DNA of 64,000 bases from Massilia sp. 9I (lineage in GTDB: Bacteria > Pseudomonadota > Gammaproteobacteria > Burkholderiales > Burkholderiaceae_D). Shown in pieces: positions 1-64,000 of the stretch (positions within the stretch are counted from its first letter, which is position 1; the number at the start of each line of letters is the position of its first letter). The stretch covers positions 3,377,617 through 3,441,616 of the forward strand of contig NZ_LR733275.1 of the NCBI RefSeq assembly GCF_902506415.1, in the 5' to 3' direction. The notes below the pieces were generated by a model. That model had not been told where the DNA came from. It saw nothing but the letters and a program-made list of their open reading frames with translations, and did not search any database. The position numbers and the translations under genes are program-made.

Positions 1-923
1 CCACGGCGGAACAACAGAACGCAGACAATAAAGATCAGCCCCGTGACCATGCCGACCGACTCGCCCAGGCTGGCAAACCAGGGGATCTCGAGCTGCTCCG
101 CCAACATCGTGCCGAAGTCGCCCAGCTTGTTTTCCAGCGCGATGATGAGGAAGGCGCCGAGGATCGGTCCGGCCATCGTTCCCAGGCCCCCTACCAGGGT
201 CATCAGGACTACCAGGCCCGACATGGTCCAGTGGACGTCGGTCAGCGTCTCGAAGCCCAGCACGACCGTTTTGGTGGCTCCTGCGAGCCCTGCCAGGGCG
301 GCGGACAGGACAAAGGCGAGCAGCTTGTAGCGGTCCACGTCATAACCCAGAGAAATGGCTCGCGGCTCGTTTTCCTTGATCGCCTTGAGCACCTGGCCGA
401 AGGGCGAATGGACGGTGCGGACAATCAGTGCGAAACCAGCGACCGCGATCGCCAGCACCACGTAGTACATGACAAGGTCATTGGACAGGTCCAGCAGGCC
501 CGCCAGGCGTCCGCGCGGCACGCCCTGCAGGCCATCCTCACCATGGGTGAAAGGCGCGCGCAGGGCCGCGAAATAGACCATCTGGGCCACTGCCAGCGTG
601 ATCATGGCGAAGTAGATGCCTTGGCGGCGAATCGCCAGCATGCCGATAAGCAGCCCCAGCAGGCTGGAGGCGGCCACGCCCAATACGATGCCGAGCTCGG
701 TCGGCAGCCCCACCACCGCCAGCAAGTGCCCGGTCACATAACCGGCGCTGCCGAAAAAAGCGGCATGGCCAAAGGAGAGCAGGCCGGTAAAACCGATCAG
801 GAGATTGAAGGCGCAGGCGAACAGGGCGAAGCACAGCAGCTTCATCAGGAACACCGGATAGGCAAAGAAGGGCGCCGCAAGGAACAGCAGCAGCGCCGCC
901 AGATAAGCCGTTTTCTTGTTCAT
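1..923 (-). CDS. livM: Branched-chain amino acid ABC transporter permease LivM (3' end cut by window edge)
   Basis: This is an inner-membrane permease subunit of a Liv-type ABC importer. The frame opens at an ATG at 923 (MNKKTAYLAALLLF...) and has no stop before base 1, so the C-terminus lies outside the window. The translation is a chain of hydrophobic helices with the family motif FGHAAFFGSAGYVTG near residue 50. The cytoplasmic loop segment ENEPRAISLGYD, which contacts the ATPases, is also visible. The start overlaps the stop of livH by 4 bp, which implies translational coupling and places it last in the livG-F-K-H-M operon. Family assignment is firm. The substrate (leucine-type amino acids or another amide/aromatic ligand) cannot be read from the sequence. 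Confidence 0.9.
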   Translation of the reverse strand, partial: MNKKTAYLAALLLFLAAPFFAYPVFLMKLLCFALFACAFNLLIGFTGLLSFGHAAFFGSAGYVTGHLLAVVGLPTELGIVLGVAASSLLGLLIGMLAIRRQGIYFAMITLAVAQMVYFAALRAPFTHGEDGLQGVPRGRLAGLLDLSNDLVMYYVVLAIAVAGFALIVRTVHSPFGQVLKAIKENEPRAISLGYDVDRYKLLAFVLSAALAGLAGATKTVVLGFETLTDVHWTMSGLVVLMTLVGGLGTMAGPILGAFLIIALENKLGDFGTMLAEQLEIPWFASLGESVGMVTGLIFIVCVLLFRR

Positions 924-1810
924 GCGCGCATCTCCTTGCCAAACAGCCCGGCCGGACGCAGCAGCAGGACGATCACCATCATGACGAACACGACCACTTC
1001 AGAGCCTTCCGGATAGAACACCCGGGTCAGGCCTTCGATCACGCCCAGGCACAGGCCGGTGAGGATGGAACCGAGGATCGAGCCCATGCCGCCGATCACG
1101 ACCACCGCGAACACGACAATGATCAGGTTCGAGCCCATCAGCGGCGTGACGTTAATGACAGGCGCCGCCAGCACCCCCGCCAGGCCTGCCAGCGCCACGC
1201 CGAAGCCATAAGTAAGTGTGACCATCAGCGGCACGTTGATGCCGAAGGCCTCGACCAGCCTCGGGTTCTCGGTACCGGCGCGCAGGTAGGCGCCCAGGCG
1301 GGTCTTCTCGATCACGAACCAGGTCGACAGGCAGACGACGAGCGAGGCGGCGACTACCCAGGCGCGGTAGTTCGGCAAGACCATGAAACCGAGGTCGGTG
1401 GCCCCCGCCAGCTGTTCGGGCACGTCCAGGGTCTGGCCGGAGACGCCAAAGAAGGACCGGAATACCCCTTCCAGCAGCAGTGTGATGCCGAAGGTGAGCA
1501 GCAGGCCATAGAGGTGGTCGAGCTTGTACAGCCAGCGCAGCATCGAGCGCTCGACCAGGATGCCGAACAGGCCGACCAGCAGGGGCGCCAGCAGGAGCAT
1601 CATCCAGTAGTTCAGGCCGAAGCTGGTGACGCCAATGTAGGCGGCAAAGGCGCCAATCATGTAGAGGGCGCCGTGCGAGAAGTTGATGACGTTGAGCAGG
1701 CCGAAGATGACGGCCAGGCCCAGGGAGAGCATGGCGTAGAAGGAGCCGTTGACCAGGCCGAGCAGGAGCTGGCTCAGCAGGGCTTGGTGGGGGATGCCGA
1801 AGATGTCCAT
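920..1810 (-). CDS. livH: Branched-chain amino acid ABC transporter permease LivH
   Basis: This is the second inner-membrane permease of the Liv importer, pairing with LivM to form the channel. About 296 residues are almost entirely hydrophobic. It carries the LivH hallmark NFSHGALYMIGAFAAY near residue 45 and the cytoplasmic loop ENPRLVEAFGIN that docks the ATPases. I chose the ATG at 1810, preceded by GGGAG. An in-frame GTG at 1822 would add four residues and is possible. The gene lies 135 bp downstream of livK, separated by a palindromic repeat, and overlaps livM by 4 bp. Confidence 0.9.
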   Translation of the reverse strand: MDIFGIPHQALLSQLLLGLVNGSFYAMLSLGLAVIFGLLNVINFSHGALYMIGAFAAYIGVTSFGLNYWMMLLLAPLLVGLFGILVERSMLRWLYKLDHLYGLLLTFGITLLLEGVFRSFFGVSGQTLDVPEQLAGATDLGFMVLPNYRAWVVAASLVVCLSTWFVIEKTRLGAYLRAGTENPRLVEAFGINVPLMVTLTYGFGVALAGLAGVLAAPVINVTPLMGSNLIIVVFAVVVIGGMGSILGSILTGLCLGVIEGLTRVFYPEGSEVVVFVMMVIVLLLRPAGLFGKEMRA

Positions 1811-1838
1811 GTTATCCGTCACTCCCGCTGCCTAAGCA

Positions 1839-1925
1839 CGTCGTTCCGGCGAAGGCCGGAACCCAATTTCTGCATGCACATCGTCTGCGCGACAAACTTG
1901 GATCCCGGCCTTCGCCGAGATGACG
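1839..1925. repeat. REP-like palindromic element between livK and livH
   Basis: Two arms face each other: CGTCGTTCCGGCGAAGGCCG on the left (from 1839) and a near reverse complement ending in CTTCGCCGAGATGACG on the right. About 30 bp of loop separates them. Read on the minus strand it contains the coding echo VPAFAGTT, typical of dispersed extragenic palindromes in many proteobacteria. In this position the hairpin could limit transcription or stabilise the upstream livK message, so that binding protein exceeds permease. That role is inference. Confidence 0.75.
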
Positions 1926-1926
1926 G

Positions 1927-1949
1927 GCTAGCTGTGGATAAAAGCTAGC
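1927..1949. terminator. Small hairpin just after livK
   Basis: The inverted repeat GCTAGCT (1927-1933) and AGCTAGC (1943-1949) encloses a nine-base loop, nine bases downstream of the livK stop. There is no strong T-run, so it is better read as an attenuating or mRNA-stabilising hairpin than as a full terminator. It also includes a perfect DnaA-box 9-mer (TGTGGATAA, 1933-1941), probably by chance. Confidence 0.35.
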
Positions 1950-1957
1950 GATGACGC

Positions 1958-3160
1958 CTACTTCCACAGCGCGCACTTGGTTTCGGACTGCTTCGTATAG
2001 GCTTGGTCGCCCGGGATGGTAGCCACGACCTTGTAGTAATCCCAGGCGCCCTTCGATTCCTTCGGCGTTTTCACCTGCATCAGGTACATGTCGTGGACCA
2101 TGCGGCCGTCCGGACGGATGACACCATTCTTGGCGAACATGTCGTTGATCGGGGTGGCTTTCAGGTGCGCCATCACCTTGTCGGCATTGTCGGTGCCCGT
2201 CGCCTTGACGGCGTTCAAGAACTGCATCGCTGCCGAGTAGTCGCCCGCCTGTACCATCGATGGTTGCTTCTTCATTTTGGCAAAATAGCGCTTGGCCCAG
2301 GCGCGGCTTTCCGGCGTGCGGTCCCAGTACCAGCCGTCGGTCAGGTACATGCCCTGGGTCGTGTTCAGGCCCAGCGTGTGCACGTCGTTGATGAACACCA
2401 GCAGCCCGGCCACCTTCATCTTCTTGGTCAGGCCGAATTCGTTGGCCGCCTTCACCGCATTGATCAGGTCGCCGCCAGCGTTGGCCATGCCCAGCACTTG
2501 CGCCTTGGACGATTGCGCCTGCAGCAGGAAGGACGAGAAATCCGAGGCCGACAGCGGATGCTTGACGCTGCCCAGCACCGTGCCGCTGCCCGCCTTGACG
2601 ACGTCCGCCGTGTCCTTCTCGAGCGACTGGCCGAAGGCATAATCGGCGGTCAGGAAGTACCAGGACTTGCCGCCCTGCTTGAGCATGGTAGCGCCGGTGC
2701 CGCGCGCCAGCGCCACGGTGTCGTAGGCGTAGTGCACGGTGTAGGGCGTGCACTGTTCGTTGGTCAGTTGCGCGGTGCCGGAGCCGATCGCGATGAAGAC
2801 CTTTTTCTTTTCCGCGGCAACCTTGGCCATGGCCAGGCTGGCGCCGGAATTGGTGCCGCCGATCAGCAGATCGACGCCCTGCTGGTCGAACCATTCGCGC
2901 GCCTTGGAGGCGGCAATGTCCGGCTTGTTCTGGTGGTCGGCCACGACCAGCTGGATCTTCTTGCCGTTGATGGCGCCGCCCATGTCGGCGATCGCCATGC
3001 GGATCGCTTCTGCCCCGCCATTGCCGTCGACGTCGGAATAGACGCCGGACAGGTCGGTGATGAAGCCGATCTTGATCACGTCGCCCGAGATCTGGGCCTG
3101 GGCCGGCATGGACAGGCCGAGACTGGCGGCCAGGGAAAGGGCGATCGCTGTACGTTTCAT
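1958..3160 (-). CDS. livK: Liv-type ABC transporter periplasmic substrate-binding protein
   Basis: This 400-residue periplasmic binding protein captures the ligand for the Liv importer. It has a signal peptide (MKRTAIALSLAASLGLSMPAQA, cleavage after AQA), then a type I periplasmic-binding fold. The start of the fold is GDVIKIGFITDLSGVYSDVDG. The later LIGGTNSGASLAMAKVA and DYAFGQ segments are typical of the Peripla_BP_6 family. The start ATG at 3160 has a GGAGA ribosome site. It lies 34 bp after livF in the operon and is followed by hairpins. The family has broad ligands (branched-chain and aromatic amino acids, amides), so specificity is open. Confidence 0.9.
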   Translation of the reverse strand: MKRTAIALSLAASLGLSMPAQAQISGDVIKIGFITDLSGVYSDVDGNGGAEAIRMAIADMGGAINGKKIQLVVADHQNKPDIAASKAREWFDQQGVDLLIGGTNSGASLAMAKVAAEKKKVFIAIGSGTAQLTNEQCTPYTVHYAYDTVALARGTGATMLKQGGKSWYFLTADYAFGQSLEKDTADVVKAGSGTVLGSVKHPLSASDFSSFLLQAQSSKAQVLGMANAGGDLINAVKAANEFGLTKKMKVAGLLVFINDVHTLGLNTTQGMYLTDGWYWDRTPESRAWAKRYFAKMKKQPSMVQAGDYSAAMQFLNAVKATGTDNADKVMAHLKATPINDMFAKNGVIRPDGRMVHDMYLMQVKTPKESKGAWDYYKVVATIPGDQAYTKQSETKCALWK

Positions 3161-3194
3161 GTTGTCTCCGTTGTGTTGGCGGTTATGTATCTGC

Positions 3195-3902
3195 TCAAAC
3201 GCCGAGCAGCTCGGTGAGGACCGGCATCCTGCTGTCCAGTTCGCGGGCCGCGATGGTTTCCACCACCTGGCCGTGCTCGACCACGTAGAAGCGGTCCGCC
3301 AGCGGCGCGGCGAAGCGGAAGTTCTGTTCGACCATGACGATGGTGTAGCCCCTGGCTTTCAAGCTCATGATGGTGCGCGCCAGGCTCTGCACGATGACCG
3401 GCGCCAGGCCTTCGGAAATCTCGTCCAGCAGCAGCAGGCGCGCGCCGGTGCGCAGGATGCGGGCGACAGCCAGCATCTGCTGCTCGCCGCCGGACAGGCG
3501 CGTGCCCTGGCTGTGGCGGCGCTCGTAGAGGTTGGGGAACATCGCGTAGATCTCGTCGAGGCTCAATCCCTTCCCTGCCCCCTTCAGTTGCGGCGGCAGC
3601 AGCAGGTTTTCCTCTGCCGACAGCGAGGAAAAAATGCCGCGTTCTTCCGGGCAGTAGCCGATGCCGAGGTGCGCAATCCGGTGCGTCGGCAGGCCGATCG
3701 ATTCGATGCCATTGACCTGGATGGAACCGCTGCGCCGGCCCGTCAGGCCCATGATGGCGCGCAGCAGCGTGGTCCTCCCGGCGCCATTGCGGCCGAGCAG
3801 GGTCACGACTTCGCCCGGCGCCACGTCCAGGCTGATGCCGTGCAGGATGTGCGATTCGCCATACCAGGCGTGCAGGTCCTTGATCTCGAGCGCAAGGGTC
3901 AT
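3195..3902 (-). CDS. livF: Branched-chain amino acid ABC transporter ATP-binding protein LivF
   Basis: This is one of the two cytoplasmic ATPases that power the Liv importer; 235 residues is the usual length. The signature LSGGEQQMLAVARIL and Walker B LLLLDEISEGL are intact. The Walker A loop reads GRNGAGRTT (about residues 37-45), so the usual catalytic lysine is arginine (codon AGG, verified from the bases). The ATG overlaps the livG stop by 4 bp. The arginine either marks a lineage variant or weakens this ATP site; LivG keeps its lysine. Confidence 0.9.
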   Translation of the reverse strand: MTLALEIKDLHAWYGESHILHGISLDVAPGEVVTLLGRNGAGRTTLLRAIMGLTGRRSGSIQVNGIESIGLPTHRIAHLGIGYCPEERGIFSSLSAEENLLLPPQLKGAGKGLSLDEIYAMFPNLYERRHSQGTRLSGGEQQMLAVARILRTGARLLLLDEISEGLAPVIVQSLARTIMSLKARGYTIVMVEQNFRFAAPLADRFYVVEHGQVVETIAARELDSRMPVLTELLGV

Positions 3903-4672
3903 GGGTGTGCTCCCGCGAGCGTGCCGCTGCTGGTGCCCATGTACGCTTCCATCACCTGCGGATTGCGCGACACCTCGGCATAGCTGCCTTCAGCCAGCAC
4001 CGCGCCGCGCTGCAGGACCGAGATGCGGTCGCAGATGCCGGCGACCACGTTCATGTTGTGCTCGACCATCAGGATGGTGCGTCCGGCCGACACCTTCTTG
4101 ATGAGCTCGGTCACCCTGTGGACATCTTCGTGGCCCATGCCTTGGGTCGGCTCGTCCAGCAGCATCAATTCCGGTTCCATCGCCAGCGTGGTGGCGATCT
4201 CCAGCGCGCGCTTGCGGCCGTAGGGCAGGTCGGCCGTCATGCTGCCGGCAAAGCCGTCCAGGCCCACCTCGGCCAGCAGGGACAGTGCGCGTTCGTCCAG
4301 CTGCGCCAGGGAACGGCTGCTGCGCCAGAACTGGAAGCTGGTGCCGAGCTGGCGCTGCAGTCCGATGCGCACGTTCTCGAGCACCGTCATGTGCGGAAAG
4401 ACGGCCGAAATCTGGAAGGAGCGGATGATGCCCATGCGGGCGATCTGGGCCGGCCTGGCGGCGGTGATGTCGCGGCCGTTAAAGAGGATCTGGCCGGAGC
4501 TCGGCGCCAGGAACTTGGTGAGCAGGTTGAAGCAGGTGGTCTTGCCGGCGCCGTTGGGACCGATCAGGGCATGGATATGGCCGCGTTCGACCTGGAGGCT
4601 GACCTCGCTGACTGCCGTGAATCCCTTGAATTCCTTGGTGAGCTTTCTCGTCTCCAGGATGACATCCGCCAT
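3899..4672 (-). CDS. livG: Branched-chain amino acid ABC transporter ATP-binding protein LivG
   Basis: This is the first gene of the liv operon and the partner ATPase of LivF; 257 residues. Walker A is GPNGAGKTTCFNLL with lysine intact. The LivG-type C-loop is LPYGRKRALEIATTLA, Walker B is LMLLDEPTQGM, and the switch histidine is in MVEHNMNVV. The ATG at 4672 follows a GGAGAG ribosome site. The operon promoter is expected in the 160 bp gap up to 4833, but no clear -35/-10 pair stood out. Confidence 0.92.
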   Translation of the reverse strand: MADVILETRKLTKEFKGFTAVSEVSLQVERGHIHALIGPNGAGKTTCFNLLTKFLAPSSGQILFNGRDITAARPAQIARMGIIRSFQISAVFPHMTVLENVRIGLQRQLGTSFQFWRSSRSLAQLDERALSLLAEVGLDGFAGSMTADLPYGRKRALEIATTLAMEPELMLLDEPTQGMGHEDVHRVTELIKKVSAGRTILMVEHNMNVVAGICDRISVLQRGAVLAEGSYAEVSRNPQVMEAYMGTSSGTLAGAHP

Positions 4673-4833
4673 TGGCTCTCCAACATGTGCTGCTGTGAGT
4701 GACAGAACTGCAAGGACTGCTTGCCCGATGATACATACAAGCCCTGAGCCTCACAATACGGCCGAGCTGGCGTGCGCGCTGTGGATGCGCCACATCGGCG
4801 CAAGCCGCTTGTGCGTTTTTGCACGCCGGGGCG

Positions 4834-6468
4834 CTAAGCTTGCGCCTGGTGCTGCGCGAGGATGTCCTTCGCCGCCTTCTCGGCAATCATGATGGTCGGC
4901 GAATTCGTATTGCCCGAGGTGATGAAGGGCATGATCGAGGCGTCCACCACGCGCAGTTTCCCGATGCCGCGCACGCGTAGTCGGCTGTCGACGACCGCCA
5001 GCGGATCATCGCTGCGTCCCATGCGGCAAGTGCCGACCGGATGAAAAATCGTGGTGCCGACCAGCCCCGCCGCCTGGGCAAGTTCTTCCTCGGTCTGGTA
5101 CTGCGGGCCCGGCATGAACTCTTCCGGACGGTACTTCGCCAGGGCTGGCGCGGCCACGATGCGGCGCGTCAGAGCCAGCGCCGCGGCGGCTGTCTTGCGG
5201 TCCGCGTCGGTGCTCAGGTAGTTCGGCGTGATCTTCGGCGGCGCATAGCTGTCGCTCGACGCGATGCGTACATGCCCGCGCGAGGTCGGCTGCAGGTTGC
5301 ACACGCTGGCCGTGAAGGCCGGGAAGCGGTGCAGGGGGTCGCCGAACTTGTCCAGCGACACCGGCTGCACGTGGTATTGCAGGTTCGGAGACGGCAAGTC
5401 CGGCGAAGAACGGGCGAAGGCGCCCAGCTGGGACGGCGCCATCGACATCGGACCGCTCTGGAACAGGGCGTATTCGAGCCCGATCAGGGTTTTGCCGAAC
5501 CAGTTGGTGGCGCGCGTGTTCAGGGTCGGCACGCCCTCTACCCTGAAAATCATGCGCAGCTGCAGGTGGTCCTGCAGGTTGGCGCCGATGCCCGGCACCT
5601 CCGCCACGGGCTCGATGCCGTGGCGCTGCAGTTCTTCCGCAGCCCCAATGCCGGACAGCTGCAGGATCTGGGGCGAACCCACCGCCCCCGCCGCCAGCAG
5701 GGTTTCGCGCTGCGCAATCGCGCTGTACATCCGGCCGCCGCCGCTGAACTGGACACCGGTGCAAACTTTCCCCTGCGGCGTGTCCTCAAACAGCAGACAC
5801 TCGACGTGGCAACCAGTCATGATCGTCAGGTTGGGACGTTTCGCCGCCGGCTTCAGGAAGGCTTTCGCCGTATTCAGGCGGATGCCGCGCCGCTGGTTGA
5901 CCTCGAAATAGGCAGAGCCTTCTCCCAGGCCGGCATTCAAATCGTCGATCTTCGGAATACCGGTCTCGGCCGCGGCTTCGCGGAAGGCATCCAGGATCTT
6001 CCACGACAGGCGCTGCTGTTCCACGCGCCACTCGCCGCCGGCGCCGTGCAGTTCGCTCGCGCCCAGGTAATGGTCTTCGCTACGTTTGAAGAGCGGCAGC
6101 ACCTGCTCCCAGCGCCAGGAATCGTCTCCCGAAACCTCGGCCCAACGCTCGTAATCCGCCGGCTGGCCACGCATGTAGATCATGCCGTTGATCGACGAGC
6201 TACCGCCCAGCACCTTGCCCCGCGGGTAGATCAGCGCCCGCCCGTTCAGGCTTGGCTCAGCCTCGGTACGGAACAGCCAGTCCGTGCGCGGATTGCCGAT
6301 GCAATGCAGGTAGCCGACCGGGATATGGATCCACATGTAGTCGTCGCGACCGCCCGCCTCGATCAGCAAGACCTCGATGTCCGGATGACGCGTCAGCCGG
6401 TTCGCCAGTACGCAGCCCGACGTGCCGCCGCCAACGATGATGTAGTCATACTCGCCTGCCGATTCCAA
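4834..6468 (-). CDS. GMC family FAD-dependent oxidoreductase (choline dehydrogenase-like)
   Basis: This is an FAD enzyme of the glucose-methanol-choline family that oxidises an alcohol substrate. The N-terminal Rossmann motif is DYIIVGGGTSGCVLANRL. The PROSITE-type signature GGSSSINGMIYMRG lies near residue 85, and the active-site region GTTIFHPVGTCRMG and SGNTNSPTIMIAEKA close the C-terminus. I prefer a TTG start at 6468 (protein beginning ESAGEYDY), which puts the FAD motif near the N-terminus as usual; a TTG at 6504 would add 12 residues. It stands alone downstream of the origin-like region. The substrate is unknown, and choline is not proven because betB/betI are absent. Confidence 0.87.
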   Translation of the reverse strand: MESAGEYDYIIVGGGTSGCVLANRLTRHPDIEVLLIEAGGRDDYMWIHIPVGYLHCIGNPRTDWLFRTEAEPSLNGRALIYPRGKVLGGSSSINGMIYMRGQPADYERWAEVSGDDSWRWEQVLPLFKRSEDHYLGASELHGAGGEWRVEQQRLSWKILDAFREAAAETGIPKIDDLNAGLGEGSAYFEVNQRRGIRLNTAKAFLKPAAKRPNLTIMTGCHVECLLFEDTPQGKVCTGVQFSGGGRMYSAIAQRETLLAAGAVGSPQILQLSGIGAAEELQRHGIEPVAEVPGIGANLQDHLQLRMIFRVEGVPTLNTRATNWFGKTLIGLEYALFQSGPMSMAPSQLGAFARSSPDLPSPNLQYHVQPVSLDKFGDPLHRFPAFTASVCNLQPTSRGHVRIASSDSYAPPKITPNYLSTDADRKTAAAALALTRRIVAAPALAKYRPEEFMPGPQYQTEEELAQAAGLVGTTIFHPVGTCRMGRSDDPLAVVDSRLRVRGIGKLRVVDASIMPFITSGNTNSPTIMIAEKAAKDILAQHQAQA

Positions 6469-6650
6469 GGCTAGCGTTCCCGAACGACGCCAACACCGCC
6501 GCAATCAAAGCCGGCACACGGAGGCAAGCCGCCGTCCTCCGGCTCACCTGGCATGGGCTTACGGGACAGCGCGTCGAGATCCACAAGGCCTCCGTTTGTC
6601 ATTCGTTGAGGCAAGCTTACCAGATCGTAAACGGAAGTCTAGAGCCCATC

Positions 6651-6880
6651 TGTGGATAACCCTCTTGATATCCACAGGTCTGATTTGTGCAGAACCGGGG
6701 GTGTTTTCGGGTAGTCAAAATGTTGTCCAGTTTTTCCGTCTCCTCCACGCGCCAGTGGTGCACCGCTTTATCCGAACAGTAAGTTGATGATTTCTCGGGC
6801 GTTAACCGCTTTGTCCACAGACGAGGTGCACCGTTAACCACTACTACTATCCTTGTATACAAACTTTGTTTGTAAACCCT
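6651..6880. repeat. Origin-like module, copy 1
   Basis: Boxes seen are TGTGGATAA (6651-6659), ATATCCACA (6668-6676) and TTGTCCACA (6811-6819). The trinucleotide run ACTACTACTAT spans about 6840-6850. It is followed by TTGTATACAAAC and a TTTGTTTGTAAAC stretch. GTTAAC-type sequences flank the third box. Confidence 0.6.
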
Positions 6881-7159
6881 GCAGATCTTTTCTGAAATTT
6901 TTTTTGACCGTCGTCGCAGCAAACCGACAAGCCTGCGGAGGATCGCCATACGAGCACTTGCAAGCTCCACGTCGCTGCTTCGCTGCCAGTTCCAACGTGC
7001 GAACATCCTGGCCGGCAAGCTTCTCCAAAACTGTCGACCACGACTTCGCTGCCTCGTCATCGCATCTTGGCGAGCACTTCGGTCATCGAATCCCTGCTGG
7101 CTGATCGCACTGCGCGTTCGGGCTGCACACGCGTCAGCACATCTGGAAGCTTGGTCAGC

Positions 7160-7390
7160 TGTGGAAAACCTCTGGGATATCCACAGGATCGAATGTGCAG
7201 AACAGCTCCTTAAGCTGGTAAGCCCAAAATCTGTCCAAGTTTCCTCCAGTTCAAACACAAGTCTTGTACAGCGCCTTAACGCAAGCGTAACCATTGAGCT
7301 TGTGGAGAAAATTGCTCTTATCCACAGAAGGATGTGCGTTTACTATTACTACCAGTTTGTATACAAACTTGTTTACTACAACAACAAAAC
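7160..7390. repeat. Origin-like module, copy 2
   Basis: Boxes are TGTGGAAAA (7160-7168), ATATCCACA (7177-7185) and a perfect TTATCCACA (7318-7326). The run TTTACTATTACTACC follows at 7339-7353, then the 14-bp palindrome GTTTGTATACAAAC (7355-7368) and GTTTACTAC. This is the best-preserved copy. Confidence 0.65.
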
Positions 7391-7557
7391 CAACAACGCG
7401 TCGAAGCTGCCTTCACTGCCAACCCGGAACGTCGACAAAACGGATCACCGCATCCAGAACCGGTCGCTATCACATCACCTGGAAGCTGCCTTTCACTCCC
7501 GGCAGCTGGCTGAACTACCTGCAAAACTGCCTTTTCAGCATTTCTTGACAGCTCGGC

Positions 7558-7795
7558 TGTGGAAAAGCCGAGGTATATCCACAGGATCGGATGTGCAGAA
7601 CACGGCAATTCCTAGGCTTACTGAAATCTGTCCAAGTTTCGTGCAAGCTCCACACAAGGTTTGTGCAGCCGGTAAACGCGACTGCAAGTCATTGATGCTG
7701 TGGAGTAAACGCGACTTATCAACAGAAGAGCTCACGTTTACTATCTACTATCAGATTTATATATACGTCTTAGTTAACTAATACCGTGGAAGCTT
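7558..7795. repeat. Origin-like module, copy 3
   Basis: Boxes are TGTGGAAAA (7558-7566), ATATCCACA (7575-7583) and TTATCAACA (7716-7724). The run TTTACTATCTACTATC follows at 7737-7752. It ends in an AT-rich patch (ATTTATATATACG, then TTAGTTAACTAATAC), where the palindrome of the other copies has decayed. Confidence 0.6.
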
Positions 7796-7813
7796 CGCAG
7801 CACTGGAAAGCCG

Positions 7814-7846
7814 GAAACAGGCCAAAAAACGCGGTTTCTCTGGCCT
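7814..7846 (+). promoter_or_regulatory. Interleaved inverted repeats in the leader of the aac(6')-like gene
   Basis: GAAAC (7814-7818) can pair with GTTTC (7834-7838), and AGGCCA (7819-7824) can pair with TGGCCT (7841-7846). The two stems interleave, so they are mutually exclusive or form a pseudoknot. They lie 22 bases before a short leader ORF. A regulatory role is inference. Confidence 0.35.
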
Positions 7847-7867
7847 CTCGCTGGTAAGACAAGCAAA

Positions 7868-7903
7868 ATGAACACTCATCCGTACGAAAAAACTCACGAA
7901 TGA
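7868..7903 (+). CDS. Possible 11-codon leader peptide upstream of the aminoglycoside acetyltransferase
   Basis: The ATG at 7868 encodes MNTHPYEKTHE and stops at TGA 7901-7903. The stop overlaps the ATG of the acetyltransferase (7900) as ATGA. Such coupling means translation of the leader would deliver ribosomes to the resistance gene, whose own ribosome site is weak. The leader's own Shine-Dalgarno is also weak. A chance mini-ORF cannot be excluded. Confidence 0.35.
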   Translation: MNTHPYEKTHE

Positions 7904-8343
7904 GCTCGATCAAACCCTGTACAAGTACTGAACAAGCCGGCTGGCTGCAGCTGCGCATGGCCTTGTGGCCTGAAGATCCCGCTGAACACCTGACCGAAAT
8001 GCAGGAGCTGTGTGAACAACCCGGCCGTTATGCACAGTTCATTGCCTTCTCAAGCACTGGAGAGCCCCAGGGACTGGTCGAAGTCGCGCTGCGCAGCGAT
8101 TACGTGAACGGCACCGAGTCCTCGCCTGTCGGCTTCCTGGAAGGCTTGTACGTCGATCCGGCTTCCAGGCATCAGGGCATTGCCGCCCTGCTCGTCAAAA
8201 CTGCCGAACAATGGGTCAGAGAACAAGGCTGCACCGAGATGGCATCCGATGCATTGCTCGACAATACGGCCAGCCATGCCATGCACCAGGCCCTCGGATT
8301 CGAAGAAACTGAGCGCGTGGTCTACTTCCGCAAGCTACTTTGA
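7900..8343 (+). CDS. GNAT acetyltransferase, aminoglycoside 6'-N-acetyltransferase AAC(6')-I type
   Basis: This 147-residue cytosolic GNAT enzyme is predicted to transfer acetyl from acetyl-CoA to the 6'-amino group of aminoglycosides. Diagnostic stretches match the chromosomal AAC(6')-I lineage known from Acinetobacter and Serratia. They are YVNGTESSPVGFLEGLYV in the middle, the acetyl-CoA loop SRHQGIAALLV, the segment CTEMASDALLDN, and the tail SHAMHQALGFEETERVVYF. It is preceded by a candidate leader peptide and followed 20 bp later by mtnN on the same strand. Whether it confers resistance or has a different natural amine substrate cannot be told from sequence. Confidence 0.85.
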   Translation: MSSIKPCTSTEQAGWLQLRMALWPEDPAEHLTEMQELCEQPGRYAQFIAFSSTGEPQGLVEVALRSDYVNGTESSPVGFLEGLYVDPASRHQGIAALLVKTAEQWVREQGCTEMASDALLDNTASHAMHQALGFEETERVVYFRKLL

Positions 8344-8363
8344 CAACAAAAAACAGGGAAAAC

Positions 8364-9158
8364 ATGCGACTGGGGATCATCAGCGCGCTGTACGAAGAAC
8401 AGCTGGGGCTCGTGGAGGCCATGGAAGGGCCCGCCAGGCTCATCCATGGCATGCGTGAGTACTGGGCAGGAACACTGTGGGAAATCGACGCTGTGTGCGT
8501 CCTATCGCGAATTGGCAAGGTTGCGGCTGCCATGACAGCCACCACGCTTGTGGAAAAGTTCGGAGTTACCCACATCCTGTTTACCGGCGTGGCCGGTGCA
8601 GGGGATAAAACGGTTCAGGTCGGCGATATCGTGGTCGCAGAAAGCCTGGTCCAGCACGACATGGATGCGAGCCCGCTGTTTCCGCGCTTCGAGGTGCCGC
8701 TGACGGGCCTGACGCACTTCCAGCCCGACCAGCAGCTCTCGCTGCGCCTGTCGCGCGCGGCCCATGACTTCCTCGAGCTGGACTTCCTGGATGCCATCAA
8801 TGAGGGAGAACGGCAGGAATTCCGCCTGGCGCAGCCGCGCGTGCACCGCGGCCTGGTGGCGAGCGGCGACCAGTTCATGAACGACCGCGAACATTTGAAC
8901 GCCTTGAACGCCGCTCTTCCCGGCCTGGTGGCGGTGGAAATGGAAGGCGCCGCGGTGGCGCAGGTGTGCTATGAGCTCGGCGTGCCCTGCGCCGTGATTC
9001 GCACCGTGTCCGACAACGCCAATGAAAACGCGGCCACCGATTTCATGCGATTCGTGAAATCGGTGGCCGCGCAGTATGCCTTCCACATCACCCGGCGCCT
9101 GTGCCGGGATCTGAAAGACGCGCCGTTTCAGCCAAGGAGCGATTCGGCTGGTACGTAG
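8364..9158 (+). CDS. mtnN: 5'-methylthioadenosine/S-adenosylhomocysteine nucleosidase
   Basis: This enzyme cleaves methylthioadenosine and S-adenosylhomocysteine to adenine and the thioribose sugar, for methionine salvage and methyl-cycle clean-up. I chose the ATG at 8364 (MRLGIISALYEEQ) because it follows AGGGAA and places the catalytic Glu pair (YEEQ) at residues 10-11. The motifs FTGVAGAGD, VEMEGAAVAQVC and the catalytic Asp in TVSDNANE are present. About 264 residues is slightly longer than the typical 230. Its last 31 bp overlap the 3' end of ald on the other strand. Confidence 0.9.
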   Translation: MRLGIISALYEEQLGLVEAMEGPARLIHGMREYWAGTLWEIDAVCVLSRIGKVAAAMTATTLVEKFGVTHILFTGVAGAGDKTVQVGDIVVAESLVQHDMDASPLFPRFEVPLTGLTHFQPDQQLSLRLSRAAHDFLELDFLDAINEGERQEFRLAQPRVHRGLVASGDQFMNDREHLNALNAALPGLVAVEMEGAAVAQVCYELGVPCAVIRTVSDNANENAATDFMRFVKSVAAQYAFHITRRLCRDLKDAPFQPRSDSAGT

Positions 9159-10243
9159 TCGTAGTTCAGGTCCTTCGCCACCGCCTCGTAGGTGACCTTG
9201 CCCTGGCAGACGTTCAGGCCATTGCGCAGGTGGGCGTCATCCGACAGCGCCTGGCGCCAGCCCTTGGTGGCCAGCGCCACGGCGTGGCCGATGGTGGCGT
9301 TATTCAGCGCGAAGGTGGAAGTGCGCGCCACCGCGCCCGGCATGTTCGCGACGCAGTAGTGGATCACGCCGTCGACCACGAAGGTCGGGTCGGCATGGGT
9401 GGTCGCATGCGAGGTCTCGAAGCAGCCGCCCTGATCGATCGCCACGTCCACCACCACCGCGCCCTTCTTCATGCGCGAGATCATGTCGCGGGTGACCAGC
9501 TTGGGCGCCGCGGCGCCCGGCACCAGCACCCCGCCGATCACCAGATCGGCATCCAGCACCGCTTCCTCGATCGCATGCGCGTTGGAGTAGAGCGTCGAAA
9601 TACGGTTGCCGAACACGAGATCGAGCTGGCGCAGGCGGTCGACGTTCTTGTCGAGCACAGTCACGCGCGCGCCCGCGCCGACGGCCATCTGCAGCGCATT
9701 GGTGCCGACCACGCCGGCGCCGATGATCACCACGTGTCCCGGCGCCACACCCGGCACGCCGCCCAGCAGCAGGCCCATGCCGCCCTTGGACTTTTCCAGG
9801 TGCGCCGCGCCGGCCTGGATCGACATGCGTCCTGCCACTTCGCTCATCGGCGCCAGGAGCGGCAAACCGCCGCCCGGGCCGGTGATGGTTTCGTAGGCGA
9901 TGCAGACCGCACCGGATTTCACCAGCGCCGCGGTCTGTTCCGGATCCGGCGCCAGGTGCAGGTAGGTGTAGAGCACCTGCCCTTCGCGCAGCATTGCGCA
10001 TTCGACCGGCTGCGGCTCCTTGACCTTCACGATCATGTCGGCGCGGCTGAAGATCTCCTTCGCCGTGCCCACGATGCTGGCGCCGGCCGCCACGTACTGC
10101 TCGTCCGACAGCCCGATCTGCTCGCCGGCGCCCTGCTGCACGATCACTTCGTGTCCGCGCGACGTCAACTCGCGTACCGAGGGCGGGGTGAGCCCGACAC
10201 GGTACTCGTGATTCTTGATCTCCTTTGGTACGCCAACAAGCAT
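9128..10243 (-). CDS. ald: Alanine dehydrogenase
   Basis: This NAD-dependent enzyme interconverts L-alanine with pyruvate and ammonia; the ~371 residues match the family. The start ATG at 10243 (MLVGVPKEIKNHEYRVGL) follows a strong GGAGGT. The substrate-binding Lys in VKVKEPQ and the His in YTYLHLAPDP are present. The Rossmann motif is IIGAGVVGTNALQMAVG, and the late motif VANMPGAVARTST is also present. It lies downstream of putA on the same strand, separated by a terminator, so it is probably a separate amino-acid catabolism unit. Confidence 0.94.
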   Translation of the reverse strand: MLVGVPKEIKNHEYRVGLTPPSVRELTSRGHEVIVQQGAGEQIGLSDEQYVAAGASIVGTAKEIFSRADMIVKVKEPQPVECAMLREGQVLYTYLHLAPDPEQTAALVKSGAVCIAYETITGPGGGLPLLAPMSEVAGRMSIQAGAAHLEKSKGGMGLLLGGVPGVAPGHVVIIGAGVVGTNALQMAVGAGARVTVLDKNVDRLRQLDLVFGNRISTLYSNAHAIEEAVLDADLVIGGVLVPGAAAPKLVTRDMISRMKKGAVVVDVAIDQGGCFETSHATTHADPTFVVDGVIHYCVANMPGAVARTSTFALNNATIGHAVALATKGWRQALSDDAHLRNGLNVCQGKVTYEAVAKDLNYDYVPAESLLG

Positions 10244-10319
10244 GTCTACCTCCAAGTTTTATAAGAATGTGACTCCTGCTACGGCTCCTACGGTACTCCT
10301 ACTGCACTGAAGACGGTCG

Positions 10320-10344
10320 AAAAAAAGGGGAACTTGCGTTCCCC
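10320..10344 (-). terminator. Rho-independent terminator of putA
   Basis: On the minus strand the hairpin GGGGAAC-GCAA-GTTCCCC (10344-10327) is followed by a seven-T run (10326-10320), nine bases after the putA stop. Confidence 0.8.
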
Positions 10345-10352
10345 CGTGATGA

Positions 10353-13300
10353 TTACACTCCCAGCGTCATGAGGCTTGCGTTGCCGCCAGCCGCCGTCGT
10401 GTTGACGCAGACGGCCCGTTCGGCCACCAGGCGCCACAGCGCCACCGGCGCCAAGGCCGTGGTGTCGACAATGCCGACGATGGGCCCCGTACGCGCCGCG
10501 AGTTTCGCGCGCAGCGAACCGCCAAGACCCGCTTCCAGCAGCGCGATCTGGAACTCGTCCGCATCGAGTTCGTCGTCGGCGATGAAACGCACGCGCTCTT
10601 TCACCAGCGCCGGCAGGTTGGCCGGAATCAGCTCGGGCGCCGCCAGCACCAGGGCGCGGTTGCCGGTAGCCAGCGCCGCTGCCAGTTGGTTGAGCAGGCC
10701 ATTGGCCGTCTTCGGTGCGCACAGCACGGTGCCGCGTTTGGTGAAGGCCAGCGTGTTGCGCTCCCCGGTCGGACCCGGCAGCGCAATCTCGACATTGGTC
10801 AGCGCGGTGCGGCCGTAGCCTTGGGCCAGAGGGGCGAGTTCCGCAGGGCTGTTGGAGCGCAGCCAGCCAAGCAGCGCATCGAGGCCGGCGTCGAACACGC
10901 GGCTGTGTTCCATCAGCGGCGTGGCATTGCGCTGCAGGCGCTTCAGGTAGAGCGGACCGCCCGCCTTCGGGCCGGTGCCGGACTTGCCTTCACCGCCGAA
11001 CGGCTGCACGCCCACGACCGCGCCGACGATGTTGCGGTTGACGTAGATGTTGCCCACATGCGCGCGCGAGACGATGAAGTCGATGGTCTCGTCGATGCGC
11101 GAATGCACGCCCAGCGTCAGGCCGTAGCCGGTGGCGTTGATGGTGTCGATCACCTTCGGCAGGTCGGCGCGGCGGTAGCGCACGATGTGCAGCACCGGGC
11201 CGAAGACTTCATGCTTGAGTTCCGCCAGCGAGCCGATTTCCAGCACGGTCGGCGGCACGAAGGTGCCGTTCGCGTTCACGCTCTCCGGCAGCTCGAGCGC
11301 GAAGTGGCTGCGCGCGGTGGCGCGCATGCGCTCGATGTGGGCCAGCAGGTTGCGCTGGGCCTCGGCATCGATCACCGGGCCGATGTCGGTGGCCAGGCGG
11401 TCCGGGGCGCCGACGCGCAGTTCCTGCATCGCGCCCTTGAGCATCTTGATGGTCTTGTCGGCGACGTCTTCCTGCAGGAACAGCACGCGCAGCGCCGAGC
11501 AGCGCTGGCCGGCCGAGTCGAAGGCCGATGACAGCACGTCCTGCACCACCTGTTCCGGCAGCGCCGAGGAATCGACGATCAAGGCGTTCTGGCCGCCGGT
11601 TTCCGCCACCAGCGGAATGTCGATGCCTTCTTTTTCGGCGCGCGCAGCGAGCGTACGGTTGATCAGCTGCGCCACTTCGGTGGAGCCGGTGAAGATCACA
11701 CCCTTCACGCGCGCATCCGAAGTCAGTGCAGCGCCCACCACTTCGCCGCGGCCAGGCAGCAGCTGCAGCGCTGCACGCGGGGTGCCCGCTTCGATGAACA
11801 GCTCGACGGCGCGGTGCGCGATCAAGGGGGTCTGCTCGGCCGGCTTGGCCAGCACCACGTTGCCGGCCACCAGGGCGGCGGCGACCTGGCCCGTGAAGAT
11901 CGCCAGCGGGAAGTTCCATGGGCTGATGCAGGTCACGGGACCGAGTGCGCCATCCGCTTTCGATTCACGTACCTGCACCGCGTAGTAGCGCAGGAAGTCG
12001 ACCGCTTCGCGCAGTTCGGCGATCGCGTTCGGCAGCGACTTGCCGGCTTCGCGCACGGCCAGCGCCATCAGTTCGGTGCCGTTCTGTTCGAACAGGTCGG
12101 CGGTGCGCTCGAGGATGGCGGCGCGGGTTTCGATGCCCGTGCTTTCCCATTCGCCGGCAAAGGCGGTGGCCGCGGCCAGCGCGGTCTCGACGTCGGTGCG
12201 CGAAGCCTCGACCACCTGGCCGACGACGTCGCTCGACATCGCCGGATTGACGATGTTTGCCGGCTGGCTGCCTTCCACCGGGCCCGCAATCAGCGGCGCC
12301 GCGCTGTGCTGGCGCTGCTTGGCCAGGCCTTCCGCGGTCGTGGTCAGCATGTTCTCGTTGACCAGGTCGAGGCCCGCCGAATTCTTGCGCTCGGCGCCGA
12401 ACATCTGCAGCGGCAGGGCGATCGCGGGATGCGGTTTGCCGCCGGCGGCGCGCGCCTGCTCGAAAGGATCGGCCAGCAGGGTGTCGATCGCGACGTTCTC
12501 GTCCACGATCTGGTTCACGAACGAGGAGTTGGCGCCGTTTTCCAGCAGGCGGCGCACCAGGTAGGCCAGCAGGGTTTCGTGCGAACCGACCGGCGCATAG
12601 ATGCGGCAGGCCTTGCCCAGCTTGTTCGGGCCGACCACCTGGTCGTACAGGGTCTCGCCCATGCCATGCAGGCACTGGAATTCGTAGTTGCTGATGCCGT
12701 CCGCCTTGGCCCAGGTGTAGATCACCGACAGCGAATGCGCATTGTGGGTCGCGAACTGCGGGTAGATGATGTCGCTCGCAGCCAGCAGCTTGCGCGCGCA
12801 GGTGAGGTAGGACACGTCGGTGTAGACCTTGCGGGTGTAGACCGGATAGCCCGGCATGCCTTCGACCTGGGCGCGCTTGATTTCAGCGTCCCAATAGGCG
12901 CCCTTCACCAGGCGCACCATGAACTTGCGGCCGCTGCGTTTCGCCAGGTCGACCACGAAGTCGATCACGAAGGGGCAGCGCTTCTGGTAAGCCTGCACCA
13001 CCAGGCCGATGCCTTCGAAGCCGGCCAGTTCAGGATCGAAGGCCAGCGACTCCAGCATGTCGAGCGAGATCTCGAGGCGGTCCGCTTCTTCCGCGTCGAT
13101 GTTGATGCCGATGTTGTACTGCTTGGCCAGCAGGACCAGGCTGCGCACGCGCGGCAGCAGTTCGCCCATCACGCGGGTGTACTGGGCGCGGCTGTAGCGC
13201 GGATGCAGGGCCGACAGCTTGATCGAGATGCCCGGGCCGTCCTTGATGCCGCGACCGTTCGAGGCCTTGCCGATCGCATGGATCGCGGCTTCATACGACG

Positions 13301-14003
13301 CGTAGTAGTTCTTTGCATCGAGCTCGGTCAGCGCGGCTTCGCCCAGCATGTCGTATGAGTAGCGGTAGCCGCGGGTCTCGTTGTCGCGGCTATTCTTGAG
13401 CGCTTCATCGATGGTCTGGCCGGTGACGAACTGGTTGCCCAGCATGCGCATCGCCATGTCGACGCCCTTGCGGATCAGGGGTTCGCCGCCCTTGGCGATC
13501 AGGCGCGTGAGGGCCGAGCCCAGCCCCTTTTCGCTGTTGGTCGAGACCAGCTTGCCGGTGATGAGCAGGCCCCAGGTCGCCGCGTTGACGAACAGCGAGG
13601 GCGATTCGCCCAGGTGCTTTTTCCAGTCGCCCTTGCTGATCTTGTCGGCGATGAGACGGTCGGCGGTTTCGCTGTCCGGGATGCGCAGCAGCGCTTCGGC
13701 CAGGCACATCAGCGCCACGCCTTCTTCCGACGACAGCGAGAACTCGTGCATCAGCGCGTCCACGCCCGAGGAACGGGTGCGCTTTTCGCGCACGCTCGAG
13801 ACCAGGCGGTGCGCCAGCATGTAAGCGTCGCCATTGGCGCTGGCGCCCTGCGCCAGCAGCCATTGCACCGCTTCGGTCTCGTCGCGGCGGTAGGCATTGG
13901 TGATGGCTTCGCGCAGGGGAGTCTGGTCGCGCTTGACTTCAAGCTGGAGCGCCTCGAAGGGAACGTAGGGGGCCGGGGCGGTAGCCGATGCTGCAATCTG
14001 CAT
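10353..14003 (-). CDS. putA: Bifunctional proline dehydrogenase / L-glutamate gamma-semialdehyde dehydrogenase PutA
   Basis: This enzyme oxidises proline to glutamate in two steps by substrate channelling. The ~1216 residues start at the ATG 14003 (MQIAASATAPAPYV). The proline dehydrogenase barrel is recognised from DGPGISIKLSALHPRYSRAQ and FMVRLVKGAYWDAEIKRAQ. The aldehyde dehydrogenase domain carries CISPWNFPLAIFTGQ, FTGSTEVAQ and the catalytic Cys in SAGQRCSALR near residue 833. A C-terminal ALDH-like extension follows KSGTGPKAGGPLYL. The N-terminal ribbon-helix-helix DNA-binding domain of E. coli PutA is missing, so it should not repress itself. The divergent Lrp-type gene is the likely regulator. 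Confidence 0.95.
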   Translation of the reverse strand: MQIAASATAPAPYVPFEALQLEVKRDQTPLREAITNAYRRDETEAVQWLLAQGASANGDAYMLAHRLVSSVREKRTRSSGVDALMHEFSLSSEEGVALMCLAEALLRIPDSETADRLIADKISKGDWKKHLGESPSLFVNAATWGLLITGKLVSTNSEKGLGSALTRLIAKGGEPLIRKGVDMAMRMLGNQFVTGQTIDEALKNSRDNETRGYRYSYDMLGEAALTELDAKNYYASYEAAIHAIGKASNGRGIKDGPGISIKLSALHPRYSRAQYTRVMGELLPRVRSLVLLAKQYNIGINIDAEEADRLEISLDMLESLAFDPELAGFEGIGLVVQAYQKRCPFVIDFVVDLAKRSGRKFMVRLVKGAYWDAEIKRAQVEGMPGYPVYTRKVYTDVSYLTCARKLLAASDIIYPQFATHNAHSLSVIYTWAKADGISNYEFQCLHGMGETLYDQVVGPNKLGKACRIYAPVGSHETLLAYLVRRLLENGANSSFVNQIVDENVAIDTLLADPFEQARAAGGKPHPAIALPLQMFGAERKNSAGLDLVNENMLTTTAEGLAKQRQHSAAPLIAGPVEGSQPANIVNPAMSSDVVGQVVEASRTDVETALAAATAFAGEWESTGIETRAAILERTADLFEQNGTELMALAVREAGKSLPNAIAELREAVDFLRYYAVQVRESKADGALGPVTCISPWNFPLAIFTGQVAAALVAGNVVLAKPAEQTPLIAHRAVELFIEAGTPRAALQLLPGRGEVVGAALTSDARVKGVIFTGSTEVAQLINRTLAARAEKEGIDIPLVAETGGQNALIVDSSALPEQVVQDVLSSAFDSAGQRCSALRVLFLQEDVADKTIKMLKGAMQELRVGAPDRLATDIGPVIDAEAQRNLLAHIERMRATARSHFALELPESVNANGTFVPPTVLEIGSLAELKHEVFGPVLHIVRYRRADLPKVIDTINATGYGLTLGVHSRIDETIDFIVSRAHVGNIYVNRNIVGAVVGVQPFGGEGKSGTGPKAGGPLYLKRLQRNATPLMEHSRVFDAGLDALLGWLRSNSPAELAPLAQGYGRTALTNVEIALPGPTGERNTLAFTKRGTVLCAPKTANGLLNQLAAALATGNRALVLAAPELIPANLPALVKERVRFIADDELDADEFQIALLEAGLGGSLRAKLAARTGPIVGIVDTTALAPVALWRLVAERAVCVNTTAAGGNASLMTLGV

Positions 14004-14219
14004 GGTAACTTTTTCTAAAATGGAAATCGGACACGGTGCTCCACACAGCAAAAACGCCGCACCGCTTACAGGCGGCCGGCGTGCTCCGGAACACAATGGA
14101 ATGATTCGATTGTAGAAGGAAATCTTCTGGATTAATTCTGTTTTTAAGACAGACTAGCAAAAGATAGTTTTTGGTGAGACAATCTTACCGAATAATATTT
14201 ACATGGCGGGAGACGGACC

Positions 14220-14675
14220 ATGCTCGACAAGATCAGTAAGAAAATTCTGGCAGAACTGCAGAACGACGGACGAATCAGCAACGTCGAGCTGGCAGCCAGG
14301 GTCAACCTCTCCCCCGCGGCCTGCCTGGAGCGCGTGCGCAAGCTGCACGAATCCGGCTACATCATGGGCTATACGGCCCAGCTCAACCCCCAGTTGCTCG
14401 ACGTGTCGCTGCTGGTGTTCATCGAAGTGGTGCTCGATCGTACCACTCCCGAAGTCTTCGATGCATTCAAACAGAGCGTCCAGATGATTCCGGAAGTGCT
14501 CGAGTGCCACATGGTGGCGGGCGGCTTCGACTACCTGGTCAAGGCGCGCGTGAAGGACATGGCTGCCTACCGCGAATTCCTCGGCAAGACCCTGCTGCAG
14601 AAAGGTGTGCGCGAGACGCACACGTATGCGGTGATGGAAGAGGTCAAGAACACCACCAAGCTGCCGATCAGGTAA
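14220..14675 (+). CDS. Lrp/AsnC family regulator, probable activator of putA (PutR-like)
   Basis: This 151-residue DNA-binding regulator has an N-terminal winged helix (LDKISKKILAELQNDGRISN..., LSPAACLERVRKLHESGYI) and a C-terminal RAM ligand-binding domain (CHMVAGGFDYLVKARVKD). It is divergent from putA with 216 bp between the starts. This matches the alpha/betaproteobacterial arrangement in which an Lrp paralogue activates putA in response to proline. The intergenic region is AT-rich near 14130-14210 and likely holds both promoters. Binding sites were not resolved. Confidence 0.9.
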   Translation: MLDKISKKILAELQNDGRISNVELAARVNLSPAACLERVRKLHESGYIMGYTAQLNPQLLDVSLLVFIEVVLDRTTPEVFDAFKQSVQMIPEVLECHMVAGGFDYLVKARVKDMAAYREFLGKTLLQKGVRETHTYAVMEEVKNTTKLPIR

Positions 14676-14695
14676 AGCGTTTTCTGGTTGAACGC

Positions 14696-14716
14696 GTGGG
14701 CAGGAGACCTGCCCAC
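14696..14716. terminator. Perfect hairpin between convergent lrp-type and LysR genes
   Basis: GTGGGCAGG and CCTGCCCAC pair perfectly around an AGA loop, placed between two convergent stops. It lacks long T-runs. It probably serves as a bidirectional transcription barrier. Confidence 0.55.
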
Positions 14717-14730
14717 CCTACTTAAACCAG

Positions 14731-15687
14731 TCAGACGACTTTGCGCGCGCCGGTTTTCGGCGACGCGCTTTCCGCCATACCTTCCAGGTTATTGCGCAGC
14801 CAGCGGTGCGCCGGGCTGCGGCCGTCGCGTTCGTGCCAGAGCATGTCCAGGTGCACGGCCGGCAGCTGGAAGGGCAGCTCGCGCCACACCAGCGCATCGG
14901 TCATGCCGGTCGATACCATTAAGTGCTTCGGCAGCACGGTGATCAGGTCCGAATTCGCCACCACGCGCCCGGCAGTGAAGAACTGGTTCACCGTCAGCAG
15001 GATGCGGCGCTCGCGTCCGATCTGGGCCAGCGCTTCGTCGACCAGGCCATGCGCACGGCCGGAGAAGCTCACCAGGAGGTGATTCGCCTTGCAGTAGGTG
15101 TCGAGGTCGAGTTTTTCCTTGGCCAGCGGGTGGTCCTTGCGCATCACACAGACATAGACGCCCGAGTACAGGCGCTCGTGGCGGATCGGCGAGCCGGTCT
15201 CGTAGGACAGCTGGGCCGCGACGCCCGGGAAGAAGCCGACCGCCAGGTCGATGTCGCCGCGCAGCAGCATCGGCCGCGGCTCGCGCGTCGTCAGCGGCAC
15301 CATGCGGATGTTGACACCCGGCGCCTCGCGTTCGATCGAGCGCATCAGCGAAGGCAGCCACAGGGCGGCGGTGGCATCGGCCATCGCCATCCGGAAGGTC
15401 GCCTGCGCCTTGGAGACGTCGAAGGTTTCCGGCATCACGGCCGCTTCCAGCGCGGCCAGGGCCTGGCGCACGGCCGGCCACAGGGCTTCGGCGCGCGGCG
15501 TCGGCTTCACACCGTAGGCGGTGCGGATCAGGAGTTCGTCCCCGAGGCTTTCGCGCAGCCGTTTGATGGCATTGGAAACCGCCGGTTGGGTCATCGCAAG
15601 GTGGCCCGCGGCGCGGGTGAGGTTTTGCTCGGTCATCACTGCGTCGAAGACGCGCAGCAGGTTCAGGTCAAGCGTCAGAAAGCTCAT
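14731..15687 (-). CDS. LysR family transcriptional regulator
   Basis: This is a 318-residue LysR-type regulator. The N-terminal helix-turn-helix is LDLNLLRVFDAVMTEQNLTR with AMTQPAVSNAIKRLRESLGDELL. The rest is a periplasmic-binding-protein-like effector domain (FRMAMADATAALWLP, RGDIDLAVGFFPG). The helix region resembles the NodD/LinR/NahR-like branch, often regulators of aromatic or xenobiotic genes. No divergent target lies next to it, only a small membrane protein gene 140 bp upstream on the opposite strand. The target is unknown. Confidence 0.88.
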   Translation of the reverse strand: MSFLTLDLNLLRVFDAVMTEQNLTRAAGHLAMTQPAVSNAIKRLRESLGDELLIRTAYGVKPTPRAEALWPAVRQALAALEAAVMPETFDVSKAQATFRMAMADATAALWLPSLMRSIEREAPGVNIRMVPLTTREPRPMLLRGDIDLAVGFFPGVAAQLSYETGSPIRHERLYSGVYVCVMRKDHPLAKEKLDLDTYCKANHLLVSFSGRAHGLVDEALAQIGRERRILLTVNQFFTAGRVVANSDLITVLPKHLMVSTGMTDALVWRELPFQLPAVHLDMLWHERDGRSPAHRWLRNNLEGMAESASPKTGARKVV

Positions 15688-15829
15688 AGGAACTTATTGA
15701 TGGCAATACGGTAGGTATGCCCAGTGTACCTCAAGTATTCATGAAATGCATAAGCGTCATCAGTGAACAAAATTAGATTTATATGTTGCATCGCACTATA
15801 TTGTGGATAACTGAACATTTACCAACATC

Positions 15830-16027
15830 ATGTCCGCATCGCTCGCCCTTATCCAGACCACCGTTGCAGCCGTTCCGGTCGGCCAGGTCCTCCGCACCGC
15901 CACCGGCGTCGCGCTGCTGGGCGGTGTCGCCATGTTCTTCCGCCCGTTGCTGGTCGGACTCGGTCGCGCCGCGCTGCTGACCGTGCGCCCGCGCCCGCCG
16001 AAGGCACACCTGGCCAAGCGCGCCTGA
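15830..16027 (+). CDS. Small hypothetical membrane protein
   Basis: This is a 65-residue protein beginning MSASLALIQTTVAAVP with one hydrophobic span (VLRTATGVALLGGVAMFFRPLLVGL). Its tail is basic and proline-rich (RPRPPKAHLAKRA). I do not recognise a family. A clear terminator follows at 16046 and the gap upstream is AT-rich, which supports a real short transcript. It sits divergently from the LysR gene and could be its target. No function is assigned. Confidence 0.6.
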   Translation: MSASLALIQTTVAAVPVGQVLRTATGVALLGGVAMFFRPLLVGLGRAALLTVRPRPPKAHLAKRA

Positions 16028-16045
16028 TTTCTTCTTCCTCCGTTG

Positions 16046-16080
16046 AACGCGGCCTCCGATCCGGACGCCGCGTTTTTTTT
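16046..16080 (+). terminator. Rho-independent terminator after the small membrane protein
   Basis: The stem AACGCGGC (16046-16053) and GCCGCGTT (16067-16074) runs into an eight-T tract. It begins 18 bases after the stop codon. Confidence 0.85.
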
Positions 16081-16495
16081 CGTCCCTTCTCTCGCTGATC
16101 AACCATATGGACTTGCTTCATGGTGACTCTTCGTCACCGGGCTTTTCTCGCCCTCACGATTTAACAAAGTTCACGAAGAGTTAACAAGGCGGATTTGAGT
16201 TCGCCGTAAAGAATGGGCAAGTAGACGCCGATATGGCAGAGTTAAGGCACATATTCGCAGCGGAAGCGCGCATGATTGCAACACATCTATGCAATCAGCA
16301 TATGCTTTCCTAAACTGCTCGGCAATCGGCTTGTTGAGCGAAATTGAGTATAAGAAGACGGAATATGCTCAACAGATATCTCAGGTTATACACATTTCAC
16401 GTTCTAGCGATTGCGTGTCGCGATTACTGGTCAATAAGAGGGTAAGCAGGCCCCTGCTCCGCCATCGGCGGCGGTTCCGGACCATGCGCAGTGAA
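16081..16495. other. Intergenic stretch with no gene seen
   Basis: About 415 bases lie between the terminator and the DUF1003 stop. They are AT-richer than their surroundings, with GTTAACAA repeats near 16160-16190. No ORF with a recognisable product or ribosome site, and no RNA gene, was seen. Confidence 0.5.
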
Positions 16496-17047
16496 TTATT
16501 TCCGCTCGCAGTTAAGCTGCTCCGCGGTGTTCTCGATGATGGACAGGACAGTTTCGGTATCGGTCGGTTTGGACAATTCTTCGGCTTCCGGGTCGGCCCT
16601 GTTCCGGACATTCGGCAAGTCGCGCCGGAGCTCTTCCAGCATCCGGATGATCTTGCTGTTCTTCTCCTCCGCCAGCAGATTGACCTGGAGGTCGAGATGA
16701 GAGTGCTGGCTGGCCAGGGTCGACATGCGATTCTGGCGAATCAGGACGGTGGTGGAGATCACGAAGGCGTTCAGGGCGATCAGCCCCTGCAGCCAGAAGA
16801 AAGGCGGCTCGTCCCACTGGTCGAAGCCGAGTTCCGGCGCCGCCAGGTTCCAGGCGATCCAAAGGACGACGAACACCAGGTTGCCCACGACATAGCTTGG
16901 GCTGCCGAGGAAATAGCTGATTTTCTCGACCGCCTTCTGCGCCGGGGACAGATCGCGGTTATGGCGCGCATAGAAGTCGGCCACCGAGCCGAGGTGTTCC
17001 TGGAAGGCGGTAGGAAGCTCCGCCTTGCTGTCGTCTGGCGTATCCAT
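16496..17047 (-). CDS. DUF1003 domain membrane protein
   Basis: This is a 183-residue inner-membrane protein of the DUF1003 family. Two transmembrane helices are visible (YVVGNLVFVVLWIAWNL and FFWLQGLIALNAFVISTTVLI). The conserved tail segment is IRQNRMSTLASQHSHLDLQVNLLAEEKNSKI. The family often has this QNR...R.DLQ..L..E..T pattern, but its biochemical role is unknown. It is transcribed alone on the minus strand. Confidence 0.85.
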   Translation of the reverse strand: MDTPDDSKAELPTAFQEHLGSVADFYARHNRDLSPAQKAVEKISYFLGSPSYVVGNLVFVVLWIAWNLAAPELGFDQWDEPPFFWLQGLIALNAFVISTTVLIRQNRMSTLASQHSHLDLQVNLLAEEKNSKIIRMLEELRRDLPNVRNRADPEAEELSKPTDTETVLSIIENTAEQLNCERK

Positions 17048-17123
17048 GAAATCAGGATAGCACCGTCCATACGGGCCTTATGCGCGAGCGCGCACACAAG
17101 CTGGGAAGGCTGACGCGAAGAGT

Positions 17124-17157
17124 AGGAAAAGAAAAAGCCGGCATGGAAGCCGGCTTT
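17124..17157 (-). terminator. Rho-independent terminator after the ferredoxin gene
   Basis: On the minus strand AAAGCCGGC (17157-17149) pairs with GCCGGCTTT (17142-17134), followed by TTCTTTTCC. It lies a few bases after the ferredoxin stop. Confidence 0.8.
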
Positions 17158-17162
17158 GGGGA

Positions 17163-17441
<279 letters not shown>

Positions 17442-17445
17442 CTAC

Positions 17446-17964
<519 letters not shown>

Positions 17965-18056
17965 TCACCCTGTCAGAACGCGCATTATGCCTGAAAATCC
18001 GGCAGCCGCCCCAGCAAGGGGCGGCTTTTGCCCAATCCTTGTGCAGTTTCTAATGC

Positions 18057-18698
18057 TCAGGCGTCGTGCTTGTGCAATTTCAGCAGGTAGTAATAAACCA
18101 TGCCGGCTTTATCTTCGCGAATTGCTTCCCAGCCGGCCAGCCAGTCGGGCAGTTCCTCCCCTTCCAGCGGTAGCGGCTCACCGGTTTCGGCATAAACCAG
18201 GCCGTCTTCGTTCAGGATGGCCGGGCACAGCGGCAGGATCTGGCTGAGCAGGCCCAGCTGGTAAGGCGGATCGAGGAAGATCACGTCGAAACGTTGACCG
18301 CGTGCGGCCAGGTCTTTCACCAGGGTCAGCGCGTCGGCGCGCAGCACCTTGACGTTGTCGGCTTTCAGCTTGTCGCGGTTGGCTTCCAGCTGGCGTGCGG
18401 CCGCGCCATGGTTGTCCACCATCGTGACCGAGGCCGCGCCGCGGCTGGCCGCTTCGAAGCCGAGAGCGCCGGAGCCGGCGAACAGGTCGAGGAAGCTGGC
18501 GCCATCGAAATCGCCGCCCAGCTGGTGGCGGATCCAGTTGAACACCGTTTCGCGCACGCGGTCGGGAGTAGGACGCAGGCCCTCGGCGTCGAGGACGGGC
18601 AACAGGGCGCGTTTCCAGGCGCCGCCGATGATGCGGACCTGGCGCGGCGCCAGGCGCGGAGCCCCGTGGGATGGGGGTTTGGAGGACTTCTTTTGCAT
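18057..18698 (-). CDS. rsmD: 16S rRNA (guanine(966)-N(2))-methyltransferase
   Basis: This SAM-dependent enzyme methylates G966 of 16S rRNA. Motifs seen are VRIIGGAWKRALLPV at the N-terminus, RPTPDRVRETVFNWI, the SAM-binding LDLFAGSGALGFEAASRGA, and the catalytic FDVIFLDPPYQ. The ATG at 18698 (MQKKSSKPP) is preferred over an in-frame GTG at 18707. It lies about 110 bp upstream of coaD, its usual partner in this order. Confidence 0.94.
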   Translation of the reverse strand: MQKKSSKPPSHGAPRLAPRQVRIIGGAWKRALLPVLDAEGLRPTPDRVRETVFNWIRHQLGGDFDGASFLDLFAGSGALGFEAASRGAASVTMVDNHGAAARQLEANRDKLKADNVKVLRADALTLVKDLAARGQRFDVIFLDPPYQLGLLSQILPLCPAILNEDGLVYAETGEPLPLEGEELPDWLAGWEAIREDKAGMVYYYLLKLHKHDA

Positions 18699-18740
18699 GG
18701 GCGGCACTATAGCATGTGCATCATGCCGCCCATCTCGAGG

Positions 18741-19634
18741 CTACTTCCCTGCCGCCAATGCGTTGAAGTCGTTGATCCAGCCCTGCATGCGGTCCTGCGC
18801 ATGCTTCTTCTGCGCCGGCGTGGCAATGCGGATCGCGGTCAGGATGAACTTGGTGGTCTGGTCAACGCTTGTGTCGTAGAAAGCCTTGCGCTCGGGAGAC
18901 TCCATGCGGGCGAAGAGTTCGCGCTGCATCGCCGTGATCTGGGCGGCGGCCTGCTCGCGGTTCGGCTTCTCCTGCTGGAACTTGCGCAGCAGGCTCAGGA
19001 TGCGGCGCTGGCGCCAGACGCGTTCTTCCAGCCAGATCTCGTTGTCGAGTGGACGGGCGTCCATGCTCTTGCGCAGGACATCTTCCTGTTCGCTGCTGAA
19101 GTTGCCGAACCAGAGCTCGAGTTGGTCCATGGCCTTCTTGAAGCGGGCGCGCTGGCGCTTCTCGGTGCTACCTTCGATAAATTTCTTGCGATATTCAGCG
19201 TTTTTCGAGATGAACTTGCGCTCGATGTCGGCGATCTGGTCCGGTTTGATGGACAGTGCAAGGGTGGTCATCTCGGGCACGGCATGGCCGGCCAGGCGCT
19301 CGCCGCGGACGCGGATTTCCTTGTAGAGATTGATCAGGTCAGCCTGGGTCGGGTTACCGGCGAGCTGGCGCTGCATGTTGCCGAGCAGGGCCGCGTAGTC
19401 GCGCAACTGGGTCTGGCGGTGCCATTTGAACAGGTTATCGATGTCGCGCTTGGCGATGTCGGCCTGGTCGCCTTCCAGATCGGCGTAGGAATCCAACCAC
19501 CAATACAGTAAGGTATCCCCCTGGTTGTAAGTGAAACGCACCGAGCTGCAAGCGGTTAACAATGCAAACAGCGCGATCGCGCACAGCGCAATAGTGCGCT
19601 GGAACAAGGACTCTTGCGTGTTAAACTTTTTCAT
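18741..19634 (-). CDS. DUF6279 family lipoprotein
   Basis: This is a 297-residue envelope lipoprotein. A signal segment (TIALCAIALFALLTAC) ends in a lipobox LLTAC, followed by SSVRFTYNQGDTLLYWWLDSYADL, the conserved opening of DUF6279. The rest is charged and helical. I chose the ATG at 19634 (MKKFNTQ) over an upstream start at 19700, which would run into glmU. Only 25 bp separate this start from the glmU start on the other strand. The function is unknown. Confidence 0.83.
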   Translation of the reverse strand: MKKFNTQESLFQRTIALCAIALFALLTACSSVRFTYNQGDTLLYWWLDSYADLEGDQADIAKRDIDNLFKWHRQTQLRDYAALLGNMQRQLAGNPTQADLINLYKEIRVRGERLAGHAVPEMTTLALSIKPDQIADIERKFISKNAEYRKKFIEGSTEKRQRARFKKAMDQLELWFGNFSSEQEDVLRKSMDARPLDNEIWLEERVWRQRRILSLLRKFQQEKPNREQAAAQITAMQRELFARMESPERKAFYDTSVDQTTKFILTAIRIATPAQKKHAQDRMQGWINDFNALAAGK

Positions 19635-19659
19635 ATTTTCAACTTTTTGAGGACGGCTT

Positions 19660-21036
19660 ATGAACGTTGTGATCCTCGCCGCCGGCATGGGAAAACGCAT
19701 GCAATCCGCGCTGCCGAAAGTCTTGCATCCGCTGGCGGGGAAACCGCTGTTGCGGCATGTTATCGATACAGCGCGCAGCTTATCGCCGAGTAAATTATGC
19801 GTGATTTACGGACACGGGGGCGCAGCGGTGCCCGAGATGGTGGGCCAGCTGGCGAATGAAACCGGCGTCGCCATCGACACCGCGCTGCAGCAGCCGCAGC
19901 TCGGTACCGGGCACGCGGTGATGCAGGCCGTGCCGGAGCTGGATGAAAGCGTGCCGACCCTGGTGCTGTACGGCGATGTGCCGCTGACCACCAGCGCCTC
20001 GCTCGGCCGCCTGGTCGAGGCCGCCAGCACCGACAAGCTGGCGATCCTGACCGTGGAACAGGCCAATCCCTTCGGCCTGGGCCGCATCGTGCGCGAAAAC
20101 GGCAATATCGTGCGTATCGTCGAGGAAAAGGACGCGAGCGAGGCCGAGCGCGCGATCCGCGAGATCAACAGCGGCATCATGTGCATCCCGACCGCCCATC
20201 TCAAGAAGTGGCTGGCGGCGCTGTCGAACAACAATGCCCAGGGCGAGTACTACCTGACCGACATCGTGGCGCAAGCCGTCGCGGACGGCGTGCCGGTGGT
20301 GTCGGCCTCGCCTTCCGCAGAATGGGAAGTGGCCGGCGTCAACAGCAAGGTCCAACTGGCCGAGCTCGAGCGCCGTCACCAGCTGAACATCGCCAATGCA
20401 CTGCTGGAAAAGGGCGTGACCCTGATGGATCCGGCGCGCATCGATGTGCGCGGTGAACTGATTTGCGGCCGCGATGTCGTCATCGACGTCGGCTGCGTGT
20501 TCGAAGGCCGCGTCGAGTTGGCCGACGGCGTCACGGTCGGCCCGCACTGCGTGCTGGTGAACGCCAAGGTCGGCGCCGGCGTCCAGATCAAGCCCTTCTG
20601 CCACATCGAAGACGCGGTGGTTGGCGACAAGTCGCAGATTGGCCCGTATGCGCGCCTGCGCCCGGGCACCGAGCTGGGCGAGGACGTCCATGTGGGTAAC
20701 TTCGTCGAGATCAAGAACAGCCAGGTTGCCGCACACAGCAAGGCCAATCACCTGGCCTACGTGGGCGACGCCACCGTCGGCTCGCGCGTGAACATTGGCG
20801 CCGGCACCATTACGTGCAACTACGACGGCGCCAACAAGTTCCGCACCGTGATCGAAGACGACGCCTTCATCGGCAGCGACAGCCAGCTGGTGGCGCCGGT
20901 TACCGTGGGCAAGGGTGCGACCTTGGGCGCAGGCACCACCCTCACCAAGGATGCCCCGGCAGGCAAGCTGACCATCTCGCGGCCCAAGCAAATGACCATC
21001 GAAGGCTGGTCGCGCCCAGTGAAAACGAAGAAGTAA
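19660..21036 (+). CDS. glmU: Bifunctional UDP-GlcNAc pyrophosphorylase / glucosamine-1-phosphate N-acetyltransferase
   Basis: This enzyme makes UDP-N-acetylglucosamine for peptidoglycan and LPS; 458 residues. The N-terminal uridylyltransferase motif is [26 protein letters not shown]. The C-terminal left-handed beta-helix has hexapeptide repeats and the acetyltransferase loop [20 protein letters not shown]. The ribosome site TTGAGGAC precedes the ATG. It works just after GlmS in the same pathway, and glmS lies 750 bp downstream with an Lrp gene between them. Confidence 0.97.
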
Positions 21037-21123
21037 TCCACTGGCAATCTACAGGCTAACAACAGGAAAGACACAGGAAAAACACAGGGTAATCACATGC
21101 TTATCCTGTGGTTCTCCGTGGGC

Positions 21124-21144
21124 TCATCCACAAACTTATCCACA
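21124..21144. other. Two tandem DnaA-box-like 9-mers downstream of glmU
   Basis: TCATCCACA (21124-21132, one mismatch) and TTATCCACA (21136-21144, perfect) lie 12 bp apart in the glmU/lrp gap. They could bind DnaA and titrate it or affect transcription. No trinucleotide run or AT-rich patch follows, so this is not an origin-type unit. Confidence 0.4.
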
Positions 21145-21149
21145 AGCCG

Positions 21150-21620
21150 CTATACGGCGATGCGGGTGTCGAACTTGGCGCGGTGGGTGGAGAAGTAGGC
21201 TTTGACGTTGCGCACGTTGGCGTGCGCGGTGAACAGGCGGTGGGCCAGTTCGTGGTAGGCGGGCATGTCGGCCACTTGCACCATCAGCACGAAGTCCGGG
21301 CCCGGGGTGACGCGATAGCACTGCAGCACCGCTGCTTCCTGAGCCACCAGCTGTTCGAACTCCTCCATGCGTTCGGCGGCCTGCACGTCGAGCGTGATCT
21401 CGACGATGGCGGTCAAGCGCGCGCCGACCTTGTCCGGATCGACGATCGCGACCTGGCGCTGGATGACACCGCTGTCGGTGAGCTGTTTAACCCGGCGCAA
21501 ACAAGTGGGCGGCGACACGTGGACGAGTTCAGCCAATTCGGCATTCGTATGCGATGCATCAGTCTGCAATGCACTCAGGATGCGACGATCGAGCTCGTCG
21601 AGAGGTAGTTGTTCTGACAT
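21150..21620 (-). CDS. Lrp/AsnC family transcriptional regulator
   Basis: This is a 156-residue regulator with the N-terminal winged helix LDELDRRILSALQTDASHTN..., SPPTCLRRVKQLTDSGVIQ. The C-terminal RAM domain includes AVLQCYRVTPGPDFVLMVQVADM. It sits between glmU and glmS and is divergent from glmS, with a 160 bp AT-rich gap that contains a long palindrome. Its proximity suggests it may influence glmS, or simply itself; this is inference. Confidence 0.9.
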   Translation of the reverse strand: MSEQLPLDELDRRILSALQTDASHTNAELAELVHVSPPTCLRRVKQLTDSGVIQRQVAIVDPDKVGARLTAIVEITLDVQAAERMEEFEQLVAQEAAVLQCYRVTPGPDFVLMVQVADMPAYHELAHRLFTAHANVRNVKAYFSTHRAKFDTRIAV

Positions 21621-21663
21621 TGTTTGAAATAAATGATAAAAATTCGACTTCTTTTGAAAGAAT

Positions 21664-21689
21664 ATTTCATGCGTTTTGCGTGATGAAAT
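21664..21689. promoter_or_regulatory. Palindrome in the lrp/glmS divergent region
   Basis: ATTTCAT-GCG-TTTT-GCG-TGATGAAAT is an imperfect inverted repeat centred near 21676. It lies in the AT-rich gap between the divergent lrp-type and glmS genes. It resembles the AT-rich dyads bound by Lrp dimers. Operator status is inference. Confidence 0.4.
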
Positions 21690-21780
21690 AATCTATCAAA
21701 ATAAGCTGAATTCTGAAAGCTTATTTCAGGCTAGTTGCTCTACGATAGGTTTTATTGCAAATCTTTAAACGAGGTCAAAC

Positions 21781-23610
<1,830 letters not shown>

Positions 23611-23634
23611 GCGCCGCTGCCTCGACTTTCAACA

Positions 23635-23714
23635 TGACAAGGTCAAATTATGTCTGTCAAACTTAAATTATGTTTGTCAACGATGGACTAAGTTTGTCAA
23701 ATTTCCACAGATAA
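23635..23714 (+). mobile_element. Putative end of a Tn7-like transposon at attTn7
   Basis: Four direct repeat units start at 23635 (TGACAAGGTCAAATTATGTC), 23655 (TGTCAAACTTAAATTATGTT), 23675 (TGTCAACGATGGACTAAGTT) and 23695 (TGTCAAATTTCCACAG). The period is exactly 20 bp. The first begins 25 bp after the glmS stop, the canonical Tn7 insertion point. Tandem ~20-22 bp transposase-binding repeats beginning with TG are what a Tn7-family end looks like. No tns genes are in the window, so the element may be a remnant or a non-autonomous island. The opposite end was not found. Confidence 0.6.
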
Positions 23715-23758
23715 TGTGATAGTTTGAAAGCCTTGTCGTTAGAAGCTTAAGGTTACTA

Positions 23759-23794
23759 GGTCGTGTTCTTATGCATTATTCCGAGAACACGGCC
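23759..23794. terminator. Hairpin between the transposon-like end and the first island gene
   Basis: GGTCGTGTTCT (23759-23769) pairs with AGAACACGGCC (23784-23794) around a 14-base loop. There is no T-run, so it may be an extragenic palindrome rather than a terminator. Confidence 0.35.
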
Positions 23795-23874
23795 AAGGTT
23801 AGGAGGGGGCATTGGACCACACTATGGCTGCGTCAGCGCATTCTAATACCTGACTCAAGCTCACCGAGCGCTCT

Positions 23875-24537
23875 TCATCTAAACATGGCGTAGAGCGTGA
23901 TTAGAATGTAGACAAGGGGGGCAACCCACAGAAGGCTATGTGCAAGCACCATGCGCGGCGCCACTGCGAAAAACCTGTCCCTTAGTCGTTTGACCAGCAT
24001 GCCGAGGATGAATGCCGCGGCCGCTGACATCAGACTCACAATCGCCATCATGGCGCGGCCCATGCTACAACCGCCTTCGAAGTTCGACTCGCAAGGAGCG
24101 TAGGCCTTGGCTGCCAGATACACTGTCAGTACGGTGAATACCGAGTAGACAACGCTGATGAGGATCGTGATCCGTATCAGGGCAGGCGACTGCGGCTCCA
24201 GCCGATTCTGTCCCAACACCGCTGTACTGTCTTCGAGCGGCGGCGACGATACGCCGGTGATGTGCAACGTACCAATTTTTCGCGTGCCACGGTAAGCGTC
24301 GACTTCGCGCCCAACGCACAAGGATGGCAGCATTGGGTCCGGCCGAACAAACGTCAGCAGAACACGGGTCGATCGGCCGGGCATGAGCCAAGCCACATCG
24401 AGCAACTCGTGACGCGCATGACCGAGCCGTTCGTCATTAACCTTGTAATGCAGCTCGGTGACATCCTCGACGGGATCGCCTGCATTTTCGTTGAGATGGA
24501 AGAGACCTTCGAGGTACTTGCCTTTGGCATTTTTCAT
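23875..24537 (-). CDS. Hypothetical membrane protein of the glmS-downstream island
   Basis: This is an approximately 220-residue protein that I cannot assign to a family. The N-terminal half is soluble (DVTELHYKVNDERLGHARHELL; VGREVDAYRGTRKIGTLHITGV). The C-terminal half has three hydrophobic spans (ITILISVVYSVFTVLTVYLA, MAIVSLMSAAAAFILGML, SLLWVAPLVYILITLYAMF). I chose the ATG at 24537 (MKNAKGKYLEG); the frame extends to 24600 but into a repeated segment. Its upstream region is copy A of a ~260 bp sequence also found before the orphan vgrG. A T6SS link is suggested only by that. Confidence 0.6.
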   Translation of the reverse strand: MKNAKGKYLEGLFHLNENAGDPVEDVTELHYKVNDERLGHARHELLDVAWLMPGRSTRVLLTFVRPDPMLPSLCVGREVDAYRGTRKIGTLHITGVSSPPLEDSTAVLGQNRLEPQSPALIRITILISVVYSVFTVLTVYLAAKAYAPCESNFEGGCSMGRAMMAIVSLMSAAAAFILGMLVKRLRDRFFAVAPRMVLAHSLLWVAPLVYILITLYAMFR

Positions 24538-24570
24538 CGGTCGTGGTTTCCTGGATGCATCGTCACTACG

Positions 24571-24840
24571 AGAACCTGAACATGTACGAATTGCCCGCAC
24601 ACATTGTTGTGTCTGATCAGTAAGCCGCTAAATGTTCGGCTCACGGCAGGCTGATTAGCCGATCGGTCTTGGTCACCGCGCCACGCCCAACACGCCAACA
24701 TAGCGGGATGGGCGATGGTGCAGGCCCTGAAATCTCCGCAGCGTCGCTAGGAAGAGGAAGAACTCCGCTAATATTGCTCATCCAAGGCTCGCTGGGCAGA
24801 TTGCAAAAAGTCCGGACTACATGTCCGGACTTTTTTATGG
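24571..24840. repeat. Duplicated ~260 bp intergenic element, copy A
   Basis: This segment matches 30805-31072 in the same orientation, with many substitutions and small indels. Shared blocks include AACCTGAAC, GCACATTGTTGT, AAATGTTCGGCTC, CACCGCGCC, GGCGATGG and CCTGAAAT. It ends at a strong hairpin, GTCCGGAC-TACAT-GTCCGGAC with an A-run before and a T-run after (24805-24836), which can terminate transcription in both directions. No gene is inside. It lies upstream of the 23875-24537 gene and just after the Tle1-like gene. Confidence 0.65.
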
Positions 24841-24866
24841 CCCTGTGTCGCAACCGTGTTTAGCTT

Positions 24867-26507
24867 CTAGTCATTTCCCTTAAAAATCTTTCGGAACTTA
24901 AGAATTCCTAGTCCGTTAATCTTGTATTCGTTGGTGAAATCGCCCCCCATTTCGATGAAGCCAGCCATCGAATCATGTACATAATTTCCTAAAAATTCTT
25001 CAATTGCCGGACTCAAGCTCTGTGGATTTATGGCATCTGCCATCGTGTAGAGATGCTGTAATTGCTTAGCTTCTGGCCCCTCCAGTCGGACCGCACTTGG
25101 AGACTTCCGATGCTTCGCAATCGCGTCGGCAAAGTTGAACTTCTCGTCCGACGGCGGAATCGGATAGGCGGACAGGTGCCGCATGCGATCGTTGAACGTA
25201 TCCGTTGTCACCTTGATAAATCCTTTATGCTTTGCCGTGGCGCGTTGATAGAAGGGCAAAGAGCCGATGGCATTGCGGTACTTGTACCGATAACTCAAGT
25301 ACAGGCCCATGTGTTGCTGGTGCATTTTCTCTACCGGTCCCGCGGCGATGTTCGCGGCCTCGACGTATGCATTGAAATCGGCTACTGTCTTTGGCGCGAC
25401 CGTTAGATCTGCCTGAAACTGCGCCGGCAATTGATCCCAACTAAAGACCGGCACTCCTGCGGTCCGCGCTTCGTTATACATTTGCGCTCCAGGAATCCTG
25501 GCCATCTCGTTCGCGTTTTCCGGCGCAATGCCGAGTGCGTTTGGTGCGTAGCCTCCCCCGAGATCAGAGTGCGCACCCGGGTACATTACTTCCTTTGCAT
25601 TATCCGGATAAACGCCGCCTATCCGTACGGAATCCAGGGGAAATGCGGCACGCACTTCGTGCCCGGCTACAAAATGAACGCATTGTTCGACAGCGGGATG
25701 GATCTGCATATTGTTATCCGCCCAAGACTGGTGCCCCTCCGCACCTGAATCGCCGAGTGAATTCGGAATGCCAACCGAGGCAACCGTATCGAATATGCCA
25801 AGAAAATTCAACCGGATCGGCATGCCGGCAAACTCCCATCCGTCCCCGACCTTTTTGCACACCTCGAACAGCCAGTTGACGAAGGCTCTCGCTTCTGCCG
25901 CCCCACGGGAAAAGCCAAAAACTGACAAATTGATGAGCTCTATTTGCGGCTTTTTTCCCTTGAGATTGGATGCGAGGACTTCCTGCCAATGCTGCAAGCC
26001 CTTGCGCCGCATGTAACCGGTATTCGTGATCGACGCCATGTTGTTAGAAATGCGAGCTGACATCTCCTCGTCCAACAGGATGCTGTTGAGTACATATCGC
26101 TGTGGAGCATTTAACAGACGTGTGAACGCCCATATGATTCTATTCTCCCCATTCCAGGCGAAGGGTCCGCCAAAAACGTGCCCCGAATCGCCGATCTCGG
26201 GAAACGGTGTTCCGACGCCAGGGATGTAATGCTTGAAGTATCCGTCTTTATTTTGGTCAGGATAAGTATTAAAAAGCTTCACCACATTGCTGTGCTTGCG
26301 TTCCGAGGGTGTCGGTTTTTTGTAATCTGCAATCAGGTTGTTCCCGGTACCATCAAAAAATATTCCAATATTCAGCTGTCCCGTACAGGAAGGATTTCCC
26401 CTGTTTGCTAGCGTACAATTTGACGCTTTTGCCCTTTGCATGATCTCCTTAGGAGTGAGTTTTCGAAGACCATTTGCCGGAAAGGGTTGGGGGGAAAGTG
26501 TCGCCAT
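24867..26507 (-). CDS. T6SS Tle1-like phospholipase effector (DUF2235)
   Basis: This 546-residue protein has the alpha/beta-hydrolase domain of DUF2235, the Tle1 family of type VI lipase effectors that attack membrane phospholipids of target cells. The opening motif GIFFDGTGNN is classical. The nucleophile elbow is FGFSRGAAEARAFVNW (Ser in GxSxG), followed by FLGIFDTVASVGIP and the acid/His region YPGAHSDLGGGYAPN. It has no signal peptide, as expected for a T6SS cargo. It is the last gene of the vgrG-DUF4123-DUF3304-tle cassette. The adjacent DUF3304 lipoprotein is the probable immunity partner. Confidence 0.88.
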   Translation of the reverse strand: MATLSPQPFPANGLRKLTPKEIMQRAKASNCTLANRGNPSCTGQLNIGIFFDGTGNNLIADYKKPTPSERKHSNVVKLFNTYPDQNKDGYFKHYIPGVGTPFPEIGDSGHVFGGPFAWNGENRIIWAFTRLLNAPQRYVLNSILLDEEMSARISNNMASITNTGYMRRKGLQHWQEVLASNLKGKKPQIELINLSVFGFSRGAAEARAFVNWLFEVCKKVGDGWEFAGMPIRLNFLGIFDTVASVGIPNSLGDSGAEGHQSWADNNMQIHPAVEQCVHFVAGHEVRAAFPLDSVRIGGVYPDNAKEVMYPGAHSDLGGGYAPNALGIAPENANEMARIPGAQMYNEARTAGVPVFSWDQLPAQFQADLTVAPKTVADFNAYVEAANIAAGPVEKMHQQHMGLYLSYRYKYRNAIGSLPFYQRATAKHKGFIKVTTDTFNDRMRHLSAYPIPPSDEKFNFADAIAKHRKSPSAVRLEGPEAKQLQHLYTMADAINPQSLSPAIEEFLGNYVHDSMAGFIEMGGDFTNEYKINGLGILKFRKIFKGND

Positions 26508-26508
26508 G

Positions 26509-26928
26509 CTAGTTTGGCCTAGGATAGGGGTAGTCGGGATGACCTTCCATTTTCGAGGTCACAAGAACTTTGACGCTATCGTCAGGATAGAAATGGACCG
26601 CAAAGGCACCCATGTCTTCTTTTGTGTACTCTGGTATTTCCACAACCCGTTCTTTCCATAAATCAGGAACACGATCGTCTGCAGTCCATCGGACGGTGAC
26701 CTTCATGCCGGCATGCCATTTGCGTGGAATGGTAATGCAACATACGAAGGCTCCACCGCCCCCGTTTGGTGAAATTCCATGCCCCCCGTACTCATTGACG
26801 GAAAATGTCGTTATCCAGGCGTCCGTATAATTCAATCCCGACAACTCAAGGCTGGCCTTGTCTGACTCCGAACATGCGGCAATGGTCAATGCAAGCAGCA
26901 AAGCTGATATCCAGGATTTCGTGTTCAT
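26509..26928 (-). CDS. DUF3304 lipoprotein, probable Tle1 immunity protein
   Basis: This is a 139-residue lipoprotein. Its signal peptide MNTKSWISALLLALTIAAC ends in a lipobox (TIAAC). The mature part has the DUF3304 pattern (LSGLNYTDAWITTFSVNEYGGHG, GGGAFVCCITIPRKW). The ATG at 26928 has a GGAG ribosome site. Members of this family sit next to Tle1-type lipases as periplasm-facing immunity proteins that bind and block the enzyme. It directly precedes the lipase here, one base apart. The role is inferred from position and family. Confidence 0.8.
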   Translation of the reverse strand: MNTKSWISALLLALTIAACSESDKASLELSGLNYTDAWITTFSVNEYGGHGISPNGGGGAFVCCITIPRKWHAGMKVTVRWTADDRVPDLWKERVVEIPEYTKEDMGAFAVHFYPDDSVKVLVTSKMEGHPDYPYPRPN

Positions 26929-26995
26929 GACAACTCCATCAGTGTTCTGGCGCGCTTCGCTTTGGAAACACCGTTCTCCCACCTGTGTTGCCGGC

Positions 26996-27862
26996 CTAGT
27001 CGACAAAATTCGCCAATTCGTTGATCAGACTTCCTGCTGTCCACTGAGAGCGCAACAACATGTCACTTAAATTTGGATCCCTCAAACCTTTCCCATCATT
27101 CAGAAGTGCCAGATAAGCCAGCGCGACGACGTCAGGAAACGCCTGAACCTTGTGGCTCTGCGCATATGAGCACGAGGCGACTACCCTGTCGTAGATCGCT
27201 GCGCGACTTCCCTCAGGAAGCGCCTCAGGGTTGCTCTCCGCGGTTGCGTCAAGAACGGCATCGGCTTCGCCATTGCTCACCAAGCGCGCAAACTCGGCAC
27301 GCGATAGTTGAAACCCGCCTATTAACGGCGCTCGGTTGGGATTGAGCGGCAGCGCTTGCGGTATGCCGTCGCGTCCGATCACGATCCAGTCCGATAGCAA
27401 GCAGGTCATGCCGTCCCAATACGCCCGCCGTAGGGCATGCGGAAGGCCAGCCAGCACGCGCGTGTCTGCGAAGCGAAGAAGAAACTCCTGGTCATCGTCC
27501 GTCATCGCGTTGGCGAACAGCCGGAAGTTCTCGTTGATGGACGATGCCAATGCGGAGGTGCCGATAAAGCTCAGCATCGGTCTTTCCTTCCTGTGCCGGA
27601 CTAGGTTGGCCAGTTCCACCCTCAGTTGCGCTTCATCGTGTGCTGTCAGCACGATCAGGAAGGGTGACGCCCCAAGCAGGTCCGACAGGCCATCGCAGTC
27701 ATAGAGGGGATAATGTTCGTTCGGCAAAGAAGGGCCGGGTCGCCCATGGTCAAATGCGTCGTCCACCAAGGCGAGCCAGTTGCGTTCAGGGTGCGCCCTC
27801 ATTTTTTCGATCAGGGCTGTGCACACAGTCGCGGTATGGGAAGCGTCAGATGCGAAGTACAT
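26996..27862 (-). CDS. DUF4123 domain T6SS effector adaptor (Tap/TEC family)
   Basis: This is a 288-residue cytosolic chaperone-adaptor that loads an effector onto VgrG. The DUF4123 region spans about residues 25-145 (ERNWLALVDDAFDHG, YPLYDCDGLSDLLGASPFLIVL, FRLFANAMTDDDQEFLLRFADTRVLAGL). The C-terminal part would bind the specific effector. It lies between vgrG and the DUF3304/Tle1 genes on one strand, the standard order for such cassettes. Confidence 0.88.
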   Translation of the reverse strand: MYFASDASHTATVCTALIEKMRAHPERNWLALVDDAFDHGRPGPSLPNEHYPLYDCDGLSDLLGASPFLIVLTAHDEAQLRVELANLVRHRKERPMLSFIGTSALASSINENFRLFANAMTDDDQEFLLRFADTRVLAGLPHALRRAYWDGMTCLLSDWIVIGRDGIPQALPLNPNRAPLIGGFQLSRAEFARLVSNGEADAVLDATAESNPEALPEGSRAAIYDRVVASCSYAQSHKVQAFPDVVALAYLALLNDGKGLRDPNLSDMLLRSQWTAGSLINELANFVD

Positions 27863-27871
27863 TCATCCACC

Positions 27872-28525
27872 TCACTTAAGCGACAGGGCACTGCCTGTCT
27901 TCAGCGCCTTTAGCAGGCATTCGATGCAGACGTCTCGTGGCAGGCGCGGAAGCGGATAGTCCAGCTTGGCGGGACCGATAAAGCTCTTCTTCCCTGCGTG
28001 GACCTTGATTTTTCCTAGGCACTGGACGGTAATATTCCCGCCTTCGATCGTGATGTTGGCGCCGCTGGCAGTCGATAGTCGGATGCTTTTCGCGGCAGCC
28101 CAGTCGGTGTGGCCGTTCGCGCTGATCACGTTGACCTCATCGCGCGCCTGGATGCTCGCGGTGTCGCGCACCGTCTGGAAGTCGTTCGCATCTTTTGCAG
28201 CGATCAGCTGCAAGCCGACGTTATTTTCCCCCGCCTTCATGGCGCCGCCGAGGATGCCGATGGCCTGGCCCGTATGCAGCCGCATCTGGCCGCCGGTGAC
28301 GAATTGGATGTCTTGGTCGCTCAGGATCGTCGCCGTTTCCCCGTTGGCCAATTGCACGCTTTGGCCGGCACTCGCCTCAAGGCCTGCCTGGGCGGAGATC
28401 GCGATGATGGCGTCGCTCGTGTGCGGCAGCTTGCCTGCAGCAGGGCTGGTCAGCTTGTCCGCCGCATCAGCTTTGGCTGACTCGATATCTTGAGCGCTGA
28501 CCATTCCCGATGCTGCGGTCAGCAA
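27872..28525 (-). pseudogene. C-terminal (DUF2345) fragment of a frameshifted VgrG
   Basis: This frame encodes about 217 residues of the VgrG C-terminal domain. SGMVSAQDIESAKADAADK is followed by AISAQAGLEASAGQSVQLANGET, NVISANGHTDWAAAKSI and ANITIEGGNITVQCLGKI, all typical of DUF2345. It has no credible start of its own. The residues PFQALLT just upstream are in this frame and continue naturally from the end of the preceding VgrG fragment. A one-base shift near 28525-28560 separates the two. It is either a true pseudogene, a base-call error, or a rare recoding site. Confidence 0.75.
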
Positions 28526-30729
28526 TGCTTGGAAAGGGCTGCTGTGGCATTGAGCAGGCTCCCTCCCTGTGCCTGCGTACCGGCGTGGGACGCGAGGGCG
28601 ACGGTCTGGTGCGTGGTGGCGGCATTGCTGAGCACCACGCCCAGTTTGTTACCCTGCTTCAGCAGCGCGACCCCTGCCTCGTTGTCACCCACTGGATCGC
28701 GCGCGTCCGCGTGATGGTGAATCTTGTAGCTGGTCATGCGCAAGCCGGCACCGGCGCGGATGGCGCCGTAGGCATCGGTGCGCAACTCTGCACCGCTGCC
28801 ACGGAAACTGCCCCGATAGTTATCGGCGGCGTGAATTAGATGGCCTAGATTCAGTTCGCTGGCAGCGTACGATCTCTTGAGTTGTACTCGCCCCTGTGCA
28901 TCGGTGTCATCGAACAAGAGCTGGTTGTATCCCGAGCCGCCAAACTCTTTGCTCCGCACCCCCCACTGGGCCCCGCCATTATGGTGGCCTGCGCTGTCGC
29001 CGGAAGCGCCGTGCCACACCGGGCTGTTGCCGCCCGCGAGATTGCCTTGTGCTGAAGGCGCATGGTCATGTGCCGTAGCGAAGCAAGAAATGTCGTTCTC
29101 CCGGTCTCGGCGCCCTCCTGGTGTTCGCACAACGCCGCCTTCGCCCTGCCCGTTATACAAAGCGCCGACAATAATCGGGCGGTCGATATCGCCTTCCAGG
29201 AACTTCACCAGAACTTCAGTTCCAATACGCGGCAAGAACTGAAAGCCCATGCCACCGCCGGCGGATCGTTGCGCTACACGAACCCAGCAGCTTGCTGTGC
29301 ATTCCTGCCAATGGAAGCGAATCCGCACGCGGCCAAGCTGGTCACAATACAACTCATCGGCGCCGTTGGGGCTGTCGTTGCCATCGGTGCCAATGACGAT
29401 TGCGGTTTGCGAGTCGAGCGCGGTAGGGCGGGTACGGCTTCGTCCATCGGTGCCGGGCAACTGTGGGCGCCAGATGACGTCAGCTTTTATCGCTTCAAAG
29501 GAGTTTGCATACCCGGTTTTCCTGGCCTGCTCGACTGCTAGCGAAAAATCGGCCGGCTCGTTGTAGCGAACGATTTCTTGCAGCAATTCCGGGATGGGGC
29601 CGAACAGTTCCGCTAATGCGTGCCGTGCCGGCGGCGGCATATTGTTCACGCCGACGCTAACCACGCGAAGCACCGTGAATGCGGGCGCATCGCCGAGGTG
29701 CTTCAAAGGGGTGTCGAGAACCGTCAAACGTGTACCGGCTCGCAGGGTACGCAAGGTTGAGTTGCCGCTCCACATTTGCGTGCGTGCTTCACGTTCTTGC
29801 ATTTGAATATCTGCGTAGCGTCGGGCCTGATCGGGAGTGGCGAAAGCATATTGTCCAGGCACGTCGAACGACTCAAGAGGTGGTAGCCTTCTGGCGTTTT
29901 GCAGGAGAGACGGCGAGCTCGCGGCTGTCACTTTCTTCGTTTTATAGTCATAACTGAGCACTGTAGATAGGGATGCACCCAAGGAACGTTTCATCCGTAA
30001 CGTCTGCACAGTATCCTGGCCTTCGCAAGCATGCGCACCGTGAAATCGGATACCACCGCAGGCTTCGCTACTGGGATCTTCTGGAATTGCCGTTAGTTGA
30101 GTGCTGTTTGCGAACAGCACAGCAGTCAACCCGTCCTCGCCCTGCTCAAAACGCCAGGCGAGGCCTTCCTCGGTCAACAACCTTTGGACGAAGTCCAAGT
30201 CAGACTCCCGGTACTGGCAGCAGTAGCTGCGCGGCACCGCGTCGGCCATGAAGGACCTCACCTCGTCACTCCAACGCCATCGTGCCGGCGGCAAATACGA
30301 CTTGAATACCGAGTCGATGATGTCAATGATGGTCGTGTCCTGCCATACCCGGCAGTTGCGCACTTGGCTCAAACGCCACAGCCATGGAGAAAGCCGCAAG
30401 CGATAGCGCGCAAATCCAACGTCGCTGCCCAGCATCGCAATCTCGGTGACGTCGCCTGAAAAACAGATGCGGCTGCCACTGGCCAGGGTCACTTCCAGGG
30501 CAGCGTGTTGTCCGAGCAGCGGTTCGAGCGGAACATGTGCATTGGTTGACACCACAATGACATCACGGCCACCGATGCCATGCACCTCCTCGTCTGCGGC
30601 AAAAGCTTCGACTAGCAGGCCCCCTGAAAGGTTGGTGATGTCGTCACGAAAGGTGAGTGCGTACAGTCGAGTTGCACTGGAAAACTGCGTTAATGCGGTA
30701 GTGATCTGTGCAGTCAGGGCTATGCTCAT
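28519..30729 (-). pseudogene. Orphan VgrG (TssI) spike protein, N-terminal part, frame interrupted
   Basis: This fragment covers the gp27/gp5-like VgrG core. Visible are YCCQYRESDLDFVQRLLTEEGLAWRFEQ, the OB-fold region VRIRFHWQ...SCWVRVAQRSAGGGMGFQFLPRIGTEVLVKFLEGDIDRPIIVG, and LLFDDTDAQGRVQLK. It ends prematurely at ATAALSKHC. Beyond that, the DUF2345 domain continues in another frame. I chose an ATG at 30729 (MSIALTAQITTALTQ); 30738 is also possible. It heads a cassette with DUF4123, DUF3304 and Tle1 genes. If the break is real, the spike would lack the domain that carries cargo. Confidence 0.8.
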
Positions 30730-30804
30730 ACATGCCATTAGTTGAGGTAAACCAGGGCTGGACTTCTGACGGTAGAGTTCGTCGCGTGCTCGGGGTGCAC
30801 TCCG

Positions 30805-31072
30805 GCAACCTGAACAGGTTACGAGCTTGCCTGCGCACATTGTTGTTCCTGATCAATCGGCCACTGAAATGTTCGGCTCGTGGCAGGCTAACTAGTGACT
30901 GGGTTTAGACCACCGCGCCAGGTCCAACACCGCCAACGTCGCGGGACAGGCGATGGCGAGGACCTGAAATTATCCGTAGCGTCGGTGGGAATAGGGAGAA
31001 TTTTCCCTAATATTTGTCGCTTAAGGTTCAACAACAAGAACGACCCATCCGGGTCGTTTTTTGTTTTATGGC
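30805..31072. repeat. Duplicated ~260 bp intergenic element, copy B
   Basis: This is the second copy of the 24571-24840 sequence. It lies upstream of the orphan vgrG on the minus strand. On the plus strand it ends in a hairpin, ACGACCC-ATCC-GGGTCGT, followed by a T-run (31039-31062). The conserved blocks before a plus-strand terminator could form a small RNA, or on the minus strand could be a shared promoter or 5' leader. Both are inference. The stretch 31073-31283 beyond it shows no gene. Confidence 0.65.
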
Positions 31073-31283
31073 ATGCCCCTGAGCGTACAGATAAGGATGA
31101 GCACCACACCTAGAATAGTTCAAGGATGGCGTTCGCCCCACGCCCATGCCGCCGGCACTGGCATTCAGCTGTAAACCATCTAGTCTACAAACCGGGACCG
31201 CCATTGCGCGTGTCAAATTATCGTGCTGAGGGAACGGTTCGCTACCACATGTTAAGCTGTACAACTATTCTAAAGGCAGGCCA

Positions 31284-32837
31284 ATGAACGCGTTAGTAAG
31301 AACCGGCATCGCCGGGCTCGACGAGGTACTGCACGGCGGCATTCCCCGCAATAACAACCTGATCGTGGAAGGGCCGCCCGGCTCGGGAAAAACCACATTC
31401 GGACTGGGCTTCATCTACCACGGCGCACTGGACTACGACGAACCGGGCGCCATCGTTTCCTTCGAACTCGATCCGGCCAAGCTGCTGCGCGACGCAGCCG
31501 GCTTCAATTGGGACCTGCAGGGCCTGATCGACCAGGGCCGGATCAAGATCATCCAGACCAGCCCGGCCGTGCTGCTGAGCGAATTCCGCAGCGAGGACGG
31601 CGCCTTCGCCGCCGCCCTCGTCGAGATGGGCGCCAAACGCCTCCTGATCGACGGCCTGACGCCGCTGCGCCTGTATGCGGAGATCAACGACCAGCCCTTC
31701 CGCGAAGACGTGCACCTGCTGATCGAAGGCCTGACGCGCCTGGGCGTGACTACCATGGTGACGGCCGAGCGCGACGAAACCCTGTCCGGCGTGCTGGCGC
31801 ACGAACGCTTCGTCTTCGACACCATCATCTCGCTGTCGCGCGAGCAGGCGCGGCGGCGCGAGAGCCGGCGCCTGACCGTCATGAAGTCGCGCGGCCAGGA
31901 GTACATCGGCGGCGATCACACCATGCGCATCGAACCGCAGGTCGGCGTGCACGTGTACCGCCGCGCCCAGTCGCGCCCGGTGGCCTCGCCCAACCAGCCG
32001 ACCTCGGAACAGCGTCTGTCGACCGGTTCGCCGGCCATCGACAAGATGATGGACGGCGGCATCTACCAGGGCTCGGTGACCCTGGTGAGCGGCATTTCAG
32101 GCACCGGCAAGACGGTGCTGAGCGTCCAGTTCCTGACCAATGTCGTCGCTTCCGGGCGCAAGGGACTCCTGGTGAGCCTGGACGAGCATCCCGCCCAGCT
32201 GATCCGCAACGCCAGGTCGCTCGGCTTCGACCTGCAGAGTCTGGTCGATGCGGGCCAGCTGTTCATCCACTACGAGTCGCCGCTGGAGCTCGAGCTGGAC
32301 GTGCACTTCGACCGCATCGTCAAGCTGGTGGAGCAGGAAGGCATCGACTGCGTCGTGTTCGACTCGATTGCGGTGTATGAAATGACGAGCCGCAACGAAG
32401 TCGCCGACTACCTGTATGCCCTGGCCAGCTTCTTCAAGAACCGGCTGGCGACCACCCTGTTCAACTATGAGAGTCCGGAGCTGCTGGGCGTGTCGCAGAT
32501 CAGCGAGGAACTCAAGGGTTCGCACCTGGTCGACAACATCATCCTGCTCAACTACGTCGAGATTTCCACCGTGCTGCGTCGGGCGCTCGCCGTGCCGAAG
32601 GTGCGCGGCAGCCGCAACCAGCAAATCACACGCGAATACACGATCGGCACGGGCGGGCTGCTGCTGCTCGACGAAACCGAGAGCGATACCAAGGCCGTGC
32701 CGCAACTGCCGTTCTCGTCGTATTACGGCCTGCTGTCGCGTTCCCCTTCGCGCCAGAGCCCTGCAGTCGAGGAAGCGCTCGCCAGCGGCGCTCCCTTGCC
32801 GGACTCGCCGCGCCTACCGCCCGAACCGAACCAGTGA
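31284..32837 (+). CDS. KaiC-like double-domain RecA-superfamily ATPase
   Basis: This 517-residue cytosolic ATPase has two KaiC domains. Domain 1 has Walker A GPPGSGKTT at residues 30-38. Domain 2 has SGISGTGKT at about residues 268-276. KaiC's catalytic glutamate pairs are altered: the first domain reads SFELD where the family has EE, and the second reads SLDEHP. It overlaps the next gene, a histidine kinase, by 4 bp (GTGA), so the two are coupled. No kaiA or kaiB is nearby, so a light-clock role is not implied. Such KaiC/kinase pairs are known in non-cyanobacteria, with poorly defined stress or signalling functions. Confidence 0.87.
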   Translation: MNALVRTGIAGLDEVLHGGIPRNNNLIVEGPPGSGKTTFGLGFIYHGALDYDEPGAIVSFELDPAKLLRDAAGFNWDLQGLIDQGRIKIIQTSPAVLLSEFRSEDGAFAAALVEMGAKRLLIDGLTPLRLYAEINDQPFREDVHLLIEGLTRLGVTTMVTAERDETLSGVLAHERFVFDTIISLSREQARRRESRRLTVMKSRGQEYIGGDHTMRIEPQVGVHVYRRAQSRPVASPNQPTSEQRLSTGSPAIDKMMDGGIYQGSVTLVSGISGTGKTVLSVQFLTNVVASGRKGLLVSLDEHPAQLIRNARSLGFDLQSLVDAGQLFIHYESPLELELDVHFDRIVKLVEQEGIDCVVFDSIAVYEMTSRNEVADYLYALASFFKNRLATTLFNYESPELLGVSQISEELKGSHLVDNIILLNYVEISTVLRRALAVPKVRGSRNQQITREYTIGTGGLLLLDETESDTKAVPQLPFSSYYGLLSRSPSRQSPAVEEALASGAPLPDSPRLPPEPNQ

Positions 32838-34066
32838 TCAAGGCCGAACTGCCGGACACAACGCCAGTCGACTGGGACGACTGGTGCACGCCGCTGCGGC
32901 AGTTCACGGAAGCGACGGGCCTCGTCACGTCCGCCTACGACACTGCGGGCGTGCGCCGCATCGGCCCCCTGGTGGGATCGCGCCTGGCCAAGTTGCTGGC
33001 CGAGCGCTCGCGCCTGTGGGCCGAGGACGGTCCCGGCACGGCGCTCGAACGCGGCCTGGCGCAGACTGCCTGCGCGCAGCGCAGCCCGGCCTCGGCCCAG
33101 TTCGAGGGCTTCCGGCTGTGCGCGCAGCCGCTGCTGCTGCGCGGCGAGGTGTATGGCGTACTGGTGTTCGGCTGGCGCTTCGCCGATTTCAGCTCGCCGC
33201 TGGCCTGCGAGCGCATCGCCAAGCAGATCGGCGTGGCCGGGCACTTGCTGTGGAACGAGGCGCGCCTGGACGCGCCCGTATCGGAACAGCGCATGGGCAC
33301 CTACGCGGCCCTGTTGGGCACCCTGTCGAGCACCCTCGACCGCCAGCGCGAAACCATCGACGACCTGACGCGCGTGAATCGCACACGCGAGCTGTTCCTG
33401 GCCACCGTTTCGCACGAGATGCGCACGCCGCTCTCGGCCCTGTCGATGCGCATCGAACTGATGTTGCGCACCATTCCCGACCTGCCGCAGCAAGCGGTCA
33501 GCGGCCTTGAAGCCATGCGCGTGCACGTGCGCCAGGAGGCCGGCATGGTCGACGACCTGATCGATGCGGCGCGTACCCTGACGGGGCAGATGTCAATCAC
33601 GCGCACGCCGGCTGTGCTGGGCCAGATTCTGCGCGACGCCATCTCGACGGTGGAAACCCATGCGCACGCCAAGCGCATCCGGATGCAGGTTACGCCCAGC
33701 GACTATGGCGACCACATCCGCCTTGAGGCCGACGGGCGGCGCCTGCAGCAAGTGATCTGGAACCTGCTGTTCAATGCCGTGAAATTCACGCCGCCCGAAG
33801 GCCTTATCCGGATCGAGCTGCGCAGGCTGGACGGCATGGTCGAGATCGACATCATCGATTCCGGCCAGGGGATCGAAGCGGATGACTTGCCGCACGTGTT
33901 CGGCGCCTTCCGGCTGCAGCAACACGACAACGCCACCGGCCTGGGCCTCGGCCTGTACATTGCACGCCGCATCGTCGAGCTGCATGCCGGCACGCTCAGC
34001 GTCAGCAGCGCGGGACGCGGCAAGGGCGCGACCTTCGCCATCAGGCTGCCGGTCGCATCGACGTGA
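32834..34066 (+). CDS. Sensor histidine kinase coupled to the KaiC-like ATPase
   Basis: This is a 410-residue cytosolic kinase with no transmembrane segment. The N-terminal ~165 residues look like a GAF-type sensor (CAQPLLLRGEVYGVLVFGWRF). The phosphoacceptor box is FLATVSHEMRTPLSALSM, with His at residue 194. The ATPase domain has the N-box QVIWNLLFNAVKFTP, G1 DSGQGIEADDLPHVF and G2 GLGLGLYIARRIVELHAG. The GTG start overlaps the KaiC-like stop. No response regulator is adjacent. Confidence 0.88.
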   Translation: MIKAELPDTTPVDWDDWCTPLRQFTEATGLVTSAYDTAGVRRIGPLVGSRLAKLLAERSRLWAEDGPGTALERGLAQTACAQRSPASAQFEGFRLCAQPLLLRGEVYGVLVFGWRFADFSSPLACERIAKQIGVAGHLLWNEARLDAPVSEQRMGTYAALLGTLSSTLDRQRETIDDLTRVNRTRELFLATVSHEMRTPLSALSMRIELMLRTIPDLPQQAVSGLEAMRVHVRQEAGMVDDLIDAARTLTGQMSITRTPAVLGQILRDAISTVETHAHAKRIRMQVTPSDYGDHIRLEADGRRLQQVIWNLLFNAVKFTPPEGLIRIELRRLDGMVEIDIIDSGQGIEADDLPHVFGAFRLQQHDNATGLGLGLYIARRIVELHAGTLSVSSAGRGKGATFAIRLPVAST

Positions 34067-34122
34067 ATGTTGTGACAAGTGTGCCCGCGTGCTGCGCCGA
34101 CGAGCAAGGCAGGCGATGTTTT

Positions 34123-34806
34123 TCAGGCGCGACCGTTACCTGCCGGAACAGACTCCTTGCGCGTATTCAGCGCCAACTGCGCCGCAAAGGCGCGCTGGTA
34201 GGCCGGCCGCCCTTCTCCGCGGGCAACGTAAGCCGCAATCGTCGGGTACTCGTCCAGCAGGCCCGATGCCCGCAGCCTGAGCAGTACCGACACCATCATC
34301 AAATCACCCACGCTGAAAGCGCCGTCGAGCCAGTCGGCATCGCCCAGCCGTGTGGATAACTCGCCCAGCCGCTGGCGGATGCGGTCCTTGACGAGCGGCA
34401 TCCGCTGCTCGCACCAGGGCTTGTCGCCCTCCAGAATCTTCGCCGTCTGGAGATCGAGGATCGGCGGCTCGATCGTGTTGAGCGCCGCGAACATCCATGT
34501 AATCGCACGGGCCCGTGCATCCGCATCATGCGGCAGCAGGACTTCGTGCTGCTGCGCGATATGGAGCACGATCGCGCCCGATTCGAACAGGACCAAGTCG
34601 CCTTCCTCATAAGTCGGAACCTGCCCGAAGGGATGCAGTGCGCGATGCGCCGCCTGCTTCATCGCGGCAAAGGAGACGAGGCGCACCTCGTAGGCCTGGC
34701 CCGCCTCTTCAAGCGCCCAGCGCACGCGGGTGTCGCGTGCGAGTCCCTTGCCGCCGTCGGGCGAGCGTTCGAACGCGGTGATGGTGGGAATAGTCGGCTG
34801 GGTCAT
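34123..34806 (-). CDS. Glutathione S-transferase family protein
   Basis: This is a 227-residue GST. The N-terminal thioredoxin fold includes HPFGQVPTYEEGDLVLFESGAIVLHIAQ, the glutathione-binding cis-Pro and ES motif. The C-terminal helical domain has the N-capping motif FSVGDLMMVSVLLRL. The ATG at 34806 (MTQPTIPTITAFERSP) follows CAGGAAAA. It is transcribed convergently with the histidine kinase. Substrate is unknown. Confidence 0.88.
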   Translation of the reverse strand: MTQPTIPTITAFERSPDGGKGLARDTRVRWALEEAGQAYEVRLVSFAAMKQAAHRALHPFGQVPTYEEGDLVLFESGAIVLHIAQQHEVLLPHDADARARAITWMFAALNTIEPPILDLQTAKILEGDKPWCEQRMPLVKDRIRQRLGELSTRLGDADWLDGAFSVGDLMMVSVLLRLRASGLLDEYPTIAAYVARGEGRPAYQRAFAAQLALNTRKESVPAGNGRA

Positions 34807-34878
34807 GTGTTTTCCTGTGTTGGGTGAGCGGCGCTTTCTGGTATTCCTTCGACGATTGTGGGCAGTGCATATCGACAT

Positions 34879-35311
34879 ATGGAGAGGTAGTTACAGCCAG
34901 CTCATCAATTGTGAAAATTGTAACAAAATGTATGAGTAAATGCAGTGTTTACGCATGCCTCAACAGCCGCTCTAACACAGCAATTCGCCCGCAAAGACAG
35001 GCGATTCTCCCTCTTACATGTTCCCTTTTTTGCGGGGTCTTTCGGGGCGGAATTGGTTTGACTTCCAACTTGAACAAACTTATCTTAATTTCATCGATGA
35101 GCAGCCTAGGATGGTGCTCGTTTGATAATTTTCAATTCGTGCGGTGACGTGGAGAGGCACTGTGTGCTCTCCCGGGAAGCGTTTGCGCGACCTTCGATGA
35201 CACCCTGTTGCCGCCTTTGATGAACCTGATGACCGGGCTGCCCGCCTTCTAAGCGGAGCCTGGCACTGACGCTCGTCGCGTCGTGCCAATGGCCGGTCGA
35301 ATGGAGGACGC
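34879..35311. promoter_or_regulatory. Intergenic region with a candidate promoter for the opine-dehydrogenase gene
   Basis: These 430 bases hold no supported gene; a 107-codon frame at 34824 lacks a ribosome site and any family feature. A sigma-70-like pair is visible: TTGACT at 35058-35063, then 17 bases, then TATCTT at 35081-35086. The downstream leader is about 220 bases long and ends in an AATGGAGGAC ribosome site. A leader this long may carry regulation, but no known riboswitch was recognised. Confidence 0.45.
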
Positions 35312-36403
35312 ATGAATGTGTTAATGGTAGGTGCAGGCAATGCCGGGTGTGCGCTTGGCGCGATCCTGGCACAGGATGGGCACCGGGTCGTTTTGCTGAA
35401 AACTTCGCACTCGCTGCACGACCAGAATTTCGATACCGTACGCGAGACCCGCACGATCAAGCTCATCAGCAATCCGAAAGGGGGCGAGACCAGCACCGTG
35501 ACGATCGCCCTGGCCACCCGCGATGTCGGCGAAGCCTTCGCCGTGGCGCCGGACGCGATCATCATCACCACCCAGACGCAATGCCATGCCGAGATCGCCG
35601 AGCTGATCGGTCCCTACCTGAAATCGCACCAGCTGGTCCTGCTGGCGCCGGGCTACATGGGTTCCTGCTACTTCCTGCCCTACCAGCAAAAAGAAGGCTT
35701 CCTGCTGGCGGAAGGCGAAAGCCTGCCCTATGACGCGCGCATCCTCGAGCCGGGCGTCGTCAACGTCCTGTTCCGCAACACGCGCAATGCGCTGGCCTTC
35801 TTGCCGCGCGAGCGCGCCGCCGAGGGCCTGGAACGCGCCGCACGCCTGTTCCCGACCTATGTCGCGACGCGCAGCAACGTGGTCGAGTCGGCCATGCACA
35901 ATCCGAACCTGATCGTGCACACCATCGGCACCCTGCTGTCGGCCAGCCGCATCGAACATTCGGAGGGCGAATTCTGGATGTACCGCGAAGCCTTCACCCC
36001 TTCGGTGCTGAACCTGCTATACAAGCTCGACGCGGAAAAGAACGCCGTCATCGCGGCCACCGGCGGTAAGCCTTCGCCCTACTTCGACGAGTGCAAGTTC
36101 CGTAACGAAGAAGACCTGTCGCAACCTTCGATTTCCGTGTTCCGGCGCTATGCGCGCGAAGGCGGCCCGAAGGGACCGGCCACCCTGCAGACCCGTTTCA
36201 TCACCGAGGACGTGCCGATGGGCTTGGCGCTGCTGTCCTCGATCGGACGCCTGATGGGCGTGCCGACGCCGACCGCCGACGCGCTGATCGTCATCGCCAG
36301 CGGCCTGCTGGACCGCGACTTCCTGGCGGAGGCGCGCACGTTGGAACGGCTGGGGCTGGGCGACAAGTCGCCGGCAGAACTCAACCGCATTCTGAACGGG
36401 TGA
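35312..36403 (+). CDS. Octopine/nopaline dehydrogenase family protein
   Basis: This 363-residue NAD(P)-dependent enzyme has an N-terminal Rossmann motif ([22 protein letters not shown]). The body is of the opine-dehydrogenase family, which joins an amino acid to an alpha-keto acid by reductive condensation. The diagnostic His segment is [20 protein letters not shown]. The next gene, 4 bp away, is a CapK-like adenylate-forming enzyme, so the pair probably makes a modified amino acid or small metabolite. Members of this fold also make opine metallophores. No nicotianamine synthase or transporter is next to it, so the product is not predicted. Confidence 0.8.
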
Positions 36404-36407
36404 CGAC

Positions 36408-37715
36408 GTGAGCATCCACGACCTGCTCGCCAAACCCTACTACGCCTGGCGCCGCTACATCCCAAGCCGCGTCCTGTACCACCCCGACTTCTTCAGCGTG
36501 CTCGATACGCTGTCGCAGGACCAGGCCGCCATCGCGGCGCACGCCCAGCAACGCCTGCGCAAGATCCTCGTCCATGCTCTCGAGCACGTGCCCTACTACG
36601 GGCGCAGCGTGAAGCTGAGCATCGAGGAAGCGAAGAACGAACCCCTGCACGAGGTGCTGGCTGCCTTCCCTTACCTGGCCAAGGAAGAAGTGATGTCGCA
36701 GCAGCGCGACTTCCTCGACCGCCGGCTGGATCCGGAGAAGCTGATGTACGCCACCAGCGGCGGCTCGTCCGGGCAGGGTATCGGCCTGTGGCGCACCAAA
36801 CGCCTGGCGGACATCGAAAAAGCCTTCTTTACGCACGAGTGGGGCAAGCTCGGCTTCTCGTTCGACAAGTCGCGCATCCTGCGCATCGGCGCCGACGCGC
36901 GCCGCCTGGCGCACGAAGAACCGGTGCGCGTGGTCGGCAACCGCCTGATGCTGTCGCCCTACCACGTGCATGGGCAGCATAAGGCGGCCATCATCGAGGC
37001 CATCAACCGGTTCCGACCCGAGTACGTGCATGGCTACCCGAGTTCGGTGTCCGCGCTGGCAGAACTGGTCGAGTCAAGCGAGCTCGACGTGCAGGTGAAA
37101 GCCGTGCTGCTGGCCTCGGAACCAGCCACCCCGGCGCAGCTGGCATCGATTCGCCGGCTGTTCCGTTCGCCGGTCTCGCTGAACTATGGCCTGTCGGAAC
37201 GGACCAACCTGGCTTTCCTCCAGGTCAACGACAGCGGCACCTCGGACTACCAGTTCCAGCCCCTCTACGGCTATAACGAAAACCGCATGGATGGCGACCG
37301 TCCCGAGATCGTTGGTACCTCGCTGTGGAATGATGTGATGCCGCTGATCCGCTATCGGACCAATGATTACGGACTGATCGATGCGAATGGCCGCTGTGCC
37401 GGCATCGACGGTCGCGGCCACGAATACCTGGTCGACCGCAGCGGCAAGCGTATTCCTGGACTGTCGATCGTGATCGACGAGGTGACCTGGGACTTCGTGC
37501 GCCTGTACCAGGTGCGGCAGAAGAAGGCGGGGGAAATCACGCTGGCCGTGGTGCCGCGCCATGGCAGCCTGAACGACGAACAGCGCGCCTTCGTGCTGGG
37601 CGCCCAGCAGCGCCGCTGGGGTGGCTTCTTCGACATCTCGCTGCAGGAAGAGAACGACATCCCGCTGGCGCCGAACGGCAAACGCAAGCTGGTGGTCAAC
37701 TCGCTCGAGGGTTGA
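36408..37715 (+). CDS. CapK/phenylacetate-CoA-ligase-like adenylate-forming enzyme
   Basis: This is a 435-residue protein of the phenylacetate-CoA ligase (PaaK/CapK) superfamily. Typical features are HVPYYGRSVK at the N-terminus, the P-loop-like ATSGGSSGQGIGLWRTKR at about residues 113-130, YPSSVSALAELVE, LNYGLSERTNLAF and PLIRYRTNDYGLI. These enzymes activate carboxylates with ATP, with or without CoA. The start is GTG at 36408, four bases after the opine-dehydrogenase stop, so the two form an operon. The substrate is unknown. Confidence 0.82.
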   Translation: MSIHDLLAKPYYAWRRYIPSRVLYHPDFFSVLDTLSQDQAAIAAHAQQRLRKILVHALEHVPYYGRSVKLSIEEAKNEPLHEVLAAFPYLAKEEVMSQQRDFLDRRLDPEKLMYATSGGSSGQGIGLWRTKRLADIEKAFFTHEWGKLGFSFDKSRILRIGADARRLAHEEPVRVVGNRLMLSPYHVHGQHKAAIIEAINRFRPEYVHGYPSSVSALAELVESSELDVQVKAVLLASEPATPAQLASIRRLFRSPVSLNYGLSERTNLAFLQVNDSGTSDYQFQPLYGYNENRMDGDRPEIVGTSLWNDVMPLIRYRTNDYGLIDANGRCAGIDGRGHEYLVDRSGKRIPGLSIVIDEVTWDFVRLYQVRQKKAGEITLAVVPRHGSLNDEQRAFVLGAQQRRWGGFFDISLQEENDIPLAPNGKRKLVVNSLEG

Positions 37716-37737
37716 CTGTTACTCGCCCCGCGGCGAT

Positions 37738-39138
37738 TTATGCCGGGGGCCGCACCAGGGCGACGCTGCGTAGAATCGGATCTTCGTTGCCGACGCAGAG
37801 CACGGGCGCGCCGCGCTCGAGCGCATAGTGCCGCGCCAGCGCGAGCACCGTCACGAAGGGCACGGCGCCGCAGCTGCCGCTGCCGAGGCCGATGCGAACG
37901 ATGTCATCGGCAGCATCGACTTGCGGAATCGCCGGGGCGCTCAGGCCCATCAGCTCGAGTACGCGGTTGGGCCGATGTGCGGTGTCGGCGACGATCATAT
38001 TGATCTGCGAGATATCCACAGCCGCTTCCTTGCGCACCTGTTCCACCATTTCCAGCAGCCGGGTCGAGTCGGCGCGGCGCGTCTCATCGGCCGAGCTGTC
38101 ACGCCGCCGTTCGCTGATGGGACCCAGCAGCGCGAATTCGGCGCTACAGGATTGCGCCAGCTGCAGGTCCGTCAACAGCAATCCAGCTGCGCCTTCTCCT
38201 GGAATCCGGCCGCGCGCTTGGGAGGACGTGAACAGGGCCGACTGCGCAGCCAAGCGGTCGACGCTTTCCTGTCCGATCAGCGACGCGCAGGCGATGACGA
38301 GTGCTACTTGCCGTGTCCCGGCTGCTGGCTTGGTTGGCATCATTTGCGCCAGTAGTGCGGAGGGCGAGACCTGATCCTGATCGGGCCTGTCCGTAGTGAT
38401 GATGCTCGCTTCCGGCCAGCCATACTGGCTCACGGTATGCTTGAACCACATTGTGACCGCACGCCGAATTTCGATAGCCCAGTCATGCGGCAACATCAGC
38501 GTGAGCTGTAGTGTGGGCGGAGCTCCCTCCGATGGCATCAAATCGCCGGCCGCCAGGCTCCCAAGCTCAGCCGCCACCGCAGTTCCCAGCGTGAGCGCGC
38601 GCCATTGCTCGTCCGATAAGCGAACTTGCAGGCCATGGCCCTCCATCCAATCGGCAATCTCATCCTGCAGCATGTCGTCATGCGCATCCTCACTGCGCGC
38701 GCTCATGACCGGAAATCCATAGTCGTCGACAAGTTCCTTGTCCAGATCCGCACGCGCTTCGTTATCCGCAATGGCGCTGGCTAGCTCGTCTGCTGAGCTG
38801 CCATGTGGAGAACGCAATGCCGTCGCGACGATTGCAAGCAAGGGCGCCGCCACTACGGCATCGGTTCGCGCTGCGGACGAGACGGGCTTTGAGGTAGTAG
38901 CTGGAATAGACGCGGCACGGGCCATAACGGCTTTCTGACTACCCCATAAGGCGAACAATATGCCCACGGGTAGAAAGAGCAGGCCGAGTGCCAGCTCGCC
39001 TGTCCCAGGATCTCGTCCAGTCCGGTGCCAATACCAAAGTGCGATTGCCCAGCAGACGACAAAGGTAGTGATGACGACCGCGGCTATTTTGAACCAGTCG
39101 GCAGACAAGCGTGCCGGTGTTGTTGTAGTTGTTGTCAT
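37738..39138 (-). CDS. T6SS-associated hypothetical protein with thiolase-like C-terminal region
   Basis: This 466-residue protein has two N-terminal transmembrane spans (WFKIAAVVITTFVVCWAIAL, ELALGLLFLPVGILFALWG). Two later segments look like beta-ketoacyl synthase fold pieces: IPGEGAAGLLL, and LGSGSCGAVPFVTVLALARHYALERGAPVLCVG. No active-site Cys-His-His triad was identified, so a catalytic role is doubtful. It lies 9 bp after the PAAR gene in the vgrG operon, a position where such proteins recur beside T6SS spikes. Membrane anchoring and spike association are inference. Confidence 0.6.
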   Translation of the reverse strand: MTTTTTTPARLSADWFKIAAVVITTFVVCWAIALWYWHRTGRDPGTGELALGLLFLPVGILFALWGSQKAVMARAASIPATTSKPVSSAARTDAVVAAPLLAIVATALRSPHGSSADELASAIADNEARADLDKELVDDYGFPVMSARSEDAHDDMLQDEIADWMEGHGLQVRLSDEQWRALTLGTAVAAELGSLAAGDLMPSEGAPPTLQLTLMLPHDWAIEIRRAVTMWFKHTVSQYGWPEASIITTDRPDQDQVSPSALLAQMMPTKPAAGTRQVALVIACASLIGQESVDRLAAQSALFTSSQARGRIPGEGAAGLLLTDLQLAQSCSAEFALLGPISERRRDSSADETRRADSTRLLEMVEQVRKEAAVDISQINMIVADTAHRPNRVLELMGLSAPAIPQVDAADDIVRIGLGSGSCGAVPFVTVLALARHYALERGAPVLCVGNEDPILRSVALVRPPA

Positions 39139-39147
39139 GTCAGTCGC

Positions 39148-39411
39148 TTAGATGTTGTCGATCGTTGCCTGCTGACCGGCGATCAAAGTAGCGCCGCATG
39201 CGGTCTTATCTCCGTGACGTGCCGCAGGTTTGCCGTCGATGATGAGCGTTGAGTCGCCGCTGACGATCGGATTGGAACCATGTTTCGGACATATGGTCTT
39301 GTCGCCCATACGGGCAATGCCAACTCCACCCGTATCGCTGTGTGGAGAAGCTTCCACGACCGAACCGCCGTGAGACGTTTTATCGCCGAGCCTGATCAAT
39401 GGACCTGCCAT
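39148..39411 (-). CDS. PAAR-domain T6SS spike-tip protein
   Basis: This is an 87-residue protein of PAAR-domain length. Repeats of the GDKT motif are visible (LIRLGDKTSHGG, RMGDKTICP, RHGDKTACG), plus the name motif KPAARHGD. Cys and His residues would bind zinc at the cone. It caps the VgrG trimer. It is part of the minus-strand operon downstream of the toxin/immunity genes. Confidence 0.92.
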   Translation of the reverse strand: MAGPLIRLGDKTSHGGSVVEASPHSDTGGVGIARMGDKTICPKHGSNPIVSGDSTLIIDGKPAARHGDKTACGATLIAGQQATIDNI

Positions 39412-39490
39412 AAACCCTCCAGAAAAGATACTAACCTTTTTTTAAAAATGTTTTATGGATGTAGCTCCGTACAAATTCACCAGAATTTAA

Positions 39491-40012
39491 TCAATCACAT
39501 GCCTGTCCAGCTTCCACGAGTTTCCATTTACCTCGTGAAAACTCGAATACACGCTCTTCAACACATGCTTCATTCGGAAAATAATGCAATTTAATAGTGT
39601 TATGTAATACAACGATACTGGCGCTCCTTGCTCGTCCCTGTGCCAGAACCGTTTGAATAAACTGCGTGGTAGCAGTAACTGTACCAGTATCAGGCCGTGG
39701 ATCCCCAGTTCCTTCGGCTTCAACTTTTATCTTTGATTTTGTTGACTTCAGAATTTCACTTACATTGGCATTTGTCGAGGGAGCGCAAAGGAGTATTTCT
39801 AATAGGCGCCATGCTTCACTCTTGTTTGGAACTTTCTCTTTATATAAACTATGTTGAAGATTCATCTTTTCTGCTGGACTGCATGAGTTTGAATCCTCAT
39901 GGCCTTGAACAGAAACAGATATCTCTTCTTTTTCTTGGCCTCTTGCGTTAAGAGAAAATGAAAGTGAAATTATAAATAAGAAACTGGATGCTAATAATTC
40001 AGCAGTTTTCAT
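39491..40012 (-). CDS. Hypothetical secreted protein next to PAAR, possible immunity factor
   Basis: This 173-residue protein has an N-terminal signal-like segment (LLASSFLFIISLSFSLNARG). The mature part is hydrophilic with three cysteines and the region TQFIQTVLAQGRARSASIVVLHNTI. I recognise no family. It is low-GC and lies between the immunity-like gene and PAAR. A periplasmic immunity or accessory role is inference from context. Confidence 0.55.
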   Translation of the reverse strand: MKTAELLASSFLFIISLSFSLNARGQEKEEISVSVQGHEDSNSCSPAEKMNLQHSLYKEKVPNKSEAWRLLEILLCAPSTNANVSEILKSTKSKIKVEAEGTGDPRPDTGTVTATTQFIQTVLAQGRARSASIVVLHNTIKLHYFPNEACVEERVFEFSRGKWKLVEAGQACD

Positions 40013-40065
40013 AACAATTTAGATAGCTCGAGCGAATGTTGGAAGCCGACTCTTGAGTTGAATCT

Positions 40066-41010
40066 CTATTGGACATCGTCCCATTGCCAAATTGTTCGGC
40101 CATACATCGAATTTAAAGAAGGTAGTACCTGTCCTTCGATAAAACGTCTGCGTGAATCTGGATGTGCAGGCGTAAAGTAGAAACCTGTTTTCGGACATTT
40201 TTCACCTTCTGCGACCCTGAACGAATGGTTAGTCCGGCCAGGATTTGCATCAGATGTACGAATATCATCACTGTGTTCTATTAAATACCAGGTGCACTCT
40301 GTTTCTTTGAAAATTTTTTGTTCATCATATTTTTCTCCCGTTCTCGGGTCGAGGAGGTCTTCAGTTCCTATCCACACCTTCGTTAGAGGAGCCATTTCGT
40401 GATGATTGCCCAAAAATTGCGCGCAACAGTTCTCCACATCTGGCACGTATATTCCGGTAACCCTTGTTTGTTCGCCAGAGCGAACATGTACACTTTTATT
40501 CACTCGATAAGTGGAGGGCGATGACAGCACCGAGAATTCTTCGAATTCTTCAGCGTGCGAGGAAAGTTCGATGGAATCCCACCAGGCGTGTTCAGTTATC
40601 GAGATGTTATGTGCCATGGTCATGGCACGATACATCTTGTCATCATATATTTTTTGGTCTTTTTTGTTCATCCAATCTGGACTGTAATCCAATTGGCCTT
40701 TAAAGTCGCTTCTCACGTTATCCGAATAGCCCAGTGCATCTGAGTCACCATGGGTCAGTAAAATAAAAGCTTTATTCAGCTGTTCTAACGTGGATCGAAA
40801 GTTCGGTAGAACTCGGTGGCCCCAGACGATGTCCGCTTGGTCAGGTAGAGATCTAGAGCGATAATTGGGTGCCAATTTGGTCATGTACGCTTCGAGACAT
40901 GACTCAGTATGGATGATCATTTCCTCCCACTTATCACGCATACTTCCAAAGTAATGCGGCGATGAGAATAATTCCAATAGTTTTATTTCTTTATCGTCAA
41001 ATTTTGGCAT
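40066..41010 (-). CDS. Probable immunity protein (Imm71/Imm72-like) of the vgrG toxin cassette
   Basis: This is a 314-residue soluble protein without a signal peptide. Its C-terminal region has CPKTGFYFTPAHPDSRRRFIEGQ and LNSMYGRTIWQWDDVQ, a pattern I associate with the Imm71/Imm72-type immunity proteins of polymorphic toxin loci. That family link is from memory and needs a search. Its ATG overlaps the toxin stop region by 14 bp, the common toxin-then-immunity coupling. Base composition is clearly AT-richer than the flanking T6SS genes, which suggests acquisition. Confidence 0.62.
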   Translation of the reverse strand: MPKFDDKEIKLLELFSSPHYFGSMRDKWEEMIIHTESCLEAYMTKLAPNYRSRSLPDQADIVWGHRVLPNFRSTLEQLNKAFILLTHGDSDALGYSDNVRSDFKGQLDYSPDWMNKKDQKIYDDKMYRAMTMAHNISITEHAWWDSIELSSHAEEFEEFSVLSSPSTYRVNKSVHVRSGEQTRVTGIYVPDVENCCAQFLGNHHEMAPLTKVWIGTEDLLDPRTGEKYDEQKIFKETECTWYLIEHSDDIRTSDANPGRTNHSFRVAEGEKCPKTGFYFTPAHPDSRRRFIEGQVLPSLNSMYGRTIWQWDDVQ

Positions 41011-42406
41011 TTGATTTCTCTTCTACAAAATTATTTTTTAACGTTGGTACGCCGATCATGTCATTTTGGGTGCCGAGTTCGTCATACTTCCAGTTAGTAC
41101 GCATACGTTTGCTGACATGAGATTTTTCCAATTTTGATGGATCTATCACCAGTTGGGTGGCCCCGCCCTCCAGAACATATTTGGAGTCTTTCATCCTTTG
41201 CGAAGCGGTTACTCCTTCCCATACATTTAACCCAGGACCATCCGGTACGGTGTATGTAATATATTCTCCATTCGCATTCCAGTTTGGCCACACTGCAAAC
41301 CGCTTTCGCCAGTCCGACTTGGACTTCAATTTAAGGAATTCTTCCTCACGCATCCAGCAGATGCTATTATCTTTTGAAGTAGGATCGACAATACGGTACA
41401 GCTTGGTTTTTGGTGGAATGATTGAGGGTTTTATTGAATGGAACGTGTCGAAAGCGTTTACGTTAGGCCAATCTTTCTTAGGTGATGGCCGTCTGGTCAA
41501 CGCAGGAAATGGTTCAATTCCTGTATCGCTTACCCAATCTGGTTTCCCGTGCTTTTTGTATGCCTCAACCTCTTCAGCGGGAGAAGAAATTTTCTTGAAG
41601 GCATGCGGATTCACATTGTTAAGGTAAGCACGGTGTGCCATGTCCGCATCAACTTCCAATCGCCGTGCTGTGCAAAGCAGATAGTCTTTGATGGGTTTAA
41701 GCGCATTTGCCAGATGACGATCGGCTCCCTGCCTAACCGAGTCAATGCTGCTGATTAAATTCTGCGCCTTCTTGGAAATTCCGGTGCTTCCCCATCTTTG
41801 GACAAGACCCAACACGCTTTGGGCTGCGCCCACTGCTTCATTTAATGCGGACTTGAGTGCTGAAACATTGAGCTTGGCTGCGACCTGATTGATCTCTTTA
41901 GCCAGCGTCCGATACGGATTGTCCCATTTGAGCGCGACCAGCGTTTTCGCCACTTCTGGCCTTGCCAAAAATTTGTTCAGCTGTGCTATTGAGGCACCCA
42001 CACAGATATCTAGACGAGGTGTGAGGCCACTAGCGGACGCTCCTTTCCTGCAGGCTGCAAACATCACTTTCAAACAACCTTTAAGAAGCGAACCGAGGGC
42101 AGGAAACAATCCGATCAAGGTGAGAACGAGAGAGATCCACGGCCAAGAATTGTCCGACTCGTCGTCGTTGATCTTCTTGCAGTTCGCTACCAGATCGCGT
42201 ATGTCGCAGATCTGGTCGACGAAAGGAATCATCGAAATGATTGTTCCTGTAGCGATTTGGGCTGTACTCGCGTTGTCGTTGAAGTCGCCTTGAAGTACTT
42301 CCCAGATCCATTGAGCTGCTGCCTCGAGATTCTTTCTGCCGCTTTCGAGCCATCCAGCCGGGGCCGATGTAAACCAGGCAAGCGCATTTTCGAAGTCGTC
42401 GTTCAT
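40997..42406 (-). CDS. Putative T6SS effector (toxin) downstream of VgrG
   Basis: This is a 469-residue protein encoded 20 bp after vgrG. Residues ~45-130 contain two hydrophobic helices (IATGTIISMIPFVDQICDI; WPWISLVLTLIGLFPALGSLL). The middle is helical. The C-terminal ~130 residues (KTKLYRIVDPTSKD..., NGEYITYTVPDGPGLNVWEG, LEGGATQLVIDPSKL) look like a compact toxin domain. The R-(ST)-(E/Q) spacing faintly recalls ADP-ribosyltransferase folds, but this is weak. It has no signal peptide. The toxin role rests on position, overlap with an immunity-like gene, and low GC. Confidence 0.6.
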   Translation of the reverse strand: MNDDFENALAWFTSAPAGWLESGRKNLEAAAQWIWEVLQGDFNDNASTAQIATGTIISMIPFVDQICDIRDLVANCKKINDDESDNSWPWISLVLTLIGLFPALGSLLKGCLKVMFAACRKGASASGLTPRLDICVGASIAQLNKFLARPEVAKTLVALKWDNPYRTLAKEINQVAAKLNVSALKSALNEAVGAAQSVLGLVQRWGSTGISKKAQNLISSIDSVRQGADRHLANALKPIKDYLLCTARRLEVDADMAHRAYLNNVNPHAFKKISSPAEEVEAYKKHGKPDWVSDTGIEPFPALTRRPSPKKDWPNVNAFDTFHSIKPSIIPPKTKLYRIVDPTSKDNSICWMREEEFLKLKSKSDWRKRFAVWPNWNANGEYITYTVPDGPGLNVWEGVTASQRMKDSKYVLEGGATQLVIDPSKLEKSHVSKRMRTNWKYDELGTQNDMIGVPTLKNNFVEEKSNAKI

Positions 42407-42426
42407 TCGTGTGAACTCTCGCGTGG

Positions 42427-45273
42427 CTACGAACGGTTGAAAAATTGTTCCGCTTTTCCAACCACTTCACTTAGCGTTGGCCATGGCTTGTCCTTCAAGG
42501 GCTGGCGTTCTTCGTATTCGACGTTTACTGGTTTGGGCGGAACATTCTCGTGACGCGCATTGCCGTCCTTGTCGAGCTTCCCGCTAATGACCACGCCGTC
42601 TTCAAACTTGATCTTGTAGCCGACGTCAGCCATGGGATGGCCATTGGCATCGCGGTAGTTCACTGCAATGAAATTGCTGACCTCGGTGACTGAAGTAGGT
42701 AGGTGCGGAAGTTCGGCTGAAGTACTCTCGCCCTTATCAAACAGGTGCTGTCCCCCCTTCACCGAAAACGTCCCTGGACACGCAAACGTAATATCCCCAC
42801 CCTCCAGCGTGATCGACGACTCCCCCGCCTGCAGCACAATCTTTTCCTTGGCTTTGATCTCGATACAGTCGTTCACTGAGATCACCGTGATCTCCTTGTC
42901 CGCCAGGATTTCCAGCTGATCCGTATGCGCCTGCAGCGACACCGGCCCGTTCGCTGCAATCGCCTGGATCCCGCCCGCGTGCGTAAACAAGCTGGTCGCC
43001 CCGCCCGAAACGGATGAGAAGGTATGCCCCGCCGTCATGTGCATGTCCGATTGCGTGGTCCAGTGCAGATGCTTCCCGGCGTACAGGACGGTCGACGCCG
43101 GCGTCGCCCAATTGATGCTGGCCGCCGAATCCATCAGCACGATCGGTGAGCCGAACTTTTCCACAGGCTGCGAGTTATCTAGTTCGCGCGACCCCGGCTT
43201 GGCCTTGAACGCCGGCTGGCCATTCACCGGCCCCTCATACTTGCCTTTCGCCTGCGGATCGATCTGCTCGATGAACTCCTCCTGCGCCTTGGCCGCCTCC
43301 TTGCTGAACAGCGCCTGCTGCGCCGTCGCCGCGTCCCCCAGCTTGGCCGTCAACTCCTGCGCACTCTTGAACTGCGCCACGGCCTCCGCCACATCCATCT
43401 GCGTTGAGGTGACGCTGCTTCCAATGGCAGGACGGGCCCGCGTCGACAGCAGCACACCCTCACCACCCCGGATCACACCCCAGGCATCGGTGCGCAGTTC
43501 GAACCCGCTCCCGCGGTAAGCGCCGCGCTGCGAGGTGCCAGGCTCTTGATGAATCAGATAACCGAGATTGAGTTGCGTCGCACCGACACTGGTGGCCAGG
43601 CGCATGCGCAGCTGTCCGGTCGTGTCATCGATCTGCCACTGGTTGTAGCCGCTGCCATCGAAATTGCGGGTGTGGATCCCCGACAGCGCACCCGGATGAT
43701 TGGCGCCCGAATCCACGCCCGCCGAAAATGGCGGCAGGTCCGCGCCGTTGTACAGCTGCGCCACGATGACGGGCCGGTCGATATCGCCTTCGATGAAGTC
43801 GACCAGGACCTCGGTGCCGATACGCGGCGTGAACACCGTCCCCCAATTCGGCCCTGCTAGCGCCTCAGCCACGCGCACCCAGGTCCCTGAGGTCTCGTTA
43901 CCCGGCGCGCAGCCTTGGTCGTCCGTGTTGTGCGCCATCCCGCCCGCGTTCGGCCTTGCACCCCGCTGCCACGCAAACTGCACCCGCACCTGATGATCGC
44001 GGTTGGTGGTCGACACCGCATCCGCCAGGCCGACGACGAGCGCACACTGCGGGCCCGGCGCCGTGGTCCGGTGCGGCGCCGCCGTCAGGGCCGGCGCCAG
44101 CGGCACGACATCGCGCACACAGGTGAACACATTGCGATACGCGCCGTTGTCGACCGCCGCCGATGCCCCTGCGATCCCGGTCTGGAAGTTATTGCGCGCC
44201 TCGTGCCGCACCGACAGCAGCTTGAAGGCATTCTCGCCTTCCGGATAACGGTCGTGCTGGCTCAAGTAGAAGGCGTACCCCGCCGCCAGCCTGCGCACTG
44301 CGCCGCTCCCTTCGAACAGCTTGTTCCCCAACTCCAGCGCCTGCAGCATCAACTCGCTGTGGGTGTCCGCGGCGCAGCGCTCGGTGGCGATGCGTTCGCC
44401 ACTGCCATCGAAGACCTGCAAGGAAGGCAGCTCACCCGCATCGAGCGTAGACGCATGTTCATACCCAGGCGCCAGCAGGGCCGCCGGGTCCCAGCTGCTG
44501 ATCGTGACGGCATTCGCGCGTACGCTGCGGCGCGCCCGGAAGCCATCGATCGCATCATCCTGCTCGGTCGCCCGCACACCGTGGAAGCGGATCATTTCAC
44601 CACCCGGGACGGCAGGGGCCAGCGCCCGGCTGTCGAACACCACCAGCCGGTGCTTCGCCTGCCCGTGCACACCGTCCTCGCCATCCTCGGCCTGGTCATG
44701 CTCGAAACGCCAGTTCAGCCCTTCCGATGCCAGCAGGCGCGTGAAGAAATCCAGGTCGCTCTCGCGGTACTGGGTGCAGACCGCGCGCGGCAGCAGCTCC
44801 TGCGTGATGTCGAAATCGAAACGCACCTGTGGATAATCCGCGAGTAATTCACAGACGATCTCGCGCACGTTCTTGTCCTGGAAAATGTAGCTGTCGCGGC
44901 GCAGTGCCAGCATGGCGAGGGCCGGTTCGAGCCGCAGGCGGTAGCGCGCCACGCCGCCGTCCGCACCCAGCCAGGACGCCGCCGTGCACAGGCCGTGCCA
45001 CATGCGCCGGCTGCCGTCGGGCTGCAGCAGCCCGATGGTGAGTTCCTCGCCGATGAACAAACCCAGGTCGAGATCGGTCGAGGTGCTGAGCGCATCGACG
45101 CCGAAGCCGAACAGTTCATTGACCGCTTCGCTCCCGCCAAAGCTTTCGGCCACCAGCGACTCGGGCAGGCCGCTATCCTGGGCGCTGGCCAAGGTGATAA
45201 GGCGCGCATGCTGGCTCAGACCCGTGCCGAACACGCCCAGGGCCGCGCCAAGGGCCGCAAAATCCGGCTTCAT
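42427..45273 (-). CDS. vgrG: VgrG (TssI) spike protein with DUF2345 and a C-terminal extension
   Basis: This is a 948-residue T6SS tip protein. The gp27-like part has VCTQYRESDLDFFTRLLASEGLNWRFEHD. The OB-fold region is HQVRVQFAWQ...GTWVRVAEALAGPNWGTVFTPRIGTEVLVDFIEGDIDRPVIVAQL. The DUF2345 region spans roughly residues 590-850 (SLQAHTDQLEILADKEITVI, SSITLEGGDITFACPGTF). The last ~80 residues (NGHPMADVGYKIKFEDG, GNARHENVPP) resemble a transthyretin-like carrier domain that docks an effector. It overlaps tssK by 4 bp upstream, and the putative toxin follows. Confidence 0.94.
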   Translation of the reverse strand: MKPDFAALGAALGVFGTGLSQHARLITLASAQDSGLPESLVAESFGGSEAVNELFGFGVDALSTSTDLDLGLFIGEELTIGLLQPDGSRRMWHGLCTAASWLGADGGVARYRLRLEPALAMLALRRDSYIFQDKNVREIVCELLADYPQVRFDFDITQELLPRAVCTQYRESDLDFFTRLLASEGLNWRFEHDQAEDGEDGVHGQAKHRLVVFDSRALAPAVPGGEMIRFHGVRATEQDDAIDGFRARRSVRANAVTISSWDPAALLAPGYEHASTLDAGELPSLQVFDGSGERIATERCAADTHSELMLQALELGNKLFEGSGAVRRLAAGYAFYLSQHDRYPEGENAFKLLSVRHEARNNFQTGIAGASAAVDNGAYRNVFTCVRDVVPLAPALTAAPHRTTAPGPQCALVVGLADAVSTTNRDHQVRVQFAWQRGARPNAGGMAHNTDDQGCAPGNETSGTWVRVAEALAGPNWGTVFTPRIGTEVLVDFIEGDIDRPVIVAQLYNGADLPPFSAGVDSGANHPGALSGIHTRNFDGSGYNQWQIDDTTGQLRMRLATSVGATQLNLGYLIHQEPGTSQRGAYRGSGFELRTDAWGVIRGGEGVLLSTRARPAIGSSVTSTQMDVAEAVAQFKSAQELTAKLGDAATAQQALFSKEAAKAQEEFIEQIDPQAKGKYEGPVNGQPAFKAKPGSRELDNSQPVEKFGSPIVLMDSAASINWATPASTVLYAGKHLHWTTQSDMHMTAGHTFSSVSGGATSLFTHAGGIQAIAANGPVSLQAHTDQLEILADKEITVISVNDCIEIKAKEKIVLQAGESSITLEGGDITFACPGTFSVKGGQHLFDKGESTSAELPHLPTSVTEVSNFIAVNYRDANGHPMADVGYKIKFEDGVVISGKLDKDGNARHENVPPKPVNVEYEERQPLKDKPWPTLSEVVGKAEQFFNRS

Positions 45274-46610
45274 GCAGCGACGGCCAGCAGCTCCAGCCGC
45301 AGTTCCTTCATGCCGGCCGGGACGTAAATCGAGATCGATTGGGCCTTGAGCATGCGCTCGTACATCGGCCCTTTCGCCTCCAGGACGAAGTAGCAGGTCT
45401 CCGGTCGCACCGGTACGGCCGCGGGTAACTGCGGCGCATACTGCAGGCGCACGCCGGGCAGCGCCGACAGCACGAATTTCTCGACGTCGTCAGGCGCCCC
45501 CACTTTGAAGCGCAGCGGCACCACATCGACCAGCTCCACCGCGGGAATCGCCGCCGACACGGCGATGTAGAAGGTGGTCTTCTCGTCGATCTTGCCCGAG
45601 TCGAGCGCGCCGATGTGGTAGGACGGCCGCACTTCGCTAAGCGCGATCGCGAAGTATTTGGACGAGATCACCGTGTCGAGCAGCTCGCGGATGATCGCGT
45701 GCAGCTTGCTGAACGAGGGTCCCGAATCATGGTGCTGGTAGGGCGGCAGGTCGCCCAAGGTCCAGCTCTTGGAAAAGGTCATCAGCCCGCCCGCGAGGTC
45801 GAGCAGCTGTTCGTACAGGCGTTCCGGGTGCAGCGCCGGATGGTGGAAGTGGTGGCTCAAGGTCGCATACGCGGAACTGGCCGTGTGCAGCAGCCAGAAC
45901 GAGGACATGTCGCCCGAGCGGAACTCCACCACGTTGCGGCTTGGCTCGCGCTGGTGCCCGTACAGCGCGGCGGTCTTGGCTTGCAGCGCGTCGAGCAGGC
46001 GGCGCAGCTGCTGGAACAGCACCGGCGCGGCGCCCACCGACAGCGTCGGCGCCACGAAGCTCTCGTCGACCTCGAAGCCGCCGGTGGCGGCGCGCCGCAG
46101 CCGCAGCAGCGGGAAGTGGATGTAGGAGTCGCGCGGCTCGGCTTCCGACACCAGCCGCACCGCCTTCTTCAGGTAGGCCAGCTGCACCGGCGCCGCCTGG
46201 GTGTAGAGGTCGGGCGTGTCCTGGTTGGCCTGCACGAAGCGCGCCGTGTTGTTTGCCTGGCCGGGCGGCGCGAAGTTGCCGCTGAAGGGCTTCAGTCCGG
46301 GCAGCGCGATGTAATAGGTGACGGTCTGGGTCGATGGCGGCAGCAGGCTCAGGTCCACGGTCTCGGGCAGGGCGTCGATCTCGGGCGCATCGACCAGCTC
46401 GCCGTCCTGGAAGCGCACCGACAGCGCCAGCAGGCGCAGCACGCTGTTGGCCAGCGCCTCGCGGTCGACCTGCAAGGCCTCCACCCCCCAAGCATAGGGA
46501 TGCACGGCCTTGATGCTCTTCTGCAGGCATTGCTCGTGGTAGTGGTCTTGCCGCTGGAAGTGCTGGGGACGCAAAAGCAAGCCTTCGCCCCAAAGTACTT
46601 TGCTGGTCAT
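45270..46610 (-). CDS. tssK: Type VI secretion baseplate subunit TssK
   Basis: This 446-residue subunit links the T6SS baseplate to the membrane complex. Family features are the N-terminal VLWGEGLLLRPQHFQRQDHYHE, LPPYQHHDSGPSFSKLHAIIRELL, and the C-terminal FVLEAKGPMYERMLKAQSISIYVPAG. It is the first gene of the minus-strand operon and is divergent from tssE-tssF-tssG across 159 bp. tssL and tssM, its usual partners, are absent here. Confidence 0.95.
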   Translation of the reverse strand: MTSKVLWGEGLLLRPQHFQRQDHYHEQCLQKSIKAVHPYAWGVEALQVDREALANSVLRLLALSVRFQDGELVDAPEIDALPETVDLSLLPPSTQTVTYYIALPGLKPFSGNFAPPGQANNTARFVQANQDTPDLYTQAAPVQLAYLKKAVRLVSEAEPRDSYIHFPLLRLRRAATGGFEVDESFVAPTLSVGAAPVLFQQLRRLLDALQAKTAALYGHQREPSRNVVEFRSGDMSSFWLLHTASSAYATLSHHFHHPALHPERLYEQLLDLAGGLMTFSKSWTLGDLPPYQHHDSGPSFSKLHAIIRELLDTVISSKYFAIALSEVRPSYHIGALDSGKIDEKTTFYIAVSAAIPAVELVDVVPLRFKVGAPDDVEKFVLSALPGVRLQYAPQLPAAVPVRPETCYFVLEAKGPMYERMLKAQSISIYVPAGMKELRLELLAVAA

Positions 46611-46769
46611 GTCTGCCTTCCCTCAAGGTTTGGTCGGAACGACTCTCCAGAAACCATAACAACGGGAAAGGGTTGCCCATGTGAAGTTGATCAAACGTTG
46701 GCGCTAACGTGCGTGGCAACATCGGATTTCGTTTTTTGCCATCCACACGGCCGCTCGAAGGGGACGCCA
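46611..46769. promoter_or_regulatory. Divergent promoter region of the T6SS baseplate genes
   Basis: These 159 bases separate the tssK and tssE starts and must hold the promoters of both units. An AAGGGGACG ribosome site precedes tssE. I could not recognise a convincing sigma-70 or sigma-54 promoter. Confidence 0.5.
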
Positions 46770-47270
46770 ATGAAGGGATACACGCCGGGCTTGTTCGATC
46801 GTCTGCTGGGAATGCCGAACCGCGGACCTGGAAAAGGCGCTGCGCAGCGCCTGACCATCGACGAGTTGAAGGACACGGTCGCGCGCGACCTCGAAGCCCT
46901 GCTCAACACGCGCTCCACCATCCCCGAGGGTTCCCTCAAAGCCTATCCCGAATGCAGCCGCTCGATGGTGACCTATGGACTGGGCGACTTCGCCGACCGC
47001 TGCCTGTCGAGTCCTTCCGACCGCGCGTCGATCTGCGCCAGCATCGAAAAGACCATCGCCTGCCACGAGCCGCGCCTGCGCAACGTGCGCGCCAACCTCG
47101 ACCTGCAGGGCGAGTCGGTGAACCGCCTGAACTTCTCGATCACGGCCGTGCTGGTGGCCAGCGTGTCGCAGGAGCCGGTCAACTTCGATGCGGTGCTGAC
47201 GCCGTCCACGCTCCAGTACAGCATCAGCAAGGCCGGCAAGGCCGCGCGCACCGCGCCGCTCGGAGGGTGA
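46770..47270 (+). CDS. tssE: Type VI secretion baseplate subunit TssE
   Basis: This is a 166-residue gp25-like baseplate wedge protein. It opens with GLFDRLLGM and has ARDLEALLNTRSTIPEG, SRSMVTYGLGDF, and the gp25 core IEKTIACHEPRLRNVRANLD. I chose the ATG at 46770 with the ribosome site AAGGGGACG; longer frames upstream are antisense to tssK. tssF starts two bases after its stop. Confidence 0.94.
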   Translation: MKGYTPGLFDRLLGMPNRGPGKGAAQRLTIDELKDTVARDLEALLNTRSTIPEGSLKAYPECSRSMVTYGLGDFADRCLSSPSDRASICASIEKTIACHEPRLRNVRANLDLQGESVNRLNFSITAVLVASVSQEPVNFDAVLTPSTLQYSISKAGKAARTAPLGG

Positions 47271-47272
47271 CG

Positions 47273-49114
47273 ATGGAACAGATGCTGCCTTATTACGAAA
47301 GCGAACTCGGTTACCTGCGCCGCAACCTGCGCGAATTCGCCGAGCGCTATCCGCGCATCGCCGGACGCCTCCTGATCAGCGGCGAAGTGTGCGAAGACCC
47401 GCACACCGAGCGCATGATCGAATCCTTCGCGCTGCTCAATGCGCGCATCGCCAAGCGCCTCGACGACGACTATCCCGAATTCACCGAAGCCCTGTTCGAG
47501 GTGCTGTATCCGCACTACCTGCGGCCCTTCCCTTCGTGCTCGATCGCGCGCATGGACTTCGGCGGCGCCGCCAAGCAGGCAGGCAGCAGCGTGATCGCGC
47601 GCGGCACCCAGCTGAATACCCGACCGGTGCGCGGCGCGGCCTGCACCTTCCGTACCGTGTATCCAGTCACGGTGGCGCCGCTGGCGCTCTCGCGCGCACG
47701 CTTCTCGGCCATCATCGACGCTCCCGAAGCGGTGCGCCTGCCGGGCAATGCGTCCTCCAGCATCAGCCTCACCCTGTCCTGCACCGCCGAGCAGGGGGCG
47801 ATCGCCCAGCTCGAGTTGCCGGCGCTACGCGTCTTCATCGATGGCGAACCCTCGTTCTGCGCCGCCCTGCGCGACGCCCTGTTCATGCGCAGCGTTGCCG
47901 CCTATGTCGAAGCCGACGACAGCGGGCGCTGGACCCAGCTGGCCGCGATTCCCGTGCAGGCAGCCGGCTTCGGCGAAGAGGAATCCCTGATCGATTTCCC
48001 GGCGCGCTCGCACGCCGCCTACCGCCTGCTGACCGAGTACTTCTGCTTCCCCGAGAAGTTCAACTTCTTCGATATCGACTTGCGCGCGCTGGCCGCGCAG
48101 GCGCCGGCCGGGGCACGTACGCTTACCCTGCACCTGGCGCTCACCGGCCTGCGTTCGGATTCGAACATCGCGCGCATGCTGGGCACCCTGTCCACCAACA
48201 ACGTGCTGCTGGGCTGCACGCCGGTGATCAACCTGTTCCGCCAGCGCGGGGAACCGATCCGCGTCACCCACACCACCGCCAGCTATCCGGTGCTGGCCGA
48301 CGCCCGCCGCGCCTTTGCCTACGAGGTAGTTGCGATCGAATCCCTGAGCCTGATCCGCCAGACCCCGCAGGGCGAAGCGCTGGTGCAGTTCCGCCCCTAT
48401 TACGCGCTGAAGCACGCGCAGACGCCGGAGGACGCCGGCCACTATTACGCGATCCGGCGCGACGAATCGCTGGCCGACAAGAGCCCGGGTTTCGAGACCC
48501 AGGTGGCGATCGTCGACATCGACTTCGATCCGGCCGAGGTGGAGACCGACACGCTCAACATCGAGCTGACCTGCACCAACCGCGACCTGCCCGCCGCCCT
48601 CAGTTACGGCCAGCAGGGCGGCGACCTGTTCCTGGAAGGCGGCTCGAGCCTGCGTTCGATCGCCTTCCTGCGCAAGCCCTCGTCCTCGTACCGTTTCGCG
48701 CGCGGGCGCGGCGCCCACTGGCGGCTGATCTCGCACCTGGCGCTCAATCACCTGTCGCTGGCCGACGGCGGCGTCGACGCCTTCCGCGAGATGCTGGCGC
48801 TGTACGACCTGCCGCGTTCCCCGTCCTCGCAGCGCCAGATCGGCGGCATCAAGGCGATCGCGCAGCGTCCCACCACCGCCTGGCTGGCCGGGAATCCCTT
48901 CACCTGCCTGGTGCGCGGGGTCGAAGTACGGCTCACGATCGACGAGGAGGCGTTTGTCGGCAGCGGCATCCACGCCTTCGCCCAGATCGTCGAGCGTTTC
49001 CTGGCCCTGTACGTGCACGCCAACAGCTTCACTCAACTGGTGATCGCATCCAGCAAAACCGGAGAGGACTTATTCACATGCCAGCCACGCAGCGGCGATT
49101 TGAGCCTGCTGTAA
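47273..49114 (+). CDS. tssF: Type VI secretion baseplate subunit TssF
   Basis: This is a 613-residue baseplate protein. The N-terminus MLPYYESELGYLRRNLREFAERYPRIAGRL and DDYPEFTEALFEVLYPHYLRPFPSC are diagnostic of TssF (VasA/ImpG). The ATG at 47273 follows CGGAGGGTGACG. Its last 37 bp overlap tssG in another frame, so translation is coupled. TssF forms the wedge with TssG, TssE and TssK. Confidence 0.96.
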   Translation: MEQMLPYYESELGYLRRNLREFAERYPRIAGRLLISGEVCEDPHTERMIESFALLNARIAKRLDDDYPEFTEALFEVLYPHYLRPFPSCSIARMDFGGAAKQAGSSVIARGTQLNTRPVRGAACTFRTVYPVTVAPLALSRARFSAIIDAPEAVRLPGNASSSISLTLSCTAEQGAIAQLELPALRVFIDGEPSFCAALRDALFMRSVAAYVEADDSGRWTQLAAIPVQAAGFGEEESLIDFPARSHAAYRLLTEYFCFPEKFNFFDIDLRALAAQAPAGARTLTLHLALTGLRSDSNIARMLGTLSTNNVLLGCTPVINLFRQRGEPIRVTHTTASYPVLADARRAFAYEVVAIESLSLIRQTPQGEALVQFRPYYALKHAQTPEDAGHYYAIRRDESLADKSPGFETQVAIVDIDFDPAEVETDTLNIELTCTNRDLPAALSYGQQGGDLFLEGGSSLRSIAFLRKPSSSYRFARGRGAHWRLISHLALNHLSLADGGVDAFREMLALYDLPRSPSSQRQIGGIKAIAQRPTTAWLAGNPFTCLVRGVEVRLTIDEEAFVGSGIHAFAQIVERFLALYVHANSFTQLVIASSKTGEDLFTCQPRSGDLSLL

Positions 49115-50172
49115 TCGAGCGCCTGTTCCGCGAGCCCTACCGCTTCGAGTACGTGCAGGCGGTGCGCATGCTGGAACTGTGGCTGCGCCGCCGCGGCAAG
49201 CCCTCGCATGATCTGGTGGCGCAGTTCCTGCGCTTCCAGAATTCGGTGTCGCTGGGCTTCCCGGCCAGCCAGTTGGAAAGCGTGCAGGCCGAGCCGCGCG
49301 AGCTGGGCGCCCAGCCGCAAGCGCTCGCCGCCGCGCTGCAGGATGGGGCGCTCAAGTACCTGCGCCTGACGCCCGCCTTCATGGGCCTGCTGGGCGGCCA
49401 GGGCGTGCTGCCGCTGCACTACACGGAGCGCATCGCCGAGCACCAGTCACTGGAAAAGGGAGAAACCGAGGTGGAAGGTGCGCGGGCCTTCCTGGACACC
49501 TTTTCGAACCGCTCGCTGGCCCTGTTTTATGCGGCCTGGCGCAAGTACCGGCTGGCGCTGCAATACCAGCTCGACGGCCAGGACGCCTTCCTGCCTTTGC
49601 TCCTCAGCCTTGCCGGCCTGGGTGACGGTGCGCTGCGCCGGCGCCTGTCGGGTAATGAAGAAGGCGCGGTGCTGGACGAGTCGATTGCGTATTTTGCTTC
49701 TTCGGTGCGCCAGCGTCCGGCCTCGAGCGTGCAGCTGGCGCGCGTGCTGTCCGAGTACTTCGGGCAGCACATCGTGGCCGAGCAGTTCGTCGGCTGCTGG
49801 TACGACGTGCCCGCCGCCCAGCAGACCATCCTCGGCAGCGACAATGCGGTGCTGGGCGCCGGGGCCATCGCCGGCGCCCGCGTCTGGCAGCGCGACCTGC
49901 GCCTGCGGCTGGTCGTGGGACCACTCGACCGGGCCGGCTTCAACGGCTTCCTGCCCGGTGGCCTGGCTGCGCGCGCCCTGCGCAGCATGCTGGCGATGTT
50001 TACCGGCCTGTCGCTCGAATACGAAGTGGAACTGGTCTTGCTGGCGGCCGACGTGCGCAACGTGCGGCTGGCGGGCGAGGAAGGGCGGCTGGGCTGGGAT
50101 GCCTACCTGGTCGAGGGACTGCAGACCGAGGACCGGCGCGACGTGCGCTACGAGCTCGATCCGATGTTGTAA
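49078..50172 (+). CDS. tssG: Type VI secretion baseplate subunit TssG
   Basis: This is a 364-residue baseplate wedge protein. Diagnostic stretches are FREPYRFEYVQAVRMLELWL, LTPAFMGLLGGQGVLPLHYTERIA, DTFSNRSLALFYAAWRKYRL and the late FLPGGLAARALRSMLAMFTG. The ATG at 49078 lies within the tssF end and is preceded by GGAGAGG. It closes the tssE-tssF-tssG operon; no further tss genes follow. Confidence 0.95.
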   Translation: MPATQRRFEPAVIERLFREPYRFEYVQAVRMLELWLRRRGKPSHDLVAQFLRFQNSVSLGFPASQLESVQAEPRELGAQPQALAAALQDGALKYLRLTPAFMGLLGGQGVLPLHYTERIAEHQSLEKGETEVEGARAFLDTFSNRSLALFYAAWRKYRLALQYQLDGQDAFLPLLLSLAGLGDGALRRRLSGNEEGAVLDESIAYFASSVRQRPASSVQLARVLSEYFGQHIVAEQFVGCWYDVPAAQQTILGSDNAVLGAGAIAGARVWQRDLRLRLVVGPLDRAGFNGFLPGGLAARALRSMLAMFTGLSLEYEVELVLLAADVRNVRLAGEEGRLGWDAYLVEGLQTEDRRDVRYELDPML

Positions 50173-50175
50173 AGC

Positions 50176-50583
50176 TCAGTGCTTGTCCATCTCGCGTTCG
50201 AGGTCGACCCGCAGCATGGTGGGTGTCGGCGTCAAGCCGCGGTCGCCCGGCGTGTAGAAAATGCCGGGCAAGACGCCGTCTTCTTCCAGCTGGGGCAGCA
50301 GGTCGCTCATCAGGTCGTCCAGCGGGAAGGCGTGCGGCTCGTAGCCGTCCCATTCGTATTCCGCGCACAGGTCGGCGAACTCGCTGGCCGGCCACATGGC
50401 GAACACCAGGGTGCCGTCGTCGGTCTTGGCCAGCGCCCAACCGTCGCGGTACAGCCCCCATACCTCGTTCGTCTGCGCCACCTGCTCGACGAAGCGCAGG
50501 TAGCGCTGCTGGGCCGGCAGCGTGACCACGTCCGCCAGCTGCTGCGCGCCGAGCTTGATTGCCGATAGTGTCTGCTCGCTCAC
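50176..50583 (-). CDS. DUF2750 domain protein
   Basis: This is a 135-residue cytosolic protein. The family pattern is visible: YLRFVEQVAQTNEVWGLYRDGWALAKTDDG, VFAMWPASEFADLC and LPQLEEDGVLPGIFYTPGDRG. I chose the GTG at 50583 because the longer frame to 50727 would run through the promoter of the divergent gene. DUF2750 proteins have no assigned function. It is convergent with tssG and separated by only 3 bp, and is unlikely to be part of the T6SS. Confidence 0.8.
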   Translation of the reverse strand: MSEQTLSAIKLGAQQLADVVTLPAQQRYLRFVEQVAQTNEVWGLYRDGWALAKTDDGTLVFAMWPASEFADLCAEYEWDGYEPHAFPLDDLMSDLLPQLEEDGVLPGIFYTPGDRGLTPTPTMLRVDLEREMDKH

Positions 50584-50738
50584 CTTGTCACACCCGATTT
50601 GATTGGCTACCCGGCGAGGATACGCCGGATTGAAAATCGGTGGCGCAGGGCTTCCATTACCTGCGAGGTAATCGCCAGCTCCTGCCGCGTTGCCGAGAAT
50701 GGCACCTGTCGAAACGCCAACCACCACAGGAGAAGATC

Positions 50739-51095
50739 ATGAACAACGCAAGCAGCATCGCCCGCCAGTACCTGGACGCCTGGAATGAAGCCGATGGCGC
50801 CGCCCGCCGCGCCCACGTGCGCCAGCTGTTCACCGCCAATGCCCGCTACGTCGACCCGATGATGCAGGGCAGCGGCCACGAAGGGATCGAATCCCTGATC
50901 TCCGGCGCCCAGCAGCACTTCCCCGGCCACCGCTTCGAGCTGGCGGGCGTCCCGGACGGCCACAACAACGTGGTGCGCTTCTCCTGGACCCTGCGCGCGC
51001 CGGACGGCGACAGCGTCGCCCACGGCACCGATATCGCCGTGGTGGCCGGCGACGGTCGCCTGGCCAGTGTCACCGGCTTTCTCGACAAGGCTTGA
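50739..51095 (+). CDS. NTF2-like (SnoaL-type) protein
   Basis: This is a 118-residue small cone-shaped protein of the nuclear-transport-factor-2 superfamily. Features are QYLDAWNEADGAARRAHVRQLFTANARYVDPMM and the later VRFSWTLRAPDG. Members act as small-molecule isomerases, hydrolases or carriers. An AGGAGAAG ribosome site precedes the ATG. It sits just before a MmyB-type regulator on the same strand (42 bp), so regulation by that protein is plausible. Confidence 0.82.
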   Translation: MNNASSIARQYLDAWNEADGAARRAHVRQLFTANARYVDPMMQGSGHEGIESLISGAQQHFPGHRFELAGVPDGHNNVVRFSWTLRAPDGDSVAHGTDIAVVAGDGRLASVTGFLDKA

Positions 51096-51137
51096 GATCC
51101 GGGCCACAATCGGCCGCAATCATGATAGGGAGGACGC

Positions 51138-51983
51138 GTGGATACCGCCGCAGTGGAAAACCAGTACTTCAGCGATTTCGCCGCCGCGCTGCGCTACTGG
51201 CGCGGCAAGCGCGGGCTGAGCCAGCTGCGGCTGTCGGTGGACGCCGGCATCTCGCAGCGCCACCTGAGCTTCCTGGAGACGGGCAGGGCGCAGCCGGGGC
51301 GCGATCTGATCCTGAAACTCGGCCTGGTGCTCGACATCCCGCTGCGCCAGCGCAACGCCATGCTGCTGGCGGCCGGCTTCGCGCCCGCCTACCGCGAGCG
51401 CAGCCTGTCCGATCCAGAACTGGCGTCGGTGATGCAGGCGCTCGACTTCATGCTGGCCCAGCAGGCGCCCTATCCGGCCCTGGTGGTCGACCGCCTGTGG
51501 AACCTGGTGATGGCCAATGAACCGGCGGCGCGCATGATGCGCTGGTTCCTTGGCATGCCGGCCCACGCGCCGATCCCGCGCGACGGCTCGGTCAACGTCC
51601 TGAAGCTGACCCTCGACCCGAACGGCCTGCGCCGCCACCTGGTGAACTGGGAAGACGTCTGCACCGACCTGCTGCAGTGGGTGCAGCGCGAAGCCATGGG
51701 CGATGGTCCCGGCAGTGAGGCCACGCGACTGCTGGACGAGCTGATGGCGCTGCCCGGCATCGCCGCGGCCGCGAGCGCGCCCAACCTCGACCGCCGCGCC
51801 CTGCCCTTCCTGCCGGTTCAGTTAAAAAAGGACGAGGTCACGCTGAATTTGTTCACGACGATCACCACCTTGGGCACGCCGCACGACGTCACCGTGCACG
51901 AATTGCGCCTGGAATCCTTCTTTCCCGCGGATGCCGCCAGCCGACAGTGGTTCGAAGCGCAGGCGGCCGTGAAAGGCGGCTGA
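51138..51983 (+). CDS. XRE-family regulator with MmyB-like ligand-binding domain
   Basis: This 281-residue regulator has an N-terminal helix-turn-helix (LRYWRGKRGLSQLRLSVDAGISQRHLSFLETGRAQPGRDLILKL, residues 17-60). The C-terminal MmyB-like PAS-type domain includes YPALVVDRLWNLVMANEPAARMM and DVTVHELRLESFFPAD. The start is GTG at 51138 with an AGGGAGGA ribosome site. The family binds small lipophilic ligands. It follows the NTF2-like gene and may control it. Confidence 0.88.
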   Translation: MDTAAVENQYFSDFAAALRYWRGKRGLSQLRLSVDAGISQRHLSFLETGRAQPGRDLILKLGLVLDIPLRQRNAMLLAAGFAPAYRERSLSDPELASVMQALDFMLAQQAPYPALVVDRLWNLVMANEPAARMMRWFLGMPAHAPIPRDGSVNVLKLTLDPNGLRRHLVNWEDVCTDLLQWVQREAMGDGPGSEATRLLDELMALPGIAAAASAPNLDRRALPFLPVQLKKDEVTLNLFTTITTLGTPHDVTVHELRLESFFPADAASRQWFEAQAAVKGG

Positions 51984-52018
51984 GGATAAGATAGGCGTTT
52001 TCCACAGCCGTCCGCGCG

Positions 52019-52366
52019 ATGCCTTTCGACCTCTTGCCCCTCGGCCGCATGGCCGGCCTGTTCTTCGTGACCGCCATCGCCGAGCTGCTCGGCTGCTACC
52101 TGCCGCTGCTGTGGCTGACCGGGAAGGGTTCCGCCTGGTTGCTGCTGCCGGCGGCCTTGAGCCTGGTCGCCTTCGTGTGGCTCTTGACCCTGCATCCCGC
52201 CGCCAGCGGCCGGGTTTACGCCAGTTATGGCGCGGTCTACATCGCGACCGCGCTGGCCTGGCTGTGGGTGGTGGACGGGATCAAGCCGGTATGGACCGAC
52301 TATGCCGGCGTGGCGCTGGCGCTGGCCGGCGCCGCCTGCATCGCGCTGGGACAGCGCCAGGCCTGA
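52019..52366 (+). CDS. YnfA family small membrane protein
   Basis: This is a 115-residue inner-membrane protein of the YnfA (UPF0060) family with four hydrophobic spans. Features are [51 protein letters not shown] and [18 protein letters not shown]. YnfA proteins resemble small multidrug transporters, but efflux here is not shown. It lies 35 bp after the regulator and ends 2 bp before the stop of the hybrid kinase on the other strand. Confidence 0.9.
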
Positions 52367-52368
52367 AC

Positions 52369-55068
52369 TCAGGTGCGCAGGCCGGCCAGCAGTTCCTGCA
52401 CCACGTCCAGCTGCACCGGCTTGGTCAGGTGGTGGTTGAAGCCGGCCTCGTTCGACTTGCGGCGGTCGCTTTCCGCACCCCAGCCGGTCAGCGCCACCAG
52501 CACCAGGTCCCGCAGGCCGTCCAGCTGGCGCATGGCGCGTGCGGTGTCGTAGCCGTCCATGCCGGGCATGCCGATGTCGAGGAAAGCCACCTGCGGCCGG
52601 AACGCGCGCGCCACCGCCAGGGCTTCGATGCCGTCGTGCGCGACCAGGGTGGTGTAGCCGCAGGCTTCCAGCAGCATCGACAGCGTGGTCGCGGCGTCGA
52701 TATTGTCGTCCACCACCAGGATGCGCGCGCCTTCAGCAGCGACGCTGGCGGCGGCGTCCGCGGCCAGTGCCGGCGCGTCCTGGGCGCCATTCGCCAGCGG
52801 CAGGCGCACCGTGAACACGCTGCCGGCCTGGGCGCCGCCGCTGGCGGCCGATACCGTCCCGCCGTGCATCTCCACCAGGCGCCGCACCAGCGACAGGCCG
52901 ATGCCCAGGCCGCCCTGGGCGCGCTCGAGGTGGTGCCCGACCTGGCTGAACATCTCGAACACCATGCTAAGGGCTTCCTGCGGGATGCCGATCCCGTTAT
53001 CGGCGACCTCGATGACGGCTTGCTGGCTTTCGACCTGCAGCGACAGGCGGATGCGCCCGCCCGCCGGGGTGTACTTGGCCGCGTTGTTGAGCAGGTTGGC
53101 CACCACCTGGGCGATGCGGGTGACGTCGACCTCGGCCGGCACCTCGGCGTCCGGCATGTCGACCGACAGTTCGTGCTGCCCGGTCTCGATCAGCGGCAGG
53201 CTGGTCTCCACGGCGCTCGACAGCACGCCGCGCAGGTCGGCGTGTTCCTTCTTGAGTTCCAGCTTGCCGCCGCTGATGCGGGCGACGTCGAGCAGGTCGT
53301 CGATCAGGTGCACCATGTGGCTGACCTGGCGCTCCATCATCTCGCGCACCCGCGCCACCGAGGCGGCGTTGTCGCCCTTCAGGCGCATTACCGACAGGCC
53401 GCTGCGGATCGGCGCCAGCGGGTTGCGCAGCTCGTGCGCCAGCGTGGCCAGGAACTCGGTCTTGCGCTGGTCGGCCTCGGCCAGGTCCCTGGCCAGCTTG
53501 ACCAGGGTCTCCTCGGATTGCTTGCGCGCCGTGATATCGGTGAACAGCAGCGCCACCCGCCGGCTTTCCGGGCCCCCAAGGCGGTTGGCGTACACGTCGA
53601 ACCAGCGGTCCATCGAAGGCGCTTCGCTTTCGAAGCGCACCGGCTCGCCCGTGGTGGCGACCCTTCCATAAGTTTCGAACCAGAACCCGTCCAGGCCCGG
53701 AACCAGTTCCTTCGCCGTCCTGCCGATCGCATCGTGCAGGCCGGTGTGGGCTTCGAACATTGGATTCATCTCGAGGAAGCGGTAGTCCACCGGGCGCCCC
53801 TCTTCGTCGAAGATCATGTCGAAGATGCAGAAGCCCTGGTCGACCGACTCGAACAGGGTGCGGTAGCGTTCCTCGCTGGCGCGCAGCTTCTCGGCGGCGC
53901 GCCGGCTTTCGGTGGTGTCGACCACGATCGCCACCAGGCCCTGGAATTCGCCGTCCGGGCCACGCAGCGCGTTGACGCTGCTGGTGGCCGGCATCGTGCT
54001 GCCGTCGGGACGCAGGTATTCCTTGTCGACCACCACGCCGGTTTCGCCGCCGCGCAGCAGGCGCACCGCATCCAGCGTCACCGGCACCGAGTCCGGCGCT
54101 GTGACGTCGAGCACGCTCGCGCCCAGCAGCTCGGCTTCGGAACGCTGCACCATCTCGCAGTACTTCTGGTTGACCAGGCAGATGCGGCCTTCCGGATCCA
54201 TCTGCACCACACCGGTCGCGGCCTGGCTGACGATCTTCTGGAAGCGTTCGCGGCTCTCGTACAGTTCGATTTCCGCCAGCTTGCGGTCGGTGACGTCGAA
54301 GCCGTGCACCAGGATGCCGGTGACGCGGCCATCGGGATCGCGCAGCGGCATGTAAACCTGGTCGACGAAACGCCGCTCCAGCGGGCCGCCCGGCTGGCGC
54401 TGCAGCATCACCGCCACATCCGTGCCGTGCACCGGCTCGCCGCTGCGGTAAACCCCGTCCAGCAGTTCGATGAAGCCCTGGCCAGCGATTTCCGGCAGCG
54501 CCACGCGCAGCGGCAGGCCGACCGAGGTGCGTCCGCCCACCAGCTGCAGGTAGCGCTCGTTGACCAGTTCAAACACGTGGTCCGGACCGGTGACGACGCA
54601 CATGAAGGCTGGCGCCTGGCGGAACACGTCCTTCATCATCTGGTTGGCGGCGCGCAGTTCGCGCACCAGGCCGGTGCGCTCCTGCTCGGCCGCCACCTGG
54701 TCGGTGATGTCGCGCGAGGCGGCCAGCAGGCCGTGTTCGCCCACGCGGCTGACCGTGACGTCCCACCATTTCGGGGTGCCGCCGGCCGTCGGGCAGGCGG
54801 CGCGCAGGCGGCCGATGCCGGTCGCGCGGGCCGCCGCCATCGCGGCCTCGACGCCGGGCCGGCTTGCTTCCGGCCACAGGGCGAGCCAGGGCTGGCCCAG
54901 CACGGCCTCAATACTTCCGAGCTCCATGGCGCGCAGGCCGTTGCCGTTCATCGTGACGATACGGCCGTCCGCGTCGAGCAGCTTGACGCAATCGGGACTG
55001 GCTTCGAACAACTGGTGGCCGAGGGTGGCCGGGTCGAGCGCCTGCACGGCGTCGCGGTGGTCCTGCAT
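52369..55068 (-). CDS. Hybrid sensor histidine kinase with four PAS domains and a receiver
   Basis: This is an 899-residue cytosolic signalling protein with no transmembrane segment. Four PAS-like units lie at about residues 8-125, 165-280, 285-400 and 405-530. The phosphoacceptor box is TEFLATLAHELRNPLAPIRS, with His near 545, and the ATPase domain has ADNGIGIPQEAL and GLGIGLSLVRRLVEMHGG. The C-terminal receiver has VVDDNIDAA and the phosphoacceptor Asp near 831 in FLDIGMPGMDGYD. The ATG at 55068 follows AAGGAATCC. It is divergent from phoX; a link to phosphate sensing is not evident. Confidence 0.9.
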   Translation of the reverse strand: MQDHRDAVQALDPATLGHQLFEASPDCVKLLDADGRIVTMNGNGLRAMELGSIEAVLGQPWLALWPEASRPGVEAAMAAARATGIGRLRAACPTAGGTPKWWDVTVSRVGEHGLLAASRDITDQVAAEQERTGLVRELRAANQMMKDVFRQAPAFMCVVTGPDHVFELVNERYLQLVGGRTSVGLPLRVALPEIAGQGFIELLDGVYRSGEPVHGTDVAVMLQRQPGGPLERRFVDQVYMPLRDPDGRVTGILVHGFDVTDRKLAEIELYESRERFQKIVSQAATGVVQMDPEGRICLVNQKYCEMVQRSEAELLGASVLDVTAPDSVPVTLDAVRLLRGGETGVVVDKEYLRPDGSTMPATSSVNALRGPDGEFQGLVAIVVDTTESRRAAEKLRASEERYRTLFESVDQGFCIFDMIFDEEGRPVDYRFLEMNPMFEAHTGLHDAIGRTAKELVPGLDGFWFETYGRVATTGEPVRFESEAPSMDRWFDVYANRLGGPESRRVALLFTDITARKQSEETLVKLARDLAEADQRKTEFLATLAHELRNPLAPIRSGLSVMRLKGDNAASVARVREMMERQVSHMVHLIDDLLDVARISGGKLELKKEHADLRGVLSSAVETSLPLIETGQHELSVDMPDAEVPAEVDVTRIAQVVANLLNNAAKYTPAGGRIRLSLQVESQQAVIEVADNGIGIPQEALSMVFEMFSQVGHHLERAQGGLGIGLSLVRRLVEMHGGTVSAASGGAQAGSVFTVRLPLANGAQDAPALAADAAASVAAEGARILVVDDNIDAATTLSMLLEACGYTTLVAHDGIEALAVARAFRPQVAFLDIGMPGMDGYDTARAMRQLDGLRDLVLVALTGWGAESDRRKSNEAGFNHHLTKPVQLDVVQELLAGLRT

Positions 55069-55224
55069 GCTGGATTCCTTGTTGGGTACCAACAGTATAT
55101 CCGGACCAGTTTCTGCCCGTCGCCGGATAGCGGATGTCACACAACTGTTATGGAATGGTCACGAAGCAGTCATGTGCGCTACCTACCATGCACGGACTTT
55201 TTCAAACAACCCACAGGATCTCTC

Positions 55225-57477
55225 GTGAACAAGCCGACCGACTTCGCCCGCATCCCTGTCGACCACGACATCGATACGCATGCTTCGTCGAACGAACACT
55301 TCAGCACCGTCCTGGAAGCCCGCCTGAGCCGCCGCAGCCTGCTGCGCGGCGGCGCCGCCACGGCCGCTTCCGCCCTGCTGGGCGCCATCGGCCTGAGCGG
55401 CTGCGGCGGCTCGGACAATGACACCGTCACCGCCCCGATCCCGCCGGTCAACAACACGCCGCAGGAAAAGCTGCTCGGCTTCGCCGCCGTCTCCAAAAGC
55501 CTGGCCGACACCGTGGTGGTCCCGGCCGGCTACACCGCCAGCGTCCTGTACGCGCTGGGCGACCCGCTCACCGCCAGCGCCGCCGCGTACAAGAACGACG
55601 GCACCGACACCGACTTCGAGAACCGCGCCGGCGACCACCACGACGGCATGGAATTCTTCCCGCTCTCCGCCACTGGGGGCGCCTCCACCACGGTCAACGA
55701 CCGCGGCCTGCTGGCGATGAACCACGAAGCCACCACCGACGAAAAGCTGTCCTCGCACTTCGTGCACGCGAACGGCGGCACCCAGAGCCTGCCGCGCCCA
55801 GCGCTGGAAGTGGACAAGGAAATGGCGCTGCACGGTCTGTCCGTGGTCGAAGTACGCCTGGCCGGCGGCAAATGGGCCTACCAGAAGGATTCGAGCTTCA
55901 ACCGCCGCGTGCACCAGCAGACCGAGGTCGAGATCTCGGGCCCGGTGCGCGGCAATGCGCTGGTGATCACCAAGTACTCCACCAACGGCACGAAGATCCG
56001 CGGCACCCTGAACAACTGCGGCACCGGCAAGACCCCGTGGAACACCTACCTGTCGGGTGAAGAGAACTGGTCGGGCTACTTCACCCGCGCCGCGACGGAC
56101 GATGCGGCGCGCGGCAACGACAAGAGCGTCGTCTCGCTCAAGCGCTACGGCCGCGATGCCGGCGCCGCCTCGCGCCACGGCTGGGAAACCGGCGGGCTTG
56201 ATGACAAGTACCAGCGCTGGAACATCAGCCGCAAGGGCGCTTCGATCGACGGCAGCGACGACTACCGCAACGAGATGAACGGCATGGGCTACATCGTCGA
56301 GATGGATGCCTACGACAAGACCCGCCCAATCAAGAAGCGCACCGCGCTGGGCCGCTACGCGCACGAGAGCGCCGTGTTCGGCAAACCGGTTGTGGGCCAG
56401 CCGCTGGCCGTGTACATGGGCGACGACTCGCGCAACGAGTACATCTACAAGTTCGTCTCGAACGCCGTGTGGGCGGCCGCCGACGCAAACCCAAGCGACC
56501 GCATCGCCACCGGCGACAAATACCTCGACAGCGGCAAGCTGTATGTGGCGAAGTTCGCCGCCGACGGCAGCGGCCAGTGGATCGAACTGTCGATCGCCAA
56601 CAGCGCGATCGCCGCCTACGCCGGCTACAAGTTCGCCGACCAGGCCGACGTGCTGGTCAATGCACGGCTGGCCGCCGACGCCGTCGGGGCCACCAAGATG
56701 GACCGCCCGGAATGGTGCTCGGTGCACCCGGGCACCGGCGAGATCTACTTCTCGCTGACCAACAACAGCAACCGCCGCGTCGAGCCGAGCGGCTCCAGCC
56801 AGTCCGCCCCGGACGGCCCCAACCCGCGCGTCTACACCGACATGAAGGGCACGACCGCGCAGGTGGGCAACCCGAACGGCCACATCATCCGAGTCAAGGA
56901 AGGCGCTACGGGTTCGACCGCCACCGGCTTTACCTGGGACGTCTACCTGTTCGGCGCCGAATCCGGCGCCCCGGCAGGTACCGTGAACCTCTCCAGCCTG
57001 ACCGCCGACCAGGACTTCTCGAGCCCGGACGGCCTGGCCTTCACCCCATCCACCGGCATCTGCTGGATCCAGACCGACGACGGCGCCTACACCGACGTTA
57101 CCAACTGCATGATGCTGGCCGGCCTGCCGGGCACCGTGGGCGACGGCAAGAAGGTGACGCTGAACCATGCGCGCGCCAACGGCACGACCCTGGCGGTGGA
57201 CACCTACGTCGGCAAGGCGGCCAGCGCGGACACGCTCAAGCGCTTCCTGGTCGGCCCGGTCGGCTGCGAGATTACCGGCATCGCCGAGACCCCGGACGGC
57301 AAGGCCCTGTTCGTGAACATCCAGCACCCGGGTGAAACCACGGCGTCAAGCAACATCGCGGACCCGGCCAAGTACACCAGCCAGTGGCCGTCGAACGCGG
57401 GCTATGGCGCCGGCAAGCGTCCGCGCTCGGCGACCATCGTCATCACCAAGAATGACGGTGGCCGGATCGGCAGCTGA
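55225..57477 (+). CDS. phoX: PhoX family phosphatase
   Basis: This is a 750-residue periplasmic alkaline-type phosphatase of the PhoX (DUF839) family, which uses calcium and iron. A Tat signal is visible: LSRRSLLRGGAATAASALLG, with the twin arginine near residue 37. Conserved segments are FENRAGDHHDGMEFFPL, LLAMNHEATTDEKL, GLSVVEVRL, NCGTGKTPWNTYLSGEENW, YAHESAVFGK, DRPEWCSVHPGTGEIYFSLTNN and DQDFSSPDGLAF. A GTG at 55225 with ACAGGATC is chosen as the start. A terminator follows. It is probably induced by phosphate starvation, though no Pho box was identified. Confidence 0.92.
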   Translation: MNKPTDFARIPVDHDIDTHASSNEHFSTVLEARLSRRSLLRGGAATAASALLGAIGLSGCGGSDNDTVTAPIPPVNNTPQEKLLGFAAVSKSLADTVVVPAGYTASVLYALGDPLTASAAAYKNDGTDTDFENRAGDHHDGMEFFPLSATGGASTTVNDRGLLAMNHEATTDEKLSSHFVHANGGTQSLPRPALEVDKEMALHGLSVVEVRLAGGKWAYQKDSSFNRRVHQQTEVEISGPVRGNALVITKYSTNGTKIRGTLNNCGTGKTPWNTYLSGEENWSGYFTRAATDDAARGNDKSVVSLKRYGRDAGAASRHGWETGGLDDKYQRWNISRKGASIDGSDDYRNEMNGMGYIVEMDAYDKTRPIKKRTALGRYAHESAVFGKPVVGQPLAVYMGDDSRNEYIYKFVSNAVWAAADANPSDRIATGDKYLDSGKLYVAKFAADGSGQWIELSIANSAIAAYAGYKFADQADVLVNARLAADAVGATKMDRPEWCSVHPGTGEIYFSLTNNSNRRVEPSGSSQSAPDGPNPRVYTDMKGTTAQVGNPNGHIIRVKEGATGSTATGFTWDVYLFGAESGAPAGTVNLSSLTADQDFSSPDGLAFTPSTGICWIQTDDGAYTDVTNCMMLAGLPGTVGDGKKVTLNHARANGTTLAVDTYVGKAASADTLKRFLVGPVGCEITGIAETPDGKALFVNIQHPGETTASSNIADPAKYTSQWPSNAGYGAGKRPRSATIVITKNDGGRIGS

Positions 57478-57507
57478 ACGACACCGGTCTTAACTTCTCC
57501 ATCTTTG

Positions 57508-57540
57508 GGGCTGGACGTGCAGGCGTCCAGCCCTTTTTTT
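57508..57540 (+). terminator. Rho-independent terminator of phoX
   Basis: GGGCTGGACG and CGTCCAGCCC pair around a TGCAGG loop and run into a seven-T tract, 30 bases after the phoX stop. Confidence 0.88.
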
Positions 57541-57614
57541 CGTCCATCGCAAGAAGTTCATGCGCAAGGCGTGCCAGCATCGGAAATGCGCCATTCCCGC
57601 CGCAGGAGCCCGCC

Positions 57615-58064
57615 ATGCTGACCGTCACCCTCCCCACCTATCTGCGCATCACGCGCGCCAGCGCCCTGTTCGACATGCTGATCATCGCGCCCTTCGCCAC
57701 GCCCTGGAGCTTCGGGCTGCTGTATCCGCAGCTCTCGAATCTCAACGTCTGGTTGGGCGGCGGGCCGCTGGCGCCCTTCGCCCCTATCCACATCCTGATC
57801 ACCTGCCTGATGGGCAGCCTGGTTCTGCTATGGTCCGTGCGGCGCTGGCTGGAGCCGAGCCTTGAGCTGGGACGCTACGACGGCGCCGGGCGCTTCCTGT
57901 TCGCGACCTGGATGGTCTGGGCGCTAGTCCTCGGCCGGCTGCCCGTGGTCTGGCTGTTCCTGGCGCCGGAACTGCTGTGGGGCGTGGCCCAGTGGTGGCC
58001 GGTGGCGCCCGCGCGCAGGCCGCAGCGCAGCAACAAGCCGGGCCTGAAGCTGGTGCGCGCCTAG
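57615..58064 (+). CDS. Hypothetical small membrane protein
   Basis: This is a 149-residue protein with about four hydrophobic spans (MLIIAPFATPWSFGLLY, PIHILITCLMGSLVLLW, FLFATWMVWALVLG, LPVVWLFLAPELLWGV). The C-terminus is basic. A CAGGAGC ribosome site precedes the ATG. I do not recognise a named family. It overlaps the argP stop by 4 bp on the opposite strand. Confidence 0.75.
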   Translation: MLTVTLPTYLRITRASALFDMLIIAPFATPWSFGLLYPQLSNLNVWLGGGPLAPFAPIHILITCLMGSLVLLWSVRRWLEPSLELGRYDGAGRFLFATWMVWALVLGRLPVVWLFLAPELLWGVAQWWPVAPARRPQRSNKPGLKLVRA

Positions 58065-58954
58065 CCAGGCTGCTGCAGCACCGCGCGCGCCGCCTTCACC
58101 AGCGCCGCGCCCATGCGTTCCAGCCGCGGCGGCTGCACGCGCCAGGCGTGCCAGTACAGCGGCACGTCCACGTACAGATCCGGTGCCAAGTCGACCAGGC
58201 TGCCGGCCTCCAGCATGGCGCCGCACTGCTCCATCGGCAGCATCCCGTAGCCCATGCCGATGCGGATCGCATCCACGAAGGGGTCGCTGGCCGGTACGTA
58301 ATGGAAGGGATAGGCCCCTTCCGGCAGGCCGAAATGGCGCAGCAGGAAGGCAGATTGCAGCGAGTCCTTGCGGTCGAACACGACCACCGGCGCGCGCCGC
58401 GCGGTCTCGCGGTTGAAGCCGTCGGCGAACCACTGCGCCGCGAAATCCTTCGAGGCCACCATCCGGTAGCGCATCAGGCCGAGCGGGCTGACGCTGCAGC
58501 CGTGCATCGGCGTCGCCTCTCCCGCCACGCAAGCCACCACCCGGCCCTGCGCCATGAGCGCGAAGGTGTGGCCCTGGTTGTCGAGCACGAACTCCACCAG
58601 CAGTTCCTCGCTTGCGAGGATCGGTGCCAGCAGCGGCAGCAGCCAGGTCGCGAGGGTGTCATTGTTGACCGCGATGGCCACCCGCACCGGCCCTTCGTCC
58701 ATGCCCATCTCGGCCAGGAATTCGGCTTCCAGCAGGCTCGAACGGCGCAGGTACTGCAGCAGGCGCGTGCCCGGGCCGGTCGGGCGGCAGGGCCGGCTGC
58801 GCACCAGCAGCGGCGTGCCGAAGTCCTGCTCCAGCGCCGAGATGCGCTGCGAGACGGCCGAGGGGCTCAATGAAAGCTGGGCGGCGGCCAGTTCCAGGCT
58901 TCCGGTATCGACGGCGGCGAGGAAGGCGGCGCTGCGGCGGGGATCGATCTGCAT
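58061..58954 (-). CDS. argP: LysR-type regulator ArgP
   Basis: This 297-residue LysR-type regulator resembles ArgP (IciA), which senses arginine/lysine and activates argO. The HTH region is AAAQLSLSPSAVSQRISALEQDFGTPLLVRSRP. The following RPTGPGTRLLQYLRR and the effector domain ...VRVAIAVNNDTLATWLLPLL match ArgP family features. It is divergent from the LysE/ArgO exporter gene with 89 bp between the starts. This is the standard argP-argO arrangement. Confidence 0.9.
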   Translation of the reverse strand: MQIDPRRSAAFLAAVDTGSLELAAAQLSLSPSAVSQRISALEQDFGTPLLVRSRPCRPTGPGTRLLQYLRRSSLLEAEFLAEMGMDEGPVRVAIAVNNDTLATWLLPLLAPILASEELLVEFVLDNQGHTFALMAQGRVVACVAGEATPMHGCSVSPLGLMRYRMVASKDFAAQWFADGFNRETARRAPVVVFDRKDSLQSAFLLRHFGLPEGAYPFHYVPASDPFVDAIRIGMGYGMLPMEQCGAMLEAGSLVDLAPDLYVDVPLYWHAWRVQPPRLERMGAALVKAARAVLQQPG

Positions 58955-59043
58955 CAGTTTTTCTTAACTAAGTTCAGAAATCATGAATATATTTGAATTT
59001 AGGCACCGTTTGGATGAGCATGGTGACTTTCGTGAGGGGCATC

Positions 59044-59661
59044 ATGTTTTCGCAACAGGTTTTTCTGCAGGGGCTGGGCTTGGGCGCCAGCCTGATCATG
59101 GCCATCGGCGCACAGAACGCGCACGTGATCCGCACCGGCGTGCGCGGCCAGCACATGCTGCCGACGGTCCTTACCTGCATCGTGGTCGACGTGGTGCTGA
59201 TCGCACTCGGGATCTCGGGCCTGGGCGCGCTGGTGGAGGCCTCGCCCACCCTGATGGCGGTGGCGCGCTACGGCGGCACGATCTTCCTCGTCTGGTATGG
59301 CTGGCGCTGCTGGAAGAGCAGCCTGCAGGGCGGCGCTTCGCTCGAGCTATCTAACGAAGCGAAGACGCTCACTCTCGGGCGCGCGCTGGCCACCGTACTG
59401 GCGCTGTCCCTGCTCAACCCGCACGTCTACCTCGACACCGTGGTGCTGCTCGGCGCGGTCGGCAGCAGCCTGGCCGGCGACGCCAGGCCGTCCTTCGCCC
59501 TCGGTGCGATGACCGCCTCGGTGCTGTGGTTCTCGGCGCTCGGCCTTGGCGCGCAGCGCTTCGCTTCCGTGCTCGGCCGCCCGGCCGTGTGGCGCGTGAT
59601 CGAAGCCTGCACCGGCTCGCTGATGCTGGTGCTGGCGTATCTGCTGGTGCGCGGAGCGTAA
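59044..59661 (+). CDS. argO: LysE/ArgO family basic amino acid exporter
   Basis: This is a 205-residue inner-membrane exporter for arginine/lysine. I chose the ATG at 59044 (MFSQQVFLQGLGLGASLIMAIGAQNAHV), with ribosome site GAGGGG; the frame runs back to 58993. GLGASLIMAIGAQNAHVIR is the LysE signature and LSLLNPHVYLDTVVLLGAVG is diagnostic. Regulated by the divergent ArgP. Confidence 0.92.
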   Translation: MFSQQVFLQGLGLGASLIMAIGAQNAHVIRTGVRGQHMLPTVLTCIVVDVVLIALGISGLGALVEASPTLMAVARYGGTIFLVWYGWRCWKSSLQGGASLELSNEAKTLTLGRALATVLALSLLNPHVYLDTVVLLGAVGSSLAGDARPSFALGAMTASVLWFSALGLGAQRFASVLGRPAVWRVIEACTGSLMLVLAYLLVRGA

Positions 59662-59712
59662 GCGCGCCGGTCTGGCTATACTCATGGCTGGACCCTGAAC
59701 CGGAGCCGCATC

Positions 59713-60774
59713 ATGCGCCACGACCTGCTGTCGAAGCTGGACATCCGCTACCCCATCATCCAGGCCCCGATGGCGGGCGTCTCGACGCCGGCGCTGGCGG
59801 CCGCCGTCTCCAACGCGGGCGGGCTCGGCTCGATCGCCGTCGGCACCGTCAACGCCCAGCAGGCGCGCGCGGCGATCGCCACGGTGCGCGAGAAGACCGA
59901 CCGTCCCTTCAACGTCAACGTGTTCACCCATGCGCCGGCCCACAGCGACCCCGCGCGCGAAGCGGCCTGGCTCGACTGGCTGCGCCCGCACTTCGCCCGC
60001 TTCGGCGCCGAGCCGCCCGCCGCCCTGAGCGAGATCTACCGCAGCTTCCTGGCCGACGAAGCCATGTTCCAGCTGCTGCTGGAAGAGCGCCCGGCCGTGG
60101 TCAGCTTTCACTTCGGCCTGCCGCCACAGGCCTGGATCGACGCGCTCAAGGCCGCCGGCATCGTCCTGTTCACCACCGCGACCTCGCTCGACGAAGCGGT
60201 GCGTATCGAAGCGGCCGGCATCGACGTGATCGTCGCCCAGGGCATCGAGGCGGGCGGGCACCGCGGCATGTTCGACCCCGCCCAGCCCGACCCGGCGCTG
60301 CCCACCTTCGAGCTGCTGGAACAGCTGCTTGACAAGGTATCGCTGCCGCTGGTCGCAGCCGGCGGCATCATGGACGGCAGGCAGATCCGCACTGCCTTCT
60401 ACCACGGCGCCAGCGCGGTCCAGATGGGCAGCGCCTTCATCGCCTGCCCCGAATCCTCGGCGCCGCCTCACCACCGTGCGCTGATCGCCCAGGGCGAAGG
60501 CCTGCGGACGGAACTGAGCGCCGTCATCTCAGGACGTCCGGCGCGCGGCATCGTGAATAAACTATTTAGCGAGATCGGCGCCGAGGGCCACCCGCCACTG
60601 CCGGACTACCCGATCACCTACGACGCCGCCAAGGCCCTGCACGCGGCGGCCTCCAGCAAAGGCAACCAGGACTATTCCGTCAACTGGGGCGGCACCAATT
60701 TCGCGCAGGCGCGCGCCCTGCCGGCGGGCGAACTGGTGGCCACCCTGGCAGCCGAGATGAACGAAGCTGCCTAA
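59713..60774 (+). CDS. Nitronate monooxygenase (2-nitropropane dioxygenase family)
   Basis: This 353-residue FMN-dependent enzyme oxidises alkyl nitronates (such as propionate-3-nitronate) to aldehyde/keto acid and nitrite. Features are YPIIQAPMAGVSTPALAAAVSNAGGLGSIAVG, FNVNVFTHAP, the catalytic AQGIEAGGHRGMF, VAAGGIMDGRQI and ASAVQMGSAF. It sits 51 bp after argO and converges with a LysR gene by a 4 bp overlap. It resembles class I enzymes. Confidence 0.9.
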   Translation: MRHDLLSKLDIRYPIIQAPMAGVSTPALAAAVSNAGGLGSIAVGTVNAQQARAAIATVREKTDRPFNVNVFTHAPAHSDPAREAAWLDWLRPHFARFGAEPPAALSEIYRSFLADEAMFQLLLEERPAVVSFHFGLPPQAWIDALKAAGIVLFTTATSLDEAVRIEAAGIDVIVAQGIEAGGHRGMFDPAQPDPALPTFELLEQLLDKVSLPLVAAGGIMDGRQIRTAFYHGASAVQMGSAFIACPESSAPPHHRALIAQGEGLRTELSAVISGRPARGIVNKLFSEIGAEGHPPLPDYPITYDAAKALHAAASSKGNQDYSVNWGGTNFAQARALPAGELVATLAAEMNEAA

Positions 60775-61676
60775 ATGCTGCGCGCGAGGGGCCGGCAGCG
60801 CTCCTCGATCAGCGCGTGCAGCAGCTTTACCGCGGGCGAGAACTGCTTGCGGTGCGGGCAGACCAGGTTCAGCGGCGTCAGCTCGCCCACCACCTCCGGC
60901 AGCAGCACTTCCAGCCGCCCTTCCATCACGTCGGCGCTGACATCGAGCCAGGATTTGTAGACGATGCCTTCGCCGGCCAGTCCCCAGCGCCGCACCACGT
61001 CGGCATCGTCGCTGACGAGGTTTCCCCGCACCTGCACCAGGCGCGCCCCTTCCTGCGTCGGGAAGGACCAGCGGTCGTAGGTGCGGCCGCGCAGGCGGTA
61101 CTGCAGGCAGTTATGTGAAGCCAGTTCGTCGAGCGAGGCGGGACGGCCGTGGCGCGCGATGTAGGCGGGCGAGGCCACCAGCACGCGCCGGTTGTCAGGC
61201 GCGATCGGCAGCGCGATGAAGCTGGCGTCGTCGATCTGGCCGTAGCGCACCGCGATGTCGACCGGGTCGCGGAACACGTCCGCCACCTGGTCCGACACCA
61301 AGAGCTGGATGTCGAGCTTGGGGTGCGCCCGGCGAAATTCGGAGATCCAGGGCAGCAGCAGGTTGCGCCCGAAATCCGACGGCGCGGCGATCTGCAGGGT
61401 TCCGCTCAGGGAGGCGGCATCGCCCCGGATGCCCTCTGATCCATCGCGCAGGGCCTGCAGCGCGTCCTGGGCGAAGGGCAGGTAGCGCTTGCCCTCTTCG
61501 GTCAGGCGCAGGCTGCGCGTGGAGCGCGCGAACAGGCGGATGTCGAGCTCGCGCTCGAGGCGCTGAATTGCCGCGCTGGCCTGGCCGGGCAGCAGGTTGA
61601 CCTCGCGCGCGGCCTTCGAAAAGCTGCCGAGGGCAGCGGAACGGACGAACATCGCCAGGTCGTCAAGCCGGATCAT
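60771..61676 (-). CDS. LysR family transcriptional regulator
   Basis: This 301-residue regulator has the HTH LDDLAMFVRSAALGSFSKAAREVNLLPGQASAAIQRLERELDIRL and a LysR substrate-binding domain (TLQIAAPSDFGRNLLLPWISEFRRAHP). The branch with VRYGQIDDASFIALPIAPDNRRVLVASP is common for regulators of adjacent oxidoreductases. It is divergent from an alcohol dehydrogenase gene with 100 bp between the starts. That gene and the nitroreductase are its likely targets. Confidence 0.9.
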   Translation of the reverse strand: MIRLDDLAMFVRSAALGSFSKAAREVNLLPGQASAAIQRLERELDIRLFARSTRSLRLTEEGKRYLPFAQDALQALRDGSEGIRGDAASLSGTLQIAAPSDFGRNLLLPWISEFRRAHPKLDIQLLVSDQVADVFRDPVDIAVRYGQIDDASFIALPIAPDNRRVLVASPAYIARHGRPASLDELASHNCLQYRLRGRTYDRWSFPTQEGARLVQVRGNLVSDDADVVRRWGLAGEGIVYKSWLDVSADVMEGRLEVLLPEVVGELTPLNLVCPHRKQFSPAVKLLHALIEERCRPLARSI

Positions 61677-61704
61677 TTTCTCTCTAGCTGTGAAAGTGAA
61701 ATCG

Positions 61705-61731
61705 CTCCAGGCCGGTTTTTCCTGCCTGGAG
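61705..61731. promoter_or_regulatory. Inverted repeat between the LysR gene and the alcohol dehydrogenase gene
   Basis: CTCCAGGC (61705-61712) and GCCTGGAG (61724-61731) form a dyad with an 11-base spacer. The position and spacing fit a LysR-type operator, and no T-run makes it a terminator. Binding is inference. Confidence 0.5.
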
Positions 61732-61776
61732 TGCTAATTAGAATGCCCAGCAAGTGAAAATTACTGGAGATTCAAC

Positions 61777-62784
61777 ATGAAAGCAGTAGTGTATACCCAG
61801 CACGGCCTGCCCATCAGCGACCCCCAGTCGCTCAAGGATATGGAACTGCCGATGCCGCTGGCCGGTCCGCACGACCTGCTGGTCGAAGTGCGCGCCGTCT
61901 CGGTCAACCCGGTCGACACCAAGATCCGCCGCGGCGTGGCCGTCACCGAGCCGCGTGTGCTGGGCTGGGACGCGAGCGGCATCGTGCGCGGCGTCGGCGC
62001 CGAGGTGACCCTGTTCAAGGAAGGCGACGAAGTCTTCTACGCCGGCTCGCTGCTGCGCCCGGGCTCGAACAGCCAGTTCCAGACGGTCGATGAGCGCATC
62101 GTTGGCCGCAAGCCCGCGACGCTGGACTTCGCCCAGTCGGCCGCCCTGCCCCTGACTGCGATCACCGCTTGGGAACTGCTGTTCGACCGTCTCAAGGTGC
62201 TTGAAGGCGGCGGCGCCGGCAAGTCGCTCCTGATCATCGGCGCGGCCGGCGGCGTCGGCTCGATCCTGGTGCAGCTGGCGCGCCAGCTGACCGCGCTCAC
62301 CGTGATTGGCACCGCCTCGCGCGACGAGACCCGCAACTGGGTGCGCGAACTCGGCGCCCACCACGTCATCGACCACGGCCAGCCGCTGCGCGCTCAGCTG
62401 GAGGCGCTCGGCATCCCGGCGGCCGACATCGTGATCAGCCTGACCCACACCGACCAGCACTACGACGCCATCGTCGACGTGCTGGCGCCGCAGGGCCAGT
62501 TCGCCCTGATCGACGATCCGGCCCAGCTCGACGCGGTGCCGCTCAAGCGCAAATCGATCTCGCTGCACTGGGAACTGATGTTCACACGCTCGATGTTCGA
62601 GACGCCGGACATGATCAAACAGCACGAACTCTTGAGCCGCGTGGCGGACATGGTCGACGCGGGCAGCCTGCGCACCACCCTGGGCCAGCACTTCGGCGTC
62701 ATCAACGCCGAGAACCTGCGCCGCGCCCACACCCTGATCGAGAGCGGCCGCGCGGTCGGCAAGATCGTGCTCGAACATTTTTAA
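61777..62784 (+). CDS. Zinc-type alcohol dehydrogenase family protein (quinone oxidoreductase-like)
   Basis: This is a 335-residue medium-chain dehydrogenase/reductase. Typical segments are AVSVNPVDTKIRRG, VLGWDASGIVRGVGAEVTLFKEGDEVFYAGS, the LPLTAITAWELLFDRL stretch, and the nucleotide motif LLIIGAAGGVGSILVQLAR. No catalytic zinc ligands are obvious, so it is a zinc-free reductase of the YhdH/quinone-reductase type. It is divergent from a LysR regulator and 24 bp upstream of nfsB, so the two are probably co-expressed. Confidence 0.9.
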   Translation: MKAVVYTQHGLPISDPQSLKDMELPMPLAGPHDLLVEVRAVSVNPVDTKIRRGVAVTEPRVLGWDASGIVRGVGAEVTLFKEGDEVFYAGSLLRPGSNSQFQTVDERIVGRKPATLDFAQSAALPLTAITAWELLFDRLKVLEGGGAGKSLLIIGAAGGVGSILVQLARQLTALTVIGTASRDETRNWVRELGAHHVIDHGQPLRAQLEALGIPAADIVISLTHTDQHYDAIVDVLAPQGQFALIDDPAQLDAVPLKRKSISLHWELMFTRSMFETPDMIKQHELLSRVADMVDAGSLRTTLGQHFGVINAENLRRAHTLIESGRAVGKIVLEHF

Positions 62785-62807
62785 GTCAAACGAAGAAAGC
62801 ACCACAG

Positions 62808-63461
62808 ATGGATATTCTCGCAACAGCCCGCAAACGCCATACCGCCAAGGCCTACGACAGCGCCCGCCGCGTCCCCGAAGAACTGATGCAACAGGTGTGC
62901 AGCCTGCTGCGCCACAGCCCTTCGTCGGTGAATTCGCAGCCCTGGCACTTCATCGTCGCCAGTACGCCGGAAGGCAAAGCGCGCGTCGCCAAGGCGGCGC
63001 AGGGCGGCTACGGCTACAACGCTTCGAAGATTCTCGATGCGTCGCACGTGATCGTGTTCTGCTCGCGCACCGACATGGATGACGCCCACCTTGAGCGCCT
63101 GCTGGCGCAGGAAGCGCGCGACGGCCGCTTCCGTGACGATGCCGCCCGTGCCGGCCAGGACGCGGGCCGCCGCGGCTATGTGCGCACGCACCGCTACACC
63201 ACGCGCGACATGCCGCAGTGGCTGGAAAAGCAGGTCTACCTGGCGCTCGGCACCGCCCTGCTGGGTGCGGCCTCGCTCGGGATCGACGCGACGCCGATGG
63301 AAGGCTTTGATCAGAAGATCCTGGACGAGGAATTCGGCTTGCACGAACAGGGCCTGGCCAGCGTGGTGCTGGCGAGCTTCGGCTATCACTCGGAAGCGGA
63401 CTTCAACGCCGGCCTGCCGAAATCGCGCCTGGCGGAAGAGCTGACCTTTACTTTCGTTTGA
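62808..63461 (+). CDS. nfsB: Oxygen-insensitive NAD(P)H nitroreductase
   Basis: This 217-residue FMN enzyme reduces nitroaromatics and quinones. It opens DILATARKRHTAKAYDSARRVPEE, then has the LLRHSPSSVNSQPWHFIVASTPEGKARVAKAA segment, QVYLALGTALLGAASLGIDATPMEGFD and VLASFGYHSEADFNAGLPKSRL, all family hallmarks. It follows the alcohol dehydrogenase gene by 24 bp. Its 3' end overlaps the DUF6624 gene by 14 bp on the other strand. Confidence 0.94.
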   Translation: MDILATARKRHTAKAYDSARRVPEELMQQVCSLLRHSPSSVNSQPWHFIVASTPEGKARVAKAAQGGYGYNASKILDASHVIVFCSRTDMDDAHLERLLAQEARDGRFRDDAARAGQDAGRRGYVRTHRYTTRDMPQWLEKQVYLALGTALLGAASLGIDATPMEGFDQKILDEEFGLHEQGLASVVLASFGYHSEADFNAGLPKSRLAEELTFTFV

Positions 63462-64000
63462 TCTCGTCGTCCGCTATCGGCTGTGGATAGTGCGGATCGC
63501 CGTTGCAGTGCTGCAGCTCCTTGACTATCCGCAGGTAGCCCTCCAGTGAGGGCAGTCCCAGTTGGGCGCGCCGCTCCTCGACCTTCTGGCGGTCGTCGAG
63601 CGGCTTGAATGCGAGATCGCAAGCCTTGCCCGACGGTGAAAACAGCTGCGTACCGTAGCGCTGCGGGCGCTGTTCCGCCGCCGCCACGCGGTCGTACAGG
63701 TAGGCGAAGGACTTGTTGATGCCCTCGCCGCTGGCCGCTGCCGCCTCTTCGATCAGCACCAGTACCTGCTTCTGGAAGGCGAGGTCGCGGTCGGCATGCT
63801 GTGCCAGCAGCCACGCATCCTCCGGCGCCTGCTCGCCATGCGCGGCCTTGGTCGGCCAGCCGCAGCGCGCGATCAAGGCCTTCAGGCGCTCCGTGTTGGT
63901 GCGGTCGACCAGCATGATCTGCTCGGCCAGCTTCACTTGAGCCGGGTTTCCCTGGTCGAGGAAGTCGACGCGCATGCGCAGCGCCTGGTCGGCGCTGACC
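63448..64000 (-). CDS. DUF6624 domain protein (N-terminus beyond window)
   Basis: The frame is open to the right edge, so the start lies outside the window. About 184 C-terminal residues are visible. The pattern ADQALRMRVDFLDQGN, RLKALIARCGWPTKAAHGEQAPEDAWLLAQHADRDLAFQKQVL and YLYDRVAAAEQRPQRYGTQL is that of the DUF6624 family, whose function is unknown. It is convergent with nfsB. Confidence 0.75.
   Translation of the reverse strand, partial: VSADQALRMRVDFLDQGNPAQVKLAEQIMLVDRTNTERLKALIARCGWPTKAAHGEQAPEDAWLLAQHADRDLAFQKQVLVLIEEAAAASGEGINKSFAYLYDRVAAAEQRPQRYGTQLFSPSGKACDLAFKPLDDRQKVEERRAQLGLPSLEGYLRIVKELQHCNGDPHYPQPIADDEIKRK

Follow-up and report, generated by a model that had tools for sequence, protein, structure and literature searches.

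The tract at positions 6651 to 7795 is very probably the chromosomal replication origin, oriC, of the genome in which it lies; the tests that bear on this reading were all computational. It forms part of a 64-kb window (the whole stretch of DNA that was analyzed, C7:3377617-3441616 of a 5.51-Mb contig), and dnaA, near which origins are usually sought, is located at 3729798, about 345 kb off. An origin displaced far from dnaA is well supported by these tests. The first-pass annotation of the window had left the choice between an alternative oriC, a dispersed DnaA locus, and a relic. Conservation in relatives, parS, the position opposite dif and, less sharply, the polarity of KOPS-like sites spoke for an origin and made the other two readings much less likely. 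The word "alternative" was dropped because the gap between dnaA and rpmH holds a single DnaA box with one mismatch or less. For want of further good boxes, this gap was itself rejected as the site of the origin.

The tract is built of three imperfect direct repeats of one module, each with a DnaA box, a CTA run, and an AT-rich patch, as had been described from the first reading of the sequence (Table 1). The repeats start 509 and 398 bp apart, and each opens with two facing DnaA boxes (TGTGGAWAA, 8 nt, ATATCCACAGG) whose starts are 17 bp apart. This pair had been recognized at the start of each module; a second facing pair in the module's later half (TGTGGAgAA, 8 nt, TTATCCACA) had been overlooked. 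It follows 141 or 142 bp past the first pair and provides an additional plus-strand DnaA box, at 6811, 7318, and 7716, ahead of the CTA run and the AT-rich patch. Modules 2 and 3 have both boxes of the second pair, and module 1 has retained the plus-strand box and lost the minus-strand box in this genome. The CTA/TTA run begins 13 to 21 nt past the last box and is followed by the AT-rich patch, with TTGTATACAA present in modules 1 and 2. The box-to-CTA spacer, which had been given as 14 to 18 nt, is 21 nt in module 1 and 16 nt in modules 2 and 3, or 13 nt in the latter two when the TTA ahead of the CTA is taken as the opening trio. The fixed offsets of 17 and 141 bp suggest that the facing pairs constitute a phased platform for DnaA.

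Table 1. Features of the origin tract and its surroundings, in window coordinates
Feature	Position	Strand	Remarks
GMC oxidoreductase gene, choline-dehydrogenase-like	4834-6504	-	left neighbor; marks the conserved site
Module 1, first facing DnaA-box pair	6651-6676		TGTGGATAA at 6651-6659, minus strand; ATATCCACA at 6668-6676, plus strand
Module 1, second DnaA box TTGTCCACA	6811-6819	+	minus-strand partner degenerate in this genome
Module 1, CTACTACTA run and AT-rich patch with TTGTATACAA	6841-6878	+	21 nt from box
Module 2, first facing pair TGTGGAAAA / ATATCCACA	7160-7185		
Module 2, second facing pair TGTGGAGAA / TTATCCACA	7301-7326		141 bp past first pair
Module 2, trio run TTA-CTA-TTA-CTA and AT-rich patch with TTTGTATACAAA	7340-7385	+	13 nt from box
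Module 3, first facing pair TGTGGAAAA / ATATCCACA	7558-7583		
Module 3, second facing pair TGTGGAGTA / TTATCAACA	7699-7724		141 bp past first pair
Module 3, TTACTA-T-CTACTA run and AT-rich patch	7738-7785	+	least stable 40 bp of the 64-kb window
AAC(6')-type acetyltransferase gene	7900-8343	+	between array and MTA-nucleosidase gene; in some relatives only
MTA/SAH nucleosidase gene	8340-9158	+	right neighbor; marks the conserved site
Further facing pair TGTGGAAAA / TTACCCACA, 17-bp offset	8549-8574		inside MTA-nucleosidase gene; recurs in many relatives

In agreement with the first-pass annotation, the tract looks gene-free, because neither of its two open reading frames (6617-7294 on the minus strand and 7161-7781 on the plus strand) matched an NCBIfam family at an E value of 0.001; protein genes inside it were rejected on this ground. 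The statements that dnaA is not among the neighboring genes and that glmU-glmS are about 12 to 14 kb away held equally, with a GMC oxidoreductase gene on one side, AAC(6')-type and MTA-nucleosidase genes on the other, and the starts of glmU and glmS 11.9 and 14.0 kb downstream of 7795. The AAC(6')-type gene has no match at that place in the relatives that lack it, which points to an insertion or a loss beside the predicted origin.

DnaA boxes with at most one mismatch are concentrated in the tract, which has 10 per 1146 nt, compared with 3 in the densest 1146-nt stretch of the window outside 6000 to 8600. The whole window contains 35 such boxes against 4.6 expected, a number reached in 0 of 100 shuffles. 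Among 121 stretches sampled from three genomes, with the array of the third genome (G022) left out, 10 boxes were reached only by the tract and its counterpart in G026, the next value being 7. The G+C content is 49% in the tract and 62.5% in the window. An intergenic cluster of DnaA boxes, one of the criteria for an oriC, is therefore found here.

The order of box, spacer, CTA run, and AT-rich patch, noted at the outset as that of the Bacillus subtilis basal unwinding system (BUS), holds in each module. According to PMC6669920 and PMC8287927, B. subtilis DnaA bound at boxes beside 3'-GAT-5' trios extends as a filament along a single strand and thereby opens the DNA. Like the BUS, the array combines a DnaA box, a spacer, 3'-GAT-5' trios (read as 5'-CTA-3' on the complementary strand), and an AT-rich patch, but differs in having three units in direct repeat, rigidly spaced facing pairs before each of them, and a location that is not beside dnaA. 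It also differs in that modules 1 and 3 miss the strict rule, which is published as a DnaA box, a spacer of 16 nt or less, and at least three tandem trios. Module 2 satisfies this rule with four trios (TTA-CTA-TTA-CTA) after a spacer of 13 nt, likewise the commonest box-trio spacer given in PMC8287927. Module 1 has three in-register CTA trios at 21 nt, and module 3 has only two trios in register, followed by a one-base register slip; neither satisfies it. Over 30 same-genus loci, the rule was satisfied by 20 of 78 terminal units, whose possession of trios is partly circular because they were picked by a CTA-containing pattern, and by 7 of 138 other plus-strand boxes. It discriminates poorly, because random positions satisfy it 14% of the time.

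All three modules include very unstable DNA. The least stable 40 bp of module 1 starts at 6834, and 227 of 63960 window positions (0.36%), in 17 other regions, are less stable; for the AT-rich patch of module 2, this applies to 80 of 63960 positions (0.13%), in 9 other regions. No stretch of the window is less stable than the patch of module 3, from 7742-7743. Unstable AT-rich DNA beside the boxes, a further criterion for an oriC, is thus found in three patches, and regions as unstable as those of modules 1 and 2 exist elsewhere in the window. The "three unwinding units" of the first-pass annotation stand as anatomy, that is, as three box-CTA-AT-rich units, each conserved as itself and each very unstable; only module 2 satisfies the strict BUS rule, and an unwinding function of the units is a prediction.

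A DNA search matched the array in all 36 same-genus relatives searched, with a single matching piece each in G017 and G029, whereas 24 genomes representing other families of the order gave no match. Within the family, 245 genomes were sampled, and the facing-pair pattern occurred in 81 of them, representing 9 of 44 genera, although these matches need not all be this array, since L213 to L215 show no MTA-nucleosidase gene; a reversed control pattern was absent from the same 245 genomes. The first-pass annotation had proposed to search related genomes for the three-module pattern and for its distance from dnaA. Loci were taken from 30 of the 37 genomes with an array match, including the one analyzed here, and 27 of these 30 had three complete modules by a loose rule. 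With a stricter terminal-unit pattern, three units were found in 19 loci, two in 10, and one in 1. Pair-to-pair distances in the range of 120 to 165 bp were 141 bp (43 cases) or 142 bp (19 cases) in 62 of 62 instances among the 30 loci, and a distance of 140 bp was also seen in other genera.

To compare the modules with each other, the 27 loci with exactly three complete modules were used. The nearest neighbor was the same-position module of another genome for 81 of 81 modules, and mean identity was 68.5% between modules at the same position across genomes versus 60.0% between different positions within a genome. The triplication thus predates the sampled genus, and its copies have not been homogenized; it is an old one, each copy of which has been conserved separately.

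The array is found at the same gene site in relatives, between the GMC oxidoreductase and MTA-nucleosidase genes. Among the matches listed, facing pairs occupied this site in contigs of at least Massilia, Telluria, Duganella, Pseudoduganella, and Janthinobacterium. Pair spacings in two loci named Massilia or Telluria (L099 and L102) equaled those of G016 and G007, two genomes of the same genus, which suggests that the window comes from an Oxalobacteraceae bacterium of the Massilia group. Three modules with CTA runs were present in the Janthinobacterium loci L130 and L170, and two modules, up to 3.2 kb apart, in loci of Duganella and Pseudoduganella; CTA runs trail each full module seen in these three genera. 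Undibacterium contigs contained similar pairs, with an MTA-nucleosidase-like match in one of them (L152), and ranged from two first pairs with CTA runs (L152) down to none (L141).

With up to one mismatch allowed, 13 of the 14 genomes searched had parS 4 to 14 kb from the array, and a nearby parS is one of the criteria used here for an oriC. No parS was found elsewhere in the 14 genomes at this threshold, and G255 had none at all; close parS neighbors were counted once for four genomes. In 12 relatives, parS was 4.5 to 13.5 kb from the array versus 274 to 428 kb from dnaA. The single parS of the genome analyzed here, at C7:3374672, lies 2.9 kb beyond the edge of the window, at a distance of 9.6 kb from the first box.

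Allowing up to 3 mismatches, one dif site was found in this genome and one in each of 10 relatives, and dif was also found in 14 of 15 others. Distances to the dif antipode were compared in 18 of 25 relatives, those with the array, dnaA, and dif on one contig, and the genome analyzed here is reported apart. G061 was left out (no dif match, and a single pair without a neighboring MTA-nucleosidase match), as were G104, whose dif is on a separate contig, and five drafts, G001, G002, G005, G007, and G025. The array was closer than dnaA to the antipode in 18 of 18 relatives (medians, 31 versus 347 kb), counting one tie, G265 (150 kb for the array and 151 kb for dnaA), which was left undecided because the sizes used are rounded. 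These sizes were exact in two genomes and otherwise the genome total, plasmids included, rounded to 0.1 Mb. A position opposite dif, another criterion for an oriC, was hence observed in the 18 relatives and is not seen in the assembly analyzed here as it stands. The distance between the array and dnaA ranged from 264 to 519 kb in the same 18 genomes.

A different cluster of DnaA boxes was noticed outside the window, at C7:622.5-623.7 kb (L004:985-1975). It comprises seven co-oriented TGTGGAYAA boxes, several in a palindrome-like CACATTTTTTGTGGACAAAAATGTG setting, and sits between exbB/exbD- and xseA-like genes, which were named by eye. It was matched in its own genome and in 9 of 9 same-genus relatives, some weakly, and is a candidate datA/DARS-like locus.

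This exbB-xseA cluster was also used as a positional marker. In five relatives, it was 1563 to 1773 kb from the array and 1284 to 2163 kb from dnaA, the matches being short and weak in G032, G021, and G011. In G022 it shares the arm of dnaA, whereas the other four relatives have it on the opposite arm. Such a steady distance from the array across arms is what inversions symmetric about the true origin would be expected to leave.

Strand polarity favored the array over dnaA as the switch point in all three genomes, weakly in G022, in line with the criterion that polarity switches at an oriC. For KOPS-like GGGNAGGG sites, placing the switch at the array rather than at dnaA changed the log-likelihood by +51.8 in the genome analyzed here, +9.3 in G026, and +1.9 in G022; for GGGCAGGG, the values were +32.5, +6.3, and +6.2, respectively. 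Far-arm GGGNAGGG sites were on the expected strand in 70 of 73 cases in this genome, whose arms for the test exclude 0 to 1.95 Mb with its anomalous polarity, in 57 of 65 in G026, and in 32 of 36 in G022. The best switch was at 3408 to 3454 kb in this genome, 23 to 70 kb to the right of the array (3385), and at 1130 to 1330 kb in G022, at least 24 kb to the left of the array (1354). In G026, it was at 100 to 290 kb, which includes the array (287), and the KOPS-like sites between the array and dnaA were mixed (14 plus, 19 minus).

Plain GC skew, whose minimum the first-pass annotation had proposed as a test, was weak and noisy in sampled stretches of the three genomes, with no clean minimum, and was dropped as an origin call. 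A k-mer strand scorer was not relied on either, its held-out arm calls being right in only 16 of 18, 11 of 16, and 9 of 12 cases; at this low accuracy, its minimum was at 3.49 Mb in the genome analyzed here, 105 kb from the array, and at 0.27 Mb in G026.

In the window's own assembly, dif and strand polarity do not fit a simple circle. The dif site is only 1.43 Mb from the array, so that dnaA is nearer to the dif antipode (978 kb, versus 1324 kb for the array). Over 0 to 1.72 Mb, the KOPS-like polarity is the opposite of the expected one, and 2752 kb separate the exbB-xseA cluster from the array. Because G026 (one contig) and G022 (two contigs) are without such anomalies, the discrepancy most likely stems from a misjoin or from a large rearrangement of this genome.

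We infer that DnaA binds the tract, that at least one of the three patches opens, and that helicase is loaded there. DnaA would bind the paired boxes of each module, with the plus-strand box of the second pair directed toward the CTA run (3'-GAT-5' on the complementary strand). From the second pair, a DnaA-ATP filament would then extend over the trios and open the adjoining AT-rich patch, as in the B. subtilis BUS. Helicase would be loaded at the opened patch, and two forks would leave, one via glmU-glmS and the other via the parS side. Three such units in direct repeat would be available. That more than one module can open is a tentative proposal, somewhat short of an even chance. We hold equally tentatively the fuller picture of three functional unwinding units in series, kept apart since before the genus diversified, in which DnaA would open up to three patches, helicases would be loaded at more than one, and origin and parS would lie together hundreds of kilobases from dnaA in the clade.

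The number of modules that open may be smaller. With a probability that we place close to evenly balanced, the tract acts as oriC through a single opening module, probably 2 or 3, and the remaining two serve only to collect DnaA or to control timing, much as the distal box subregion does in B. subtilis incC. This is a special case of the oriC reading, and the two probabilities are not exclusive. The 21-nt spacer of module 1 and the register slip of module 3 would be explained, as would the low share of terminal units in relatives that follow the strict BUS rule (20 of 78). The distal box group of B. subtilis, required for origin activity and separate from the trio-adjacent boxes according to PMC6669920, offers a precedent. 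Against a single opening module, every module keeps its box, CTA run, and very unstable patch; each of the 81 modules compared has its closest relative at the same position; and the CTA runs persist after each full module seen in Janthinobacterium, Duganella, and Pseudoduganella.

Readings in which the tract is not the present origin have far less in their favor. The clustered facing boxes, the second, different box cluster between exbB/exbD- and xseA-like genes, and a polarity peak tens of kilobases off the array in two genomes could be reconciled with a datA- or DARS-like locus that titrates or reactivates DnaA beside a different origin. A locus of that type is a box cluster without an unwinding element, off the replichore center; trio runs, unstable patches, a nearby parS, and a position opposite dif are not expected of it. 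The tract has unwinding-type elements and a nearby parS, the array is opposite dif and central in the replichores of relatives, and the dnaA-rpmH gap has only one good box, which makes this reading very unlikely. More improbable still is a relic of a former origin, with replication now beginning elsewhere, for example at dnaA. The decayed elements in modules 1 and 3 and the dif and polarity anomaly of the window's own assembly could be taken as its traces, but the pair spacing of 141 to 142 bp is kept genus-wide, and parS and replichore balance track the array in relatives. The assignment of the Janthinobacterium sp. HH01 origin to dnaA, made from G+C skew and gene position according to PMC3566124, also counts against the oriC reading of the tract.

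Origins away from dnaA are already known. The oriC of Escherichia coli is not adjacent to dnaA (PMC6669920), and PMC9584773 is likewise cited for such origins. The array resembles that of E. coli in its position off dnaA and differs from it in its CTA-type trio runs and in its site between the GMC oxidoreductase and MTA-nucleosidase genes, 264 to 519 kb from dnaA in relatives. In Cupriavidus metallidurans CH34, a related betaproteobacterium, chromosome 1 has a skew switch that is about 90 kb away from dnaA and adjoins a 213-nt region carrying three perfect DnaA boxes (PMC2864759). The likeness of this inferred origin off dnaA to the array is by description only, and the part of PMC2864759 that describes it mentions no repeated modules. 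Also by description only, chromosome 1 of Burkholderia cenocepacia shares DnaA boxes, short repeats, an AT-rich block, and parS, and KOPS and dif were used there as for the array; the authors left the exact origin uncertain (PMC4948915). Bipartite origins, as in B. subtilis and Helicobacter pylori, similarly have more than one DnaA-box group, with the unwinding element in one of two subregions (PMC4285127), but in the array, each of the three modules has one, by anatomy. No paper describing this origin, or unwinding units that are repeated in nature, came up in our literature search; databases of predicted origins, such as DoriC, may list the origin.

Several genomes of this clade are numbered from dnaA, which lies within the first 1.6 kb of G026, G138, G107, G181, and G273, yet the likely origin is hundreds of kilobases away in the 18 relatives. 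With three natural copies of an opening unit, such an origin lends itself to asking whether a single unit suffices, whether the units cooperate, and how many helicases are loaded.

Some minor observations were made along the way. Besides dnaA, contig 1 of G026 has six equal-scoring DnaA-domain matches in frames of 273 amino acids, which are probably copies of the IstB-like ATPase of one IS element, IstB being a guess. Within the window, a VgrG-like gene of a type VI secretion system is located at 28519-30840, and a KaiC-like ATPase gene, which scores under the KaiC model cutoff, at 31284-32837. The region from 38000 to 43000 is low in G+C, down to 45% compared with 62.5% for the window, and is probably acquired DNA.
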